39,772 bases of DNA. Origin: a virus. The notes beneath the pieces are model-generated. The model had not been told where the DNA came from. It searched no databases and was given only the letters and a program-made list of their open reading frames with translations. Location: IMG/VR virus record IMGVR_UViG_3300048836_001225, positions 1 through 39,772 of that record. One strand, 5' to 3'. Positions 1 to 39,772 of this stretch are shown here, piece by piece. Position 1 is the first letter of the stretch, and each line of letters starts with the position of its first letter. The position numbers and the translations under genes are program-made.

Positions 1-198
1 ATCCGTGCGCCCAAGAAGATAGTCTAGAGATACGCCGAAAAAGTCAGCCAGGCGCATTGTCGTTTCGTAGTTCGGCTCGCGCTTTCCAGCCTCCCAATTT
101 CCAACAGTTGATTGCGCGATTCCAAGCACTTCCGCTAAATCATACTGCGAAATGTGTTTTTCTTCTCTCAACTGCTTTACCCTTATTCTAAATTCCAT
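1..198 (-). CDS. XRE-family phage repressor (3' end outside window)
   Basis: The leftward reading frame starts at an ATG at 198 and is still open at base 1, giving 66 residues. It begins MEFRIRVKQLREEKHIS and ends SLDYLLGRTD, a complete Cro/CI-type helix-turn-helix: helix 2-3 is SQYDLAEVLGIAQSTVGNWE and a GKREP turn follows. A strong AAGGAGGTG ribosome binding site lies just upstream. Divergent orientation to a second HTH gene, with an operator-like palindrome between them, is the usual lysogeny-switch layout. It is therefore inferred to be the prophage maintenance repressor. Whether a C-terminal domain follows cannot be seen. Confidence 0.85.
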   Translation of the reverse strand, partial: MEFRIRVKQLREEKHISQYDLAEVLGIAQSTVGNWEAGKREPNYETTMRLADFFGVSLDYLLGRTD

Positions 199-222
199 CT
201 GAAATCACCTCCTTTCGCTTCA

Positions 223-251
223 TGAATATCACTATGTGTGATTATTTGCAA
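223..251 (-). promoter_or_regulatory. Leftward repressor promoter with overlapping operator palindrome
   Basis: On the minus strand TTGCAA (251-246) and TATTCA (228-223) are 17 bases apart, a fair SigA promoter for the repressor. An inverted repeat ATCAC-tatgt-GTGAT at 228-242 lies in the spacer, so a dimeric HTH protein bound there would block this promoter. The role is inferred from position and symmetry. Confidence 0.5.
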
Positions 252-290
252 GCCTTTATAAAATTGTTCATAAAATCATTTCTTTTTGTG

Positions 291-319
291 TTGACTATTT
301 CATTAAGGCATTGTAAAAT
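291..319 (+). promoter_or_regulatory. Rightward early promoter
   Basis: TTGACT at 291-296 and TAAAAT at 314-319 are separated by exactly 17 bases, a near-consensus SigA promoter. A GGAGG site follows and then the first early gene at 351. It should drive the rightward early operon. No clear second copy of the 228-242 palindrome overlaps it. Confidence 0.7.
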
Positions 320-350
320 AAACACAGTTAGAAATTATCGGAGGTAAGAC

Positions 351-554
351 ATGAACGAACGTGTACGCGCCTTGCGCCGTGAGCACGGATGGACGCAGTT
401 GCAGCTTGCAGATATGGTAGGTTGCCGCCAGAGCACGATTGGCTCTATTGAAGCCGGAACGCGCACGGCATCCTTGAAGCTGTTGCCCAAGATCGCCCGT
501 GCCCTGAACACTACGATTGACTACCTCGTGACTGGCGAAGAATCGAGGAAATGA
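351..554 (+). CDS. Small XRE-family HTH regulator (Cro-like)
   Basis: This 67-residue protein is almost only a helix-turn-helix domain (WTQLQLADMVGCRQSTIGSI; then EAGTRTASLKLLPKIARALN). It is the first gene after the rightward promoter and diverges from the repressor, the position of Cro in lambdoid switches. Its stop overlaps the next start (ATGA at 551-554). DNA binding is secure from the motif. The Cro role is inferred from position. Confidence 0.8.
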   Translation: MNERVRALRREHGWTQLQLADMVGCRQSTIGSIEAGTRTASLKLLPKIARALNTTIDYLVTGEESRK

Positions 555-754
555 GCATGGAAGTTGCCAACAAGGAATACCTGTCGGCAGCCGACGTTGC
601 AACAGTCCTCGGTATCTCTCCAAGCACCGCGCGGCTCGTCATCATTTCGTATATCCCGCATGTGAAAATCGGCGGGAAATTCAGGGTTTCGCGTGTTGAT
701 CTGGATGAGTACATCGCGAAAATCAAGATCAAACCAACGACGCAAGGCTGGTAA
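551..754 (+). CDS. Excisionase-like winged-helix DNA-binding protein
   Basis: This 67-residue protein has the MerR/Xis-type pattern: YLSAADVATVLGISPSTARL as the recognition helices, then a wing (IPHVKIGGKFRVSRVDLDEY). That is the helix-turn-helix_17/excisionase fold. It overlaps the preceding gene by four bases and is probably translationally coupled to it. Such proteins act as recombination directionality factors or small regulators. A serine recombinase lies at 37354-38199, but no link can be shown from sequence. Confidence 0.65.
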   Translation: MSMEVANKEYLSAADVATVLGISPSTARLVIISYIPHVKIGGKFRVSRVDLDEYIAKIKIKPTTQGW

Positions 755-778
755 TCGCAGAACAGACGGAGGCAATGA

Positions 779-1075
779 ATGTACTGTTGCAACACTTGCA
801 AAGCAGAATTTGAAACGCCTCGCGTGAACCATTGCGGCGGCGGAGATTCCGGCGAACCATGGGCGGTCTGTCCGTCCTGCGAAAGTGACAATATCGCGGA
901 ATGCGATCCGTGCATGCTCTGCGGTAATGCCGTTTCCGAAGATGACAAAGCCCCGTACATCGACGCGCATATGAGCTGCGTCAGTCTCGTTACAGATAAA
1001 GCAAAGACAATTCTCAAAAGGCACTTTTCGGACGCGGAATACCGTCTGTTTTGTGAGTATTACGAAATTTCTTGA
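779..1075 (+). CDS. Small Cys-rich zinc-ribbon protein
   Basis: This 98-residue protein has three paired-cysteine knuckles: CCNTC near the N-terminus, CPSC in the middle, and CDPCMLCG. They suggest two structural zinc sites of zinc-ribbon type. The C-terminal third is helical (KAKTILKRHFSDAEYRLFCE) and cysteine-poor. A GGAGG at 768-772 lies six bases before the ATG at 779; an ATG at 775 is in another frame. The gene sits between the regulatory genes and the replication initiator. Family and function are not recognised. Confidence 0.6.
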   Translation: MYCCNTCKAEFETPRVNHCGGGDSGEPWAVCPSCESDNIAECDPCMLCGNAVSEDDKAPYIDAHMSCVSLVTDKAKTILKRHFSDAEYRLFCEYYEIS

Positions 1076-1093
1076 ACGGCATGAGGTTATGGC

Positions 1094-1807
1094 ATGGCAC
1101 GTGAGTATTTTTGCGCTTATCACAGCTATCTCGAAAACATGAAGCGGCTGAACGACGCTGAACGCGGACGGTTGTTTACGGCATGTTTAGAGTACAGCAT
1201 GACAGGCACAGAACCAGATATATCCGGCAACGAATCAATCGCTTGGGACGCGATTCGCGGTCAAATCGACCGGGACGCAAATGAGTACGAAAAACGCTGC
1301 AAATCCCAAGCAAAAAACGCCAATAAACGATGGCATCCCGACGCATCAAATGGCAATGCCAATAATGCCATGGCATGCGATGGCATAAATGGCAATGCCA
1401 AATATACCAACTATGCCAAGGAAAAGGAGAATATATATAACTCTAACTTACGTAATAGCTCTATCTCTCGTAATAGCTCCATCTTACCTGATAGCTCTAT
1501 CAAGAGTGAAAAAGTTAGTGATAGTGGCGCGGACAAGCCGCGCAAAACACGCAAGGCATTCGTCCCACCAACACTTGACGAGATCAAAGCGTACATCGCG
1601 GAAAAAAAATACGGCGTTGACGCTCAAAAATTCTTTGACTACTTCGCGGTTTCGGGTTGGGTGGACGCGAGAGGCAATCCCGTCCTGAACTGGAAACAGA
1701 AGATCATCACATGGAACAGCAAGAGCACAGAGCAGCCAAAGGAGACGAAGTATGACACGAGCAGTAAAGACTACACCAAGTCCTCCGCCGGAATCGAAAT
1801 CCTTTGA
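1094..1807 (+). CDS. DUF6291-type putative replication initiator
   Basis: The N-terminal 70 residues (FCAYHSYLENMKRLNDAERG; WDAIRGQIDRDANEYEKRC) match the DUF6291 pattern found in phage replisome-organiser genes. A low-complexity Asn/Ser linker (about residues 80-140) follows, then a DnaD-like helical tail with FVPPTLDEIKAYIAEKKYGV and WKQKIITWNS, a signature common at the C-terminus of phage initiators. The next gene, overlapping by 56 bases, is a DnaC-type helicase loader, the usual partner. The linker DNA carries an ordered repeat array at 1331-1501, as expected of an origin inside an initiator gene. The initiator role is inferred from architecture and context. Confidence 0.7.
   Translation: MAREYFCAYHSYLENMKRLNDAERGRLFTACLEYSMTGTEPDISGNESIAWDAIRGQIDRDANEYEKRCKSQAKNANKRWHPDASNGNANNAMACDGINGNAKYTNYAKEKENIYNSNLRNSSISRNSSILPDSSIKSEKVSDSGADKPRKTRKAFVPPTLDEIKAYIAEKKYGVDAQKFFDYFAVSGWVDARGNPVLNWKQKIITWNSKSTEQPKETKYDTSSKDYTKSSAGIEIL
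1331..1501. repeat. Iteron-like repeat array, candidate replication origin
   Basis: There are two repeat families. TGGCA(A/T) occurs at about 1331, 1351, 1371, 1381 and 1390, spaced in steps near 10 or 20 bases, with inverted GCCA partners; TGGCAATGCCA is exact at 1351-1361 and 1390-1400, and ATGCCATGGCAT at 1365-1376 is a perfect palindrome. An AT-rich stretch follows at 1429-1440. Then ATAGCTCTATC recurs every 18 bases at 1455, 1473 (one change) and 1491, with a degenerate copy at 1437. Phased iterons, an AT-rich element and placement inside the initiator gene fit a lambda-O-like origin. Confidence 0.55.
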
Positions 1808-2588
1808 GCCGAAGCTATGTTCTGTCTGCGGCGAGCCACTGGAACGGATTATTGGCGAGAAGGAAGCCTCTGTGTTCAAGATGCTCGGTAGACCGATGGA
1901 GATTGGCGAAATATTCCAGCTCACTTGCAAGTGCCAGCGCGACGAGATCGACGCAATGAGAGAGAGCGACAAGGCCGCTGCGTCCAACAAGGCGCGAATT
2001 GAGCGGCTACGAGAACGCGGAATCGCTGACGAGTTGATACGCTCCATGCGGTTTGAGACCGACAAAGGGTACAACGCTGCTGTGATTGAGAAAGCCAAGA
2101 AGTACGTCGCGCACTTCGACGAAATGCTATCCGAGAATGTCGGGATCATCTTCACGGGAAGCGTCGGAACTGGGAAGACATTTTATGCGGCTTGTATCGC
2201 AAATGCGCTGATCGAAAAAGGGATTCTCGTCGTATTCACCTCGTTCACCCGCATCATCCGAACATCGTTCGACGAATATCCCGCCGCGCTGAAAGCGATT
2301 GAACAAGCCGATCTCGTGGTTTTTGACGATGTTGGAGCAGAGCGAGATTCCAGTTTCGCGTATGAACGTGCGTTTGAGGCGGTTGACACCAGAATCAAAA
2401 CGCGAAAACCGATTATCGCCACGACGAATCTTTCCCCGGACGATTTCACAAGCACGGCAGACGTTCGGCTAAAGCGAATCTACGACAGGCTGTTGGGTGC
2501 ATGCGTGGTGATCCTAGTATCGGGCGAATCCGTGAGGGCACTCGAACAGCGCGCAAAAACCGAACTTGCAAAAAATCTATTGGCGTAA
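1752..2588 (+). CDS. DnaC/IstB-type helicase loader ATPase
   Basis: This 278-residue AAA+ protein has Walker A GSVGTGKT at residues 136-143, Walker B LVVFDDVGAE near 188-196, sensor I IATTN and a sensor II arginine region (RLKRIYDRLLGACVV). The N-terminus has Cys23/Cys26 and Cys59/Cys61, probably a zinc site, as in many phage DnaC homologues. It should load the hexameric replicative helicase at the phage origin. No DnaB gene is visible, so the host helicase is the likely client. A GGAG site precedes the ATG, which lies inside the end of the initiator gene. Confidence 0.9.
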   Translation: MTRAVKTTPSPPPESKSFEPKLCSVCGEPLERIIGEKEASVFKMLGRPMEIGEIFQLTCKCQRDEIDAMRESDKAAASNKARIERLRERGIADELIRSMRFETDKGYNAAVIEKAKKYVAHFDEMLSENVGIIFTGSVGTGKTFYAACIANALIEKGILVVFTSFTRIIRTSFDEYPAALKAIEQADLVVFDDVGAERDSSFAYERAFEAVDTRIKTRKPIIATTNLSPDDFTSTADVRLKRIYDRLLGACVVILVSGESVRALEQRAKTELAKNLLA

Positions 2589-2613
2589 CCCGCCGGAAAG
2601 GATATCACAAATC

Positions 2614-3486
2614 ATGGAATCAAACACCGCGCCGGAGGTCGTAACGACCGAAACAAAAGACCTGATCGTGGTAAAGCAGTTGCCGGAAATCGTCGAGCAG
2701 CTTCACACGATCAAAGCAGAGCTGGAAGCGGAGATCGCGCTTGTCGTGGCAATGCCGTGCAATCTCGATACCGTGGGCGAAATCAAGAAAAAGCGCGCCG
2801 CGCTCAACGCCAGATTCAAGGAGTTCGAGGAACGGCGCAAGGCGGTCAAACAAGCCATTCTCACGCCGTACGACGCGTTTAACAAAGTCTACGAGGACTG
2901 CGTTGCAATGCCGTTCGGAAGCGCGGACGATACGCTAAAGCGGCAAATCGCTACGGTCGAGGACGCGATCAAAGACGGCAAGCGCAAAGAGGTCGAGAGC
3001 TATTTCAACGAGCTTTGCGCGGCGGGCGGCATCGACTTCCTGCGGTTCGAACAGGCGAATATCCGCGTCGGTCTTTCGGACACGGAAACCGCGCTCAAAA
3101 AATCCGCAAAGCAGTTCGTCGAGAACGTCCAGACGGACATGAAGCTGATCGACACGCAGGAACACGCGGCAGAAATCATGGTTGAGTACAAGGACTGTCT
3201 GAACGCCGCCAGCGCGATCCTCAAGGTCAACAATCGCCATAAGGCGTTGGAAGCCGAAAAAGAGCGCATTGCGCAGACGCGCGCCGCCGAGCAATCTCCG
3301 ATGATCCAAAAAGTTGAGGCGGTCATTGCGGAAAGCGCGCCGGAAGTCAAACCTGTGCAACCCGCCGCGACAGTAGACCCTGAACGCAAGTGGGTTGACT
3401 TGCGAATCTACGGGACGATCCAGCAATTTTCAGACCTCAAAAAATTTTTAGTCGAAAGGGGCATGACCTATGCACAGCACCAGTAA
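2614..3486 (+). CDS. DUF1351 family recombination-associated protein
   Basis: This is a mostly helical protein of 290 residues with long charged heptad-like segments (KKRAALNARFKEFEERRKAV; RKEVESYFNELCAAGGIDFL). It matches the DUF1351 family, commonly encoded next to RecT in Gram-positive phages. The start at 2614 is preferred because an AAAGGA motif precedes it and it avoids an overlap with the loader gene that an in-frame ATG at 2566 would need. The gene overlaps recT by 17 bases, indicating coupling. The biochemical role is unknown; an accessory role in single-strand annealing is inferred from neighbourhood. Confidence 0.75.
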   Translation: MESNTAPEVVTTETKDLIVVKQLPEIVEQLHTIKAELEAEIALVVAMPCNLDTVGEIKKKRAALNARFKEFEERRKAVKQAILTPYDAFNKVYEDCVAMPFGSADDTLKRQIATVEDAIKDGKRKEVESYFNELCAAGGIDFLRFEQANIRVGLSDTETALKKSAKQFVENVQTDMKLIDTQEHAAEIMVEYKDCLNAASAILKVNNRHKALEAEKERIAQTRAAEQSPMIQKVEAVIAESAPEVKPVQPAATVDPERKWVDLRIYGTIQQFSDLKKFLVERGMTYAQHQ

Positions 3487-4399
3487 CACCGCGATCCAGA
3501 CGCAGAGCCGCAAGCCGAAGTTTTCCGAGGCGATGGCAACACCGATCTACAAAAACCTCGTCGCATCCACACTGGGCGACGCAGAGGTGGCGCGTCGTTT
3601 CACCGCATCCATCATGTCGGCGGTCGCGCAGACCCCCGCATTGCAGGAATGCACACCCGCAACGATACTGACTGGCGCACTCGTCGGTGAAAGCCTGAAA
3701 CTCTCTCCGTCGCCGCAGCTCGGACAGTTCTACCTTGTGCCGTTCAAGAGCAAGGAGAAACGCGACAAGAACGGGAATGTGATCGAGGAAGCATGCACAA
3801 AAGCACAGTTCATCATCGGCTACAAAGGCTATGTGCAGCTCGCGCTTCGTTCCGGCCAGTATCGCAAACTGAACGTGATCGAAATCCGGCAGGGAGAGCT
3901 GATCTCATACGACCCGCTGAACGAGGACATCAGCGTGTGCATGGTTGAGGACTTTGAGGCACGGGAGAAGCTGCCCGTCATCGGCTACTACGCCATGTTC
4001 GAGTACACCAACGGTTTCCGAAAGGCGGTGTACTGGACGAAAAAGCACATGATGAAGCATGCAGACCAGTATTCGGCGGCGTTCTCTGCGAAAGCCTACG
4101 AGGATATCCAGGCGGGAAAGATTCCCGATTCTGACATGTGGAAATATTCCTCGTTCTGGTACAAGGACTTCGACGATATGGCGAAAAAGACGCTGCTTCG
4201 GCACATCATTTCGCGCTGGGGCATCATGTCAATCGATCTTCAAACCGCCATCGAGCGCGACGAAACCATGATGGATATCGACCGCAAGGGCAACATCGTG
4301 ACCGAAGCGGAAAAGGCTCTCGAAGGTGAGCTGATCGATTCGCTCAACCCCGTGATGAACGGAGAAACCGCAGCCGTCGTTTTCGAAGATGTGAAATAA
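3470..4399 (+). CDS. recT: RecT-family single-strand annealing protein
   Basis: This 309-residue protein carries the RecT family core: ATILTGALVGESLKLSPS, the LGQFYLVPF strand, FIIGYKGYVQLALRSGQYRK and the later WYKDFDDMAKKTLLRHIISR motif. RecT proteins bind single-stranded DNA and anneal homologous strands, supporting recombination-dependent replication and genome circularisation. The usual partner is an exonuclease; here the closest candidate is the MBL-fold protein at 5077-5724. Length and motif order are normal, so the gene looks intact. Confidence 0.95.
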   Translation: MHSTSNTAIQTQSRKPKFSEAMATPIYKNLVASTLGDAEVARRFTASIMSAVAQTPALQECTPATILTGALVGESLKLSPSPQLGQFYLVPFKSKEKRDKNGNVIEEACTKAQFIIGYKGYVQLALRSGQYRKLNVIEIRQGELISYDPLNEDISVCMVEDFEAREKLPVIGYYAMFEYTNGFRKAVYWTKKHMMKHADQYSAAFSAKAYEDIQAGKIPDSDMWKYSSFWYKDFDDMAKKTLLRHIISRWGIMSIDLQTAIERDETMMDIDRKGNIVTEAEKALEGELIDSLNPVMNGETAAVVFEDVK

Positions 4400-4402
4400 G
4401 TT

Positions 4403-4544
4403 TCTGCGGTGGCGGAATATGTAGACGCTTAAAAGCACGGACGGATAAGAGGGAAATAACACCGTCGACTGGATTTTGCTGGGTGGGTTGACCCATCAAA
4501 TCAACAACCATCCCTCATGCGAGGTGCAAATCCTCGCCCGCAGA
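4403..4544 (+). ncRNA. tRNA-Leu-like element with replaced anticodon domain
   Basis: A 7-bp acceptor stem (TCTGCGG 4403-4409 with CCGCAGA 4538-4544) encloses a Leu-type D arm (TGGCGGAATATGTAGACGC, 4410-4428, stem GCG/CGC) and a T arm with a 7-base loop TGCAAAT (4525-4531) on a 6-bp stem GCGAGG/CCTCGC. The 90 bases between D and T arms do not form a standard anticodon arm. They hold other pairings such as GACGG/CCGTC, GAGGGA/TCCCTC and TGGGT/ACCCA. No CCA is encoded. It lies in the recT-4856 gap and would be co-transcribed. A normal decoding role is doubtful; a derived or decoy tRNA-like RNA is possible. Confidence 0.5.
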
Positions 4545-4700
4545 AAAGATTCCCGTCTGATCAACGGGCGTTCGCGGTGTAAGACGCTGAACGAACAAAA
4601 CGTCCGTGGAGTTTTCACTCGCCGCTGCTTGCACTGGTGGGGATTTTCGAAGCGGAACATCTCGGCAACTGAATGACCAATCACCACTTGGAGGCGGCAT
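4545..4700 (+). other. Gap after the tRNA-like element
   Basis: No convincing gene is seen here. A small hairpin CCCGT-ctgatca-ACGGG begins near 4551. The stretch ends in a TTGGAGG motif at 4689-4694, which precedes a possible micro-gene. No promoter of consensus quality is visible. Confidence 0.4.
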
Positions 4701-4781
4701 ATGAAGCGAAACGTTTGCAGCCAGGGTTCTGTCGTACCCGCCCAAGAACGACAGCGGCGCGGCGATCCGCGCACAGAATAA
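4701..4781 (+). CDS. Possible 26-residue micro-protein
   Basis: An ATG at 4701 is preceded at good spacing by TTGGAGG (4689-4694) and opens 26 codons, MKRNVCSQGSVVPAQERQRR and six more residues. The peptide is basic and has no recognisable motif. The ribosome binding site is its only real support. The region may instead be part of a structured untranslated leader for the 4856 gene. Confidence 0.3.
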   Translation: MKRNVCSQGSVVPAQERQRRGDPRTE

Positions 4782-4800
4782 GCCGAGATAATGAGAATGT

Positions 4801-4831
4801 CCGGCGGCGGGATAAGACCTCTCGCCGCCGG
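4801..4831 (+). promoter_or_regulatory. Strong GC hairpin upstream of the 4856 gene
   Basis: CCGGCGGCG (4801-4809) and CGCCGCCGG (4823-4831) form a perfect 9-bp stem with a 13-base loop, ending about 15 bases before the ribosome binding site AAAGGAG of the next gene. No U-tract follows, so it is not a classical terminator. It could affect translation or RNA stability. Confidence 0.5.
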
Positions 4832-4855
4832 GCGAAACGGGAAAGGAGAACTGTA

Positions 4856-5080
4856 ATGGCAAAGCCGAAAGTGGAACTTACGCCAGAACAAAAGGCGACG
4901 GAATCCAGAAAGAAACTCGCGGAAAAGTTCGCGAAAAGAGCGAATAAACACAGCATCCAATGCACTATATGCGGCGGGGCAGTAACGCAGAATCAAATTT
5001 TAGCAGGCGACGCTGTTATTGTTATCGGAAACGTTATCAAAGAAACGGCCGTTTGCAAGCAATGCCGGAGCGGGTCATGA
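4856..5080 (+). CDS. Small zinc-ribbon protein
   Basis: This 74-residue protein has a charged helical N-terminus (ELTPEQKATESRKKLAEKFA) and a CxxC...CxxC ribbon (CTICGG, then CKQC). The ATG at 4856 has AAAGGAG at ideal spacing. The stop overlaps the next start (ATGA at 5077-5080), so it is probably coupled to the MBL hydrolase. A small nucleic-acid-binding accessory role is plausible but unproven. Confidence 0.65.
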   Translation: MAKPKVELTPEQKATESRKKLAEKFAKRANKHSIQCTICGGAVTQNQILAGDAVIVIGNVIKETAVCKQCRSGS

Positions 5081-5724
5081 ATATCGACTACACGATAATT
5101 TCCACTGGCTCAAAAGGCAACGCCGTCCTGATCGGTGAAAGCATCATGATCGATTGCGGAGTACCGTTCAAGAGCGTCGCGGCGTACAAGGGCGGGTTGA
5201 GGTTGGTGCTGCTGACACACTCTCACGGCGACCACTTTAACCCGACCACGATTGCGCGGCTCGCATCCGAACGTCCAACGCTTCGGTTCGCATGCGGGGA
5301 ATGGCTTGTGAACGCGCTGGTGCTCGTCGGGGTGAACAAGCATAATATCGACGTTCTTGCCGGAGATCAGCAGTACACATACAAATCAGCCGCTATCACG
5401 CCATTTGAAGTAACGCACGACGTGCCGAATTTCGGATACAAGATTGAGCTGCCGGACGGAGGGAAAGTCCTCTACGTGACCGACGCGGGGAATCTTAACG
5501 GCATCGAGGCGTTGGATTATGACCTGTACATGATCGAGGGCGACTACGACGAGGACGAGATAGACGAGCGAATCAGCGACAAGAAAGCATCCGGCGCGTT
5601 CGTCTACGAACACCGCGTGAAAAAATACCACCTGTCGAAATCGCAGTGCATCGATTTTGTGCTGCGAAACGGCAACGCACAAAGCGAATTTGTGTATCTG
5701 CATCAACATCAGGAGGGGCAGTAA
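5077..5724 (+). CDS. MBL-fold metallohydrolase, probable DNA exonuclease
   Basis: This 215-residue protein starts with TIISTGSKGNAVLIGESIMI and carries the metal motif HxHxDH (THSHGDHF, His48, His50, Asp52, His53), with later DAG and H residues expected of the metallo-beta-lactamase fold. The closest family by eye is YycJ/WalJ-like, which includes DNA exonucleases. Similar proteins sit beside RecT in Listeria-type phages. It is inferred to be the nuclease partner of RecT, producing single-stranded ends. The start is taken at 5077 because it makes a four-base overlap with the upstream gene. The next gene starts one base after its stop. Confidence 0.8.
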   Translation: MNIDYTIISTGSKGNAVLIGESIMIDCGVPFKSVAAYKGGLRLVLLTHSHGDHFNPTTIARLASERPTLRFACGEWLVNALVLVGVNKHNIDVLAGDQQYTYKSAAITPFEVTHDVPNFGYKIELPDGGKVLYVTDAGNLNGIEALDYDLYMIEGDYDEDEIDERISDKKASGAFVYEHRVKKYHLSKSQCIDFVLRNGNAQSEFVYLHQHQEGQ

Positions 5725-5725
5725 C

Positions 5726-6412
5726 ATGTCGAAATATGCATTATTAAGAGGAACACCTACGGATAAACAGCAAAAGTTTATCGAAGCGACACAGCGTATG
5801 GTTGCATTCGGCGGCGGTCGAGGCGCGGGAAAGTCGTGGGGGTTAAGACGATTGGCGGCTCAATTCGCAATCAAAAATGCGGGTTCGCGAGTTCTGGTTG
5901 TTTGCCACGATAAGACGCAGGTCGATCATGGGATAGTGCGTCCGTACTGGCAGGAACTCCATGGCGTTGCGTTTTCCAGCAAGGACGGATATCAATTTTA
6001 CTTCCAGAACGGAAGCACAATTTGGATTGCATTTTGTGAATCGGATCGCGACATTGAAAAGTTCGCGGGAACGGATTTCGATTTGATCTGTGTCAACGAG
6101 GCGCAGGAGTTCACGGAGTATCAACTCACCCAATTACAACATTGCGGGGTAATGAAGCAGCCGCTCGTCAGATTGGGCGTTACCGTTGAGTATTATTCGC
6201 CTGGTTACAAATACCTTAAACGGGTATTTGTAAGCAAAGAATACGATCCAGACGAAAACCCATCGGACTACGAATACATTCCGGCGACGATCAGCGATAA
6301 TACGTTTTTGCTTGCAGAGAACGAGAATTACAAGAAACAACTCGATCTATTGCCGGACGATGTGAGAAAAGCATTTTTATTCGGAGATTGGAATAAGGAG
6401 GACGGAAAATGA
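5726..6412 (+). CDS. Terminase-like ATPase without nuclease domain
   Basis: This 228-residue protein aligns by eye with the ATPase half of the true TerL at 33089-34486. It shares a PTDKQQKFIEATQ adenine-binding-like start, Walker A GGGRGAGKS (residues 29-37), a Walker B-like strand LICVNEAQEFTE, and LPDDVRKAFLFGDWN, where normal TerL enters the nuclease domain. The protein stops ten residues after that point, so the RNase-H-like nuclease is absent. The coupling motif (TCNPGG in the late TerL) reads EYYSPGY. AGGAGG lies upstream. Its place in the early recombination block, directly after the MBL nuclease, argues against a packaging role. The function is unknown; a DNA translocase is possible. 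Confidence 0.8.
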   Translation: MSKYALLRGTPTDKQQKFIEATQRMVAFGGGRGAGKSWGLRRLAAQFAIKNAGSRVLVVCHDKTQVDHGIVRPYWQELHGVAFSSKDGYQFYFQNGSTIWIAFCESDRDIEKFAGTDFDLICVNEAQEFTEYQLTQLQHCGVMKQPLVRLGVTVEYYSPGYKYLKRVFVSKEYDPDENPSDYEYIPATISDNTFLLAENENYKKQLDLLPDDVRKAFLFGDWNKEDGK

Positions 6413-7242
6413 ACGGAATTTTGCAAACCATCAACGCGTTTTTTGAATCGCAGTCGGGCATGTTCTGGCTGATCGTCGTGCTGTTCGCCTTGCTCGTTTT
6501 CGTGAGCGTCGCGCGAGTGGTTGCGGTAGGCAACGTGGACAAGCTGCGCGACAGCCTTTCGGAAGAACGCACGCTGTCGAGCGGCTACAAGGAGCGCATG
6601 GACTACTACGTTACGCGCAACGCCAAGCTGCACACCGACAATGCACAACTCGCCAAGATCGCGGGCGACGCACAGGAGGAAGTCGAGAATATCAAGTACC
6701 GCAACACCAAACTGCTTGGCGCAAACGAAATGCTTGCCGACGCGGTTATGAACAAAATCGAGTTTATCTCTGCAATCGGCATGGCGGCAGAGAGGGCGTG
6801 CAGCACTTGCCAGACGAGAGCGTGCAACGGGTGCGAAATCCGAGCCATGCGCGGCGTTTACCTTGAACCTCAAGCCGAAGAGCCGGATCCGGTTGCCAAG
6901 AATCCCGCCGAGGGATTGCCGTACCGCTCCTGTGCATGGTGTGTTCGCGCTGCAGAGTGTCGCGAGGACGGCGGGTTGGAGTACAACATGCCGCCGATGC
7001 TGAACGAGAATCAGGATATCGACTGCTACAACTTCGCGTTCGATGAAAAGACCGTTCCGCAGGACGAACAGCCGGAAGAGCCGACCGTGTGCGGAACAAG
7101 CTGCCCGACATGCTCCAAGGAAGAAACGTGCGACAAGACCGCCGGAAGCGGATATCAACCAGACGGTCGAGACGGTTGCGCGAACTGGGAGAACTGGAAA
7201 GCCGTCGAGGGTTACGGGATGGTGGAGGACGAAACGCCATGA
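6409..7242 (+). CDS. Membrane-anchored coiled-coil protein with Cys-rich tail
   Basis: In this 277-residue protein one hydrophobic segment (MFWLIVVLFALLVFVSVARV, about residues 18-37) is followed by a charged coiled coil (about 45-115). The tail holds many cysteine pairs: CSTCQTRACNGC, CAWCVRAAEC and CGTSCPTCSKEETC. The layout suggests one membrane anchor with a long soluble part, probably zinc-loaded if cytoplasmic. It overlaps the upstream ATPase gene (ATGA, 6409-6412) and the downstream exported-protein gene (ATGA, 7239-7242). No family is recognised. Confidence 0.65.
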   Translation: MNGILQTINAFFESQSGMFWLIVVLFALLVFVSVARVVAVGNVDKLRDSLSEERTLSSGYKERMDYYVTRNAKLHTDNAQLAKIAGDAQEEVENIKYRNTKLLGANEMLADAVMNKIEFISAIGMAAERACSTCQTRACNGCEIRAMRGVYLEPQAEEPDPVAKNPAEGLPYRSCAWCVRAAECREDGGLEYNMPPMLNENQDIDCYNFAFDEKTVPQDEQPEEPTVCGTSCPTCSKEETCDKTAGSGYQPDGRDGCANWENWKAVEGYGMVEDETP

Positions 7243-7868
7243 AGAAGTCAACAGCGAAAAAAGCATTTGCGCTCACGCTCGTGCTCGCAATCGCGGCGTT
7301 CGAGCTGGTGTGTGCGGCGGGTTCGCTCGCGGAGAGTTCGGCTGATGCCGAGCCTCCGCCCGAAGCGATAGTAACGCCGGAAGTCGAGCGTGTCGTTATC
7401 GAAAGTGACCATGCTCAAGATGCGGAAATTGTAAACGTTACGAGGCCGGAGGTAACGATCAACCAGTACCAGTGGCCGGACGAAACGTTGCGGACGATGG
7501 CAAAGTTTTTATACTCGTTCGATACGTTCAGAGACAAATTCCTTGCTTCCGGCGTAGTGGTCAATCGCGTTTTCTGCGGGATGACCAAAGATGACGGAAC
7601 GCCTTACTGGGGAGACGGAACGGTCGAGGGGACGATCACAAAGCGCGGCGAGTTTGAATTTTACAATCCGAAAGCCAAAGTGACCGAAGAAAACCTTGAA
7701 TGGGCAGAGTTCATGTTAGATGTCCACGCGACGCGAAATCTGACCAAGAAGTATACTGGCTATATTTTCCCAAGCAATGTGATTTATCTCGGATGGACGG
7801 CGGACGGGCAGCTTGCCGCATACGTCAAACTCGGAGGAAAACCGTTCATTTTCGACAATACGAAGTGA
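7239..7868 (+). CDS. Exported protein, possibly SleB-like cell-wall hydrolase
   Basis: This 209-residue protein has a clear signal peptide: KKSTAKKA, then a hydrophobic core (FALTLVLAIAAFELVCAAGS) and a likely cleavage near SLA-ES. The mature part has YSFDTFRDKFLASGVVVNRV and later TITKRGEFEFYNP, which resemble the VANVVLNR and GQFSPYN elements of Hydrolase_2 (SleB-type) enzymes. The match is weak and the expected catalytic acid is not obvious. Its early, coupled position is unusual for a lysis enzyme. Envelope modification or superinfection exclusion are alternatives. Confidence 0.5.
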   Translation: MKKSTAKKAFALTLVLAIAAFELVCAAGSLAESSADAEPPPEAIVTPEVERVVIESDHAQDAEIVNVTRPEVTINQYQWPDETLRTMAKFLYSFDTFRDKFLASGVVVNRVFCGMTKDDGTPYWGDGTVEGTITKRGEFEFYNPKAKVTEENLEWAEFMLDVHATRNLTKKYTGYIFPSNVIYLGWTADGQLAAYVKLGGKPFIFDNTK

Positions 7869-7881
7869 GGTGACCGACGCG

Positions 7882-8211
7882 ATGTCGAAACATAATGACC
7901 GCGCTCACTGCGTACTCGGCGGGAGCTTCAAGAACAACGTCGGCTACTGCAAGCTCCACCGATGCAACGTGACGTTCAAGCAGATGAAGAACAGGAAGTG
8001 CCTCGCAAAAGGGTGCAGACACTTCCGGCGGCATAGCAATCATCCGTATTGGGAGCAGCGGAAAGCCATTGCGGACGAGAAGAAAAAACGGAAGGAACAG
8101 CGAAATGGAACGGAAAACACCGTATCTGATGGACAAAACGCTTGTGAGGTTGCTTGTGCTCCTGCGGATAGCGCAGATGTCGAAGGATGCGAAACGAGCG
8201 ATGGAGCTTGA
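7882..8211 (+). CDS. Small Cys/His-rich phage protein
   Basis: This 109-residue protein has its conserved part at the N-terminus: CVLGGSFKNNVGYCKLHRC, KCLAKGC and HPYWEQR, then a lysine-rich helix. Cys and His spacing suggest one or two zinc sites. Similar short proteins are common in clostridial prophages without a known role. The last 35 residues overlap the next gene in another frame and have little character, so the functional part probably ends earlier. A GAGGTGA motif precedes the ATG. Confidence 0.55.
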   Translation: MSKHNDRAHCVLGGSFKNNVGYCKLHRCNVTFKQMKNRKCLAKGCRHFRRHSNHPYWEQRKAIADEKKKRKEQRNGTENTVSDGQNACEVACAPADSADVEGCETSDGA

Positions 8212-8272
8212 ACGGTTGATATCGGCTGCGACGCTGGAAGTCAGGCAGTTGCCGAGAGCAAGGAAGGAGTAG
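8105..8272 (+). CDS. Small helical protein overlapping the preceding gene
   Basis: An ATG at 8105 after GGAAGGA opens 55 codons: MERKTPYLMDKTLVRLLVLL, RIAQMSKDAKRAMELERLIS, then a basic tail. It overlaps the preceding gene by 107 bases in another frame. Good helix-forming composition and a ribosome binding site support it. No family is recognised. Confidence 0.45.
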   Translation: MERKTPYLMDKTLVRLLVLLRIAQMSKDAKRAMELERLISAATLEVRQLPRARKE

Positions 8273-8274
8273 AC

Positions 8275-8454
8275 ATGGCTAAGAAAAAAGAGTTTTGCAT
8301 TTGGGACTTATCGCCATTGCAACTGGAAAACTGGCTTGAACAGCGCATCAAAGCGCAGCGCGGCGTTACTAGCAAGCCGATTCCAAAGAGCGGCGAGAAA
8401 CGGGTTGAGTTTAGACGATACGAAGAACTTCCAGAAGCGAAGAAGGAGGCGTGA
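8275..8454 (+). CDS. Small basic hypothetical protein
   Basis: This is a 59-codon gene with AAGGAG at 8262-8267 and ATG at 8275. The protein runs from MAKKKEFCIWDLSPLQLENW through LEQRIKAQRG to EELPEAKKEA. It is short, charged and probably helical with no known motif. Its tail DNA contains the ribosome binding site (AAGGAGG, 8443-8449) of the resolvase gene, so the two are packed head to tail. Confidence 0.6.
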   Translation: MAKKKEFCIWDLSPLQLENWLEQRIKAQRGVTSKPIPKSGEKRVEFRRYEELPEAKKEA

Positions 8455-8456
8455 GC

Positions 8457-8957
8457 ATGGGAGCATTCAACTGTTTTATAGGCGTTGACGTTGGAAAGAA
8501 CGGAGGGTTCGCAAGCATTGTAGAGGAACCATGGGGAGAGATGTTAGTAAGCGTTTTTCCGTGGGAAGACGGAGACTTTAAAGAACACATGCGAATCATG
8601 AAAATCCAACACGGATCAGAAATCGGAGAACTGTCAATCGCGTTTGTCGAAAAGGTGTCAGCTATGCCGAAACAGGGCGTAACGTCCATGTTCAACTTCG
8701 GGAAGTCTGCGGGGTACATCGAGGGCGTTCTTGCGGCAATCGGCATCCCCTATCAGCTCGTGCCGCCTCAAAAATGGAAGAAGGAGTTCTCGCTCGGAAG
8801 CGACAAAAAGCAATCAATCGCAGTTTGCGAACGTCTATTCCCAAGCGTGAGCCTGTACCGCACCGAAAGATGCACGACCAAGCATGACGGCATGGCAGAA
8901 GCGCTGTTGATCGCAGAGTACGCTAGACGGATTATGAGCCATTCAGGAACGTTATAA
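8457..8957 (+). CDS. RuvC-like Holliday junction resolvase
   Basis: This 166-residue protein with the phage RuvC-like RNase H fold begins CFIGVDVGKNGGFA (Asp11). It has Glu65 in IAFVEKVSAM and the final acidic pair near Asp144 in TKHDGMAEALLIAEY. FNFGKSAGYIEGVLAAIGIP and VPPQKWKK are typical of this group. It should cut branched DNA before packaging. ATG 8457 is preferred over GTG 8451 because AAGGAGG sits seven bases upstream of the ATG. It complements RecT and the MBL nuclease. Confidence 0.85.
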   Translation: MGAFNCFIGVDVGKNGGFASIVEEPWGEMLVSVFPWEDGDFKEHMRIMKIQHGSEIGELSIAFVEKVSAMPKQGVTSMFNFGKSAGYIEGVLAAIGIPYQLVPPQKWKKEFSLGSDKKQSIAVCERLFPSVSLYRTERCTTKHDGMAEALLIAEYARRIMSHSGTL

Positions 8958-8984
8958 GTCAAACTTACCAGCGAGAATAAACGA

Positions 8985-9000
8985 AGGTGTTGCAACACCT
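8985..9000. promoter_or_regulatory. Perfect 16-bp palindrome upstream of a DNA-binding protein gene
   Basis: AGGTGTTG-CAACACCT is a perfect palindrome without a spacer, 36 bases before the start of the HTH/RHH gene at 9036. The gap has no gene. An operator for the adjacent regulator is the simplest reading; an RNA hairpin is possible but would lack a loop. Confidence 0.45.
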
Positions 9001-9035
9001 AAAATTAAGCCATACGGGATTCTAGGAGGCACAAC

Positions 9036-9440
9036 GTGGCAATACGGAACAACTGGAAAGAAATCATAATCAAACATGGCATTTCGCAGAACACGGTTGC
9101 GGATGCCATCGGAATAAACCGAGGGTGGTTCTCCAAGATCACCAACGGGAGCGCGATATTGAGCGACGAGGAACGCCGCAGGGCTGACGAGGCATTATCC
9201 GCTGAATTTGGGTTCACGGTCGCAGACGCTTATGATCCGGCGATGTTTGACGTTTTATACGGTGAGCAGCTAGTTCGTCTCAAGCGCAGCCAGAAACCTG
9301 CCGTTCAGGTTCGAATTCTCGGAGATATTGCCGAACGGATTGACGAGCTGGTTGACGAAGGGACGTTTGAATCCCGCAACAAAGCGGTCAATTCGATTTT
9401 ACGCAGGGGGTTACAGCATGAAGCATCGGGCAGATCGTGA
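9036..9440 (+). CDS. HTH plus ribbon-helix-helix-like regulator
   Basis: This 134-residue protein starts at GTG with GGAGG upstream. Residues 5-60 form an XRE-type helix-turn-helix (HGISQNTVADAIGINRGWFS). Residues 88-128 read as a ribbon-helix-helix (VQVRILGDIAERIDELVDEG and RNKAVNSILRRGL). Both are DNA-binding folds, so this could be a two-domain regulator that reads two half-sites. A 16-bp palindrome just upstream may be its own operator. It directly precedes the putative late activator. Confidence 0.65.
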   Translation: MAIRNNWKEIIIKHGISQNTVADAIGINRGWFSKITNGSAILSDEERRRADEALSAEFGFTVADAYDPAMFDVLYGEQLVRLKRSQKPAVQVRILGDIAERIDELVDEGTFESRNKAVNSILRRGLQHEASGRS

Positions 9441-9882
9441 TATCGAAGTGCATGCGCGGCTATTTTCCTATCAGTCATACAAAGCGCAGTTGCAGAAGTT
9501 TGAAGACTCGACAACGTGTCGGAGCAGCGCGTCATTCGAGGCGCAGATCAGGAGCAATGTTCCAAGCGATCCAACCGCTCGCGCCGCAATCGCGCTCGCG
9601 TCAATGCCGAAAGACCTTGCGGAGAAACGCGCTTGGTGCTGCGTGATCGAAAGCGCATGGGCTGAATGCGTCGAAGAAGACAAGGCGAACGGGATGCGCC
9701 TCGCGGAAATCATGGAGCGGAACTTCTACCTAACTGGCGATCCGCACGGGCGGGACGGAAACTTGAACTGCCGCGCGCAGATTTGCGCCGATCTGGAAAT
9801 ATCCGAATCGACGTTCTTTGCCCGGTTGCGAACGATAACAGGCATCGTGGTATATCACGCCGCCGTGAAAGGATTGGTTTGA
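9418..9882 (+). CDS. RinA/ArpU-like late transcription activator candidate
   Basis: In this 154-residue protein an N-terminal helix (RLFSYQSYKAQLQKFEDS) and a middle helical bundle (ARAAIALASMPKDLAEKRAW; MRLAEIMERNFYL) are followed by a sigma-4-like HTH (AQICADLEISESTFFARLRT). That order matches the RinA/ArpU family, which turns on phage packaging and structural genes. It lies near the middle of the early operon, overlapping the 9036 gene by 23 bases. The late promoter at 35978-36007 has direct repeats upstream, which would suit such an activator. The assignment is by pattern. Confidence 0.55.
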   Translation: MKHRADRDIEVHARLFSYQSYKAQLQKFEDSTTCRSSASFEAQIRSNVPSDPTARAAIALASMPKDLAEKRAWCCVIESAWAECVEEDKANGMRLAEIMERNFYLTGDPHGRDGNLNCRAQICADLEISESTFFARLRTITGIVVYHAAVKGLV

Positions 9883-9884
9883 CC

Positions 9885-10394
9885 ATGACCGAGACGGAAA
9901 AACAAGTGAGATATAACGGACTGACCATCGCAGACAAGGACGCGCTGCTGGACGCGAAAGCGAAAGGCGCAAATTATATTGCGCGGGACAAAGACAATGA
10001 CGTTAGGGCTTTCATCGAAAAGCCAGTCAAGACGGAAACTTACTGGATGGGAAAGAGCTTCAACGAAAACTGGTGGATTGAAGACAACAGCGTTTTAAAG
10101 TTCATCCAATGGAGCGACACCGAACCCGTCCACATCGACATCGCCATCGCGCAGGTCGCGGAGATGGAGCGGGAGCAGAAGCCGCGCACCAATCAGGACG
10201 CGCTGATCGAGAAATGGCGCGACGTTAATGAGTTAGCACAGCTTTTGATTATCGAATCACCGCTTGGCAGGGGGTATTATCACAGGGAACATACTCACGA
10301 CGGATATTATCGGGCTTTTCTGCACAAAACGAAAGAAGCTGCAATGTCTGCACAGGTCGCATGGCTCCTATCGCAAGCGGAGGACGGGAAATGA
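9885..10394 (+). CDS. Hypothetical early protein
   Basis: This 169-residue protein begins MTETEKQVRYNGLTIADKDA. Its first 75 residues resemble a small beta-rich domain (NYIARDKDNDVRAFIEKPVK; TYWMGKSFNENWWI), and the rest is helical with Trp and acidic residues. No family is recognised. The ATG at 9885 follows the preceding stop by two bases. Its stop overlaps the next start (ATGA, 10391-10394). Confidence 0.55.
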   Translation: MTETEKQVRYNGLTIADKDALLDAKAKGANYIARDKDNDVRAFIEKPVKTETYWMGKSFNENWWIEDNSVLKFIQWSDTEPVHIDIAIAQVAEMEREQKPRTNQDALIEKWRDVNELAQLLIIESPLGRGYYHREHTHDGYYRAFLHKTKEAAMSAQVAWLLSQAEDGK

Positions 10395-10672
10395 ACGAAA
10401 CAAAATACAACCGCGTCGGTGACGTGACTGTGAAAGTCGGAGAAACAAAAGCATCGAAGCCCATCACATGGAACGACGCAATCAACGCCATGAGCGTGGA
10501 GGAAAAGGCGCGGTTCTGGGTTGGAAAAGGAAGCGAAATGCATAATCAGGCTTGCCGCTACGCATGGGCGCAACAGACGTACAAAAAGTTGTGGGATGAA
10601 CACTACGTCGACAAGATGACCGAACTACTCAACAGCCCCTACAACGGAGCGCAGGAAGGAGCGGGACGATGA
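10391..10672 (+). CDS. Hypothetical early protein
   Basis: This 93-residue protein (MNETKYNRVGDVTVKVGETK, WNDAINAMSVEEKARFWVGK, RYAWAQQTYKKLWDEHYVDK) is a short beta-like start followed by helices rich in Trp and Tyr. The start at 10391 is chosen because it makes a four-base overlap with the preceding gene. Its own stop overlaps the next ATG (10669-10672). The function is unknown. Confidence 0.55.
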   Translation: MNETKYNRVGDVTVKVGETKASKPITWNDAINAMSVEEKARFWVGKGSEMHNQACRYAWAQQTYKKLWDEHYVDKMTELLNSPYNGAQEGAGR

Positions 10673-11073
10673 TTTATATCGTCGGAAAAGAAATAACAAA
10701 AAATAATACTCGGAGCACGTTCAAGACAGGATTCTGCGAGGATGAGCTTGACCGTATTGAGATCGGTGATATCTCAATCACGCTCGACCGTCTTCGCGAA
10801 CTCGCAAAAGATGAGGCAGAAGGTAGAAGTACTGGTTACCTTGATCGTAACGGAACGCCTATCCGAGAGCACGATGTCGTACGCGTTACTTTTCTCGACA
10901 GGAACCTTAGAAAAGAATACGTGCGGGAAGAATGCGAAGTGATTTTTTCTCAGGGAGCATTTGGTTTCATGTGGGGGAACCGAAAAGAATTCTCACCGCT
11001 GTGTTCGTTTTTAGTTGGTACGGTTGTTTTTTTCGAGGTGATTGGACATTCCGCGCTTGCGGAGAAGGGATGA
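10669..11073 (+). CDS. YopX-like phage protein
   Basis: This is a 134-residue protein whose second half has the YopX signature: a D-x-NG-x-x-I-x-x-x-D-V motif (GYLDRNGTPIREHDVVRVTF) followed by beta strands and a C-terminal GTVVFFEVIG. YopX-family proteins are frequent in Gram-positive phages and their role is not known. It overlaps the preceding gene by four bases. Confidence 0.65.
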   Translation: MIYIVGKEITKNNTRSTFKTGFCEDELDRIEIGDISITLDRLRELAKDEAEGRSTGYLDRNGTPIREHDVVRVTFLDRNLRKEYVREECEVIFSQGAFGFMWGNRKEFSPLCSFLVGTVVFFEVIGHSALAEKG

Positions 11074-11082
11074 TGACGCGAT

Positions 11083-11244
11083 ATGGAATGGTTTGTTGCA
11101 TCATTAGTTACAACCGTGGTAATTGCCGCTATATATGTTTGGCAGCTGATAACTTGGTTTGAGCCAGACAGAAAATTGCTTTACTTCGCATTACTTGGAG
11201 TATTCGTAACTGTACTTATTGGATTCTGGACGTTTAGAAACTGA
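11083..11244 (+). CDS. Small two-helix membrane protein
   Basis: A 53-residue frame from ATG 11083 to TGA 11244 contains two hydrophobic segments, WFVASLVTTVVIAAIYVWQL and LLYFALLGVFVTVLIGFWTF, joined by a short polar loop (FEPDRK). The size and topology suit a small inner-membrane protein, perhaps holin-like or exclusion-related. The ribosome binding site is weak (GAAGGGATGATG region). It lies far from the lysis cassette, on the opposite strand. Confidence 0.6.
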   Translation: MEWFVASLVTTVVIAAIYVWQLITWFEPDRKLLYFALLGVFVTVLIGFWTFRN

Positions 11245-11256
11245 GGAGGAACAGCC

Positions 11257-11811
11257 ATGAGTGAGCAACCGACTATTGGAATCATGCTAAACATGGACGG
11301 GCGCGAAGAAACTCCGATCAACATCAAGATTGGCGGAAAATGGCATACGGCAAGCGCACAACAGATTGTTTCCGCCCTCCGCGCCCAGCAGGAGCGGGAG
11401 AACCCGCAGCCGCTTACACTCAAAGAAATCCTACAAATGGACGGAAAGCCGGTATATGCCCAAAGCGGTGACGGTTTCAGTGGTTGGGTGATCGTAGCTG
11501 TCGCAAGATATGTAGACGGAGGACACACACTATATTTTTGCGCTCCAACATTCGAAAACAATTTCATGGGAGAACCGGACGAAGATTTTATCAATATGAC
11601 ACATGATGATCCGGATGGACACTTCGGTTTGCACGTCCTTGGGTGGAGAGCCTACGCCAACGAACCGAAAGGAGATAACCGTGAGCCGCACATCAAGTCA
11701 ACGATCAACCCGCAGGAGCCCGCAAGCGATGGAAAATGGATACTATCTGACGAAGATTGGGAAGACTTCCTGCGAGACGCCCACGAACCGAAAGGAGAAC
11801 ATCATGAATAA
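11257..11811 (+). CDS. Hypothetical early protein with repeated tail motif
   Basis: This 184-residue protein opens with MSEQPTIGIMLNMDGREETP and IKIGGKWHTASAQQIVSALR, then a beta-rich middle (PVYAQSGDGFSGWVIVAVAR). The tail contains NEPKGD and HEPKGE, encoded by an exact 16-base repeat (11660-11675 and 11783-11798). The second copy is the ribosome binding site of the following gene. GAGGAGG lies upstream of its own start. No known family. Confidence 0.55.
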   Translation: MSEQPTIGIMLNMDGREETPINIKIGGKWHTASAQQIVSALRAQQERENPQPLTLKEILQMDGKPVYAQSGDGFSGWVIVAVARYVDGGHTLYFCAPTFENNFMGEPDEDFINMTHDDPDGHFGLHVLGWRAYANEPKGDNREPHIKSTINPQEPASDGKWILSDEDWEDFLRDAHEPKGEHHE

Positions 11812-12064
11812 GTTTTACGAAATCAATGAACCGTATTACGCGATGATTGCAGCGCCGGATGCCGATAGGGCGGCTGAGATCTATCACGAGGACATCTGCG
11901 AACCTTGCGCAGAGGAGACTGCGCCCGTTGAGATTACGGAAGAAGCGGCGCGGGCGGCGTGGGACGCGCGCGGGAATAAGGACGAAGACCCTGACGACGA
12001 TTTTGACGGCTACTTAACGGTAGAAGGCGGTTGCTCCATGCTGGTCGACGGAAATCTTATGTGA
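11804..12064 (+). CDS. Small acidic hypothetical protein
   Basis: This 86-residue protein (MNKFYEINEPYYAMIAAPDA, DRAAEIYHEDICE, later DPDDDFDGYLTVEGG) is strongly acidic in its second half. AAAGGAGA precedes the ATG, which overlaps the end of the previous gene by eight bases. Acidic small phage proteins can be DNA mimics, but nothing beyond composition supports that here. Confidence 0.55.
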   Translation: MNKFYEINEPYYAMIAAPDADRAAEIYHEDICEPCAEETAPVEITEEAARAAWDARGNKDEDPDDDFDGYLTVEGGCSMLVDGNLM

Positions 12065-12078
12065 CGGAGGAGAACGTC

Positions 12079-12450
12079 ATGACTGATTACATCAAGCGCG
12101 AGGATGCGCTGAAGAAGCTTGAAGAAAATATTTTGCACGGAGCCAAAGAACCTCCAAACGAATATATGCGGTCGATACTTGGAATAATCAAATGCACTTT
12201 AATGACCATCCCCGCCGCCGACGTTGTGGAGGTCGTGCGGTGCGTAAAGTGTAAACACGGATTGCCATTGAAAGCGCATGCGGACGGAGTATATGGACTG
12301 AATTGCGCTATTGGGCGCGGAGAAGAATGCCGGAACGCTTGGCACAAATATAGCAAACACTACGAAGATTATTCGCTCGTTGACGTAGATGGATTCTGCG
12401 ATCAGGGCGAAGAAGGGCAACCAGAAAAGGACGGTGACGCGCATGATTAA
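12079..12450 (+). CDS. Small zinc-knuckle phage protein
   Basis: This 123-residue protein starts MTDYIKREDALKKLEENILH. It has the phage module AADVVEVVRCVKCKHG, then further cysteines (LNCAIGRGEEC, GFCDQG). The ADVVEVVRCxxC signature recurs in many clostridial prophage proteins and probably forms a zinc site. GGAGGAG precedes the ATG. The role is unknown. It belongs to a run of four short Cys-containing proteins at the end of the early operon. Confidence 0.6.
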   Translation: MTDYIKREDALKKLEENILHGAKEPPNEYMRSILGIIKCTLMTIPAADVVEVVRCVKCKHGLPLKAHADGVYGLNCAIGRGEECRNAWHKYSKHYEDYSLVDVDGFCDQGEEGQPEKDGDAHD

Positions 12451-12643
12451 GCCCGTTGCGTGCCCGAGGTGCGGGAAAAAGCCGTACTTTGTGAAATTCA
12501 GTCATCGGTACGAGATTATATGCCGGAACATTCTGTGCGGATATGTCGTTCTAATGGTCGGAAAAACCAAGTTCGGAGCTATCCTGCGCTGGAACTGGCG
12601 GTGCTTCTGGGAGAAAAGACGGATGAGGAGGAAAGCAAAGTGA
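12443..12643 (+). CDS. Lar-like zinc-ribbon protein
   Basis: This 66-residue protein reads KPVACPRCGKKPYFVKFSHR, YEIICRNILCG, then GAILRWNWRCFW. The CPxCG...Y.I.C...C...WN pattern is that of the Lar (restriction alleviation) family. Lar proteins of lambdoid prophages modulate type I restriction in favour of methylation. Here that function is inferred only from the pattern. It overlaps its neighbours (ATGATTAA at 12443-12450 and GTGA at 12640-12643). Confidence 0.55.
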   Translation: MIKPVACPRCGKKPYFVKFSHRYEIICRNILCGYVVLMVGKTKFGAILRWNWRCFWEKRRMRRKAK

Positions 12644-13023
12644 GACCGATTGACGCAGATACGCTTATCGAAGGTAGAGTTTGTAACGATCCTGTGCGAA
12701 TCGCCGCAATGTGCGCCAAGACCATCGAACCCGATTCCAACTGGATACCGTGCACATACGGCATGATGAAGCCAAAAAACGAACAGGTTGTAAACATTAC
12801 GTATGAATGCCGCGGAGAAAAGAAAACGTGCCCGGCGAAGTACGCAGCTTTTAGTGATAACTTTTACGGATGCGACAGGTATGGGTCAATGATTCTCGGC
12901 GTTCTCGCATGGCAACCGCTACCCGACCCCTACAACAACGACCATATTCGTGACACCACGAAAAAGGTCGATCAATTACGTGATCCCACGAAGATGATGG
13001 AAGGAGCAACCGATGAAGAATGA
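12640..13023 (+). CDS. DUF551-like phage protein
   Basis: This 127-residue protein starts at GTG 12640 with the widespread phage N-terminus RPIDADTLIEG. It continues with SNWIPCTYGMMKPKNEQVVN, a strand-rich middle, and VLAWQPLPDPY. The W-I-P ... W-x-P-L-P-x-P-Y frame is the DUF551 pattern. The function is unknown. GAGGAAAG lies just upstream and the GTGA overlap implies coupling to the Lar-like gene. Confidence 0.6.
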   Translation: MRPIDADTLIEGRVCNDPVRIAAMCAKTIEPDSNWIPCTYGMMKPKNEQVVNITYECRGEKKTCPAKYAAFSDNFYGCDRYGSMILGVLAWQPLPDPYNNDHIRDTTKKVDQLRDPTKMMEGATDEE

Positions 13024-13375
13024 ACCAAACCCGTGTGATGACAGAACATGCAAATGTAGCGACAGCTACGGTATTTGCAGATCGGAATCGCCGTGCGAAA
13101 AGAGTTTGATGCCAAACGTGACAGAGCCGACGACCGAGGAGGTTGTTGCGGCGATACGAAACTGCGCAAACGTATCGTGTTCTCAATGCATTTGTTCCGT
13201 CGATTCACCAAACATGGACGCAGACCTATGTCATTCGGATAGACTTGCCGACCGCCTCGAATCACAACAGCGCGAGATCACCGACCTCACCGCCAAGCTT
13301 GCGGCAGAAACGGCAAGAGCGGACGCGGCGGAAGAAAATGTAACAGACTATGAACTTTCGTCACGTGGATTTTGA
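13013..13375 (+). CDS. Cys-rich protein with C-terminal coiled coil
   Basis: In this 120-residue protein the first 70 residues hold many cysteines (CDDRTCKCSDSYGIC, CANVSCSQCIC) and the C-terminus forms a heptad helix (DRLADRLESQQREITDLTAK, LAAETARADAAEEN). GGAAGGAG precedes the ATG, and the gene overlaps its neighbour by 11 bases. It is the last gene of the rightward early operon before the shared terminator. No known family. Confidence 0.55.
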   Translation: MKNEPNPCDDRTCKCSDSYGICRSESPCEKSLMPNVTEPTTEEVVAAIRNCANVSCSQCICSVDSPNMDADLCHSDRLADRLESQQREITDLTAKLAAETARADAAEENVTDYELSSRGF

Positions 13376-13432
13376 GTGGCGCGGAGCGCAGGAGGGCGCG
13401 AACGCATAGCATCGAAACATCAAGAGATAAAA

Positions 13433-13458
13433 AAAGAGCGGGGTTATTCCCGCTCTTT
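13433..13458. terminator. Bidirectional intrinsic terminator between convergent operons
   Basis: AAAGAGCGGG (13433-13442) pairs with CCCGCTCTTT (13449-13458) around a 6-base loop. An A-run at 13429-13435 gives a U-tract on the minus strand, and TTTCTC serves the plus strand. It sits between the end of the early operon (13375) and the end of the lysis cassette (13473). Confidence 0.85.
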
Positions 13459-13472
13459 CTCTACGCCGCGAA

Positions 13473-13742
13473 TCACGGATTGGGTTCGTCTTTCGCTTCG
13501 TCAATCGCTTCGATTACATCAACGACCGATTCCGATAGCTGCCGGATGCTTTCTGCATCGAGCTTGCCCTCTACAATGATGTAGACGGCGGCGATCACAG
13601 CAGACAGCGCTGCCGCGATAGCTTGCACGACCTCGTTATCCGCGCCAAGCGCAACCGCGATGGATGCGGCGGACATGACAACGGCAAGTAGAAATTTCCT
13701 GCTCAACAGGCTTTTCAGTGCCTCAACAAATGTCTTTTTCAT
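13473..13742 (-). CDS. Holin-like two-helix membrane protein
   Basis: In this 89-residue protein a basic N-terminus (MKKTFVEALKSLLSRK) precedes two hydrophobic helices, FLLAVVMSAASIAVALGA and VVQAIAAALSAVIAAVYIIV. An acidic, soluble tail (AESIRQLSESVVDVIEAIDE) follows. Size, topology and position downstream of the endolysin fit a phage holin that opens the membrane. Two other small membrane proteins are in the same cassette, so which one is the true holin cannot be settled from sequence. Confidence 0.7.
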   Translation of the reverse strand: MKKTFVEALKSLLSRKFLLAVVMSAASIAVALGADNEVVQAIAAALSAVIAAVYIIVEGKLDAESIRQLSESVVDVIEAIDEAKDEPNP

Positions 13743-13762
13743 AGTGTTTTTCCCCTTCCTTA

Positions 13763-14032
13763 TTACGCCTTAGTTCGGCGCGGTATTCGTTCAATGAGCT
13801 TGATGCGTGTCTCGTGGTCGTTAAGCGTTTCTCCGTGTTCGCGTGTAATTCCAAACAAATTGTCGTGTTGGCGTTTGTTTTCGCAACTTATGTCATTCAT
13901 CTTCTCGCCCAGGTTATCAATCGAGCTGTTCAGCTTTGTGATCGCCGTATTGAGCTTGATGATCGGAGTGATAATTGCGGCGAACAGCGCAACGAGCGTG
14001 GCGATAACTCCGACAATGTCCCATCTTTCCAT
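13763..14032 (-). CDS. XhlA/BhlA-like membrane-anchored coiled-coil lysis protein
   Basis: In this 89-residue protein an N-terminal hydrophobic helix (WDIVGVIATLVALFAAIITP) is followed by a coiled coil (LNTAITKLNSSIDNLGEKMN) and a polar tail (HGETLNDHETRIKLIERIPR). A single anchor plus coiled coil is the hemolysin XhlA-type layout; these proteins assist holin function. It lies between two other membrane protein genes, four bases from the upstream one. Confidence 0.65.
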   Translation of the reverse strand: MERWDIVGVIATLVALFAAIITPIIKLNTAITKLNSSIDNLGEKMNDISCENKRQHDNLFGITREHGETLNDHETRIKLIERIPRRTKA

Positions 14033-14035
14033 TTC

Positions 14036-14338
14036 TCAATCCTCCGTTTTTTCTGTGCCGCGCTCGGCTAGATCAATGAGTTTTTCGATTTCATCGTCAG
14101 TGTATTTGTTCGCGCGCTTGATTTTTATGATGTTTTCCGCTTGAGCCTTGCGCATGTAGTAGCGAACAACAAGCACGCCGATACCAGCGATGATTCCGAG
14201 AATGATAGCGGCATCTTCAAGCTTTATGAACCACCCAACCATCCCGGCAACAAATGTCGTTCCGCAGAATATAAGCACAGAACCGAGAACGGTCTTGCTT
14301 GTTTCGTGGCGTTTCCGCTTCTTCTTCAACGCGCTCAT
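14036..14338 (-). CDS. Small two-helix membrane protein of the lysis cassette
   Basis: In this 100-residue protein a very basic start (MSALKKKRKRHETSK) is followed by two hydrophobic helices (VLGSVLIFCGTTFVAGMVGW and AAIILGIIAGIGVLVVRYYM). A charged tail follows (YTDDEIEKLIDLAERGTEK). Its start overlaps the endolysin stop (ATGA at 14335-14338). It may be a second holin, an antiholin or another lysis regulator. Confidence 0.6.
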   Translation of the reverse strand: MSALKKKRKRHETSKTVLGSVLIFCGTTFVAGMVGWFIKLEDAAIILGIIAGIGVLVVRYYMRKAQAENIIKIKRANKYTDDEIEKLIDLAERGTEKTED

Positions 14339-15120
14339 TCCGTCACCAACTTTGTGTACTTCGGTTTGTTGGTGATGAACCCATAACCATTTGGCGTTTG
14401 AACTGCATACCAGCCTGTATCATCATCAATCTCTTCGAACGGGAGCTTTTCGCCGCGGTGAGCGGTATAGATGATCTTATTGCCATCTACGCCAGCGCCG
14501 GATCGCACGTTAACGCTACCAAGCGCAAGCACATATGGAGGGTCAATCTGGTCAGCCTCGGACGCGTAATCTTCTTCTGGAGCAGATGCGGACGCGCCGG
14601 AACCAGCGCCATCGCCGTCTTCTAGAACCGTGAGAGCGTGACCTTTGCGCAGATAGATGCCGCCGCGTTTCGCTAGATTGTCGGTCGAGATGTGTGACGC
14701 ATCGGTATACGAGTTGAACTTGCCCGTGTCGGTGAGCAGCTTTGCCATGTTGCCGGAATACCCGATTGCGACGCTGATCCCGCATGCGAGTTTCAACCCG
14801 ATGAAGATCAAGCTCGTGCAATCCACATCGCCGGACGCAACGTCAACCGTGCGGCCTTGCTTCATGGATTCGTACAGCCCTGTTCGATTCTTCTGCGAAT
14901 ACCCGATTTTCGGATTCGCGCAAGCTGCCTCGATGAACCGCGCCAGCTTTTCACGCTTCGCCGCGTCTTTCAGCTCGATATAGTGTGACCAGCCAACGCC
15001 TTTTCCGTTTTTCGCGTACCACGTCGCAACAGCAACTTCCTTGCCCGTTTGGTCGCCGGAGATCGGGCCCGCCGTTTGCCCGTTCTCGTCCATAACCGCA
15101 TGTCCGATTCTTACCGCCAT
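14335..15120 (-). CDS. Endolysin: NlpC/P60-like amidase with SH3 domain
   Basis: In this 261-residue protein residues 1-150 form a cysteine amidase: MAVRIGHAVMDENGQTAGPI and GDQTGKEV at the start, Cys101 in GDVDCTSLIFIG and His143 in YTDASHIS as likely catalytic residues. An Ala/Ser/Glu-rich linker (about 170-190) leads to an SH3-like cell-wall binding domain (VNVRSGAGVDGNKIIYTAHR; GWYAVQTPNGYGFITN). It should cut peptide stems of peptidoglycan. Three membrane proteins follow in the same cassette. The linker cysteines seen in redox-controlled lysins are absent. Confidence 0.85.
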   Translation of the reverse strand: MAVRIGHAVMDENGQTAGPISGDQTGKEVAVATWYAKNGKGVGWSHYIELKDAAKREKLARFIEAACANPKIGYSQKNRTGLYESMKQGRTVDVASGDVDCTSLIFIGLKLACGISVAIGYSGNMAKLLTDTGKFNSYTDASHISTDNLAKRGGIYLRKGHALTVLEDGDGAGSGASASAPEEDYASEADQIDPPYVLALGSVNVRSGAGVDGNKIIYTAHRGEKLPFEEIDDDTGWYAVQTPNGYGFITNKPKYTKLVTE

Positions 15121-15153
15121 TGTCGTTTACCTCAATTCGCAGATAATTTCTCA

Positions 15154-15177
15154 TAAAAAAAGAGCCTTTCGGCTCTT
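15154..15177 (-). terminator. Intrinsic terminator after the antirepressor gene
   Basis: AAGAGCC (15160-15166) pairs with GGCTCTT (15171-15177) around TTTC, and A residues at 15154-15160 give a U-tract on the minus strand. It separates the antirepressor gene from the endolysin. No clear promoter follows it, so lysis genes may depend on read-through or antitermination. Confidence 0.8.
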
Positions 15178-15197
15178 ATTGGGATGCGGGTGATGGT

Positions 15198-15986
15198 TTA
15201 TGCGGTTTGCTTGCCAAACACCTGTAGCAGATGATTTCTCCCACAAGCTGTCACAAGCGTTTGAATGCCTGTGTGGTTGCCGTTTGGCGCGATGTACTCC
15301 TTGACCGAGAAGTAACCTTTGTTCTTCGCGGCGTATGGCACAAGTCGTTTCCGCGCGTCACGGTACAGATAGCCGCGCTCCATCAGAGTGATGATGAACT
15401 GCTTTTCGTTGACTTCAAGCAGCTGCGCCGTTTGCCGGATGCTCATAAGCCCGTTGCGGTCTACCAGAGCGTCAAAGTACTCGGCTTTGGGCTTCATTTC
15501 GGAAGTCGCCGCTTCAAGCTCCTGCACCTTCTTCTGCGAGAACTGCAACGCCCTTGCCATCACGATTTCGGGGCTGTTCCACTTGCGTTCAAGCTCCAAG
15601 AAGTATTGGCGGCATTCCTTGCCCTTTTCCGTGCGCTGGATCATGCACAGCTCCTTCGCCATGTCCAGAGTGAGTTGGTGATTGGTCGCGGGTTTCCCCG
15701 GCATGCCGTCTGACCTATCTTCCAGAATTGGAATATAGTCCGTTCCGTTGGAAAATCCGTATTCCACCATGCGGTTCATCCATGTGGTGTAGTTGCTTTC
15801 CACGCCAAGCACGGCGTGAAGATCGCGCCCCAATACGGTCGGGCGTTCGTTTGAGTAGTCCACTTTCATCAGGTCGTTCATGTTCCCATTCTCCTTGCAA
15901 GAATCATTCACATAGACGGCGGTTGCCGTCCTGACAACTTTGATGCACGGTGCTTCCGGCATCTGAACGTGGATGGTTGTGCTCAT
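15198..15986 (-). CDS. ant: Phage antirepressor (AntA/AntB N-domain plus KilAC C-domain)
   Basis: In this 262-residue protein residues 40-130 match the AntA/AntB domain (RPTVLGRDLHAVLGVESNYT; WMNRMVEYGFSNGTDY; KELCMIQRTEKGKECRQYFL). Residues 155-255 form the ANT/KilAC domain (MSIRQTAQLLEVNEKQFIIT; ERGYLYRDARKRLVPYAAKN). Such proteins bind and inactivate phage repressors. GGAGG at good spacing supports the start at 15986. It follows an Arc-like repressor gene in the same direction and has its own -10-like element, as in the P22 arc-ant operon. Its target here is presumably one of the repressors in this window. Confidence 0.85.
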   Translation of the reverse strand: MSTTIHVQMPEAPCIKVVRTATAVYVNDSCKENGNMNDLMKVDYSNERPTVLGRDLHAVLGVESNYTTWMNRMVEYGFSNGTDYIPILEDRSDGMPGKPATNHQLTLDMAKELCMIQRTEKGKECRQYFLELERKWNSPEIVMARALQFSQKKVQELEAATSEMKPKAEYFDALVDRNGLMSIRQTAQLLEVNEKQFIITLMERGYLYRDARKRLVPYAAKNKGYFSVKEYIAPNGNHTGIQTLVTACGRNHLLQVFGKQTA

Positions 15987-16029
15987 GGCATCAAAAAACC
16001 TCCATCATTTTATTTGATTGGAGGATTCA

Positions 16030-16069
16030 CTCGTGGTATTATAGATTTACCAAGAGGGAAACCTCGTGG
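16030..16069 (-). promoter_or_regulatory. Possible ant promoter with flanking direct repeats
   Basis: A perfect TATAAT lies on the minus strand (16043-16038), but the -35 region is poor. CTCGTGG on the plus strand is repeated at 16030-16036 and 16063-16069, 33 bases apart, bracketing the promoter. The spacing of about three helical turns suggests cooperative binding by the neighbouring ribbon-helix-helix protein or another factor. Confidence 0.4.
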
Positions 16070-16074
16070 GGCAG

Positions 16075-16114
16075 TAAGACTTCGCATTCTCTTGGTCGGG
16101 GGCGCGAGGTCTTA
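16075..16114. promoter_or_regulatory. Hairpin at the end of the ribbon-helix-helix gene
   Basis: TAAGACTTCGC (16075-16085) pairs with GCGAGGTCTTA (16104-16114) with one G-U, around an 18-base loop. TTTTT follows on the plus strand only. The stop codon of the RHH gene lies inside the stem. It could attenuate transcription between the RHH gene and ant, or terminate a plus-strand transcript. Confidence 0.4.
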
Positions 16115-16285
16115 TTTTTCGCTTCCTATGACGATTTCAATTCCTTCTCTGACAACATCCGTGCGAGTGACGTTCTTTTTTTCGCAATACGCAGTCAGCC
16201 GCCTATCTGTTGCGGAATCGATTCTTGCCTTGACTTCAATACTTTTCGGCTCTTTCGTCTTAGGTCGCCCTGTGCGAGGGCTCAT
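16112..16285 (-). CDS. Arc-like ribbon-helix-helix repressor
   Basis: In this 57-residue protein a basic arm (MSPRTGRPKTKEPKSI) precedes a ribbon strand (EVKARIDSATDRRLTAYCEK) and a helix (VTRTDVVREGIEIVIG), the MetJ/Arc fold. Size and position before ant match Arc of P22. The ATG at 16285 is chosen over a longer frame because the residues before it have no domain character and a promoter with operators lies just upstream. It is expected to repress its own promoter and perhaps the ant promoter. Confidence 0.75.
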   Translation of the reverse strand: MSPRTGRPKTKEPKSIEVKARIDSATDRRLTAYCEKKNVTRTDVVREGIEIVIGSEK

Positions 16286-16301
16286 AGCATCACCTACTTT
16301 C

Positions 16302-16344
16302 TGTGGCACAACAAAAGCATAAATGATGTGGCACAAAAAGTCAA
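16302..16344 (-). promoter_or_regulatory. RHH-gene promoter with two operator copies
   Basis: On the minus strand TTGACT (16344-16339) and TATGCT (16321-16316) are 17 bases apart. The symmetric element TGTGGCACA occurs twice (within 16302-16311 and 16327-16336), 25 bases apart: once in the spacer and once at the start site. Both positions would block polymerase. The arrangement strongly suggests an autoregulated promoter of the Arc-like gene. Confidence 0.65.
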
Positions 16345-16365
16345 GCATAAAACAGGAGGAATTTT

Positions 16366-16560
16366 ATGAACAACGCAATCGCCTTTGTTGACGCGTCTGG
16401 AACATGGATGCGCTGTTGGAACTGCAACCACAGACTTTTCAAAATCACCAAGCAAGATGACCGTGAATGCTGCGTACAAATCGAAATGAAATGTCCGTCA
16501 TGCAAATCCGTGAATCAGATCCATTTTGACAGTGTTACCGCCGACGTTCCCACGCCGTAA
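16366..16560 (+). CDS. Com-like zinc-finger regulatory protein (copy A)
   Basis: In this 64-residue protein the core CWNCNHRLFKI ... IEMKCPSCKSVNQIHF matches the Mu Com zinc finger, which activates translation of mom. AGGAGGAATTT precedes the ATG. The gene is on the plus strand inside a leftward region and overlaps the 3' end of the giant late gene by 26 bases. It shares the pattern CWxCNHxL...EIKCxSCKSxN with the protein at 38186-38398. No mom-type gene is visible, so its target RNA is unknown. Confidence 0.7.
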   Translation: MNNAIAFVDASGTWMRCWNCNHRLFKITKQDDRECCVQIEMKCPSCKSVNQIHFDSVTADVPTP

Positions 16561-19500
16561 GCCCTTCATTCGCAACATCGTTGATTTGCTGCCGGATATC
16601 GTCAATCTTGCGCTTTCTGGCGGGGGTGTCTCTTTCCGTTGCAAGAATCTCGCGTTCCTGCTTGCGCAAGGCGGCAATGTCCTTTTTGTAGTCCTGCAAC
16701 GTCTCGTAACCCTGTTCGTCGGCGGTTTTGAACGAGTTGATGCCGCTCTGTTCGCGTTCGCGTTCAGCTTTGCGGGACAGGGCTTGCGCTTCGTCCATTT
16801 TGTCGTAGAAGCGGCTCACCGCGCCGGACGAGTACAGCGGGTCAGCGACAAACATGCTGGATGCAACATTTCCAACCGTTCGACCAAGACCGCCGGAATC
16901 CTCTGCCGTTGCGCTCGTAAGCACCTGACCGTAGAAGCTGCCGCCGTACTGCTCAATCAGGTAATCAAGCATCATCGGGGAAACCTCAATTCCCATATCG
17001 TACAGGCGCTCGGAAATCGCCTCGCTGATGACGGATGTTTGCGCATTCTTCTGATCCGGCGCGGCTTCATCCTGCATGTACATGGGAACGATATCGCCGT
17101 TGAAGAAGTTTTTGTTCGTGGAGATTGACCGCACCGCCGCCCAGAACGGTTCTGGATCGACTTTGAAGCTGCCGATGATGTTCTCTCCAAGATCGGCAAA
17201 CGCGCTCTCTGCGTCCTCTCCGTCAGCCCACCGCGCGAACCGCTCAACCGTGGAAACGAGCAGAACGCCCATCTGTCTATCCTTCGGCAGTTTGATGAAC
17301 GTCGTCGGGTATCCGTTCGCGTCACGCTTGCCAAGCACGTTCGGAATCAGGTAGTTGTTGTCCTTCGTGTACTCGGTCAAATTTTCGTAATGTGGGTTAT
17401 CGTCGTTGTCGAACAGATAGCGAATCAGCAACCCAAGCGTGGCAAGCGTCATCCCTCGCGCAACCGTCTTGATCGGCTTGTCCGCAATGCGCCGCGCGAA
17501 CTTATCCAAGCCCTGCACGTTTGCGTTGAAGTAGATGCACGCGGAATCAATCGCTTTTGTCGCCGGAGCGGAGCGCGAGAAATTCACTGTAACGTCTGCT
17601 GCCATCTGCGTTGCCTTGCGCCGACCTTCCGGCGTGTCACCGAACTGTCGTATTCCCTCGATGTACTCCGCGAAACGCCACATGTTCTCGGTATAGCCGC
17701 CGACAGCTCCCGCGACTTGTCCAGCCTTGCTCATTGCCTGTTTGAATTTTCCGCGAATAGTCGCGTCAACCCTGCCGATTTGCTGGCTAGAGATAAAGCC
17801 GGACGATTTGCCGCCCATCGCCTGATAGCTCTTCCACAGGTCGCTATTCTTCGCGCGCTCTTCAACGGCACGAGCGACGTTCGCGAACGTGTCAACGGCA
17901 TTGGCTTCGGTATTCACGATGTATGTTCCAGCATCGCGAACAAGGTTGCGAACACCAAACGAGGGGTTGTAGCCAGTGAGTAGATTCTTAATTGGCTTGG
18001 TGATCTTTCGCAGGAACTTCGTCACGCCGTTGACGGCTTTTGAAGTCATCGAAACGTCAGCCGGATTCAGCAAAGAGTTAAACCCATCGTAGATGTCCTG
18101 ATTCACCGACATTGCGATGCGCTCACCGTCGCGCCAGCCGCGAACGATGTACTGTCCGTCTTTGACCTCGGTCGCGCTCTGGATTGCCAGCTCGTCAAAG
18201 GAATGGAAATCAACGTCAGTCGGTTTGCCGCCCGGTTCGGTGATGATCGCGGCATACTCTGACGTTTCACGCACATGCGTTTCAGCGAAGTTGTACATGT
18301 TCTGCACAAGCTCGTTGTACCGCTCCATAGCAACATATCGCTGCACAAGGTCTGCAAGTGACGTGCGGATGTCCTGCACGTCCTTTACAGATCCTTTCGC
18401 CTCGCGGATGATGCTAGGGCTTTGAATCTCGCTGCTCGTCACAACAGGGCGAGAGCCAACGTTTTTCACGTCTACGCGGTGCGTCGGGACGTAATCGGGG
18501 TACTTTGCGGCAAGCTCGTCATAGAGGTATTCGCTCATAAGACCGCCGTCAACCGCCCAAGACTTCATGAAATCAGCCCACCAACGTTTCTGGTTCTCAA
18601 ACGTCTGCGCAAATTCGGGGTGAGCAGCTTCGATTTGTTCAGCCAGAGCCGCGCTTTCCGACGCACTCATGGGGATGGGCTTTCCGTCAGGATCGAGCGT
18701 ATCAGAAGCAAGCACGGGCTTGTTGTCACCAAACCCGCGTTCTTCTAGCGTCATGCGCGATTCGTTGTGCCGCGCAAGCGTGTAAAGCTGATATTCGCCC
18801 CACAGCTCGTCGGGGATATCCTTGAACAGCGAGGCGAAGGAATCTCCGATGGTCGTTCCATTTACGTCTGCAAGGCGGTCATTTAAGATATACTGCGAAA
18901 CGCCGGGGGCAGAACGAACGCCCTGCGCCAAGTCTTCCGAAGTCACCGCTCCAACGGCGATCTTCTTTTGAACGGTACGAGCAAAACGGTCAATACCAGC
19001 GGTGCCGCTCACGATGTACTTCTGCGCAGTTCTCGCGATTTGGCGAATGGCGTTGACGCTCTCTTTCGCGTTCTGGTCAACCGCGTACAGAGTTTCGGGG
19101 CTTGGCTCTTGGTTTGTCGCGGTGGTTTCCGCGCTCGTCTGCGCTGCCGGTGCCGTCTCCGGCGCGTTCTTCGCGGTGGTTTCGGTTTCCGAAGCGCCCT
19201 GTTTTACGTCCGCTTCTGTCGCCGCGATGACCTTTGACAGCGAGTTTGCGGGCTTGTTTTTCTTCACGAATTCTTCTGCGTTCCCCGCGCGCGCCGCACG
19301 CATCTTTTCAGCTGTTGTAACACCCCTATTTTCGGTCTTTGTGCGCAAGTCGAAGATTCGGTCACGCAACTGTTGCGACTGTCCTAGGGCTTCTACGGCG
19401 GCTTCATACTCTGCGCCGGACGTGATGCCCTGTTGCGTCAATTCGTCAATGCGCTGCATGGCATAGGCGAACTGCTTGTAATTCTGGTTGTCGGCGGTAT

Positions 19501-22500
19501 CCGCTGCGGTTTTCTCTGCCATGTATGCGATGTCGTCAGCAAACAGATCGGCGAGAACGGCGTGATGCGCACGCACTTTCTCCATCGATTTTTCAATAGC
19601 GCGTTGCTGCTGTTGCTTCACCGCTGCGTAGGAATCGGTTGCTTTCTGTACGGCGGCGTTATGTTTCGTCGTGGCTTCTTCGACTGTGCCGTATTTCAGG
19701 AGCGATTCACGAGCACGCGAAAACTCTTCCGATGCCGGATCAACGCCGTCCATGCGCAGAAGATCAAGCATGCGTTCCGCTTTCTCGGACGGTTTTACAC
19801 GCTTTTCAAACGCTTGCTGCATCGCGTCCATATCCTGCGCGTGTTGCTTCTCGCCGTTTATGAGCTGTTCCCTGCTCTGGTTGACGTTCTCGACCGCGCT
19901 CTTGTACTCCGCGATCGGCAGAATCGCCTTGTAGCCTTGCGCGATAGCCTGTTCTTTGAACGATTCCGGCATGGAGTTGGCAAACGTTGCAGATACGAGG
20001 ATATCCTGATATTCCGTGTTGTAGTTGCCTGTCTTGCTCATGTATTCAGCCGTGATCCGTGCTTCGTTCATGGACGGTAGCGACAACGCGCCGCCAAGAA
20101 TGCCGACGATGCCGCCCATAAGAGCCTGATTGCCCATTTCTTTCAGGCTGAACGCGTCACTGTTCCATCCTTGCGCGGATGACAACGCCCACGATCCTAC
20201 GTACCCTGCGCCCTCTTCGGTCGCTTCTCCTAAAAACGACGCGGCGAGGTTGATCCATTTTGCTTTAGTCAGCATGCCGGACGCAAGCGTTTTGCCGGAG
20301 CTTTTCGCAATAGCGGCCGACATGTTTTTCCCAAGAACTTTACCCCAAATAGCGTCTGTCTGCCACGATTCAGTAAAGCCCTCAAGAGCGCCCATTACGA
20401 GAGCGTATGTTCTTGCATCGCCCATAGTTGCGCCGCCCTGTGTAGCTTCGTTGTAATATTGCCCGACGGAGTTCAAAATGAACGGAGAAGACTGAACGGT
20501 AAATAGACCCGCTTTCGCGAGTGTCGACACGCCTTTTGACAAGGCGGCGTTATTCGCAGCGGACGCAACGACCGTTCCGGCTTTCGTCGTGCCAAATGCG
20601 CCGCTTACGGCACTTCCGGCAGCGTTGAGTGCATACATTTTCGCGATCTCTGCGCCGATGTCGGTAGCGGCACTGATTCCCTGTGTCGCAAGGCTTTGGT
20701 TCGTTCTGCCGTAGTTGGATAGATTGTTTGTAAACTCCTGAACTTCTTTGGTGAAGTCCCATGTGTCGCTTCTACCGTCAACGACGGAAACCGCCATATC
20801 AGCAAGCCCAACTGCTCCGCTAAGCATTCCGGCGGTGAATTTAGAGGCGATTCCGCCAATGCCTTGATACGCAATCACTTCGTCTATGCTCTTGGCTACG
20901 TCTGGGTTCGACATATAAGAACCGCTGAACCAATCCGTATATTCAGACTGAAATTCAGGCGTCCAAGAATCCCACGTAGCAGCGGCCTGTTCCGGCGTTG
21001 CGCCGCTTTTCAATGCTTCGACTTCGACGTAGTAATTCCGCGCGGATTCTGTCGGGTCAAGAAGATTTGCATATCCGGCGGTTCTGATCGCCTGATCGAG
21101 CTGGTAATTGCTCATGATATCTTCGGACGTGATGCGTTTCCGCGCGATTCCGATTAAATCCTTCATGTCCTGCGCTTCTGCGTCGCCTACGGGCTTCTTA
21201 AAATTCAGCGTGGTTGGATCCATATAGCTCTTGCCAAGAATATCAGCAAGCCATTCCTCGTTGCTCATTTCGCCATCCGAGGTCAAGCCCTGCTCGTCCT
21301 CTATGACGGAAATTTCATAGTTCGTAAGCCCCATGTCAGCCAGCGCGGTCTTCGCCGCGTTCAGGCTGTCGGGGTCAACGTTCTTGCCGTCGTACTTGAT
21401 GTACGACTTATATGCTTTTGTCGCGGAATCTTTCGATACCGTGGAAAATGCGTCCTTTTTGTACGCGTCAACGATATTCTGCTGAAACCACTCGGCGTTT
21501 TTGCGATGCTCTTTCCATCGTTCGGATGCCGCAGTCGCTTGCGTGACGATATCGGATGCGGCGGATTCTCCCCGCTCCTTGCCGCCGTAGCGGATTGCGA
21601 GAGCGTTTTCGAGGAAACTCTTTGGTGTAGTGGCGTCCTTTTTCTGATGATCTGCATTGATTGTTCCAAACGCCGCCTTGATCGCGTCGCGCTGCGTTTT
21701 GTTTTCCGCGCCGCTGTTCATATCCATGAGGTAGTTCTTGGCTTGCGTCACATGCTTGAAGTCAACGCCGCCGTCGTACATGCCCTGCATGATCGCAATC
21801 GGGTCTGCGTTCCCGCTCAATGCAGAATCGACATACGCTTTCGCCGTCGCCTTGTCAACGATTCCCGCATACGCGTCAGCTGTGCGCTGCGCTTCCATCG
21901 CGTCAGCATACTCGCCAAGCGTGGTCGGTGCGCCTTTAGCCGCGGACGTAGCGTTATCAACGATCTTCAACGAGCGGAACTGCCGTTCCAATTTCGTGTT
22001 ATATTGATTCAAAAAATCGTCATACGTGACGGTAATGTCATTTGAGCCTGCGGCTTTGTTCTCGGAGTTGATAGCCTTAATACGCGCCTCGCGGTACGCC
22101 TCGTTCGAACTGTAGTTTTTCGGGTCAAGTTCATCGGCCGTTTTCGCGGAACTCGTTTTCATGAGCGCAGCAACGTCAGCCCATTCGGGCTGTTCCAGAA
22201 GATTATAGAATGCGTTCTCCCAAGCATCCGTTCCGACCTGTTCGCTGATCGGCGTTTGGTCTTTCGGCTTAGCAATAGGGTCTGAACCAAACCCAACGCC
22301 AGACTTGGAATCCATCACGGGACTGTCGTATTTTGCGCTGCTGTTCTCTATGCCACGATTCGTTTTCATCGAGAAAACTTCCGTTCCAACAGCGATATAG
22401 AAGTCCTGAATACGGTTCTGCGTAGCTATGCGTTCCTCATAAGGCGTGGTAAAGTCGGACAGTTTGTCGGTCGGAGGAAGCCCCTGGTTCTTCAACTGCT

Positions 22501-23038
22501 CGTCGGTATAGCTGTCGGAGTACGACTGCTCCAGCGCAAGCGGCATGATCCCCTTTACCTTGCGCGCCTGATCTTCGGTCGTGTATTCGTACTTCCATGT
22601 TTTCTTGAAAGCGTCGGTGATGTAGCTCTTTGCTTGGTCATCAAAATTATACGACGTGCCATCTCCGTACCACTCCGTATAATCGTTCATGTATTTTGCG
22701 AGATATTTTAGCGGAGGAAGACCGTCTTGTGCAAGCGTATTATTAACGCCGCCAGACGAATAAGCCCTCTCAATCAGAGAGGGAAGCTGCCCGGCAGAAC
22801 GGCGCGATACGTCGGCTAAATTGTCCTTATAAAGCGACGAAATATCGGACTGGAATCTTTTTCTGATCCAGTCCGCTTGTCCTTGGCTAATGTCTATATT
22901 TTGACCATTGACGGAGTATCTGTATAGCGGAGTGTTGTACGGGTCTTTCGTGGAAGAAAGACCCGTAACCATAAGGCTGCTAGATTTTTTGTTCTGCTGC
23001 GGAGGCGTAATCCCCGTAATCATGAGAGAATTGCTCAT
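16535..23038 (-). CDS. Giant internal virion (ejection-type) protein with LPD38-like region
   Basis: This protein has 2167 residues from ATG 23038 (an in-frame GTG at 23044 is less likely, since AGAGGTG lies just before the ATG). The N-terminus repeats NSLMITGITP and SSLMVTGLSS. Hydrophobic segments near 740-770 and 800-920 alternate with long coiled stretches (about 1050-1200). The region from about 1690 (GYNPSFGVRNLVRDAGTYIV; GYTENMWRFAEYIEGIRQFG; LLIRYLFDNDDNPHYENLTE) resembles the LPD38 domain of large polyvalent proteins. Such proteins are carried in the head and ejected with DNA by podoviruses. No lytic transglycosylase or protease motif is evident. It is the last gene of the late operon. 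Confidence 0.75.
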   Translation of the reverse strand: MSNSLMITGITPPQQNKKSSSLMVTGLSSTKDPYNTPLYRYSVNGQNIDISQGQADWIRKRFQSDISSLYKDNLADVSRRSAGQLPSLIERAYSSGGVNNTLAQDGLPPLKYLAKYMNDYTEWYGDGTSYNFDDQAKSYITDAFKKTWKYEYTTEDQARKVKGIMPLALEQSYSDSYTDEQLKNQGLPPTDKLSDFTTPYEERIATQNRIQDFYIAVGTEVFSMKTNRGIENSSAKYDSPVMDSKSGVGFGSDPIAKPKDQTPISEQVGTDAWENAFYNLLEQPEWADVAALMKTSSAKTADELDPKNYSSNEAYREARIKAINSENKAAGSNDITVTYDDFLNQYNTKLERQFRSLKIVDNATSAAKGAPTTLGEYADAMEAQRTADAYAGIVDKATAKAYVDSALSGNADPIAIMQGMYDGGVDFKHVTQAKNYLMDMNSGAENKTQRDAIKAAFGTINADHQKKDATTPKSFLENALAIRYGGKERGESAASDIVTQATAASERWKEHRKNAEWFQQNIVDAYKKDAFSTVSKDSATKAYKSYIKYDGKNVDPDSLNAAKTALADMGLTNYEISVIEDEQGLTSDGEMSNEEWLADILGKSYMDPTTLNFKKPVGDAEAQDMKDLIGIARKRITSEDIMSNYQLDQAIRTAGYANLLDPTESARNYYVEVEALKSGATPEQAAATWDSWTPEFQSEYTDWFSGSYMSNPDVAKSIDEVIAYQGIGGIASKFTAGMLSGAVGLADMAVSVVDGRSDTWDFTKEVQEFTNNLSNYGRTNQSLATQGISAATDIGAEIAKMYALNAAGSAVSGAFGTTKAGTVVASAANNAALSKGVSTLAKAGLFTVQSSPFILNSVGQYYNEATQGGATMGDARTYALVMGALEGFTESWQTDAIWGKVLGKNMSAAIAKSSGKTLASGMLTKAKWINLAASFLGEATEEGAGYVGSWALSSAQGWNSDAFSLKEMGNQALMGGIVGILGGALSLPSMNEARITAEYMSKTGNYNTEYQDILVSATFANSMPESFKEQAIAQGYKAILPIAEYKSAVENVNQSREQLINGEKQHAQDMDAMQQAFEKRVKPSEKAERMLDLLRMDGVDPASEEFSRARESLLKYGTVEEATTKHNAAVQKATDSYAAVKQQQQRAIEKSMEKVRAHHAVLADLFADDIAYMAEKTAADTADNQNYKQFAYAMQRIDELTQQGITSGAEYEAAVEALGQSQQLRDRIFDLRTKTENRGVTTAEKMRAARAGNAEEFVKKNKPANSLSKVIAATEADVKQGASETETTAKNAPETAPAAQTSAETTATNQEPSPETLYAVDQNAKESVNAIRQIARTAQKYIVSGTAGIDRFARTVQKKIAVGAVTSEDLAQGVRSAPGVSQYILNDRLADVNGTTIGDSFASLFKDIPDELWGEYQLYTLARHNESRMTLEERGFGDNKPVLASDTLDPDGKPIPMSASESAALAEQIEAAHPEFAQTFENQKRWWADFMKSWAVDGGLMSEYLYDELAAKYPDYVPTHRVDVKNVGSRPVVTSSEIQSPSIIREAKGSVKDVQDIRTSLADLVQRYVAMERYNELVQNMYNFAETHVRETSEYAAIITEPGGKPTDVDFHSFDELAIQSATEVKDGQYIVRGWRDGERIAMSVNQDIYDGFNSLLNPADVSMTSKAVNGVTKFLRKITKPIKNLLTGYNPSFGVRNLVRDAGTYIVNTEANAVDTFANVARAVEERAKNSDLWKSYQAMGGKSSGFISSQQIGRVDATIRGKFKQAMSKAGQVAGAVGGYTENMWRFAEYIEGIRQFGDTPEGRRKATQMAADVTVNFSRSAPATKAIDSACIYFNANVQGLDKFARRIADKPIKTVARGMTLATLGLLIRYLFDNDDNPHYENLTEYTKDNNYLIPNVLGKRDANGYPTTFIKLPKDRQMGVLLVSTVERFARWADGEDAESAFADLGENIIGSFKVDPEPFWAAVRSISTNKNFFNGDIVPMYMQDEAAPDQKNAQTSVISEAISERLYDMGIEVSPMMLDYLIEQYGGSFYGQVLTSATAEDSGGLGRTVGNVASSMFVADPLYSSGAVSRFYDKMDEAQALSRKAEREREQSGINSFKTADEQGYETLQDYKKDIAALRKQEREILATERDTPARKRKIDDIRQQINDVANEGLTAWERRR

Positions 23039-23053
23039 ACGCACCTCTTTGTT

Positions 23054-23695
23054 TTAATGACTAAGCAAGTACCCGGGCGAATAGATGGGGGTGGACGGCG
23101 CTGCGCTTCTCGGAATGTATGTCCCAGAAATCGGAGACCATACCAAGTCTTCGCCGCCGCCACCGCCGCCGCCGCCGCCGCTTGATCTGGCGCGTTCCTG
23201 CGCTGCCGCAACAAAAGCGCGCTGCCAAGCAAGAGCCTCAACTCGTGCCTGTTCCTGCGCGTTCCACTGGTCTACGGACAGTCTGTTTGCGGCATTTTGC
23301 TGTGAAACAGACAATAGGCGGTTTAGCTGTGCCTGATACGCTTGGTTCGTCTGCTGCGCAAGCGTGGACTGGAACGAAGCTCGAAGGTTCGTGATGTCGC
23401 TCTGCGCTTGCTGCGACGTTCTTCCCTTCACGTCCGTAAGATACGTGCTCTGCGTCATTCCGCGGCTCGCTGCGTCAGCATCGTACTGCGCCCGTTGGGA
23501 TCGTGCTTGCGAAAGCACATTCTTCATGGATTGGGCATAGTACGGTTCAAGATACGCCGCTTCGCTCGCTGAAAGCTGCTCTCGCGTCTGCTGCTCCGTC
23601 GTGATGTCGGCGTAGTTGATCGGAGTTACAGCAAACTCCTGCAAGTATTGCTCATAATACCGATTTGTAGTTTCGTCTGGTAATGTTGCGGCCAT
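23054..23695 (-). CDS. Small internal virion protein with coiled coil and poly-Gly
   Basis: This 213-residue protein is Gln/Ala-rich and helical over residues 30-165 (YYAQSMKNVLSQARSQRAQY; QAQSDITNLRASFQSTLAQQ). A run of nine glycines leads to a short Pro/Tyr-rich tail. GGAGGG precedes the start. Its place just before the giant protein and its composition suit a second ejection protein. The poly-Gly DNA (23153-23179) is eight GGC-type codons with one GGT, and could slip. Confidence 0.6.
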   Translation of the reverse strand: MAATLPDETTNRYYEQYLQEFAVTPINYADITTEQQTREQLSASEAAYLEPYYAQSMKNVLSQARSQRAQYDADAASRGMTQSTYLTDVKGRTSQQAQSDITNLRASFQSTLAQQTNQAYQAQLNRLLSVSQQNAANRLSVDQWNAQEQARVEALAWQRAFVAAAQERARSSGGGGGGGGGEDLVWSPISGTYIPRSAAPSTPIYSPGYLLSH

Positions 23696-23724
23696 GTTTT
23701 CCCTCCTGTTTGCTTGCAGAATTT

Positions 23725-24618
23725 CTATGCGACAATGAGTACATTATCGACTGTCGTAGACGGAACGCCTCCTGTTTTTTGGGTCGCAAATCCGGCTCGC
23801 AGCAATGTCTTTGTCGCATTGTCGTCAGTAATCGAAATAATCATTGATCCGTCAAGATAAACTCCGAACGTGTTGCCGGAGCATACCAACCCAATGCGGT
23901 GAACTTCTGCTGAAACCCACGCAAATGCGTAAGAAGCCATTACTGTATTCGTCGAAGAAATCGTTCTTGTCAGCTCGATATTAGTTCCGTCGTATCGAAC
24001 ACGCATGAAGTTTGCCATGCCGGAGTCAGCTCTTGCGTATAATGAGAAGTTTTCTCCAGTGTACCAGGCAAAATCTGCGAAAGCTCCAATATCAACCTGT
24101 GAAACAGCTATAGTTGCGTTGTTCGTGTACGTTGTGTCGGTTCCCTTCGCCTTTCCAGAAACAACGCTAACGGATGTGGCTGACCATGCGCCTCCAACTT
24201 CCGCTGTTCCAATCGCTCCATTTGATCTGGTGAATGTATCGCTGACAAGTATACCTTCGTCGAGCGGCTTCCCGAATATAAGCGACCATTTTGAATTGAT
24301 TCGAATATACGCAGGAACCTGAACGAGCACTCCGCTCTGCCACTGGTAGACGCTCACGGGGCAGATGTCAACGGTTCCAGAAGAAACCATGTTGAACATG
24401 TTCAGTACGGGCTTACCGTATCTGATAACAACGTCGCCCTGGTTAAGTCCAGCCAATGTCTTATTGGTGAATACAACGCCGCCAATACCTATCTGGACAG
24501 CCGACACAATCGCGATTGTGCCGTTCATAGCGGCAGCAGGAAGGCTAGCAAACGAAGAAACCACTATGCATGCATACCCATACTGGATTCCTTCGCCAAT
24601 AATCAATCCGTATCCCAT
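23725..24618 (-). CDS. Tail fibre/receptor-binding candidate with concanavalin-like C-domain
   Basis: In this 297-residue protein the first 120 residues are beta-rich (GVVFTNKTLAGLNQGDVVIR). The C-terminal half (about 125-297) has the LamG/concanavalin-type pattern: DTFTRSNGAIGTAEVGGAWS, then NFSLYARADSGMANFMRVRY, HRIGLVCSGNTFGVYLDGSM and TKTLLRAGFATQK. Such jelly-roll domains bind carbohydrate, so host recognition is likely. Its start overlaps the stop of the BppU-like gene (TAATG). Confidence 0.6.
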   Translation of the reverse strand: MGYGLIIGEGIQYGYACIVVSSFASLPAAAMNGTIAIVSAVQIGIGGVVFTNKTLAGLNQGDVVIRYGKPVLNMFNMVSSGTVDICPVSVYQWQSGVLVQVPAYIRINSKWSLIFGKPLDEGILVSDTFTRSNGAIGTAEVGGAWSATSVSVVSGKAKGTDTTYTNNATIAVSQVDIGAFADFAWYTGENFSLYARADSGMANFMRVRYDGTNIELTRTISSTNTVMASYAFAWVSAEVHRIGLVCSGNTFGVYLDGSMIISITDDNATKTLLRAGFATQKTGGVPSTTVDNVLIVA

Positions 24619-25754
24619 TATCCCACCGCCTTAAACAGATTGACGCTCAACAGAATAAACGCGGCAAGCGGAGCTGATTTTGCGTAGATATAAACCCCGC
24701 CGTCGTAAGTGATTACGTTCGGGCATACAACCGTCCCGCAATCGTTCTTATCTGTCGATGGAATAATAAGTGCCGTCATAGTCGAAAGAGCGCCAGATAG
24801 TGCTAATGATTTTCTGTAAGCGTATCCCTTGTTGAATATTTTCGTTTCTTCTCCTGCAGCGGCGGTATACGTCGACCATCCAGACGTTGATACCGTCTGA
24901 TCAGCAAACGTAAGCCGCTCTTTTTCGGCGCCAATAGACGCAGGGGAAACCGCGTCCGCCGAACCCGATGCATGCCTCGAAGCATGAGTTGCCGCCGCAT
25001 AATCCGTGTTTGCAACGGCCGCACTGACGTTCCCTGCACCATCAAGCTTTGCAAGACCCGTAACCGAACTAAAGAATAGCGCTCTGATCTTCGCAACGAT
25101 ATTCGCCCAGGTGCTCTTGCGGTGATCCGAAGCCGAAGCGTCGTAAAACGGTACGGCATCAGTGTCGGAAAGCGTGGTTTCTGCGGTCAGATTTTGCGTT
25201 GCATCCTGAAAATCAGTCCCTACAATAGGCTTGTGCTGAATGTATGACACTTTCAGAATGTCGGTTTCCGTCCAATCTGCTTGGTCGCGGTCTAAAACGC
25301 TGTTACATGCGTTGATAAGTGAAACGAGGATGGAGTATTGCTCAACCGATTCTACGGTTTCTGCGTTCAACAGCGACAGTTCAGCTTTGAAGCTGAACCT
25401 TGCGCTTGAAACCAGCGTTTCGTATGCTTCTCCGCTATAAATCTTCGCCTGTGCGACAGTGATGCCGTTCGGCGCGAATGAATCCGAATGCAACCGAACC
25501 GTCACTTCGTTGTGTTCGTCGCCGCCAATGGTGATCCCGCCAGTTGGCGAGCTGCTATCCTGCCAAACCGTTTTCCCGCTGTGCGCAAACACGATCTGGA
25601 CGAGGCAGTTCGTAAGATCGACAGGATTTCCGTCTTTTACGATTTTCAGCAAAAGAACGTTTCCGTTGTCACCCTCAACAAGCTTGATCGGATCGTTGAT
25701 AAGCGGCTCTTTCAGGTCGATATTAGCGGTAAAATCCTTTACGATTTCGCTCAT
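24618..25754 (-). CDS. BppU-like tail adaptor protein
   Basis: In this 378-residue protein the first 150 residues match the BppU N-terminal domain pattern: KLVEGDNGNVLLLKIVKDGN, PVDLTNCLVQIVFAHSGK, and VAQAKIYSGEAYETLVSSAR followed by a paired-strand FSFKAELS. In siphoviruses this domain fixes receptor-binding proteins to the baseplate. The middle has a fibre-like linker (LDGAGNVSAAVANTDYAAAT) and the C-terminus is beta-rich. Here it probably connects the fibre at 23725-24618 to a short tail. Confidence 0.7.
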   Translation of the reverse strand: MSEIVKDFTANIDLKEPLINDPIKLVEGDNGNVLLLKIVKDGNPVDLTNCLVQIVFAHSGKTVWQDSSSPTGGITIGGDEHNEVTVRLHSDSFAPNGITVAQAKIYSGEAYETLVSSARFSFKAELSLLNAETVESVEQYSILVSLINACNSVLDRDQADWTETDILKVSYIQHKPIVGTDFQDATQNLTAETTLSDTDAVPFYDASASDHRKSTWANIVAKIRALFFSSVTGLAKLDGAGNVSAAVANTDYAAATHASRHASGSADAVSPASIGAEKERLTFADQTVSTSGWSTYTAAAGEETKIFNKGYAYRKSLALSGALSTMTALIIPSTDKNDCGTVVCPNVITYDGGVYIYAKSAPLAAFILLSVNLFKAVG

Positions 25755-25764
25755 GTCTCAATCC

Positions 25765-26289
25765 TCACTTCCCGAAAGCGTGAATCGACAGCTTGACCGT
25801 CACGCTTGAGCTTTCCATAGTCAAAACCCTAAATGTGATCGTAGTTTCAGTAACGCTCAAGACCGAAACGAAAACGACGCTTGCGGAACAGATCGGCGTT
25901 ACCGAAATCTCCGAAACCGACGCTAAAAGGCTTGTAGGGAACGATACGGTAGTTTCAGCCCCGTACAACGCCCCGTATGCCGTCGAGCAATTCACGACGG
26001 TATCAAGCGTTGTGGCAAACGCCTCAATCGTGCCATCGTTCCACTTGCGCCACGTCCACGTTCCATCTTCGCCAGTGTCAGAAATGAACACATCCGGCAA
26101 ATTCAACTGCTCGATCACCTGATCAACGAGCGTTTCAGCGTTCGCTTCAAGCTGGTTTACTGCCGCGAGAATCTTTCTAAAATTACCGTTGATACGGTTG
26201 TTGTTCGTTTCCTCGGACTGAATCGCGTAGAAATCGTCCGGCTTTGCGATACGTGGGAGGTAGATTTGTTCAAGTGCTTTTAGGCTCAT
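25765..26289 (-). CDS. Tail tip/receptor-binding type protein
   Basis: In this 174-residue protein an N-terminal helical anchor (MSLKALEQIYLPRIAKPDDF; RKILAAVNQLEANAETLVDQ) leads to a beta domain with TWTWRKWNDGTIEAFATTLD and FPTSLLASVSEISVTPICSA. The WRKWxxGT...FP...F...P module is common at the tips of phage fibres. It overlaps the next upstream gene by four bases (ATGA). It is part of the fibre cluster. Confidence 0.6.
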   Translation of the reverse strand: MSLKALEQIYLPRIAKPDDFYAIQSEETNNNRINGNFRKILAAVNQLEANAETLVDQVIEQLNLPDVFISDTGEDGTWTWRKWNDGTIEAFATTLDTVVNCSTAYGALYGAETTVSFPTSLLASVSEISVTPICSASVVFVSVLSVTETTITFRVLTMESSSVTVKLSIHAFGK

Positions 26290-27941
26290 AGCAATTTCCC
26301 CGCATTCGCTTGGAAGAAGATTGACATTCCGCCTTTGACCTCAAAATAGCTTCCGCGCACGTTCCGCAGCCTGACCCAGAACATGGACGTTTGTTCGGTT
26401 TCAACTCGAACCCGCGTTACGTTATACCGCTCACTCTCAAGCATATTTTGTTCTTGCGTGGTCACGTTCGCACCAAAATGCACGTCAACGAAAATGTTCC
26501 CGCTTCCGCCGCGAAACAAAATATCATTGATCTGCTTCAAAAACGCCTTTGATTGCAAGTCGGTATGCTGGGTTTCCCAGTACGCATTAATGATCGCCCC
26601 ATCGTAGGTGTACCCGCTGTTGAACTCGTAGACGTACCGCGCGTCATTTATGAGGTAGATCGTACCGTCAAACTGCGTGATATCCGCTATCTGGAATCCG
26701 TCTCGGATGGTATATGCCTGACGCGCAATGTCGTAAACAATCAGCGCATCATCGTATGTCGATGCAGAACTCACCTTGCAGGAGAAATACAGCACGTTAT
26801 CCGCGTGAATGCCTTTTGATTGTGTAACGCTGTTGATCGACTGAATGAACGTGTTGATGTATCGTATCCCGGAATCAATCGGGATCACGCCCGTGCCGTC
26901 GTAGAACTTCAAGCCGGATTTCGTGATAAAAAACGGCTTGTTATATTTCACGACCGCAGACGCGTTCGACATGTATTCGGCAAATGATTCCACGCGCTCC
27001 ACGGTAAAATTGCTCGGAGAATCGCCGTATAGCCTGTAAAAACTGTATCTCTTGAAAATCAGTATTTCAGATGCCAGCGCAATAATTCCCGTGATCGCGT
27101 CGCCGGACGAATCACCGACCTCTACGTAACCGCCGGATGCGTCAACTGAACCAGAGACAGCAAGCCAATCTTCGATTGTTCTTCCATCGCCGGGCACAGC
27201 AGACCAATATAGGCGGCTCGTATTGCTTGGATCGCCAGCCGAAAATAAGCGGCCTTTGTACATGTCGATAAAGTTACACGACGCGTCAGAGCCTCCACCA
27301 CGGATGGTAGCGGTATCGCCAACGCTCGGTTCGGTGTCTGGTGCTTCAACCAGCGTCACCGTCGTAGAGGTCGCAGAATCGACTTCAAGCCACACGCCAT
27401 CAATCGTAATGCCATCAAGCGGCGCATGCCTCTGCGCCTCCGCTGTGAGCGTTCCAGACAGCGTGACAGTCAGCGTTCCAGCGTTGTACGAAGAAACCGT
27501 TCCGCTGTACGAGTTTGCGCCCGTGCCAAACGCAGCTGCGACTTTGGTCGATGTGTTGATCTTGACCATTTGCGCCGCGCCCGTGCCGATGATGATATGA
27601 TCGGTCGTTCCGATCAGCGTTTGCAGATAGTCAATCTGCGTAGCCGTCAGCGCAGGACTGAACGTGTGAACGCTTACCCATTCCGCTCCGTTGAAGTAGT
27701 ATACGTTCGACGCAGTGACCACGTAGTCAGTCCGCGTCGTTCCACGTGCAATGATATGCCGCAAAATGCGGTCAGTGCCCGGAACGGCAACGGCTATATG
27801 CTTCACATACCCTTTTGCAACAGCAAGGTTTCCGTCGAACGTCACCATGTTCCGGCAATCCGCAGCGGAGCCGGTAGGCAGTAGCGAACCGTCTTTGTGC
27901 TGCTGAATTCCCAAGAACTCCGTGATTTTGTATTCGTCCAT
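26286..27941 (-). CDS. Tail tube/head-tail stabilisation protein
   Basis: The protein has 551 residues from ATG 27941, chosen because GAGG precedes it and it starts 13 bases after the stop of the adaptor gene. The N-terminus MDEYKITEFLGIQQHKDGSL and ADCRNMVTFDGNLAVAKGYV, followed by beta-propeller-like repeats (YKGRLFSAGDPSNTSRLYWS; GIIALASEILIFKRYSFYRL), resembles podoviral tail-tube or gp10-type stabilisation proteins. A long internal beta section is Thr-rich. It likely extends the short tail below the adaptor ring. Confidence 0.65.
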   Translation of the reverse strand: MDEYKITEFLGIQQHKDGSLLPTGSAADCRNMVTFDGNLAVAKGYVKHIAVAVPGTDRILRHIIARGTTRTDYVVTASNVYYFNGAEWVSVHTFSPALTATQIDYLQTLIGTTDHIIIGTGAAQMVKINTSTKVAAAFGTGANSYSGTVSSYNAGTLTVTLSGTLTAEAQRHAPLDGITIDGVWLEVDSATSTTVTLVEAPDTEPSVGDTATIRGGGSDASCNFIDMYKGRLFSAGDPSNTSRLYWSAVPGDGRTIEDWLAVSGSVDASGGYVEVGDSSGDAITGIIALASEILIFKRYSFYRLYGDSPSNFTVERVESFAEYMSNASAVVKYNKPFFITKSGLKFYDGTGVIPIDSGIRYINTFIQSINSVTQSKGIHADNVLYFSCKVSSASTYDDALIVYDIARQAYTIRDGFQIADITQFDGTIYLINDARYVYEFNSGYTYDGAIINAYWETQHTDLQSKAFLKQINDILFRGGSGNIFVDVHFGANVTTQEQNMLESERYNVTRVRVETEQTSMFWVRLRNVRGSYFEVKGGMSIFFQANAGKLL

Positions 27942-27954
27942 GATGAACCTCGCG

Positions 27955-28503
27955 TTACATGTAGTTTTTGAGTTTTCTCGCAGATTCCGCGCCAAACGTA
28001 GCGGGTCGCACCTTTGACAGTTCTCGATTGAACATCTGGAAATTCGAAGAAGCTGCCGCCATAGACACATCTTCTCCGTTTGAAAGCTCGCACCCGGCAA
28101 CCCAATACACAATCATCCCGTGATAGCGTTCTGGAATGTCAGGCACATCTTGCGAATTTTTAATAGCGTCTGGAACAAACCGATATACAACCTTGACGCT
28201 GGATTCTTCGGTCGTTACAACGATCTTCCCCGTTTCTTCATCGTCTGGAACGTCAAATTCAAGCGTGTTTCCTTCTGAATCAAGTATTCTGACGATGGCA
28301 AACAGATCGTTTGAGAGTGCAGAAACGTTGAATGACGCGTTCGAAAGAGCTACGGTTTCCGCTTTGACCGCCTGATATTTCTCGGCAATGCTGCGAATCG
28401 CGTCATTCGCGTATAACGCAAATAGTTCTTCATACTTGCCCGTGTTGCCGGACGTTCTGTTGAGTCTCGATAGCGCCAGCGATGTGATTTCCGTGAGCGT
28501 CAT
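27955..28503 (-). CDS. Head-tail adaptor (gp6/tail tubular A-like)
   Basis: In this 182-residue protein the start TLTEITSLALSRLNRTSGNT followed by ELFALYANDAIRSIAEKYQA is the helical pattern of podoviral adaptor proteins that sit under the portal. A beta middle (VALSNASFNVSALSNDLFAI) and a helical end (YHGMIVYWVAGCELSNGEDV) complete it. It lies between the capsid genes and the tail tube gene, as expected. Confidence 0.65.
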   Translation of the reverse strand: MTLTEITSLALSRLNRTSGNTGKYEELFALYANDAIRSIAEKYQAVKAETVALSNASFNVSALSNDLFAIVRILDSEGNTLEFDVPDDEETGKIVVTTEESSVKVVYRFVPDAIKNSQDVPDIPERYHGMIVYWVAGCELSNGEDVSMAAASSNFQMFNRELSKVRPATFGAESARKLKNYM

Positions 28504-28518
28504 TCAATTCCACCCCTC

Positions 28519-28989
28519 TTACAGATACGCGGTGAGATCAACGCCGCCGTCCTTGCTGTACCGTTCTGCGCGCTTGTCGGACAGGACTTGCAGCTTCATG
28601 GACTTCATGACGGCGTTTGCGAGGAATCGCGGAAGTTCGCGAACTTCTCCGGCGGCGAGCTTGACTTCATATCCGTTGTACGTCCGCTGAAATACCGTGA
28701 TTTCGCCGCGGGGGTCGGGCGGTACCTGGATGGTGACAAGATCATCGTCCTGCATCGCCTTTTTGATGTTCGCCTCCGCTTTTCTTCCCTCAATCGCCGC
28801 AATGCGTTCAAGCTCTTGCATCGTCGCCGGAACAGGCGCAGGTGCCGGAGCTGTATACTGTTGTGCTTCCGGATTAATCGCGGAAGCAGGGGCAGCTTTC
28901 GGTTTCTGTGTGGCGGTTTTCTTCGCCGCTGTGCTGGTGGTTTTTTTCGCGCCAGTCGATGCCTTTTTGGTTGTGGAGCTGGTAGCCAT
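28519..28989 (-). CDS. Small Lys/Ala/Pro-rich head-associated protein
   Basis: In this 156-residue protein the first 65 residues are low-complexity Thr/Lys/Ala then Pro/Ala (histone-tail-like: KKASTGAKKTTSTAAKKTAT). The remainder is compact (LVTIQVPPDPRGEITVFQRT; YEVKLAAGEVRELPRFLANA). It follows the capsid gene. A head-decoration or DNA-contacting role is conceivable from composition. The compact part resembles small structural proteins seen at this position, but no family can be named firmly. Confidence 0.55.
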   Translation of the reverse strand: MATSSTTKKASTGAKKTTSTAAKKTATQKPKAAPASAINPEAQQYTAPAPAPVPATMQELERIAAIEGRKAEANIKKAMQDDDLVTIQVPPDPRGEITVFQRTYNGYEVKLAAGEVRELPRFLANAVMKSMKLQVLSDKRAERYSKDGGVDLTAYL

Positions 28990-29011
28990 AATACTTCCTC
29001 CTTGAAAGTAA

Positions 29012-29035
29012 GCGGGGTAGTGCGCACTACCCCGC
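29012..29035. promoter_or_regulatory. Perfect 24-bp palindrome after the capsid gene
   Basis: GCGGGGTAGTGC-GCACTACCCCGC is a perfect 12-bp inverted repeat with no spacer, placed between the capsid stop and the next ribosome binding site. No U-run follows on the minus strand. It may be an mRNA-stabilising or weakly terminating hairpin that raises capsid output relative to downstream genes. Confidence 0.6.
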
Positions 29036-29051
29036 CGTCAGTTGTTGTTTG

Positions 29052-30239
29052 TTACGCGGTCGCACCCGTCTGGATGTCGAGAATCCAAGTGCTGTTGAGC
29101 ACCTTGACCGCGTATGCCAGAATCTTGCCCGCGACAGTCCATTTCTGGCGCAGCGGATCAATAGGCTGGTTGACGTAGGACTTCATCGCGGAACTGTTGT
29201 CGATGTCCACGATTCCGTATGCATCCGAACCGAACATCAGTGCGTGGTGCACGTTCGGTGCAACGCCCGTGGTCGCGTTCGGTGCGCCCGCATCTTCGCT
29301 GTATACGTAGTGGTTCGCCGTGAGCGATGCCGCGGCAGACAGCGTGACGGTCTTGGTCGCCGCGTTGTAGGACGCGATGGTGTATTCCGTTGCTCCTGCA
29401 ACGTTCTCGCCGATTTTGAGTTTGTTTCCTGCCGTGGACAGGTAGGCAACACCCGCTGCGGACGGCGTGGTTTTCAGCACGAACGTGGTTACCGTGTCCG
29501 TGGTCGCGTTAACCTGATTGGCAACGCTCTGTTGGTCTACGAGGGCTTCCGTGGATTCCACGAACGCAACGCCGAAGCAACGCCCGATCTCGCCGTCATA
29601 GGCGCGGGAGGGGTCAGCGTGGGTCGCGATGGCTTGCCAGAAGGTGTCCGTGAACAGATCGTACTTCTGGTCAGGGGAGATAATGCAGATGAAATCCGCA
29701 CCGTTGTTGAATTTGCGTGCTTTGGCTTTGGTCAGCGTGCGTACCGCCTTGCGGATTTCGACGAGCGTCATGATGTCGGTCGCCGCGATGCCGAGCGTCG
29801 AAGTCTTGCCGTTCGCCCACTGGACGGACGCACCGGACACCATCGCATCACGAGCAATCCAGTCGGCACAAGTGCCGAGCTGTTCACCGATCAGCTCAAG
29901 CGACGCCGCCACGTTATCATCCAGCGCGGTCAGGTCGAGAAGGTCAGTGATCGTGGTGTACGCGCCGTACTGCTTGACGGTCGCCGTCACCGTGGTCTGT
30001 GCGAGGCTCTGGCCGTCAGGCGTGACACCTTCGCCAAGTTCGAGGTTCGCGGGGGTCGGGTCAAACGGCGTGAATCTGCGGAAGCTGACCACTTTTCCGC
30101 TGTTGCGCGGGATCGGCTTTTTCTGACCGTACTTCGCGTACACCCATTTGGTTTTCGCAAACTCAAGCAGGGTGCGGTCGTTGAAGGTCTGCATCTGTGC
30201 AGACAGCGTGCCTGTCGTGTTGAGGTTCTCGTTTGCCAT
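29052..30239 (-). CDS. Major capsid protein, N4-gp56 family
   Basis: This 395-residue protein carries the N4-gp56 pattern: FNDRTLLEFAKTKWVYAKYG near the start, a KVVSFRRFTPFDPTPANLEL strand, LGEGVTPDGQSLAQTTVTAT, QYGAYTTITDLLDLTALDD, and ICIISPDQKYDLFTDTFWQA. It forms the icosahedral shell. An inserted Ala/Thr-rich beta section (about 225-310) may be a surface domain. The upstream scaffold and portal genes are in canonical order. Confidence 0.88.
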   Translation of the reverse strand: MANENLNTTGTLSAQMQTFNDRTLLEFAKTKWVYAKYGQKKPIPRNSGKVVSFRRFTPFDPTPANLELGEGVTPDGQSLAQTTVTATVKQYGAYTTITDLLDLTALDDNVAASLELIGEQLGTCADWIARDAMVSGASVQWANGKTSTLGIAATDIMTLVEIRKAVRTLTKAKARKFNNGADFICIISPDQKYDLFTDTFWQAIATHADPSRAYDGEIGRCFGVAFVESTEALVDQQSVANQVNATTDTVTTFVLKTTPSAAGVAYLSTAGNKLKIGENVAGATEYTIASYNAATKTVTLSAAASLTANHYVYSEDAGAPNATTGVAPNVHHALMFGSDAYGIVDIDNSSAMKSYVNQPIDPLRQKWTVAGKILAYAVKVLNSTWILDIQTGATA

Positions 30240-30268
30240 GTTGTTTATCCTCCGTTAAATTTTGAAAT

Positions 30269-31159
30269 TTAGCGGAACACCACTCTGTCCCCGTTCTGTG
30301 CGGCCTTGCGCAATTTCTCGTAGTTTTCCTTGAACGTTTTACTGTCCATGCTTTCCGTGGAGAAATCCAGAGGTTTCACGGTAGCGTCCGTTCCCTGAAC
30401 GCGCATGGGCTTGGTCGCGGGCTGCTGCCGCTGCGGCTGTGCCTGTTGCGTGGGCTGCTGGTAACGCTGCTGCTGCGGCTGATACTGCGGTTGCGCGCCA
30501 TTACTCTGCTCCCAGCGGTCGAATGCGTACTGCAAGCCGAACGCCTGTGCGTCGTTCACGAAAAACTGGTCGATGTGCTCCGGCAGGAATCCTTGCGGAA
30601 TATTTCCTGTCGACACGGCGGATTGCAGCTCTGACGCAAGATCATTGCCCTGCGGCTGATACTGCTTCGCCTGTGGCTGCGCTTGGGGTCGTTGTGCTGC
30701 TCCCTGTTGTGCGTACATGTCCCGATAGAACTTCTTCGGGTCTTTTGCCGCTTCTTCGGCTTTGCGATCTGCGCGCTCGTTTAAGATGCGACGCGCCGCT
30801 TCCTCCTCGGAAACGCCGTTTTGCTCCATGTATTCGCGGAGAAGGAAATCTCCAACCGAATACTGCGCGCTGGACTTGTAGCGGTTTTCAAGCTTCGTCC
30901 GCTCCTGCGTAAGCCGAGCGTTCAATGCTCTGTTGAAGTCCGGCTGGGTCTTGATTTCCGGCTCCTGAACGGCCTGCGCGCCGCCGTTTCGCGTCTGTTG
31001 AGGCTGCTGTGCGCCTTTCGCGCCCTGCGGCTTCTGTTCAGCGGTTGTGTTCGGAGTGAAAAAATCGGATGCCGATACTTCTTTGGGCTGATCTGCGCCG
31101 TTTTCGGCCTGAATGTCCGGCGCTGCGGTTTCCATCGTGAAATTGCTGGGCTGTTCCAT
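30269..31159 (-). CDS. Scaffolding-type protein
   Basis: This 296-residue, hydrophilic, Gln-rich protein has acidic and helical segments (NRALNARLTQERTKLENRYK; GVSEEEAARRILNERADRKA; NYEKLRKAAQNGDRVVFR). Low-complexity Gln/Pro runs lie at about 45-65, 150-170 and 215-250. Its position between portal and capsid, its disorder and its charged helical ends identify it as the probable assembly scaffold. It should be absent from mature heads. Confidence 0.75.
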   Translation of the reverse strand: MEQPSNFTMETAAPDIQAENGADQPKEVSASDFFTPNTTAEQKPQGAKGAQQPQQTRNGGAQAVQEPEIKTQPDFNRALNARLTQERTKLENRYKSSAQYSVGDFLLREYMEQNGVSEEEAARRILNERADRKAEEAAKDPKKFYRDMYAQQGAAQRPQAQPQAKQYQPQGNDLASELQSAVSTGNIPQGFLPEHIDQFFVNDAQAFGLQYAFDRWEQSNGAQPQYQPQQQRYQQPTQQAQPQRQQPATKPMRVQGTDATVKPLDFSTESMDSKTFKENYEKLRKAAQNGDRVVFR

Positions 31160-31274
31160 GTGTTTGCTCCTTTGTGGCTCTCGCCACCGCCCGATTTGCA
31201 GCGCGGGCGCGTCGCTGATATAAAAAATGCGCCTCGCGATTGCCGCGCTGCGCTATCTTCTGTTGTTTTTGCGG
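31160..31274 (-). other. Portal-scaffold intergenic segment
   Basis: This is a 115-base gap without a gene. On the minus strand it contains GC-rich self-complementary stretches (around CGCGGCAATCGCG) followed by ATTTTTTATA, which could be a weak terminator or processing hairpin between the portal and scaffold genes. The ribosome binding site of the scaffold gene (AAAGGAGC) lies at its end. Confidence 0.35.
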
Positions 31275-33074
31275 CTATTGTGCCGCTTGTCCTTGCGCCA
31301 AAAGCGAATCAGACTGTGAAAGCGACTTCCTGTATCGCTCCGTCTTCTGCTTTTCCTCCGAAAGCTGTTGACCAAGCATCGCCGCTTGCTGCTGCGCCAT
31401 TAAAAGCCCCTGTTTTTGCGCTCTCGCAAGATTTTCAAGCAACAATTCCTTCTCGTTGCCGTCCATCTGCAAGCCCTCAAGCATTTGCATCGGGTCAACA
31501 GGCGCTCCGGCTGCCGCAAGCGTTTTCATCATTTCCATCCACGTTGTATTGTGCTGGATCATGGAATACTGCGTCTGACGTGCCGTTCGAATCGTGACGT
31601 ACCGTTCAATTGGAATGCCGTCTTCCATCCACTGTTTGAGGCTTCGGCTGTCAAACGGGTACGCTTTCTTGACACCGTTGTAGGTGATCCCGATTTGCCG
31701 CTGTTGCATATCGCATCCGCGCATCGTTTCAATGAGCATGCGAATCGCTTCTTGGAACGCCGAGTGAATCGAGCGCCCTTCCATGCGGCTGCGCTTCGTA
31801 GCCATCTCCTGCAAGGCAGTAATCGCGCCCGTGGCGGTAACACCGCCTCCGGCCTGTCCGCGCGTCATGTCGTTCGCGCCGCTCTCCTGCTTGATCATGT
31901 TTCTAAGGTCGGCCATGTAAGCGAAAACGTGCGACGGTAAAGGCTGCGTTTCTTGCCACTGCGCCACGGCTTGCGGGTTTCCAGTTACCGGGATGACCTC
32001 GTTTGCGTAGTCTCTTATATCGTCCAAAGAATCTATCGTGTCACGCTGCACCAAAAGGCGAGGTCTGGATGCTCTGTAGGCGTTGAGCAGGATAATCTGC
32101 TCCATCTTGTCTGAATATCGGTTTGCCTCTTTGAACAGATCGACAATACCGAATCCGAGCGGGTTGCCTTTGAGCCGATAAAGCCGCCCGACAACGAACG
32201 GGTATTTTCCGTGCTCGTAATATCCGTCAGGGCTTTCGTCGCTGATCGCGCTGTTGAACAGGATTTGACCGCCCGCCATAAGCACAAAGTGAATCCTGTA
32301 CCGCTCCGCTTTCGCGTCGTACATACGAATCCATGCTTCAACCAACCTCACGAACTGGCGCTTGTTCGGAATCATCGTGTTCCCGTACTCGTCGTGTTCT
32401 TCGGACAGCATGTCGGAATCCCCGCCGATGAACTGCGCAAAATCAGGGTATCTCTGCCAGAACCAATCCCGCGGCATACGCTCAAACTTGAAGATCGCGC
32501 GTCCGTCCTGAATATTCGGGCTTTGCGGGTCGCACATCCAGTTTTTGTTCGAAACGTGCCGGATATACGTTCCGCCTACATTGTCCATATCAGGGTCATA
32601 CCCGACTTCAAGCGGAGACCACCCGTCTACGAGCAAATCGAGCGTGAAGGAATCGTATTCGCCCGCCCATCCGCAAGCATCCAAATCCTGCCAGATCGCG
32701 CGGGTCAACACTTTCGACAGAATGTCCAATCCGTCCAGTTCGATATCCGGCTCAATGACCGCTGTCGGAAAGTCCTCGGACAGATCCGCTTTCAAGTTTT
32801 CGATGGTTGACGTGATGATTGGGGTGCTTGGCTTCGGCGCGTTTTCCGTTGTTCCGCTTGTGTCCGTCATGCCCTTCCAGTGATCACCGCGGTACATGGC
32901 CGCATTGTCGTCGATGCGCTCCCACTCTTTCTTGAAATCGTCCGCGTACTCCTTAAACAGCGTCATCAGCGGTTCGGCAAGCTCTTTGCATTTCCCCGGT
33001 GTAGGCACGCAGTTCGGCAAAGCATCCCAAATCTGCTGCATCGTCGATTTATTGCTTACGGTAACAGTTGCCAT
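31275..33074 (-). CDS. Portal protein
   Basis: This 599-residue protein lies directly after terL. Podovirus-type portal features include MTLFKEYADDFKKEWERIDD, MYRGDHWKGM, WSPLEVGYDPDMDNV, LEQ-type helices and the long stem helix near DKMEQIILLNAYRASRPRLL. A MARGQAGGGVTATGAITALQ-like turn (here MTRGQAGGGVTATGAITALQ) precedes a coiled C-terminus (EKELLLENLARAQKQGLLMA). A dodecameric ring at the vertex is expected, with the C-terminal helices possibly forming a barrel. Confidence 0.88.
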   Translation of the reverse strand: MATVTVSNKSTMQQIWDALPNCVPTPGKCKELAEPLMTLFKEYADDFKKEWERIDDNAAMYRGDHWKGMTDTSGTTENAPKPSTPIITSTIENLKADLSEDFPTAVIEPDIELDGLDILSKVLTRAIWQDLDACGWAGEYDSFTLDLLVDGWSPLEVGYDPDMDNVGGTYIRHVSNKNWMCDPQSPNIQDGRAIFKFERMPRDWFWQRYPDFAQFIGGDSDMLSEEHDEYGNTMIPNKRQFVRLVEAWIRMYDAKAERYRIHFVLMAGGQILFNSAISDESPDGYYEHGKYPFVVGRLYRLKGNPLGFGIVDLFKEANRYSDKMEQIILLNAYRASRPRLLVQRDTIDSLDDIRDYANEVIPVTGNPQAVAQWQETQPLPSHVFAYMADLRNMIKQESGANDMTRGQAGGGVTATGAITALQEMATKRSRMEGRSIHSAFQEAIRMLIETMRGCDMQQRQIGITYNGVKKAYPFDSRSLKQWMEDGIPIERYVTIRTARQTQYSMIQHNTTWMEMMKTLAAAGAPVDPMQMLEGLQMDGNEKELLLENLARAQKQGLLMAQQQAAMLGQQLSEEKQKTERYRKSLSQSDSLLAQGQAAQ

Positions 33075-33088
33075 ATTGCGTACTCACC

Positions 33089-34486
33089 TCATTTCAGGTT
33101 GTAAAAACTAGTTGAACGCGGAACGCTCCTGCGCTGGTTGAATGGGTCAATGTATATGTCTCCCTGCTGTTGTGGTATCTGTCGAACCGTCTTTGGGGAA
33201 GGTCTTGACATCAGCCCGTATCTCAACGCCTCCAGCGCATGGTCTTCGCAATGCCCAGAAACGTCTTCGATGTTGTTTTCGTCAACCGTCGCGTTCGGAA
33301 ACGTCCGAATCAGGTTGTGACAATTCTCCATGATCCGCAACCACGGTTCACCGTCCGGCGCAATTGCAAGATTTTCTCTCACGCGCTGCCAACCGATCAC
33401 GCGGCTGTTGTCTGCCTTTAAAACTGGAATCCCGTTCCGCATCAGCACTTCCGCGATATTCTCGCCGCCGCTGATATCTTTCATCCCTCGGCGCTGCCAT
33501 GCATCCGGCGATAGATACGTTCCTGATATCTGCTCGTCCGAACCTGTCATCTGCCTTACAAGCCGCGCATAGTCCGACGAGTTCATTTCCCTCGCATACA
33601 GTTCCCTGTACACGTAAATGTGCCGATCCGGCGATACTGCAAACCACAACGTGCACCACGGGTCGTTATAGCCCCAGTCCATTGCCCTGAACTTTCGCCA
33701 TTCTGTCGGGATAAGCATCTCCGGCACAACGTGCAAATCGCGTCGGAAGTCCGAAAAATACTGTCCAAGAACAACGTCCCAATCGCCTTCGAGGTACGCC
33801 CTTCTCAAATGCTCCGGCAACCCCGCCAGCGACTTAACGTAATCAGGGTCAACGTGCGGATTATCATTCAGCTTTGCTCGGATGAACACGTAATCGTCCG
33901 GGTTCTCCGGCAATATTTCCATGCCCTCAAACATGATCGGTTCTTGTATGAAATTCCGATCAACGAAAAGGCGCTTGATGTACTCATGCCCTACGCCGCC
34001 CGGGTTGCACGTATAGTAGCAGCGAGGCTTGAAATCCTTTCGCGATGTACGGTTGCTCGTCGCAATTTTCCGCATCTGCATTTCGGTGAAGTTCGTCGCT
34101 TCCTCGAACCCGATGACTTCGTATTCCTGCCCCTGATACTGCATCCAATCGTCTTCGGAATCGCAATACCCAAGCTTGATGTAGCTGCCGTTCGGAAACG
34201 TGAAAATCCGCTCGTCCTTGCTGTACGTCGCAATCCCCGTTGGCACTAATTCCTCAATCAGCGGCTTGATATGATTGCCAAGCAGTTCAGGAAACGACCG
34301 CCTCAAAAGCAGCATCCGAATCCCGCCGTATGGTGCAATCCCCAACCCGACCATCTTCCGACGCATTGCCCAGCTTTTCCCGCCTCCGCGAGCGCCTCCA
34401 TATGCGGTGTGCCGCGCGGTGCTTGCAAAAAACTCTCGCTGCTTCTCTGTTGGCTTACCTTGCAGCTTCGCTATCGCGTCGGTCAT
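33089..34486 (-). CDS. terL: Terminase large subunit
   Basis: This 465-residue protein has an N-terminal ATPase: Walker A GGARGGGKS (residues 30-38), Walker B EVIGFEEATNF and coupling motif CYYTCNPGG. The C-terminal RNase-H-like nuclease has the first Asp in FRAMDWGYNDPWCTLW and the last acidic residue in GHCEDHALEALRYGL. It packages DNA into the prohead through the portal and cuts it. The complete nuclease contrasts with the shortened ATPase at 5726-6412. GGAG lies upstream of the start. Confidence 0.95.
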   Translation of the reverse strand: MTDAIAKLQGKPTEKQREFFASTARHTAYGGARGGGKSWAMRRKMVGLGIAPYGGIRMLLLRRSFPELLGNHIKPLIEELVPTGIATYSKDERIFTFPNGSYIKLGYCDSEDDWMQYQGQEYEVIGFEEATNFTEMQMRKIATSNRTSRKDFKPRCYYTCNPGGVGHEYIKRLFVDRNFIQEPIMFEGMEILPENPDDYVFIRAKLNDNPHVDPDYVKSLAGLPEHLRRAYLEGDWDVVLGQYFSDFRRDLHVVPEMLIPTEWRKFRAMDWGYNDPWCTLWFAVSPDRHIYVYRELYAREMNSSDYARLVRQMTGSDEQISGTYLSPDAWQRRGMKDISGGENIAEVLMRNGIPVLKADNSRVIGWQRVRENLAIAPDGEPWLRIMENCHNLIRTFPNATVDENNIEDVSGHCEDHALEALRYGLMSRPSPKTVRQIPQQQGDIYIDPFNQRRSVPRSTSFYNLK

Positions 34487-34504
34487 AAATTCTCCGTCTT
34501 CCAG

Positions 34505-34672
34505 CTACTCAATCTGCTCATGCTCTGTCTCACGCTTGCAAACGTAGCAGTATGCGTGTTTAATGTGCCCGACGTTAGTATGACGTTTCGCTTTCGTCAT
34601 AACCGTCTTAACTCCGCACTCGCTGCACTTGAATAACCGCGTTTGAACCGTTCTCTGGTCTCGCTTATTCAC
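34505..34672 (-). CDS. Small zinc-ribbon protein upstream of terL
   Basis: This is a 55-residue frame from GTG 34672 to TAG 34505: VNKRDQRTVQTRLFKCSECG, then a basic middle (TKAKRHTNVGHIKHAYCYVC) and KRETEHEQIE. Two CxxC pairs and a GHIKH motif form a zinc ribbon found next to terminase genes in related phages. GGAG precedes the start, and the stop lies 18 bases before the terL ATG. A link with packaging is suggested only by position. Confidence 0.7.
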   Translation of the reverse strand: MNKRDQRTVQTRLFKCSECGVKTVMTKAKRHTNVGHIKHAYCYVCKRETEHEQIE

Positions 34673-34711
34673 GCCCTACTCCGTTTTGACGTCCGGCGCA
34701 ATAGGATTGTT

Positions 34712-34984
34712 TCAGCGCGTCGTTCTGAACGTTTCGATTGTTTTCCAATCATCGAGAAGGTACGCTACGGATTCAACAGGAAGGTAAGTTGTCGTTCCGT
34801 GGATTTCTGTAAAAATAAGCGTCGTTCGAACATCGTTGATGCCAAACCGCTCAATTTCCGCATGCATGCTCTTCGTAACGTCTGGATCGTCCAGAATTTT
34901 GATGTAATCCCACGCTTCGGCGCGCTCTTTTCTGTTTCCGATTTCGTCAAACGGTGTCCTGAAAATTTTCAAAACCAATGCCAT
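34712..34984 (-). CDS. Hypothetical late protein
   Basis: This 90-residue protein (MALVLKIFRTPFDEIGNRKE, WDYIKILDDPDVTKSMHAEI, TLIFTEIHGTTTYLPVESVA) has a mixed alpha/beta composition and no cysteines. It lies between terS and terL in the late operon. The ribosome binding site is weak (ACAGGT). The role is not recognised. Confidence 0.5.
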   Translation of the reverse strand: MALVLKIFRTPFDEIGNRKERAEAWDYIKILDDPDVTKSMHAEIERFGINDVRTTLIFTEIHGTTTYLPVESVAYLLDDWKTIETFRTTR

Positions 34985-35211
34985 GTCTTTTTACCTGTCT
35001 TTCTTTCTGTCTGTTTATTTCCAAGCTCTCGCTTTGGATTCTGTAGTTGTGTTTGTAGTGGTACGTTATAGTATCTGACACCCACGCCCGGGGCGCGCAT
35101 GGTACCGCCCGGGTTTCGATTCAGATTCGCGCCCAATCGAAAACTCCACCCCCTATACAAAAAAACAAGGCTGGCATTTCAACCGAGGGAATCCGGGGTT
35201 GAAATGGCTGG
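34985..35211 (-). other. Gene-free gap after terS with two strong hairpins
   Basis: No convincing gene is seen. CATTTCAACC (35175-35184) and GGTTGAAATG (35197-35206) form a perfect 10-bp stem just after the terS stop. A U-rich run follows on the minus strand only nine bases later, so any termination would be partial. A second, GC-rich imperfect palindrome covers 35087-35113 (CCCGGGGCG with CGCCCGGG). One or both may serve as processing, attenuation or packaging signals. Confidence 0.5.
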
Positions 35212-35823
35212 CTATGTGAATAACTCGCCTATCTCTTTGGGCGTGTAACCCACAATCTCCACCTTGCGCGTGTTATCCTGCTCCACTTTGGCAGCAATGC
35301 CGAGACGCGAGAGGCGCAGCTGTACAACCTTGCTGTCGATCATGCCCGAATCTGCCGCGTCGGTGATCTCCTCGATGATTCGAAGTCTCACGCGCGCGAG
35401 AGCCGCACGGATTTGTTTCTGTGCCTCCTCATACTCCTTATCAGCATCTAAAGAGCTATCTATATCGCTCTTATCCGTAGATGTGCTAGATACGCTAGAA
35501 CGATCTAGAGAGACCGTATCTTGAGTGGTATCACCATCTAGAGCTAGATCGCTACTAAGAGATACGCTCTCACTCTCTCCGTAGGTTCTCTCTCTCTCGT
35601 AGCTATCTGTGGCTTCGGAGATCAGGCGCATGAGATGGCCGTAAGAGATGCCAAGAGCGAGTGCAAGACCCTCTGTAGACGGCCATTTGCCGTATGTGTG
35701 CATTGCGCCGGATTTGAGAGTAACCATGTTTTCTTCACGGCTCTGCTTGCAGTCATCCAGGTATTTCTGACAAATGCGCTCAACCTCGGCTGGATCGGTG
35801 TATTTCGGTGGTCTCGTCCTCAT
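35212..35823 (-). CDS. terS: Terminase small subunit
   Basis: This 203-residue protein (start MRTRPPKYTDPAEVERICQK) is followed by a helix-turn-helix-like segment (PSTEGLALALGISYGHLMRL) typical of small terminases that recognise the packaging site. A Ser/Asp-rich linker (about 85-135) and a C-terminal helical oligomerisation region (QKQIRAALARVRLRIIEEIT) follow. The ATG at 35823 has AAAGGAGATG upstream. A longer frame reaching 35982 is rejected because it would cross a terminator hairpin and the promoter. The linker DNA holds a repeat cluster at 35486-35568. Confidence 0.8.
   Translation of the reverse strand: MRTRPPKYTDPAEVERICQKYLDDCKQSREENMVTLKSGAMHTYGKWPSTEGLALALGISYGHLMRLISEATDSYERERTYGESESVSLSSDLALDGDTTQDTVSLDRSSVSSTSTDKSDIDSSLDADKEYEEAQKQIRAALARVRLRIIEEITDAADSGMIDSKVVQLRLSRLGIAAKVEQDNTRKVEIVGYTPKEIGELFT
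35486..35568. repeat. CTAGA repeat cluster inside terS, candidate pac site
   Basis: CTAGA occurs at 35486, 35495, 35505, 35538 and 35544. The last two lie in a palindrome ATCTAG-AG-CTAGAT (35536-35549). AGATACGCT is repeated at 35488-35496 and 35560-35568. The cluster coincides with the low-complexity linker of TerS. In headful phages such as P22 the packaging-start site lies within the small terminase gene, so this is a candidate pac. No experimental support can be seen. Confidence 0.4.
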
Positions 35824-35871
35824 ACCGTCCTGTTCATCTCCTTTCGCTCTCTCTCGTACTTTTAAGCAATA

Positions 35872-35932
35872 AAAAACACACCGTAGTTCTCTAGCTCTCG
35901 TGAAAGAGCTATAGACGGTGTGTCTATTTGCG
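35872..35932 (-). terminator. Strong terminator hairpin in the late-operon leader
   Basis: On the minus strand ACACACCGT pairs with ACGGTGTGT (outer 9 bp), and an inner stem TAGCTCT/AGAGCTA pairs around a short loop. A TTTTTT run follows immediately. It stands between the predicted late promoter (35978-36007) and terS (start 35823), so late transcripts must pass through it. This is the layout of lambda PR'-tR' under Q control. Confidence 0.75.
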
Positions 35933-35977
35933 GAGGCATCGTTTACGAAGCTCTTAACTCCGTAACTCCACGGTGTG

Positions 35978-36007
35978 AACATAACACAATACTGGTGGCG
36001 TTGTCAC
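35978..36007 (-). promoter_or_regulatory. Predicted late promoter
   Basis: On the minus strand GTGACA (36007-36002) and TATGTT (35983-35978) are 18 bases apart, and a TG precedes the -10 as in extended promoters. The expected start near 35971 lies about 40 bases before the leader terminator. The weak -10 and long spacer suggest dependence on an activator. Confidence 0.5.
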
Positions 36008-36021
36008 TGCTGAAGCAAACG

Positions 36022-36050
36022 CGGTTTGTATCGGTTTGTATCGGTTTGTG
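36022..36050. repeat. Three 10-bp direct repeats upstream of the late promoter
   Basis: CGGTTTGTAT at 36022-36031 and 36032-36041 is followed by CGGTTTGTG at 36042-36050. The unit repeats once per helical turn, lying about 50 to 80 bases upstream of the late start site. Same-face repeats suit an activator binding in series. They also lie upstream of the opposite promoter at 36131. Confidence 0.6.
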
Positions 36051-36130
36051 TGTGTCTGCGTATGTTGTTCATAAAAAGTTCACAAATCATCAGAGGCTCT
36101 TCTATATAACACGATTTGAAATATTTTTGC

Positions 36131-36159
36131 TTGACAACTTCACTTCGTGTTGATATTCT
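36131..36159 (+). promoter_or_regulatory. Strong rightward promoter of the right arm
   Basis: TTGACA at 36131-36136 and TATTCT at 36154-36159 are 17 bases apart with TG before the -10 (TGATATTCT). It is close to a perfect extended SigA promoter and drives the operon that starts at 36211. Its strength without an obvious overlapping operator suggests expression also in the lysogen. Confidence 0.75.
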
Positions 36160-36210
36160 GAACACAGAACGAAATACACCGTTCGAAATTTCAAAGGAGG
36201 GCAAGACCCC

Positions 36211-37113
36211 ATGACGTACTACGAAATCAACGAAGATGCAGCCAGACGCGCGAAAGACATGAACAGCTACTTTGGTTACACCGAAGGATCCGCGACCGCG
36301 AGCTATCGCCGCTATGTTGACGAAGCCGCAGAGCTCGCCGAGAGGTGCAAGAAATCAGTCGATCCGATGTATCACGAACAGATCGACGCGCTACTTGACC
36401 ATTTTGCAAAGCGGCTCGCGGATAACCTGAATAACGCAAACGCAATTGATGCGCGTGTTCCGTCCGTGATGATCGCGGGCCCGGCAAACTTCCCCGTTCG
36501 GGCGAAGGAGAAGCAGAACGCGGCGCGGGACAAGAACATGCAGGAGTATCAAGAAACCCGCGCGATGCTCGACAAAATGCGCGGAATCGGTCATGGCGGC
36601 ATTCAGTCCGACGACCCGAAAGCGGTCGAAAAGATCCGCGAGAAAATCTGCGTTGCGGAAGTGATGCAAGAGCACATGAAGATCGTCAACGCTTACTACC
36701 GTAAGCACAAGACGCTCGAAGGCTGCGACGCGCTCAACGACAAAGAAATCCGCGATCTAACCGCAAGTATGGCGCGAGACTGGCGCGCCGATCCTGTCCC
36801 TTTTGAATCATACGAGCTCACCAACAACAATGCGAACATCCGCCGCATGAAAGAACGTCTTGCAACGCTCGAAAAAGCCAAGAACACGGAAACCAAAGAG
36901 CAGGATGTGAAAGGCATTCGCGTAGTCGAAAATACCGACGCAATGCGGCTGCAGCTTTTCTTTCCCGGCAAACCTGACGAGGCGACGCGCTCAATTTTGA
37001 AATCAAACGGTTTTCTGTGGGCTCCTTCGGTCGGAGCATGGCAACGTCAGTTGACCTCGAACGGGCGCTACGCTTGCAAACAAGTTCTTGCAAAGATTGG
37101 AGAACAGGCATGA
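36211..37113 (+). CDS. Conserved mobile-element protein of unknown function
   Basis: This 300-residue protein begins MTYYEINEDAARRAKDMNSY. It has helical segments (YRRYVDEAAELAERCKKSVD; EQIDALLDHFAKRLADNLNN) and ARVPSVMIAGPANFPVRAKE. A C-terminal module has RLQLFFPGKPDEATRSILKS and GFLWAPSVGAWQRQLTSNGR. Proteins of this composition occur widely on conjugative elements and phages of Firmicutes. The C-terminal FxW-x-P...AWQR part is the most recognisable. AAAGGAGG precedes the start. The function is unknown. Confidence 0.7.
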   Translation: MTYYEINEDAARRAKDMNSYFGYTEGSATASYRRYVDEAAELAERCKKSVDPMYHEQIDALLDHFAKRLADNLNNANAIDARVPSVMIAGPANFPVRAKEKQNAARDKNMQEYQETRAMLDKMRGIGHGGIQSDDPKAVEKIREKICVAEVMQEHMKIVNAYYRKHKTLEGCDALNDKEIRDLTASMARDWRADPVPFESYELTNNNANIRRMKERLATLEKAKNTETKEQDVKGIRVVENTDAMRLQLFFPGKPDEATRSILKSNGFLWAPSVGAWQRQLTSNGRYACKQVLAKIGEQA

Positions 37114-37205
37114 ACGACCATTCCGGCGCGCTGGCAATACTGGCAATCGCGATTGAAGCGATAGGGCTGATGGTGTGCCTCGCTTACATCGCAGGGATCA
37201 TTTGA
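37110..37205 (+). CDS. 31-residue membrane micro-protein
   Basis: An ATGA overlap (37110-37113) with the preceding gene starts a 31-codon frame: MNDHSGALAILAIAIEAIGL then MVCLAYIAGII. Nearly all of it is one hydrophobic helix. GGAGAACAGG precedes the ATG. Coupling and composition make a real micro-protein likely. The role is unknown. Confidence 0.5.
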   Translation: MNDHSGALAILAIAIEAIGLMVCLAYIAGII

Positions 37206-37282
37206 CCGTCCGCAGCTTTTACCCGCTCTGTACGGGCGGGTAGCGGGTGCAGACAGCACCAGGAAGAGAGGTCGAGAACCCT
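37206..37282 (+). promoter_or_regulatory. Gap with GC-rich hairpin before the recombinase operon
   Basis: ACCCGCT pairs with AGCGGGT (about 37220-37247) and an alternative CCCGC/GCGGG pairing exists in the same stretch, so two mutually exclusive folds are possible. No U-tract follows. It lies just upstream of the micro-gene at 37283, so it could control its translation. Confidence 0.35.
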
Positions 37283-37357
37283 ATGAAACACATCTTTGAA
37301 CGCCTCGCTATCGCGATCTGGATAGCGCGGAAATCAGCAATGAGGGCAAGGGCATGA
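37283..37357 (+). CDS. Possible 24-residue leader peptide coupled to the recombinase
   Basis: ATG 37283 with GAGAGG upstream opens MKHIFERLAIAIWIARKSAM and RARA, ending in TGA that overlaps the recombinase start (ATGA, 37354-37357). The peptide is amphipathic and basic. It may be a translational leader that controls recombinase expression rather than a functional product. Confidence 0.4.
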   Translation: MKHIFERLAIAIWIARKSAMRARA

Positions 37358-38199
37358 ACGCGGCTATTTATATCCGCGTGAGCACGGCAGAGCAAGCGCA
37401 AGAGGGCTATTCTCTCGCCGCGCAAGAACGCCTGTTGCGCAAGTGGTGCGAGGATCACGGGCACACCGTCCACGACATCTACGCTGACGAGGGCGTGAGC
37501 GGCAAGGACATCGTGCACCGTGACGAAATGCGGCGCATGCTGCAAGACGCAGAGGCGGGCGCGTTTGAGATCATCGTGTTTTGGTCGCTCTCGCGGTTTA
37601 CCCGCTCTGTCGTGGATCTGTATGATACCTGGGGCATGCTGCAAAAACACGGCGTTGGCATTGTGAGCCTCACAGAGGGCTTTGACGCGTCAACACCAAT
37701 GGGACGCGCAATGATGGGCATGCTTGGCATATTCGCGCAGATGGAGCGCGAGATCACGGCAGAGCGCGTTGTAGCGGCGATGGACGAGAGAGCGCGGCAA
37801 GGCTACCGCACAAGCTCCCGCGTGTTGGGATACGACACCGCGGATGATAGCCTAGCGGTCAACGTAGAAGAAGCGGGTAATGTGGTCTATCTTTTTGCAG
37901 CATACGAAAAAATGCAAAATCTTACATCCGTCTCAAACCTAGCGCAATATAGCGGAATTGTCGGCAAAAACGGCAAGCCGCTGACCGCCGAGAGCATCCA
38001 TAAGATACTCACCAACCCGATCTATTGCGGGTACAACGTATGGCGCGGCGAGGCGATCAAAGGCGATCATGCCCCGATCATCACGCCGGAGGAATTTAAC
38101 GAGGTGCAGCGCATGATTCAGGAGCGCGGAGGCAGTGTTGGGCGCAAGCGCAAAAAGCCATTAATTTTATTGGAGGTGGTGCAGAATGGTGCAAAGTGA
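37354..38199 (+). CDS. Short serine recombinase (integrase/invertase)
   Basis: In this 281-residue protein the resolvase domain (residues 1-150) has the catalytic serine at position 10 (AAIYIRVSTAEQAQEGYSLA), VSGKD, FWSLSRFTRS, and GMLGIFAQMEREITAERVV. The Recombinase domain follows (GKNGKPLTAESIHKILTNPI and GYNVWRGEAI). Typical large serine integrases continue with a zinc ribbon and coiled coil; this one ends at RKRKKPLILLEVVQNGAK. The final codons contain the ribosome binding site of the downstream Com-like gene. It is probably active in catalysis, but its site control is uncertain. Confidence 0.85.
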   Translation: MNAAIYIRVSTAEQAQEGYSLAAQERLLRKWCEDHGHTVHDIYADEGVSGKDIVHRDEMRRMLQDAEAGAFEIIVFWSLSRFTRSVVDLYDTWGMLQKHGVGIVSLTEGFDASTPMGRAMMGMLGIFAQMEREITAERVVAAMDERARQGYRTSSRVLGYDTADDSLAVNVEEAGNVVYLFAAYEKMQNLTSVSNLAQYSGIVGKNGKPLTAESIHKILTNPIYCGYNVWRGEAIKGDHAPIITPEEFNEVQRMIQERGGSVGRKRKKPLILLEVVQNGAK

Positions 38200-38398
38200 A
38201 AATATCCGAAGCGCGGGTATGAACCGCGCGGTGCTTTGCAAGGATGTTTACGGCATTAAGTGGGCGCACTGCTGGCAATGCAATCACAAGCTGTTGCGCG
38301 TCGTATCAGCCGGGCAAACGAATCTTGAGATCAAATGCTCGTCATGCAAGTCGATGAACGCACTGAAATTTGAGGCGAGAAAGGAGATCAGCCAGTGA
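38186..38398 (+). CDS. Com-like zinc-finger regulatory protein (copy B)
   Basis: In this 70-residue protein the core HCWQCNHKLLRVVSAG ... LEIKCSSCKSMNALKF matches Mu Com and the protein at 16366-16560. GGAGG at about 38171 precedes ATG 38186, which overlaps the recombinase end by 14 bases. The N-terminal 25 residues are an extra, poorly conserved arm. Com binds RNA to free a translation start; the target here is not known. Confidence 0.7.
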   Translation: MVQSENIRSAGMNRAVLCKDVYGIKWAHCWQCNHKLLRVVSAGQTNLEIKCSSCKSMNALKFEARKEISQ

Positions 38399-38631
38399 GC
38401 CAGTACATCGCCATTATGGACGCACCGGACGGTAAACGACACCGCTGCCCGTTTTATGCTGAATCTATGGAACACGCGCAGCTCCGATCCAAGACCATTC
38501 GCAACCGCAGCGAGATTTCGCTTTTAGCGCAGGAGCACAATGTCACCGAGCAGCAAGCCTCCGTGCTACTCCACGAAGAAGGGCACTTCATCAAGATCGT
38601 TTCGGTTGAGGAAGTGACAGAACCCGCCTGA
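38395..38631 (+). CDS. Small hypothetical protein
   Basis: This 78-residue protein starts at GTG overlapping the preceding stop (GTGA, 38395-38398): SQYIAIMDAPDGKRHRCPFY then ESMEHAQLRSKTIRNRSEIS. A helical middle and a beta end (IKIVSVEEVTEPA) are predicted from composition. GAAAGGAG precedes it. No known family. Confidence 0.55.
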   Translation: MSQYIAIMDAPDGKRHRCPFYAESMEHAQLRSKTIRNRSEISLLAQEHNVTEQQASVLLHEEGHFIKIVSVEEVTEPA

Positions 38632-38634
38632 CGA

Positions 38635-38685
38635 GGCGCGACGGTTACGCGCCGAAATCCCCGAAAGGGGATAGCGGGGAACCGC
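38635..38685 (+). promoter_or_regulatory. Three consecutive hairpins before the DUF6948 gene
   Basis: GGCGCG/CGCGCC (38635-38640 with 38648-38653), TCCCC-GAAA-GGGGA (38658-38671) and GCGG-GGAA-CCGC (38674-38685) follow each other with almost no gaps. The last two have GNRA-type tetraloops. An A-rich run follows, then the ribosome binding site. It looks like a compact structured leader, but no known riboswitch class is recognised. Confidence 0.5.
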
Positions 38686-38720
38686 AAAAAATTAAACATT
38701 GAGAAGGAGATCAAAACCAA

Positions 38721-39014
38721 ATGGATCACACTGGGAAGTACTGCATCATCAGGGCAAATCGCGCTGGCGTTTTCGCCGGAACATTCAAGGAACGCAGCGG
38801 GAACGAAGTCACGCTGGTAAATGCGAGGCGGTTGTGGTATTGGGCTGGCGCGGCTTCAATCTCCCAGCTCGCCGCATCCGGCACATCCAACCCGCGCGGC
38901 TGCAAGTTCACCGTCACGGTTTCCGAGATCACGGTGCTTGACGTGATCGAAATCATTCCGTGCACGGAGGCTGCCGAGACGAACATCAAGGCGGTGCCGG
39001 AATGGAAAGCGTAA
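38721..39014 (+). CDS. DUF6948-like protein
   Basis: In this 97-residue protein CIIRANRAGVFAGTFKERSG, NEVTLVNARRLWYWAGAASI and VLDVIEIIPCTEAAETN match the DUF6948 pattern. It is a small beta-rich domain often seen in phages of gut Firmicutes. AAGGAG precedes the start. It overlaps the next gene by 13 bases. The function is unknown. Confidence 0.65.
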   Translation: MDHTGKYCIIRANRAGVFAGTFKERSGNEVTLVNARRLWYWAGAASISQLAASGTSNPRGCKFTVTVSEITVLDVIEIIPCTEAAETNIKAVPEWKA

Positions 39015-39772
39015 TTGACGAAAAAATTAAGCGTTTTCTTAACGTCGAATCAGCTGACGGCTACGGCTCCGGCTCCGGCGACGGCTACGGCGACGGCTAC
39101 GGCGACGGCTCCGGCTACGGCGACGGCTCCGGCTCCGGCTACGGCGACGGCTCCGGCGACGGCTACGGCGACGGCTCCGGCGACGGCGACGGCTCCGGCT
39201 ACGGCGACGGCTCCGGCGACGGCGACGGCTCCGGCTACGGCGACGGCTCCGGCTACGGCTACGGCTCCGGCTACGGCTCCGGCGACGGCTACGGCTCCGG
39301 CTACGGCGTAAAGTCGATTGGTGGTAAAATTTTTTACTCCATCGATGGAACACCAACGTCCATCGATGGAGTTAGAGGAAACGTGGCGCGTGGTCACATC
39401 CTTCAATCAGACCTTTCGCTTTCTCCATGCTATGTAGTCAAAAGCGGTCGATTTTTCGCCCACGGAGCAACGCTGTATGATGCGCGGGAAGCGTTGCAGG
39501 AAAAGCTGCTTGAAGAAATGAGCGAAGAAGAACGCGTAGATGCGTTTCTTTCAGAGTTTCAGCAGAGCAAGGAATATCCTGCGAAATCGTTCTACGATTG
39601 GCATCACCGTCTTACTGGCAGTTGTGCTTTTGGACGAACGGCATTCGCAAAGGATCACGGCATCGATGTCGAAAACGACGTTATGACGGTTGAACGATTT
39701 GTTGAACTCACCGAGAACGCCTACGGGGGCAGCGTGATTCGAATGGTCAAAGAGCGAATTGAAGCAAAATAA
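39002..39772 (+). CDS. (X-Gly)n repeat protein with conserved C-terminal domain
   Basis: In this 256-residue protein a short N-terminal helix (MESVIDEKIKRFLNVESA) precedes 42 strict X-Gly dipeptides (residues 19-102), X being Asp, Tyr or Ser. A conserved C-terminal domain follows: KSIGGKIFYSIDGTPTSIDG, RGNVARGHILQSDLSLSPCY, DWHHRLTGSCAFGRTAFAKD and MTVERFVELTENAYGG. Related proteins occur in clostridial prophages with repeats of varying length. The function is unknown. The stop is the last codon of the window. Confidence 0.7.
   Translation: MESVIDEKIKRFLNVESADGYGSGSGDGYGDGYGDGSGYGDGSGSGYGDGSGDGYGDGSGDGDGSGYGDGSGDGDGSGYGDGSGYGYGSGYGSGDGYGSGYGVKSIGGKIFYSIDGTPTSIDGVRGNVARGHILQSDLSLSPCYVVKSGRFFAHGATLYDAREALQEKLLEEMSEEERVDAFLSEFQQSKEYPAKSFYDWHHRLTGSCAFGRTAFAKDHGIDVENDVMTVERFVELTENAYGGSVIRMVKERIEAK
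39056..39307 (+). repeat. 252-bp six-base tandem repeat array
   Basis: Forty-two 6-base units read GAC, TAC or TCC followed by an invariant GGC. Codon use is uniform throughout. Such uniformity points to recent expansion by slippage or unequal recombination. Length variation between strains is expected. Confidence 0.9.

Follow-up and report, generated by a model that had tools for sequence, protein, structure and literature searches.

Our study revealed, in the early operon of a gut-type bacterial virus, a 228-residue protein (P0001) that matches the ATPase half of large terminases (TerL) as a diverged homologue, and which we tentatively read as a packaging ATPase captured and converted into an accessory of recombination that binds ATP without translocating DNA. 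The window, that is, the whole stretch of DNA analysed, spans the 39,772 bp of an IMG/VR virus record from a temperate phage of the P22-portal type, which encodes a small terminase, a TerL, a portal, a major head protein, an antirepressor, an endolysin and a serine integrase. The features discussed below are collected in Table 1.

The homology was evident from pairwise alignment, profiles and predicted structure. P0001 aligned with the phage's own TerL over residues 6-237 of the latter at 34% identity (E 5e-38), in keeping with an earlier note on this DNA, which had matched it to the TerL ATPase half. Identity to related TerL ATPase domains was 32-40%, and no known TerL was more than 40% identical. 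Profile matches were to phrog_979 (4e-31) and Pfam Terminase_6N (3e-6). The Walker A motif GGGRGAGKS is intact, and the segment LPDDVRKAFLFGDW is the counterpart of LPEHLRRAYLEGDW in TerL, both as previously described. An AlphaFold2 model built from a 71-row alignment, with three phage-record rows left out, reached a pLDDT of 90.9 and a pTM of 0.88, although the rows were TerLs and the model is therefore biased towards the terminase fold. All of the top 28 PDB matches to this model were large terminases, the best being Sf6 gp2 (TMq 0.73), and the ATPase domains of T4 gp17, P74-26 and D6E were also among them. P0001 thus shares with TerL (Terminase_6N PF03237, phrog_979; Sf6 gp2 4idh, T4 gp17 2o0h, P74-26 TerL 4znl) the ATPase fold, the Walker A motif, the adenine-side Gln, the catalytic Glu and the lid segment. 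Unlike TerL, it has no nuclease domain, Walker B acid or coupling motif, and its gene lies in a recombination operon rather than beside the small terminase (TerS) and portal genes.

The protein was said to stop where the nuclease should begin, and this was borne out: P0001 ends in the linker, its alignment reaching TerL residue 237, whereas the nuclease of TerL is matched by Pfam from residue 268 (below Pfam's cut-off) and has its first acid at D270. When 233 TerL nuclease halves were searched against the window, they matched the true TerL, plus three weak stray matches near 9.5-10.5 kb, and no convincing second nuclease half was present. The true TerL, about 27 kb away on the minus strand, carries the nuclease acids D270, E295 and D408, as conserved in its relatives. 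As TerL is intact and a second nuclease half is absent, a frameshifted or split TerL was ruled out as the origin of P0001, which is a separate, nuclease-less ATPase gene. A split or frameshifted TerL has been described in the Staphylococcus warneri prophage vB_G30_01 (PMC11512304), and this, like the short PHROG terminase profiles (phrog_3717), offers a terminase ORF of ATPase length. In contrast to that prophage, the phage studied here has a complete TerL, P0001 is followed by no nuclease half and 27 kb separate its gene from the packaging genes. A recent duplication of the phage's own TerL was ruled out by the tree, in which P0001 had a terminal branch of 5.2 changes per column (median, 0.47) and fell outside the well-supported groups holding that TerL. 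Given the quick tree method and the long branch, the claim is limited to P0001 not being the sister of its own TerL.

Despite this divergence, P0001 retained 42 of the 64 near-invariant TerL columns (at least 90% conserved among 73 TerLs), whereas residue shuffles of P0001 kept a mean of 3.7 and a maximum of 12, and each true TerL keeps at least 57. On this measure P0001 is under constraint and not decaying, constraint being judged by resemblance to TerL and not by dN/dS because an orthologue was not found; decay had been raised in the earlier note as what would undo its reading. The frame runs for 228 codons without an internal stop, and when the bases of the gene were shuffled 20,000 times it never remained open. 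Third-position G+C was 0.51, lower than in the neighbouring genes (0.69 and 0.72). The net charge of P0001 is -3, compared to a mean of +3.9 for TerL ATPase domains, most of which are less acidic, and this predicted charge does not favour direct DNA binding.

The residues on which a packaging motor depends were kept only in part. P0001 retains Q15, R32, K36, S37 and the catalytic Glu, E125, but position 124, the Walker B acid (Asp or Glu in 73/73 TerLs), is Asn. The coupling motif was reported as TCNPGG replaced by EYYSPGY; the loss stands, but TCNPGG aligns with TVEYYS, the reported pairing with EYYSPGY being offset by two residues, and N155-P156 (Asn and Pro each in 73/73 TerLs) become E-Y. 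Further replacements are R60 to C and Q114 to A, at positions that are Arg and Gln, respectively, in all 73 TerLs, and N69-H70 to G-I (conserved in 72/73 and 71/73); the Arg at alignment column 168 (73/73) is deleted. The C-terminal RNase H-like nuclease domain, which moves DNA, is absent. In T4 gp17, packaging is lost even when Asp and Glu are merely exchanged in Walker B, a reversed DE-ED mutant shows tighter ATP binding but no hydrolysis, coupling-motif mutants lose both ATPase and packaging, and splitting the protein at the linker leaves ATPase activity while translocation is lost (PMC3012670). ATP binding by P0001 is most likely, given that it retains Walker A, Q15, R32 and the catalytic Glu, whereas loss of the Walker B acid, coupling motif, invariant Args and nuclease/translocation domain would leave hydrolysis slow or nil and translocation absent. 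Judged from the residues kept and lost together with the T4 gp17 mutant effects, P0001 may plausibly bind ATP, but it is doubtful that it hydrolyses ATP and unlikely that it translocates DNA. The proposal of the earlier note that P0001 is a reused motor was therefore not upheld, since P0001 lacks the DNA-moving domain and has lost or altered the Walker B acid, invariant Arg and Gln residues and the coupling motif; a use in recombination, which it also proposed, is plausible from the slot that the gene occupies.

Table 1. Positions in the window of P0001, its motifs, the neighbouring early genes and the terminase genes
Feature	Position	Strand	Basis
DUF1351 protein, recombination module	2614..3486	+	
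RecT single-strand annealing protein	3470..4399	+	Pfam PF03837 5e-39
MBL-fold hydrolase (phrog_392), motif THSHGDH	5077..5724	+	Profile matches
P0001 ribosome-binding site AGGAGG, 9 nt ahead of ATG	5711..5716	+	Read from sequence
P0001, 228-aa terminase-type ATPase domain without nuclease half	5726..6412	+	ORF, alignment, profile matches, predicted fold
P0001 Walker A region AFGGGRGAGKSWG (approximate); K36 and R32 kept	5801..5839	+	
P0001 Walker B region LICVNEAQE (approximate); acid replaced by Asn, catalytic Glu kept	6086..6112	+	
P0001 degenerate coupling motif TVEYYSPG (approximate); TCNPGGxG in TerL	6182..6205	+	
277-aa protein, N-terminal membrane segment, many Cys; start overlaps P0001 stop (ATGA)	6409..7242	+	
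Holliday junction resolvase	8451..8957	+	phrog_1770 2e-30
True full-length TerL	33089..34486	-	Profile matches, conserved nuclease acids
Small terminase subunit (GP3_package)	35212..35982	-	Pfam match

The early operon runs in the order DUF6291, DnaC-like loader, DUF1351, RecT, MBL-fold hydrolase, P0001 and membrane Cys-rich protein, past which come one more protein of secreted or membrane type and, further on, a Holliday junction resolvase. P0001 is thus flanked by the MBL hydrolase and a protein with a membrane segment, and is remote from the packaging genes, much as had been noted. Its ATG lies 1 nt past the MBL stop and its own stop overlaps the next start. The MBL-fold hydrolase is likely to be the nuclease partner of RecT. 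The 277-aa protein had no family match in Pfam or PHROG, and no relatives of it were found. DUF1351-RecT-MBL is common to other phages, the closest being 57-60% identical in RecT and 48-54% in MBL, and the same gene order is found in Polaribacter phage Freya_1, Faecalibacterium phage Roos and the IMG/VR contigs L269-L271. In related phages with this module the gene directly behind MBL usually encodes HNHc_6 (L269 and L270) or a NinB/Orf recombination mediator (L254 and L255), whereas here it encodes P0001, which therefore occupies a usual recombination slot, an argument based on a handful of phages. P0001 itself is not a conserved part of the RecT-MBL module: it was absent from five related IMG/VR records carrying the module, and scans with MBL and RecT recovered RecT-MBL phages, none of which had P0001. 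The MBL-ATPase neighbourhood, which the earlier note had proposed to seek in other genomes, was accordingly not found in RecT-MBL records.

No ATPase-only relative of P0001 was found in about 800 Clostridia genomes, in IMG/VR matches or in phage or plasmid records. The genome searches took in one host family (103 genomes), the order (396) and the class (391), these sets overlapping and each rank being sampled. They yielded a single strong match in a short internal frame (G417), which was rejected as a relative, being a prophage deletion remnant in the normal TerS-TerL position. In this remnant (L253:8530-9303, G417 C5), the TerS-TerL pair is normal except that the TerL sequence passes, after DYVFIPAR, into an unrelated gene from downstream. 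Short pieces in G839 and G827 resemble TerLs truncated at the edge of a contig; a few distant terminases were also matched weakly (E above 1e-10), in frames of 316-376 aa. Peptide scans of IMG/VR and genome contigs returned no relative, and degenerate DNA patterns for GGGRGAGKSW and VNEAQEFTEY gave no matches in IMG/VR, these IMG/VR scans being pattern-based. In an IMG/VR alignment scan, the best 80 of at least 600 matches were all full-length TerLs or cut by the contig end. With pattern-based scans, the best matches of an alignment scan and sampled genomes as the basis, rare relatives may have escaped notice. Among 50,697 phage records, 234 matched P0001, in exactly one place each, and among 72,556 plasmids there were 5 matches, the annotated ones being terminases; neither set held an ATPase-only relative. 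The top BFVD matches were mostly full-length or longer TerLs, the shorter ones being A0A7G5AYQ1, a protein of ATPase length (244 aa) with 13% identity to P0001, together with a handful of 327-385 aa. A literature search for a second or ATPase-only terminase turned up only a frameshifted TerL. As no second example was found, P0001 is an orphan, its function is only a guess and the functional claim is weak.

Sequence, fold and tree show P0001 to be the ATPase domain of a TerL of the same broad terminase clade, which has lost its nuclease half and diverged under a new constraint, and whose gene now lies in the early recombination operon, right behind RecT-MBL. Under the reading that we favour, it would bind ATP, hydrolyse it slowly or not at all and translocate no DNA. 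Its role would be to assist the RecT-MBL exonuclease module in an ATP-dependent manner, perhaps by keeping the module at DNA ends or recruiting it to them, and it would act in the slot held by the HNHc_6 or NinB/Orf recombination gene in other phages. More generally, a motor-stripped terminase ATPase may serve as an ATP-binding, non-motor recombination factor (or as a terminase decoy), a possibility that we hold with low confidence; no description of such a use of the terminase fold was found in the open-access literature searched. Terminases are known as packaging motors, and a clear case of this kind would show the exaptation of a packaging engine and provide a natural minimal ATP-binding domain for study. 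As a single unreplicated example, P0001 carries limited weight.

Retention of the fold and structural residues alongside loss of the motor residues is also the pattern expected of a dominant-negative subunit or decoy. P0001 could on that account be a dead, early-made ATPase that mimics a terminase, binding TerS, the portal, the TerL ring or a TerL-recognising host sensor such as an Avs protein, with the effect of delaying its own phage's packaging, poisoning that of a competing phage or blunting a defence system. An Avs3-bound phage terminase (8dgc_E) was among the fold-search matches to P0001. However, the gene lies among recombination genes and not with morons or packaging genes, and PADLOC assigned P0001 no family except a weak P-loop match, and we consider such mimicry unlikely, if worth keeping in view. 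A different view of the orphan status of P0001, which has no same-size relative in the databases searched, is that it is a TerL fragment left by inter-phage recombination, whose frame has stayed open fortuitously or because its translation is coupled to that of the next gene; truncated TerL remnants do exist, G417 being one. Stops would be expected in so old a neutral relic, yet after very long divergence the frame is intact, the ribosome-binding site is good and 42/64 residues are kept, which makes this origin distinctly unlikely.

The intact Walker A and catalytic Glu, together with the known HK97-like cis mechanism that works without a trans Arg finger (PMC7617512), would permit an active, DNA-stimulated ATPase motor in recombination with altered catalytic residues. 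Against this, the Walker B acid has become Asn, the coupling motif is lost and there is no translocation domain, and we regard an active motor as improbable. An assembly artefact, in which a terminase fragment was joined to the early operon, is very improbable: although one contig only carries the P0001 region, the identical record L006 (IMGVR_UViG_3300048835_000720) covering just positions 32852-39772 of the window, both junctions of the gene are seamless, and no known TerL exceeds 40% identity to P0001. Set beside these alternatives, an ATP-binding accessory of recombination remains the account that we prefer.

Furthermore, several observations concern the phage as a whole. The closest relatives of its true TerL share about 50-63% identity with it and come from viral contigs of rumen and gut and from prophages in metagenome genomes of Clostridia, several of which are named Christensenella or Christensenellaceae. 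This TerL has an insert of approximately 11 residues (the IMFEGMEILP region) before ENPDDY that is absent from its relatives. L006 is 100% identical to the window over their shared part and extends 2,963 bp further, so the 3' end of the window is not the end of the phage. The serine integrase ORF (37354-38199, plus strand) encodes 281 aa, shorter than usual for large serine integrases, and may be truncated or run on in a different frame. Positions 16535-23044 on the minus strand, which is the structural-gene strand, form one ORF of 2,169 aa.
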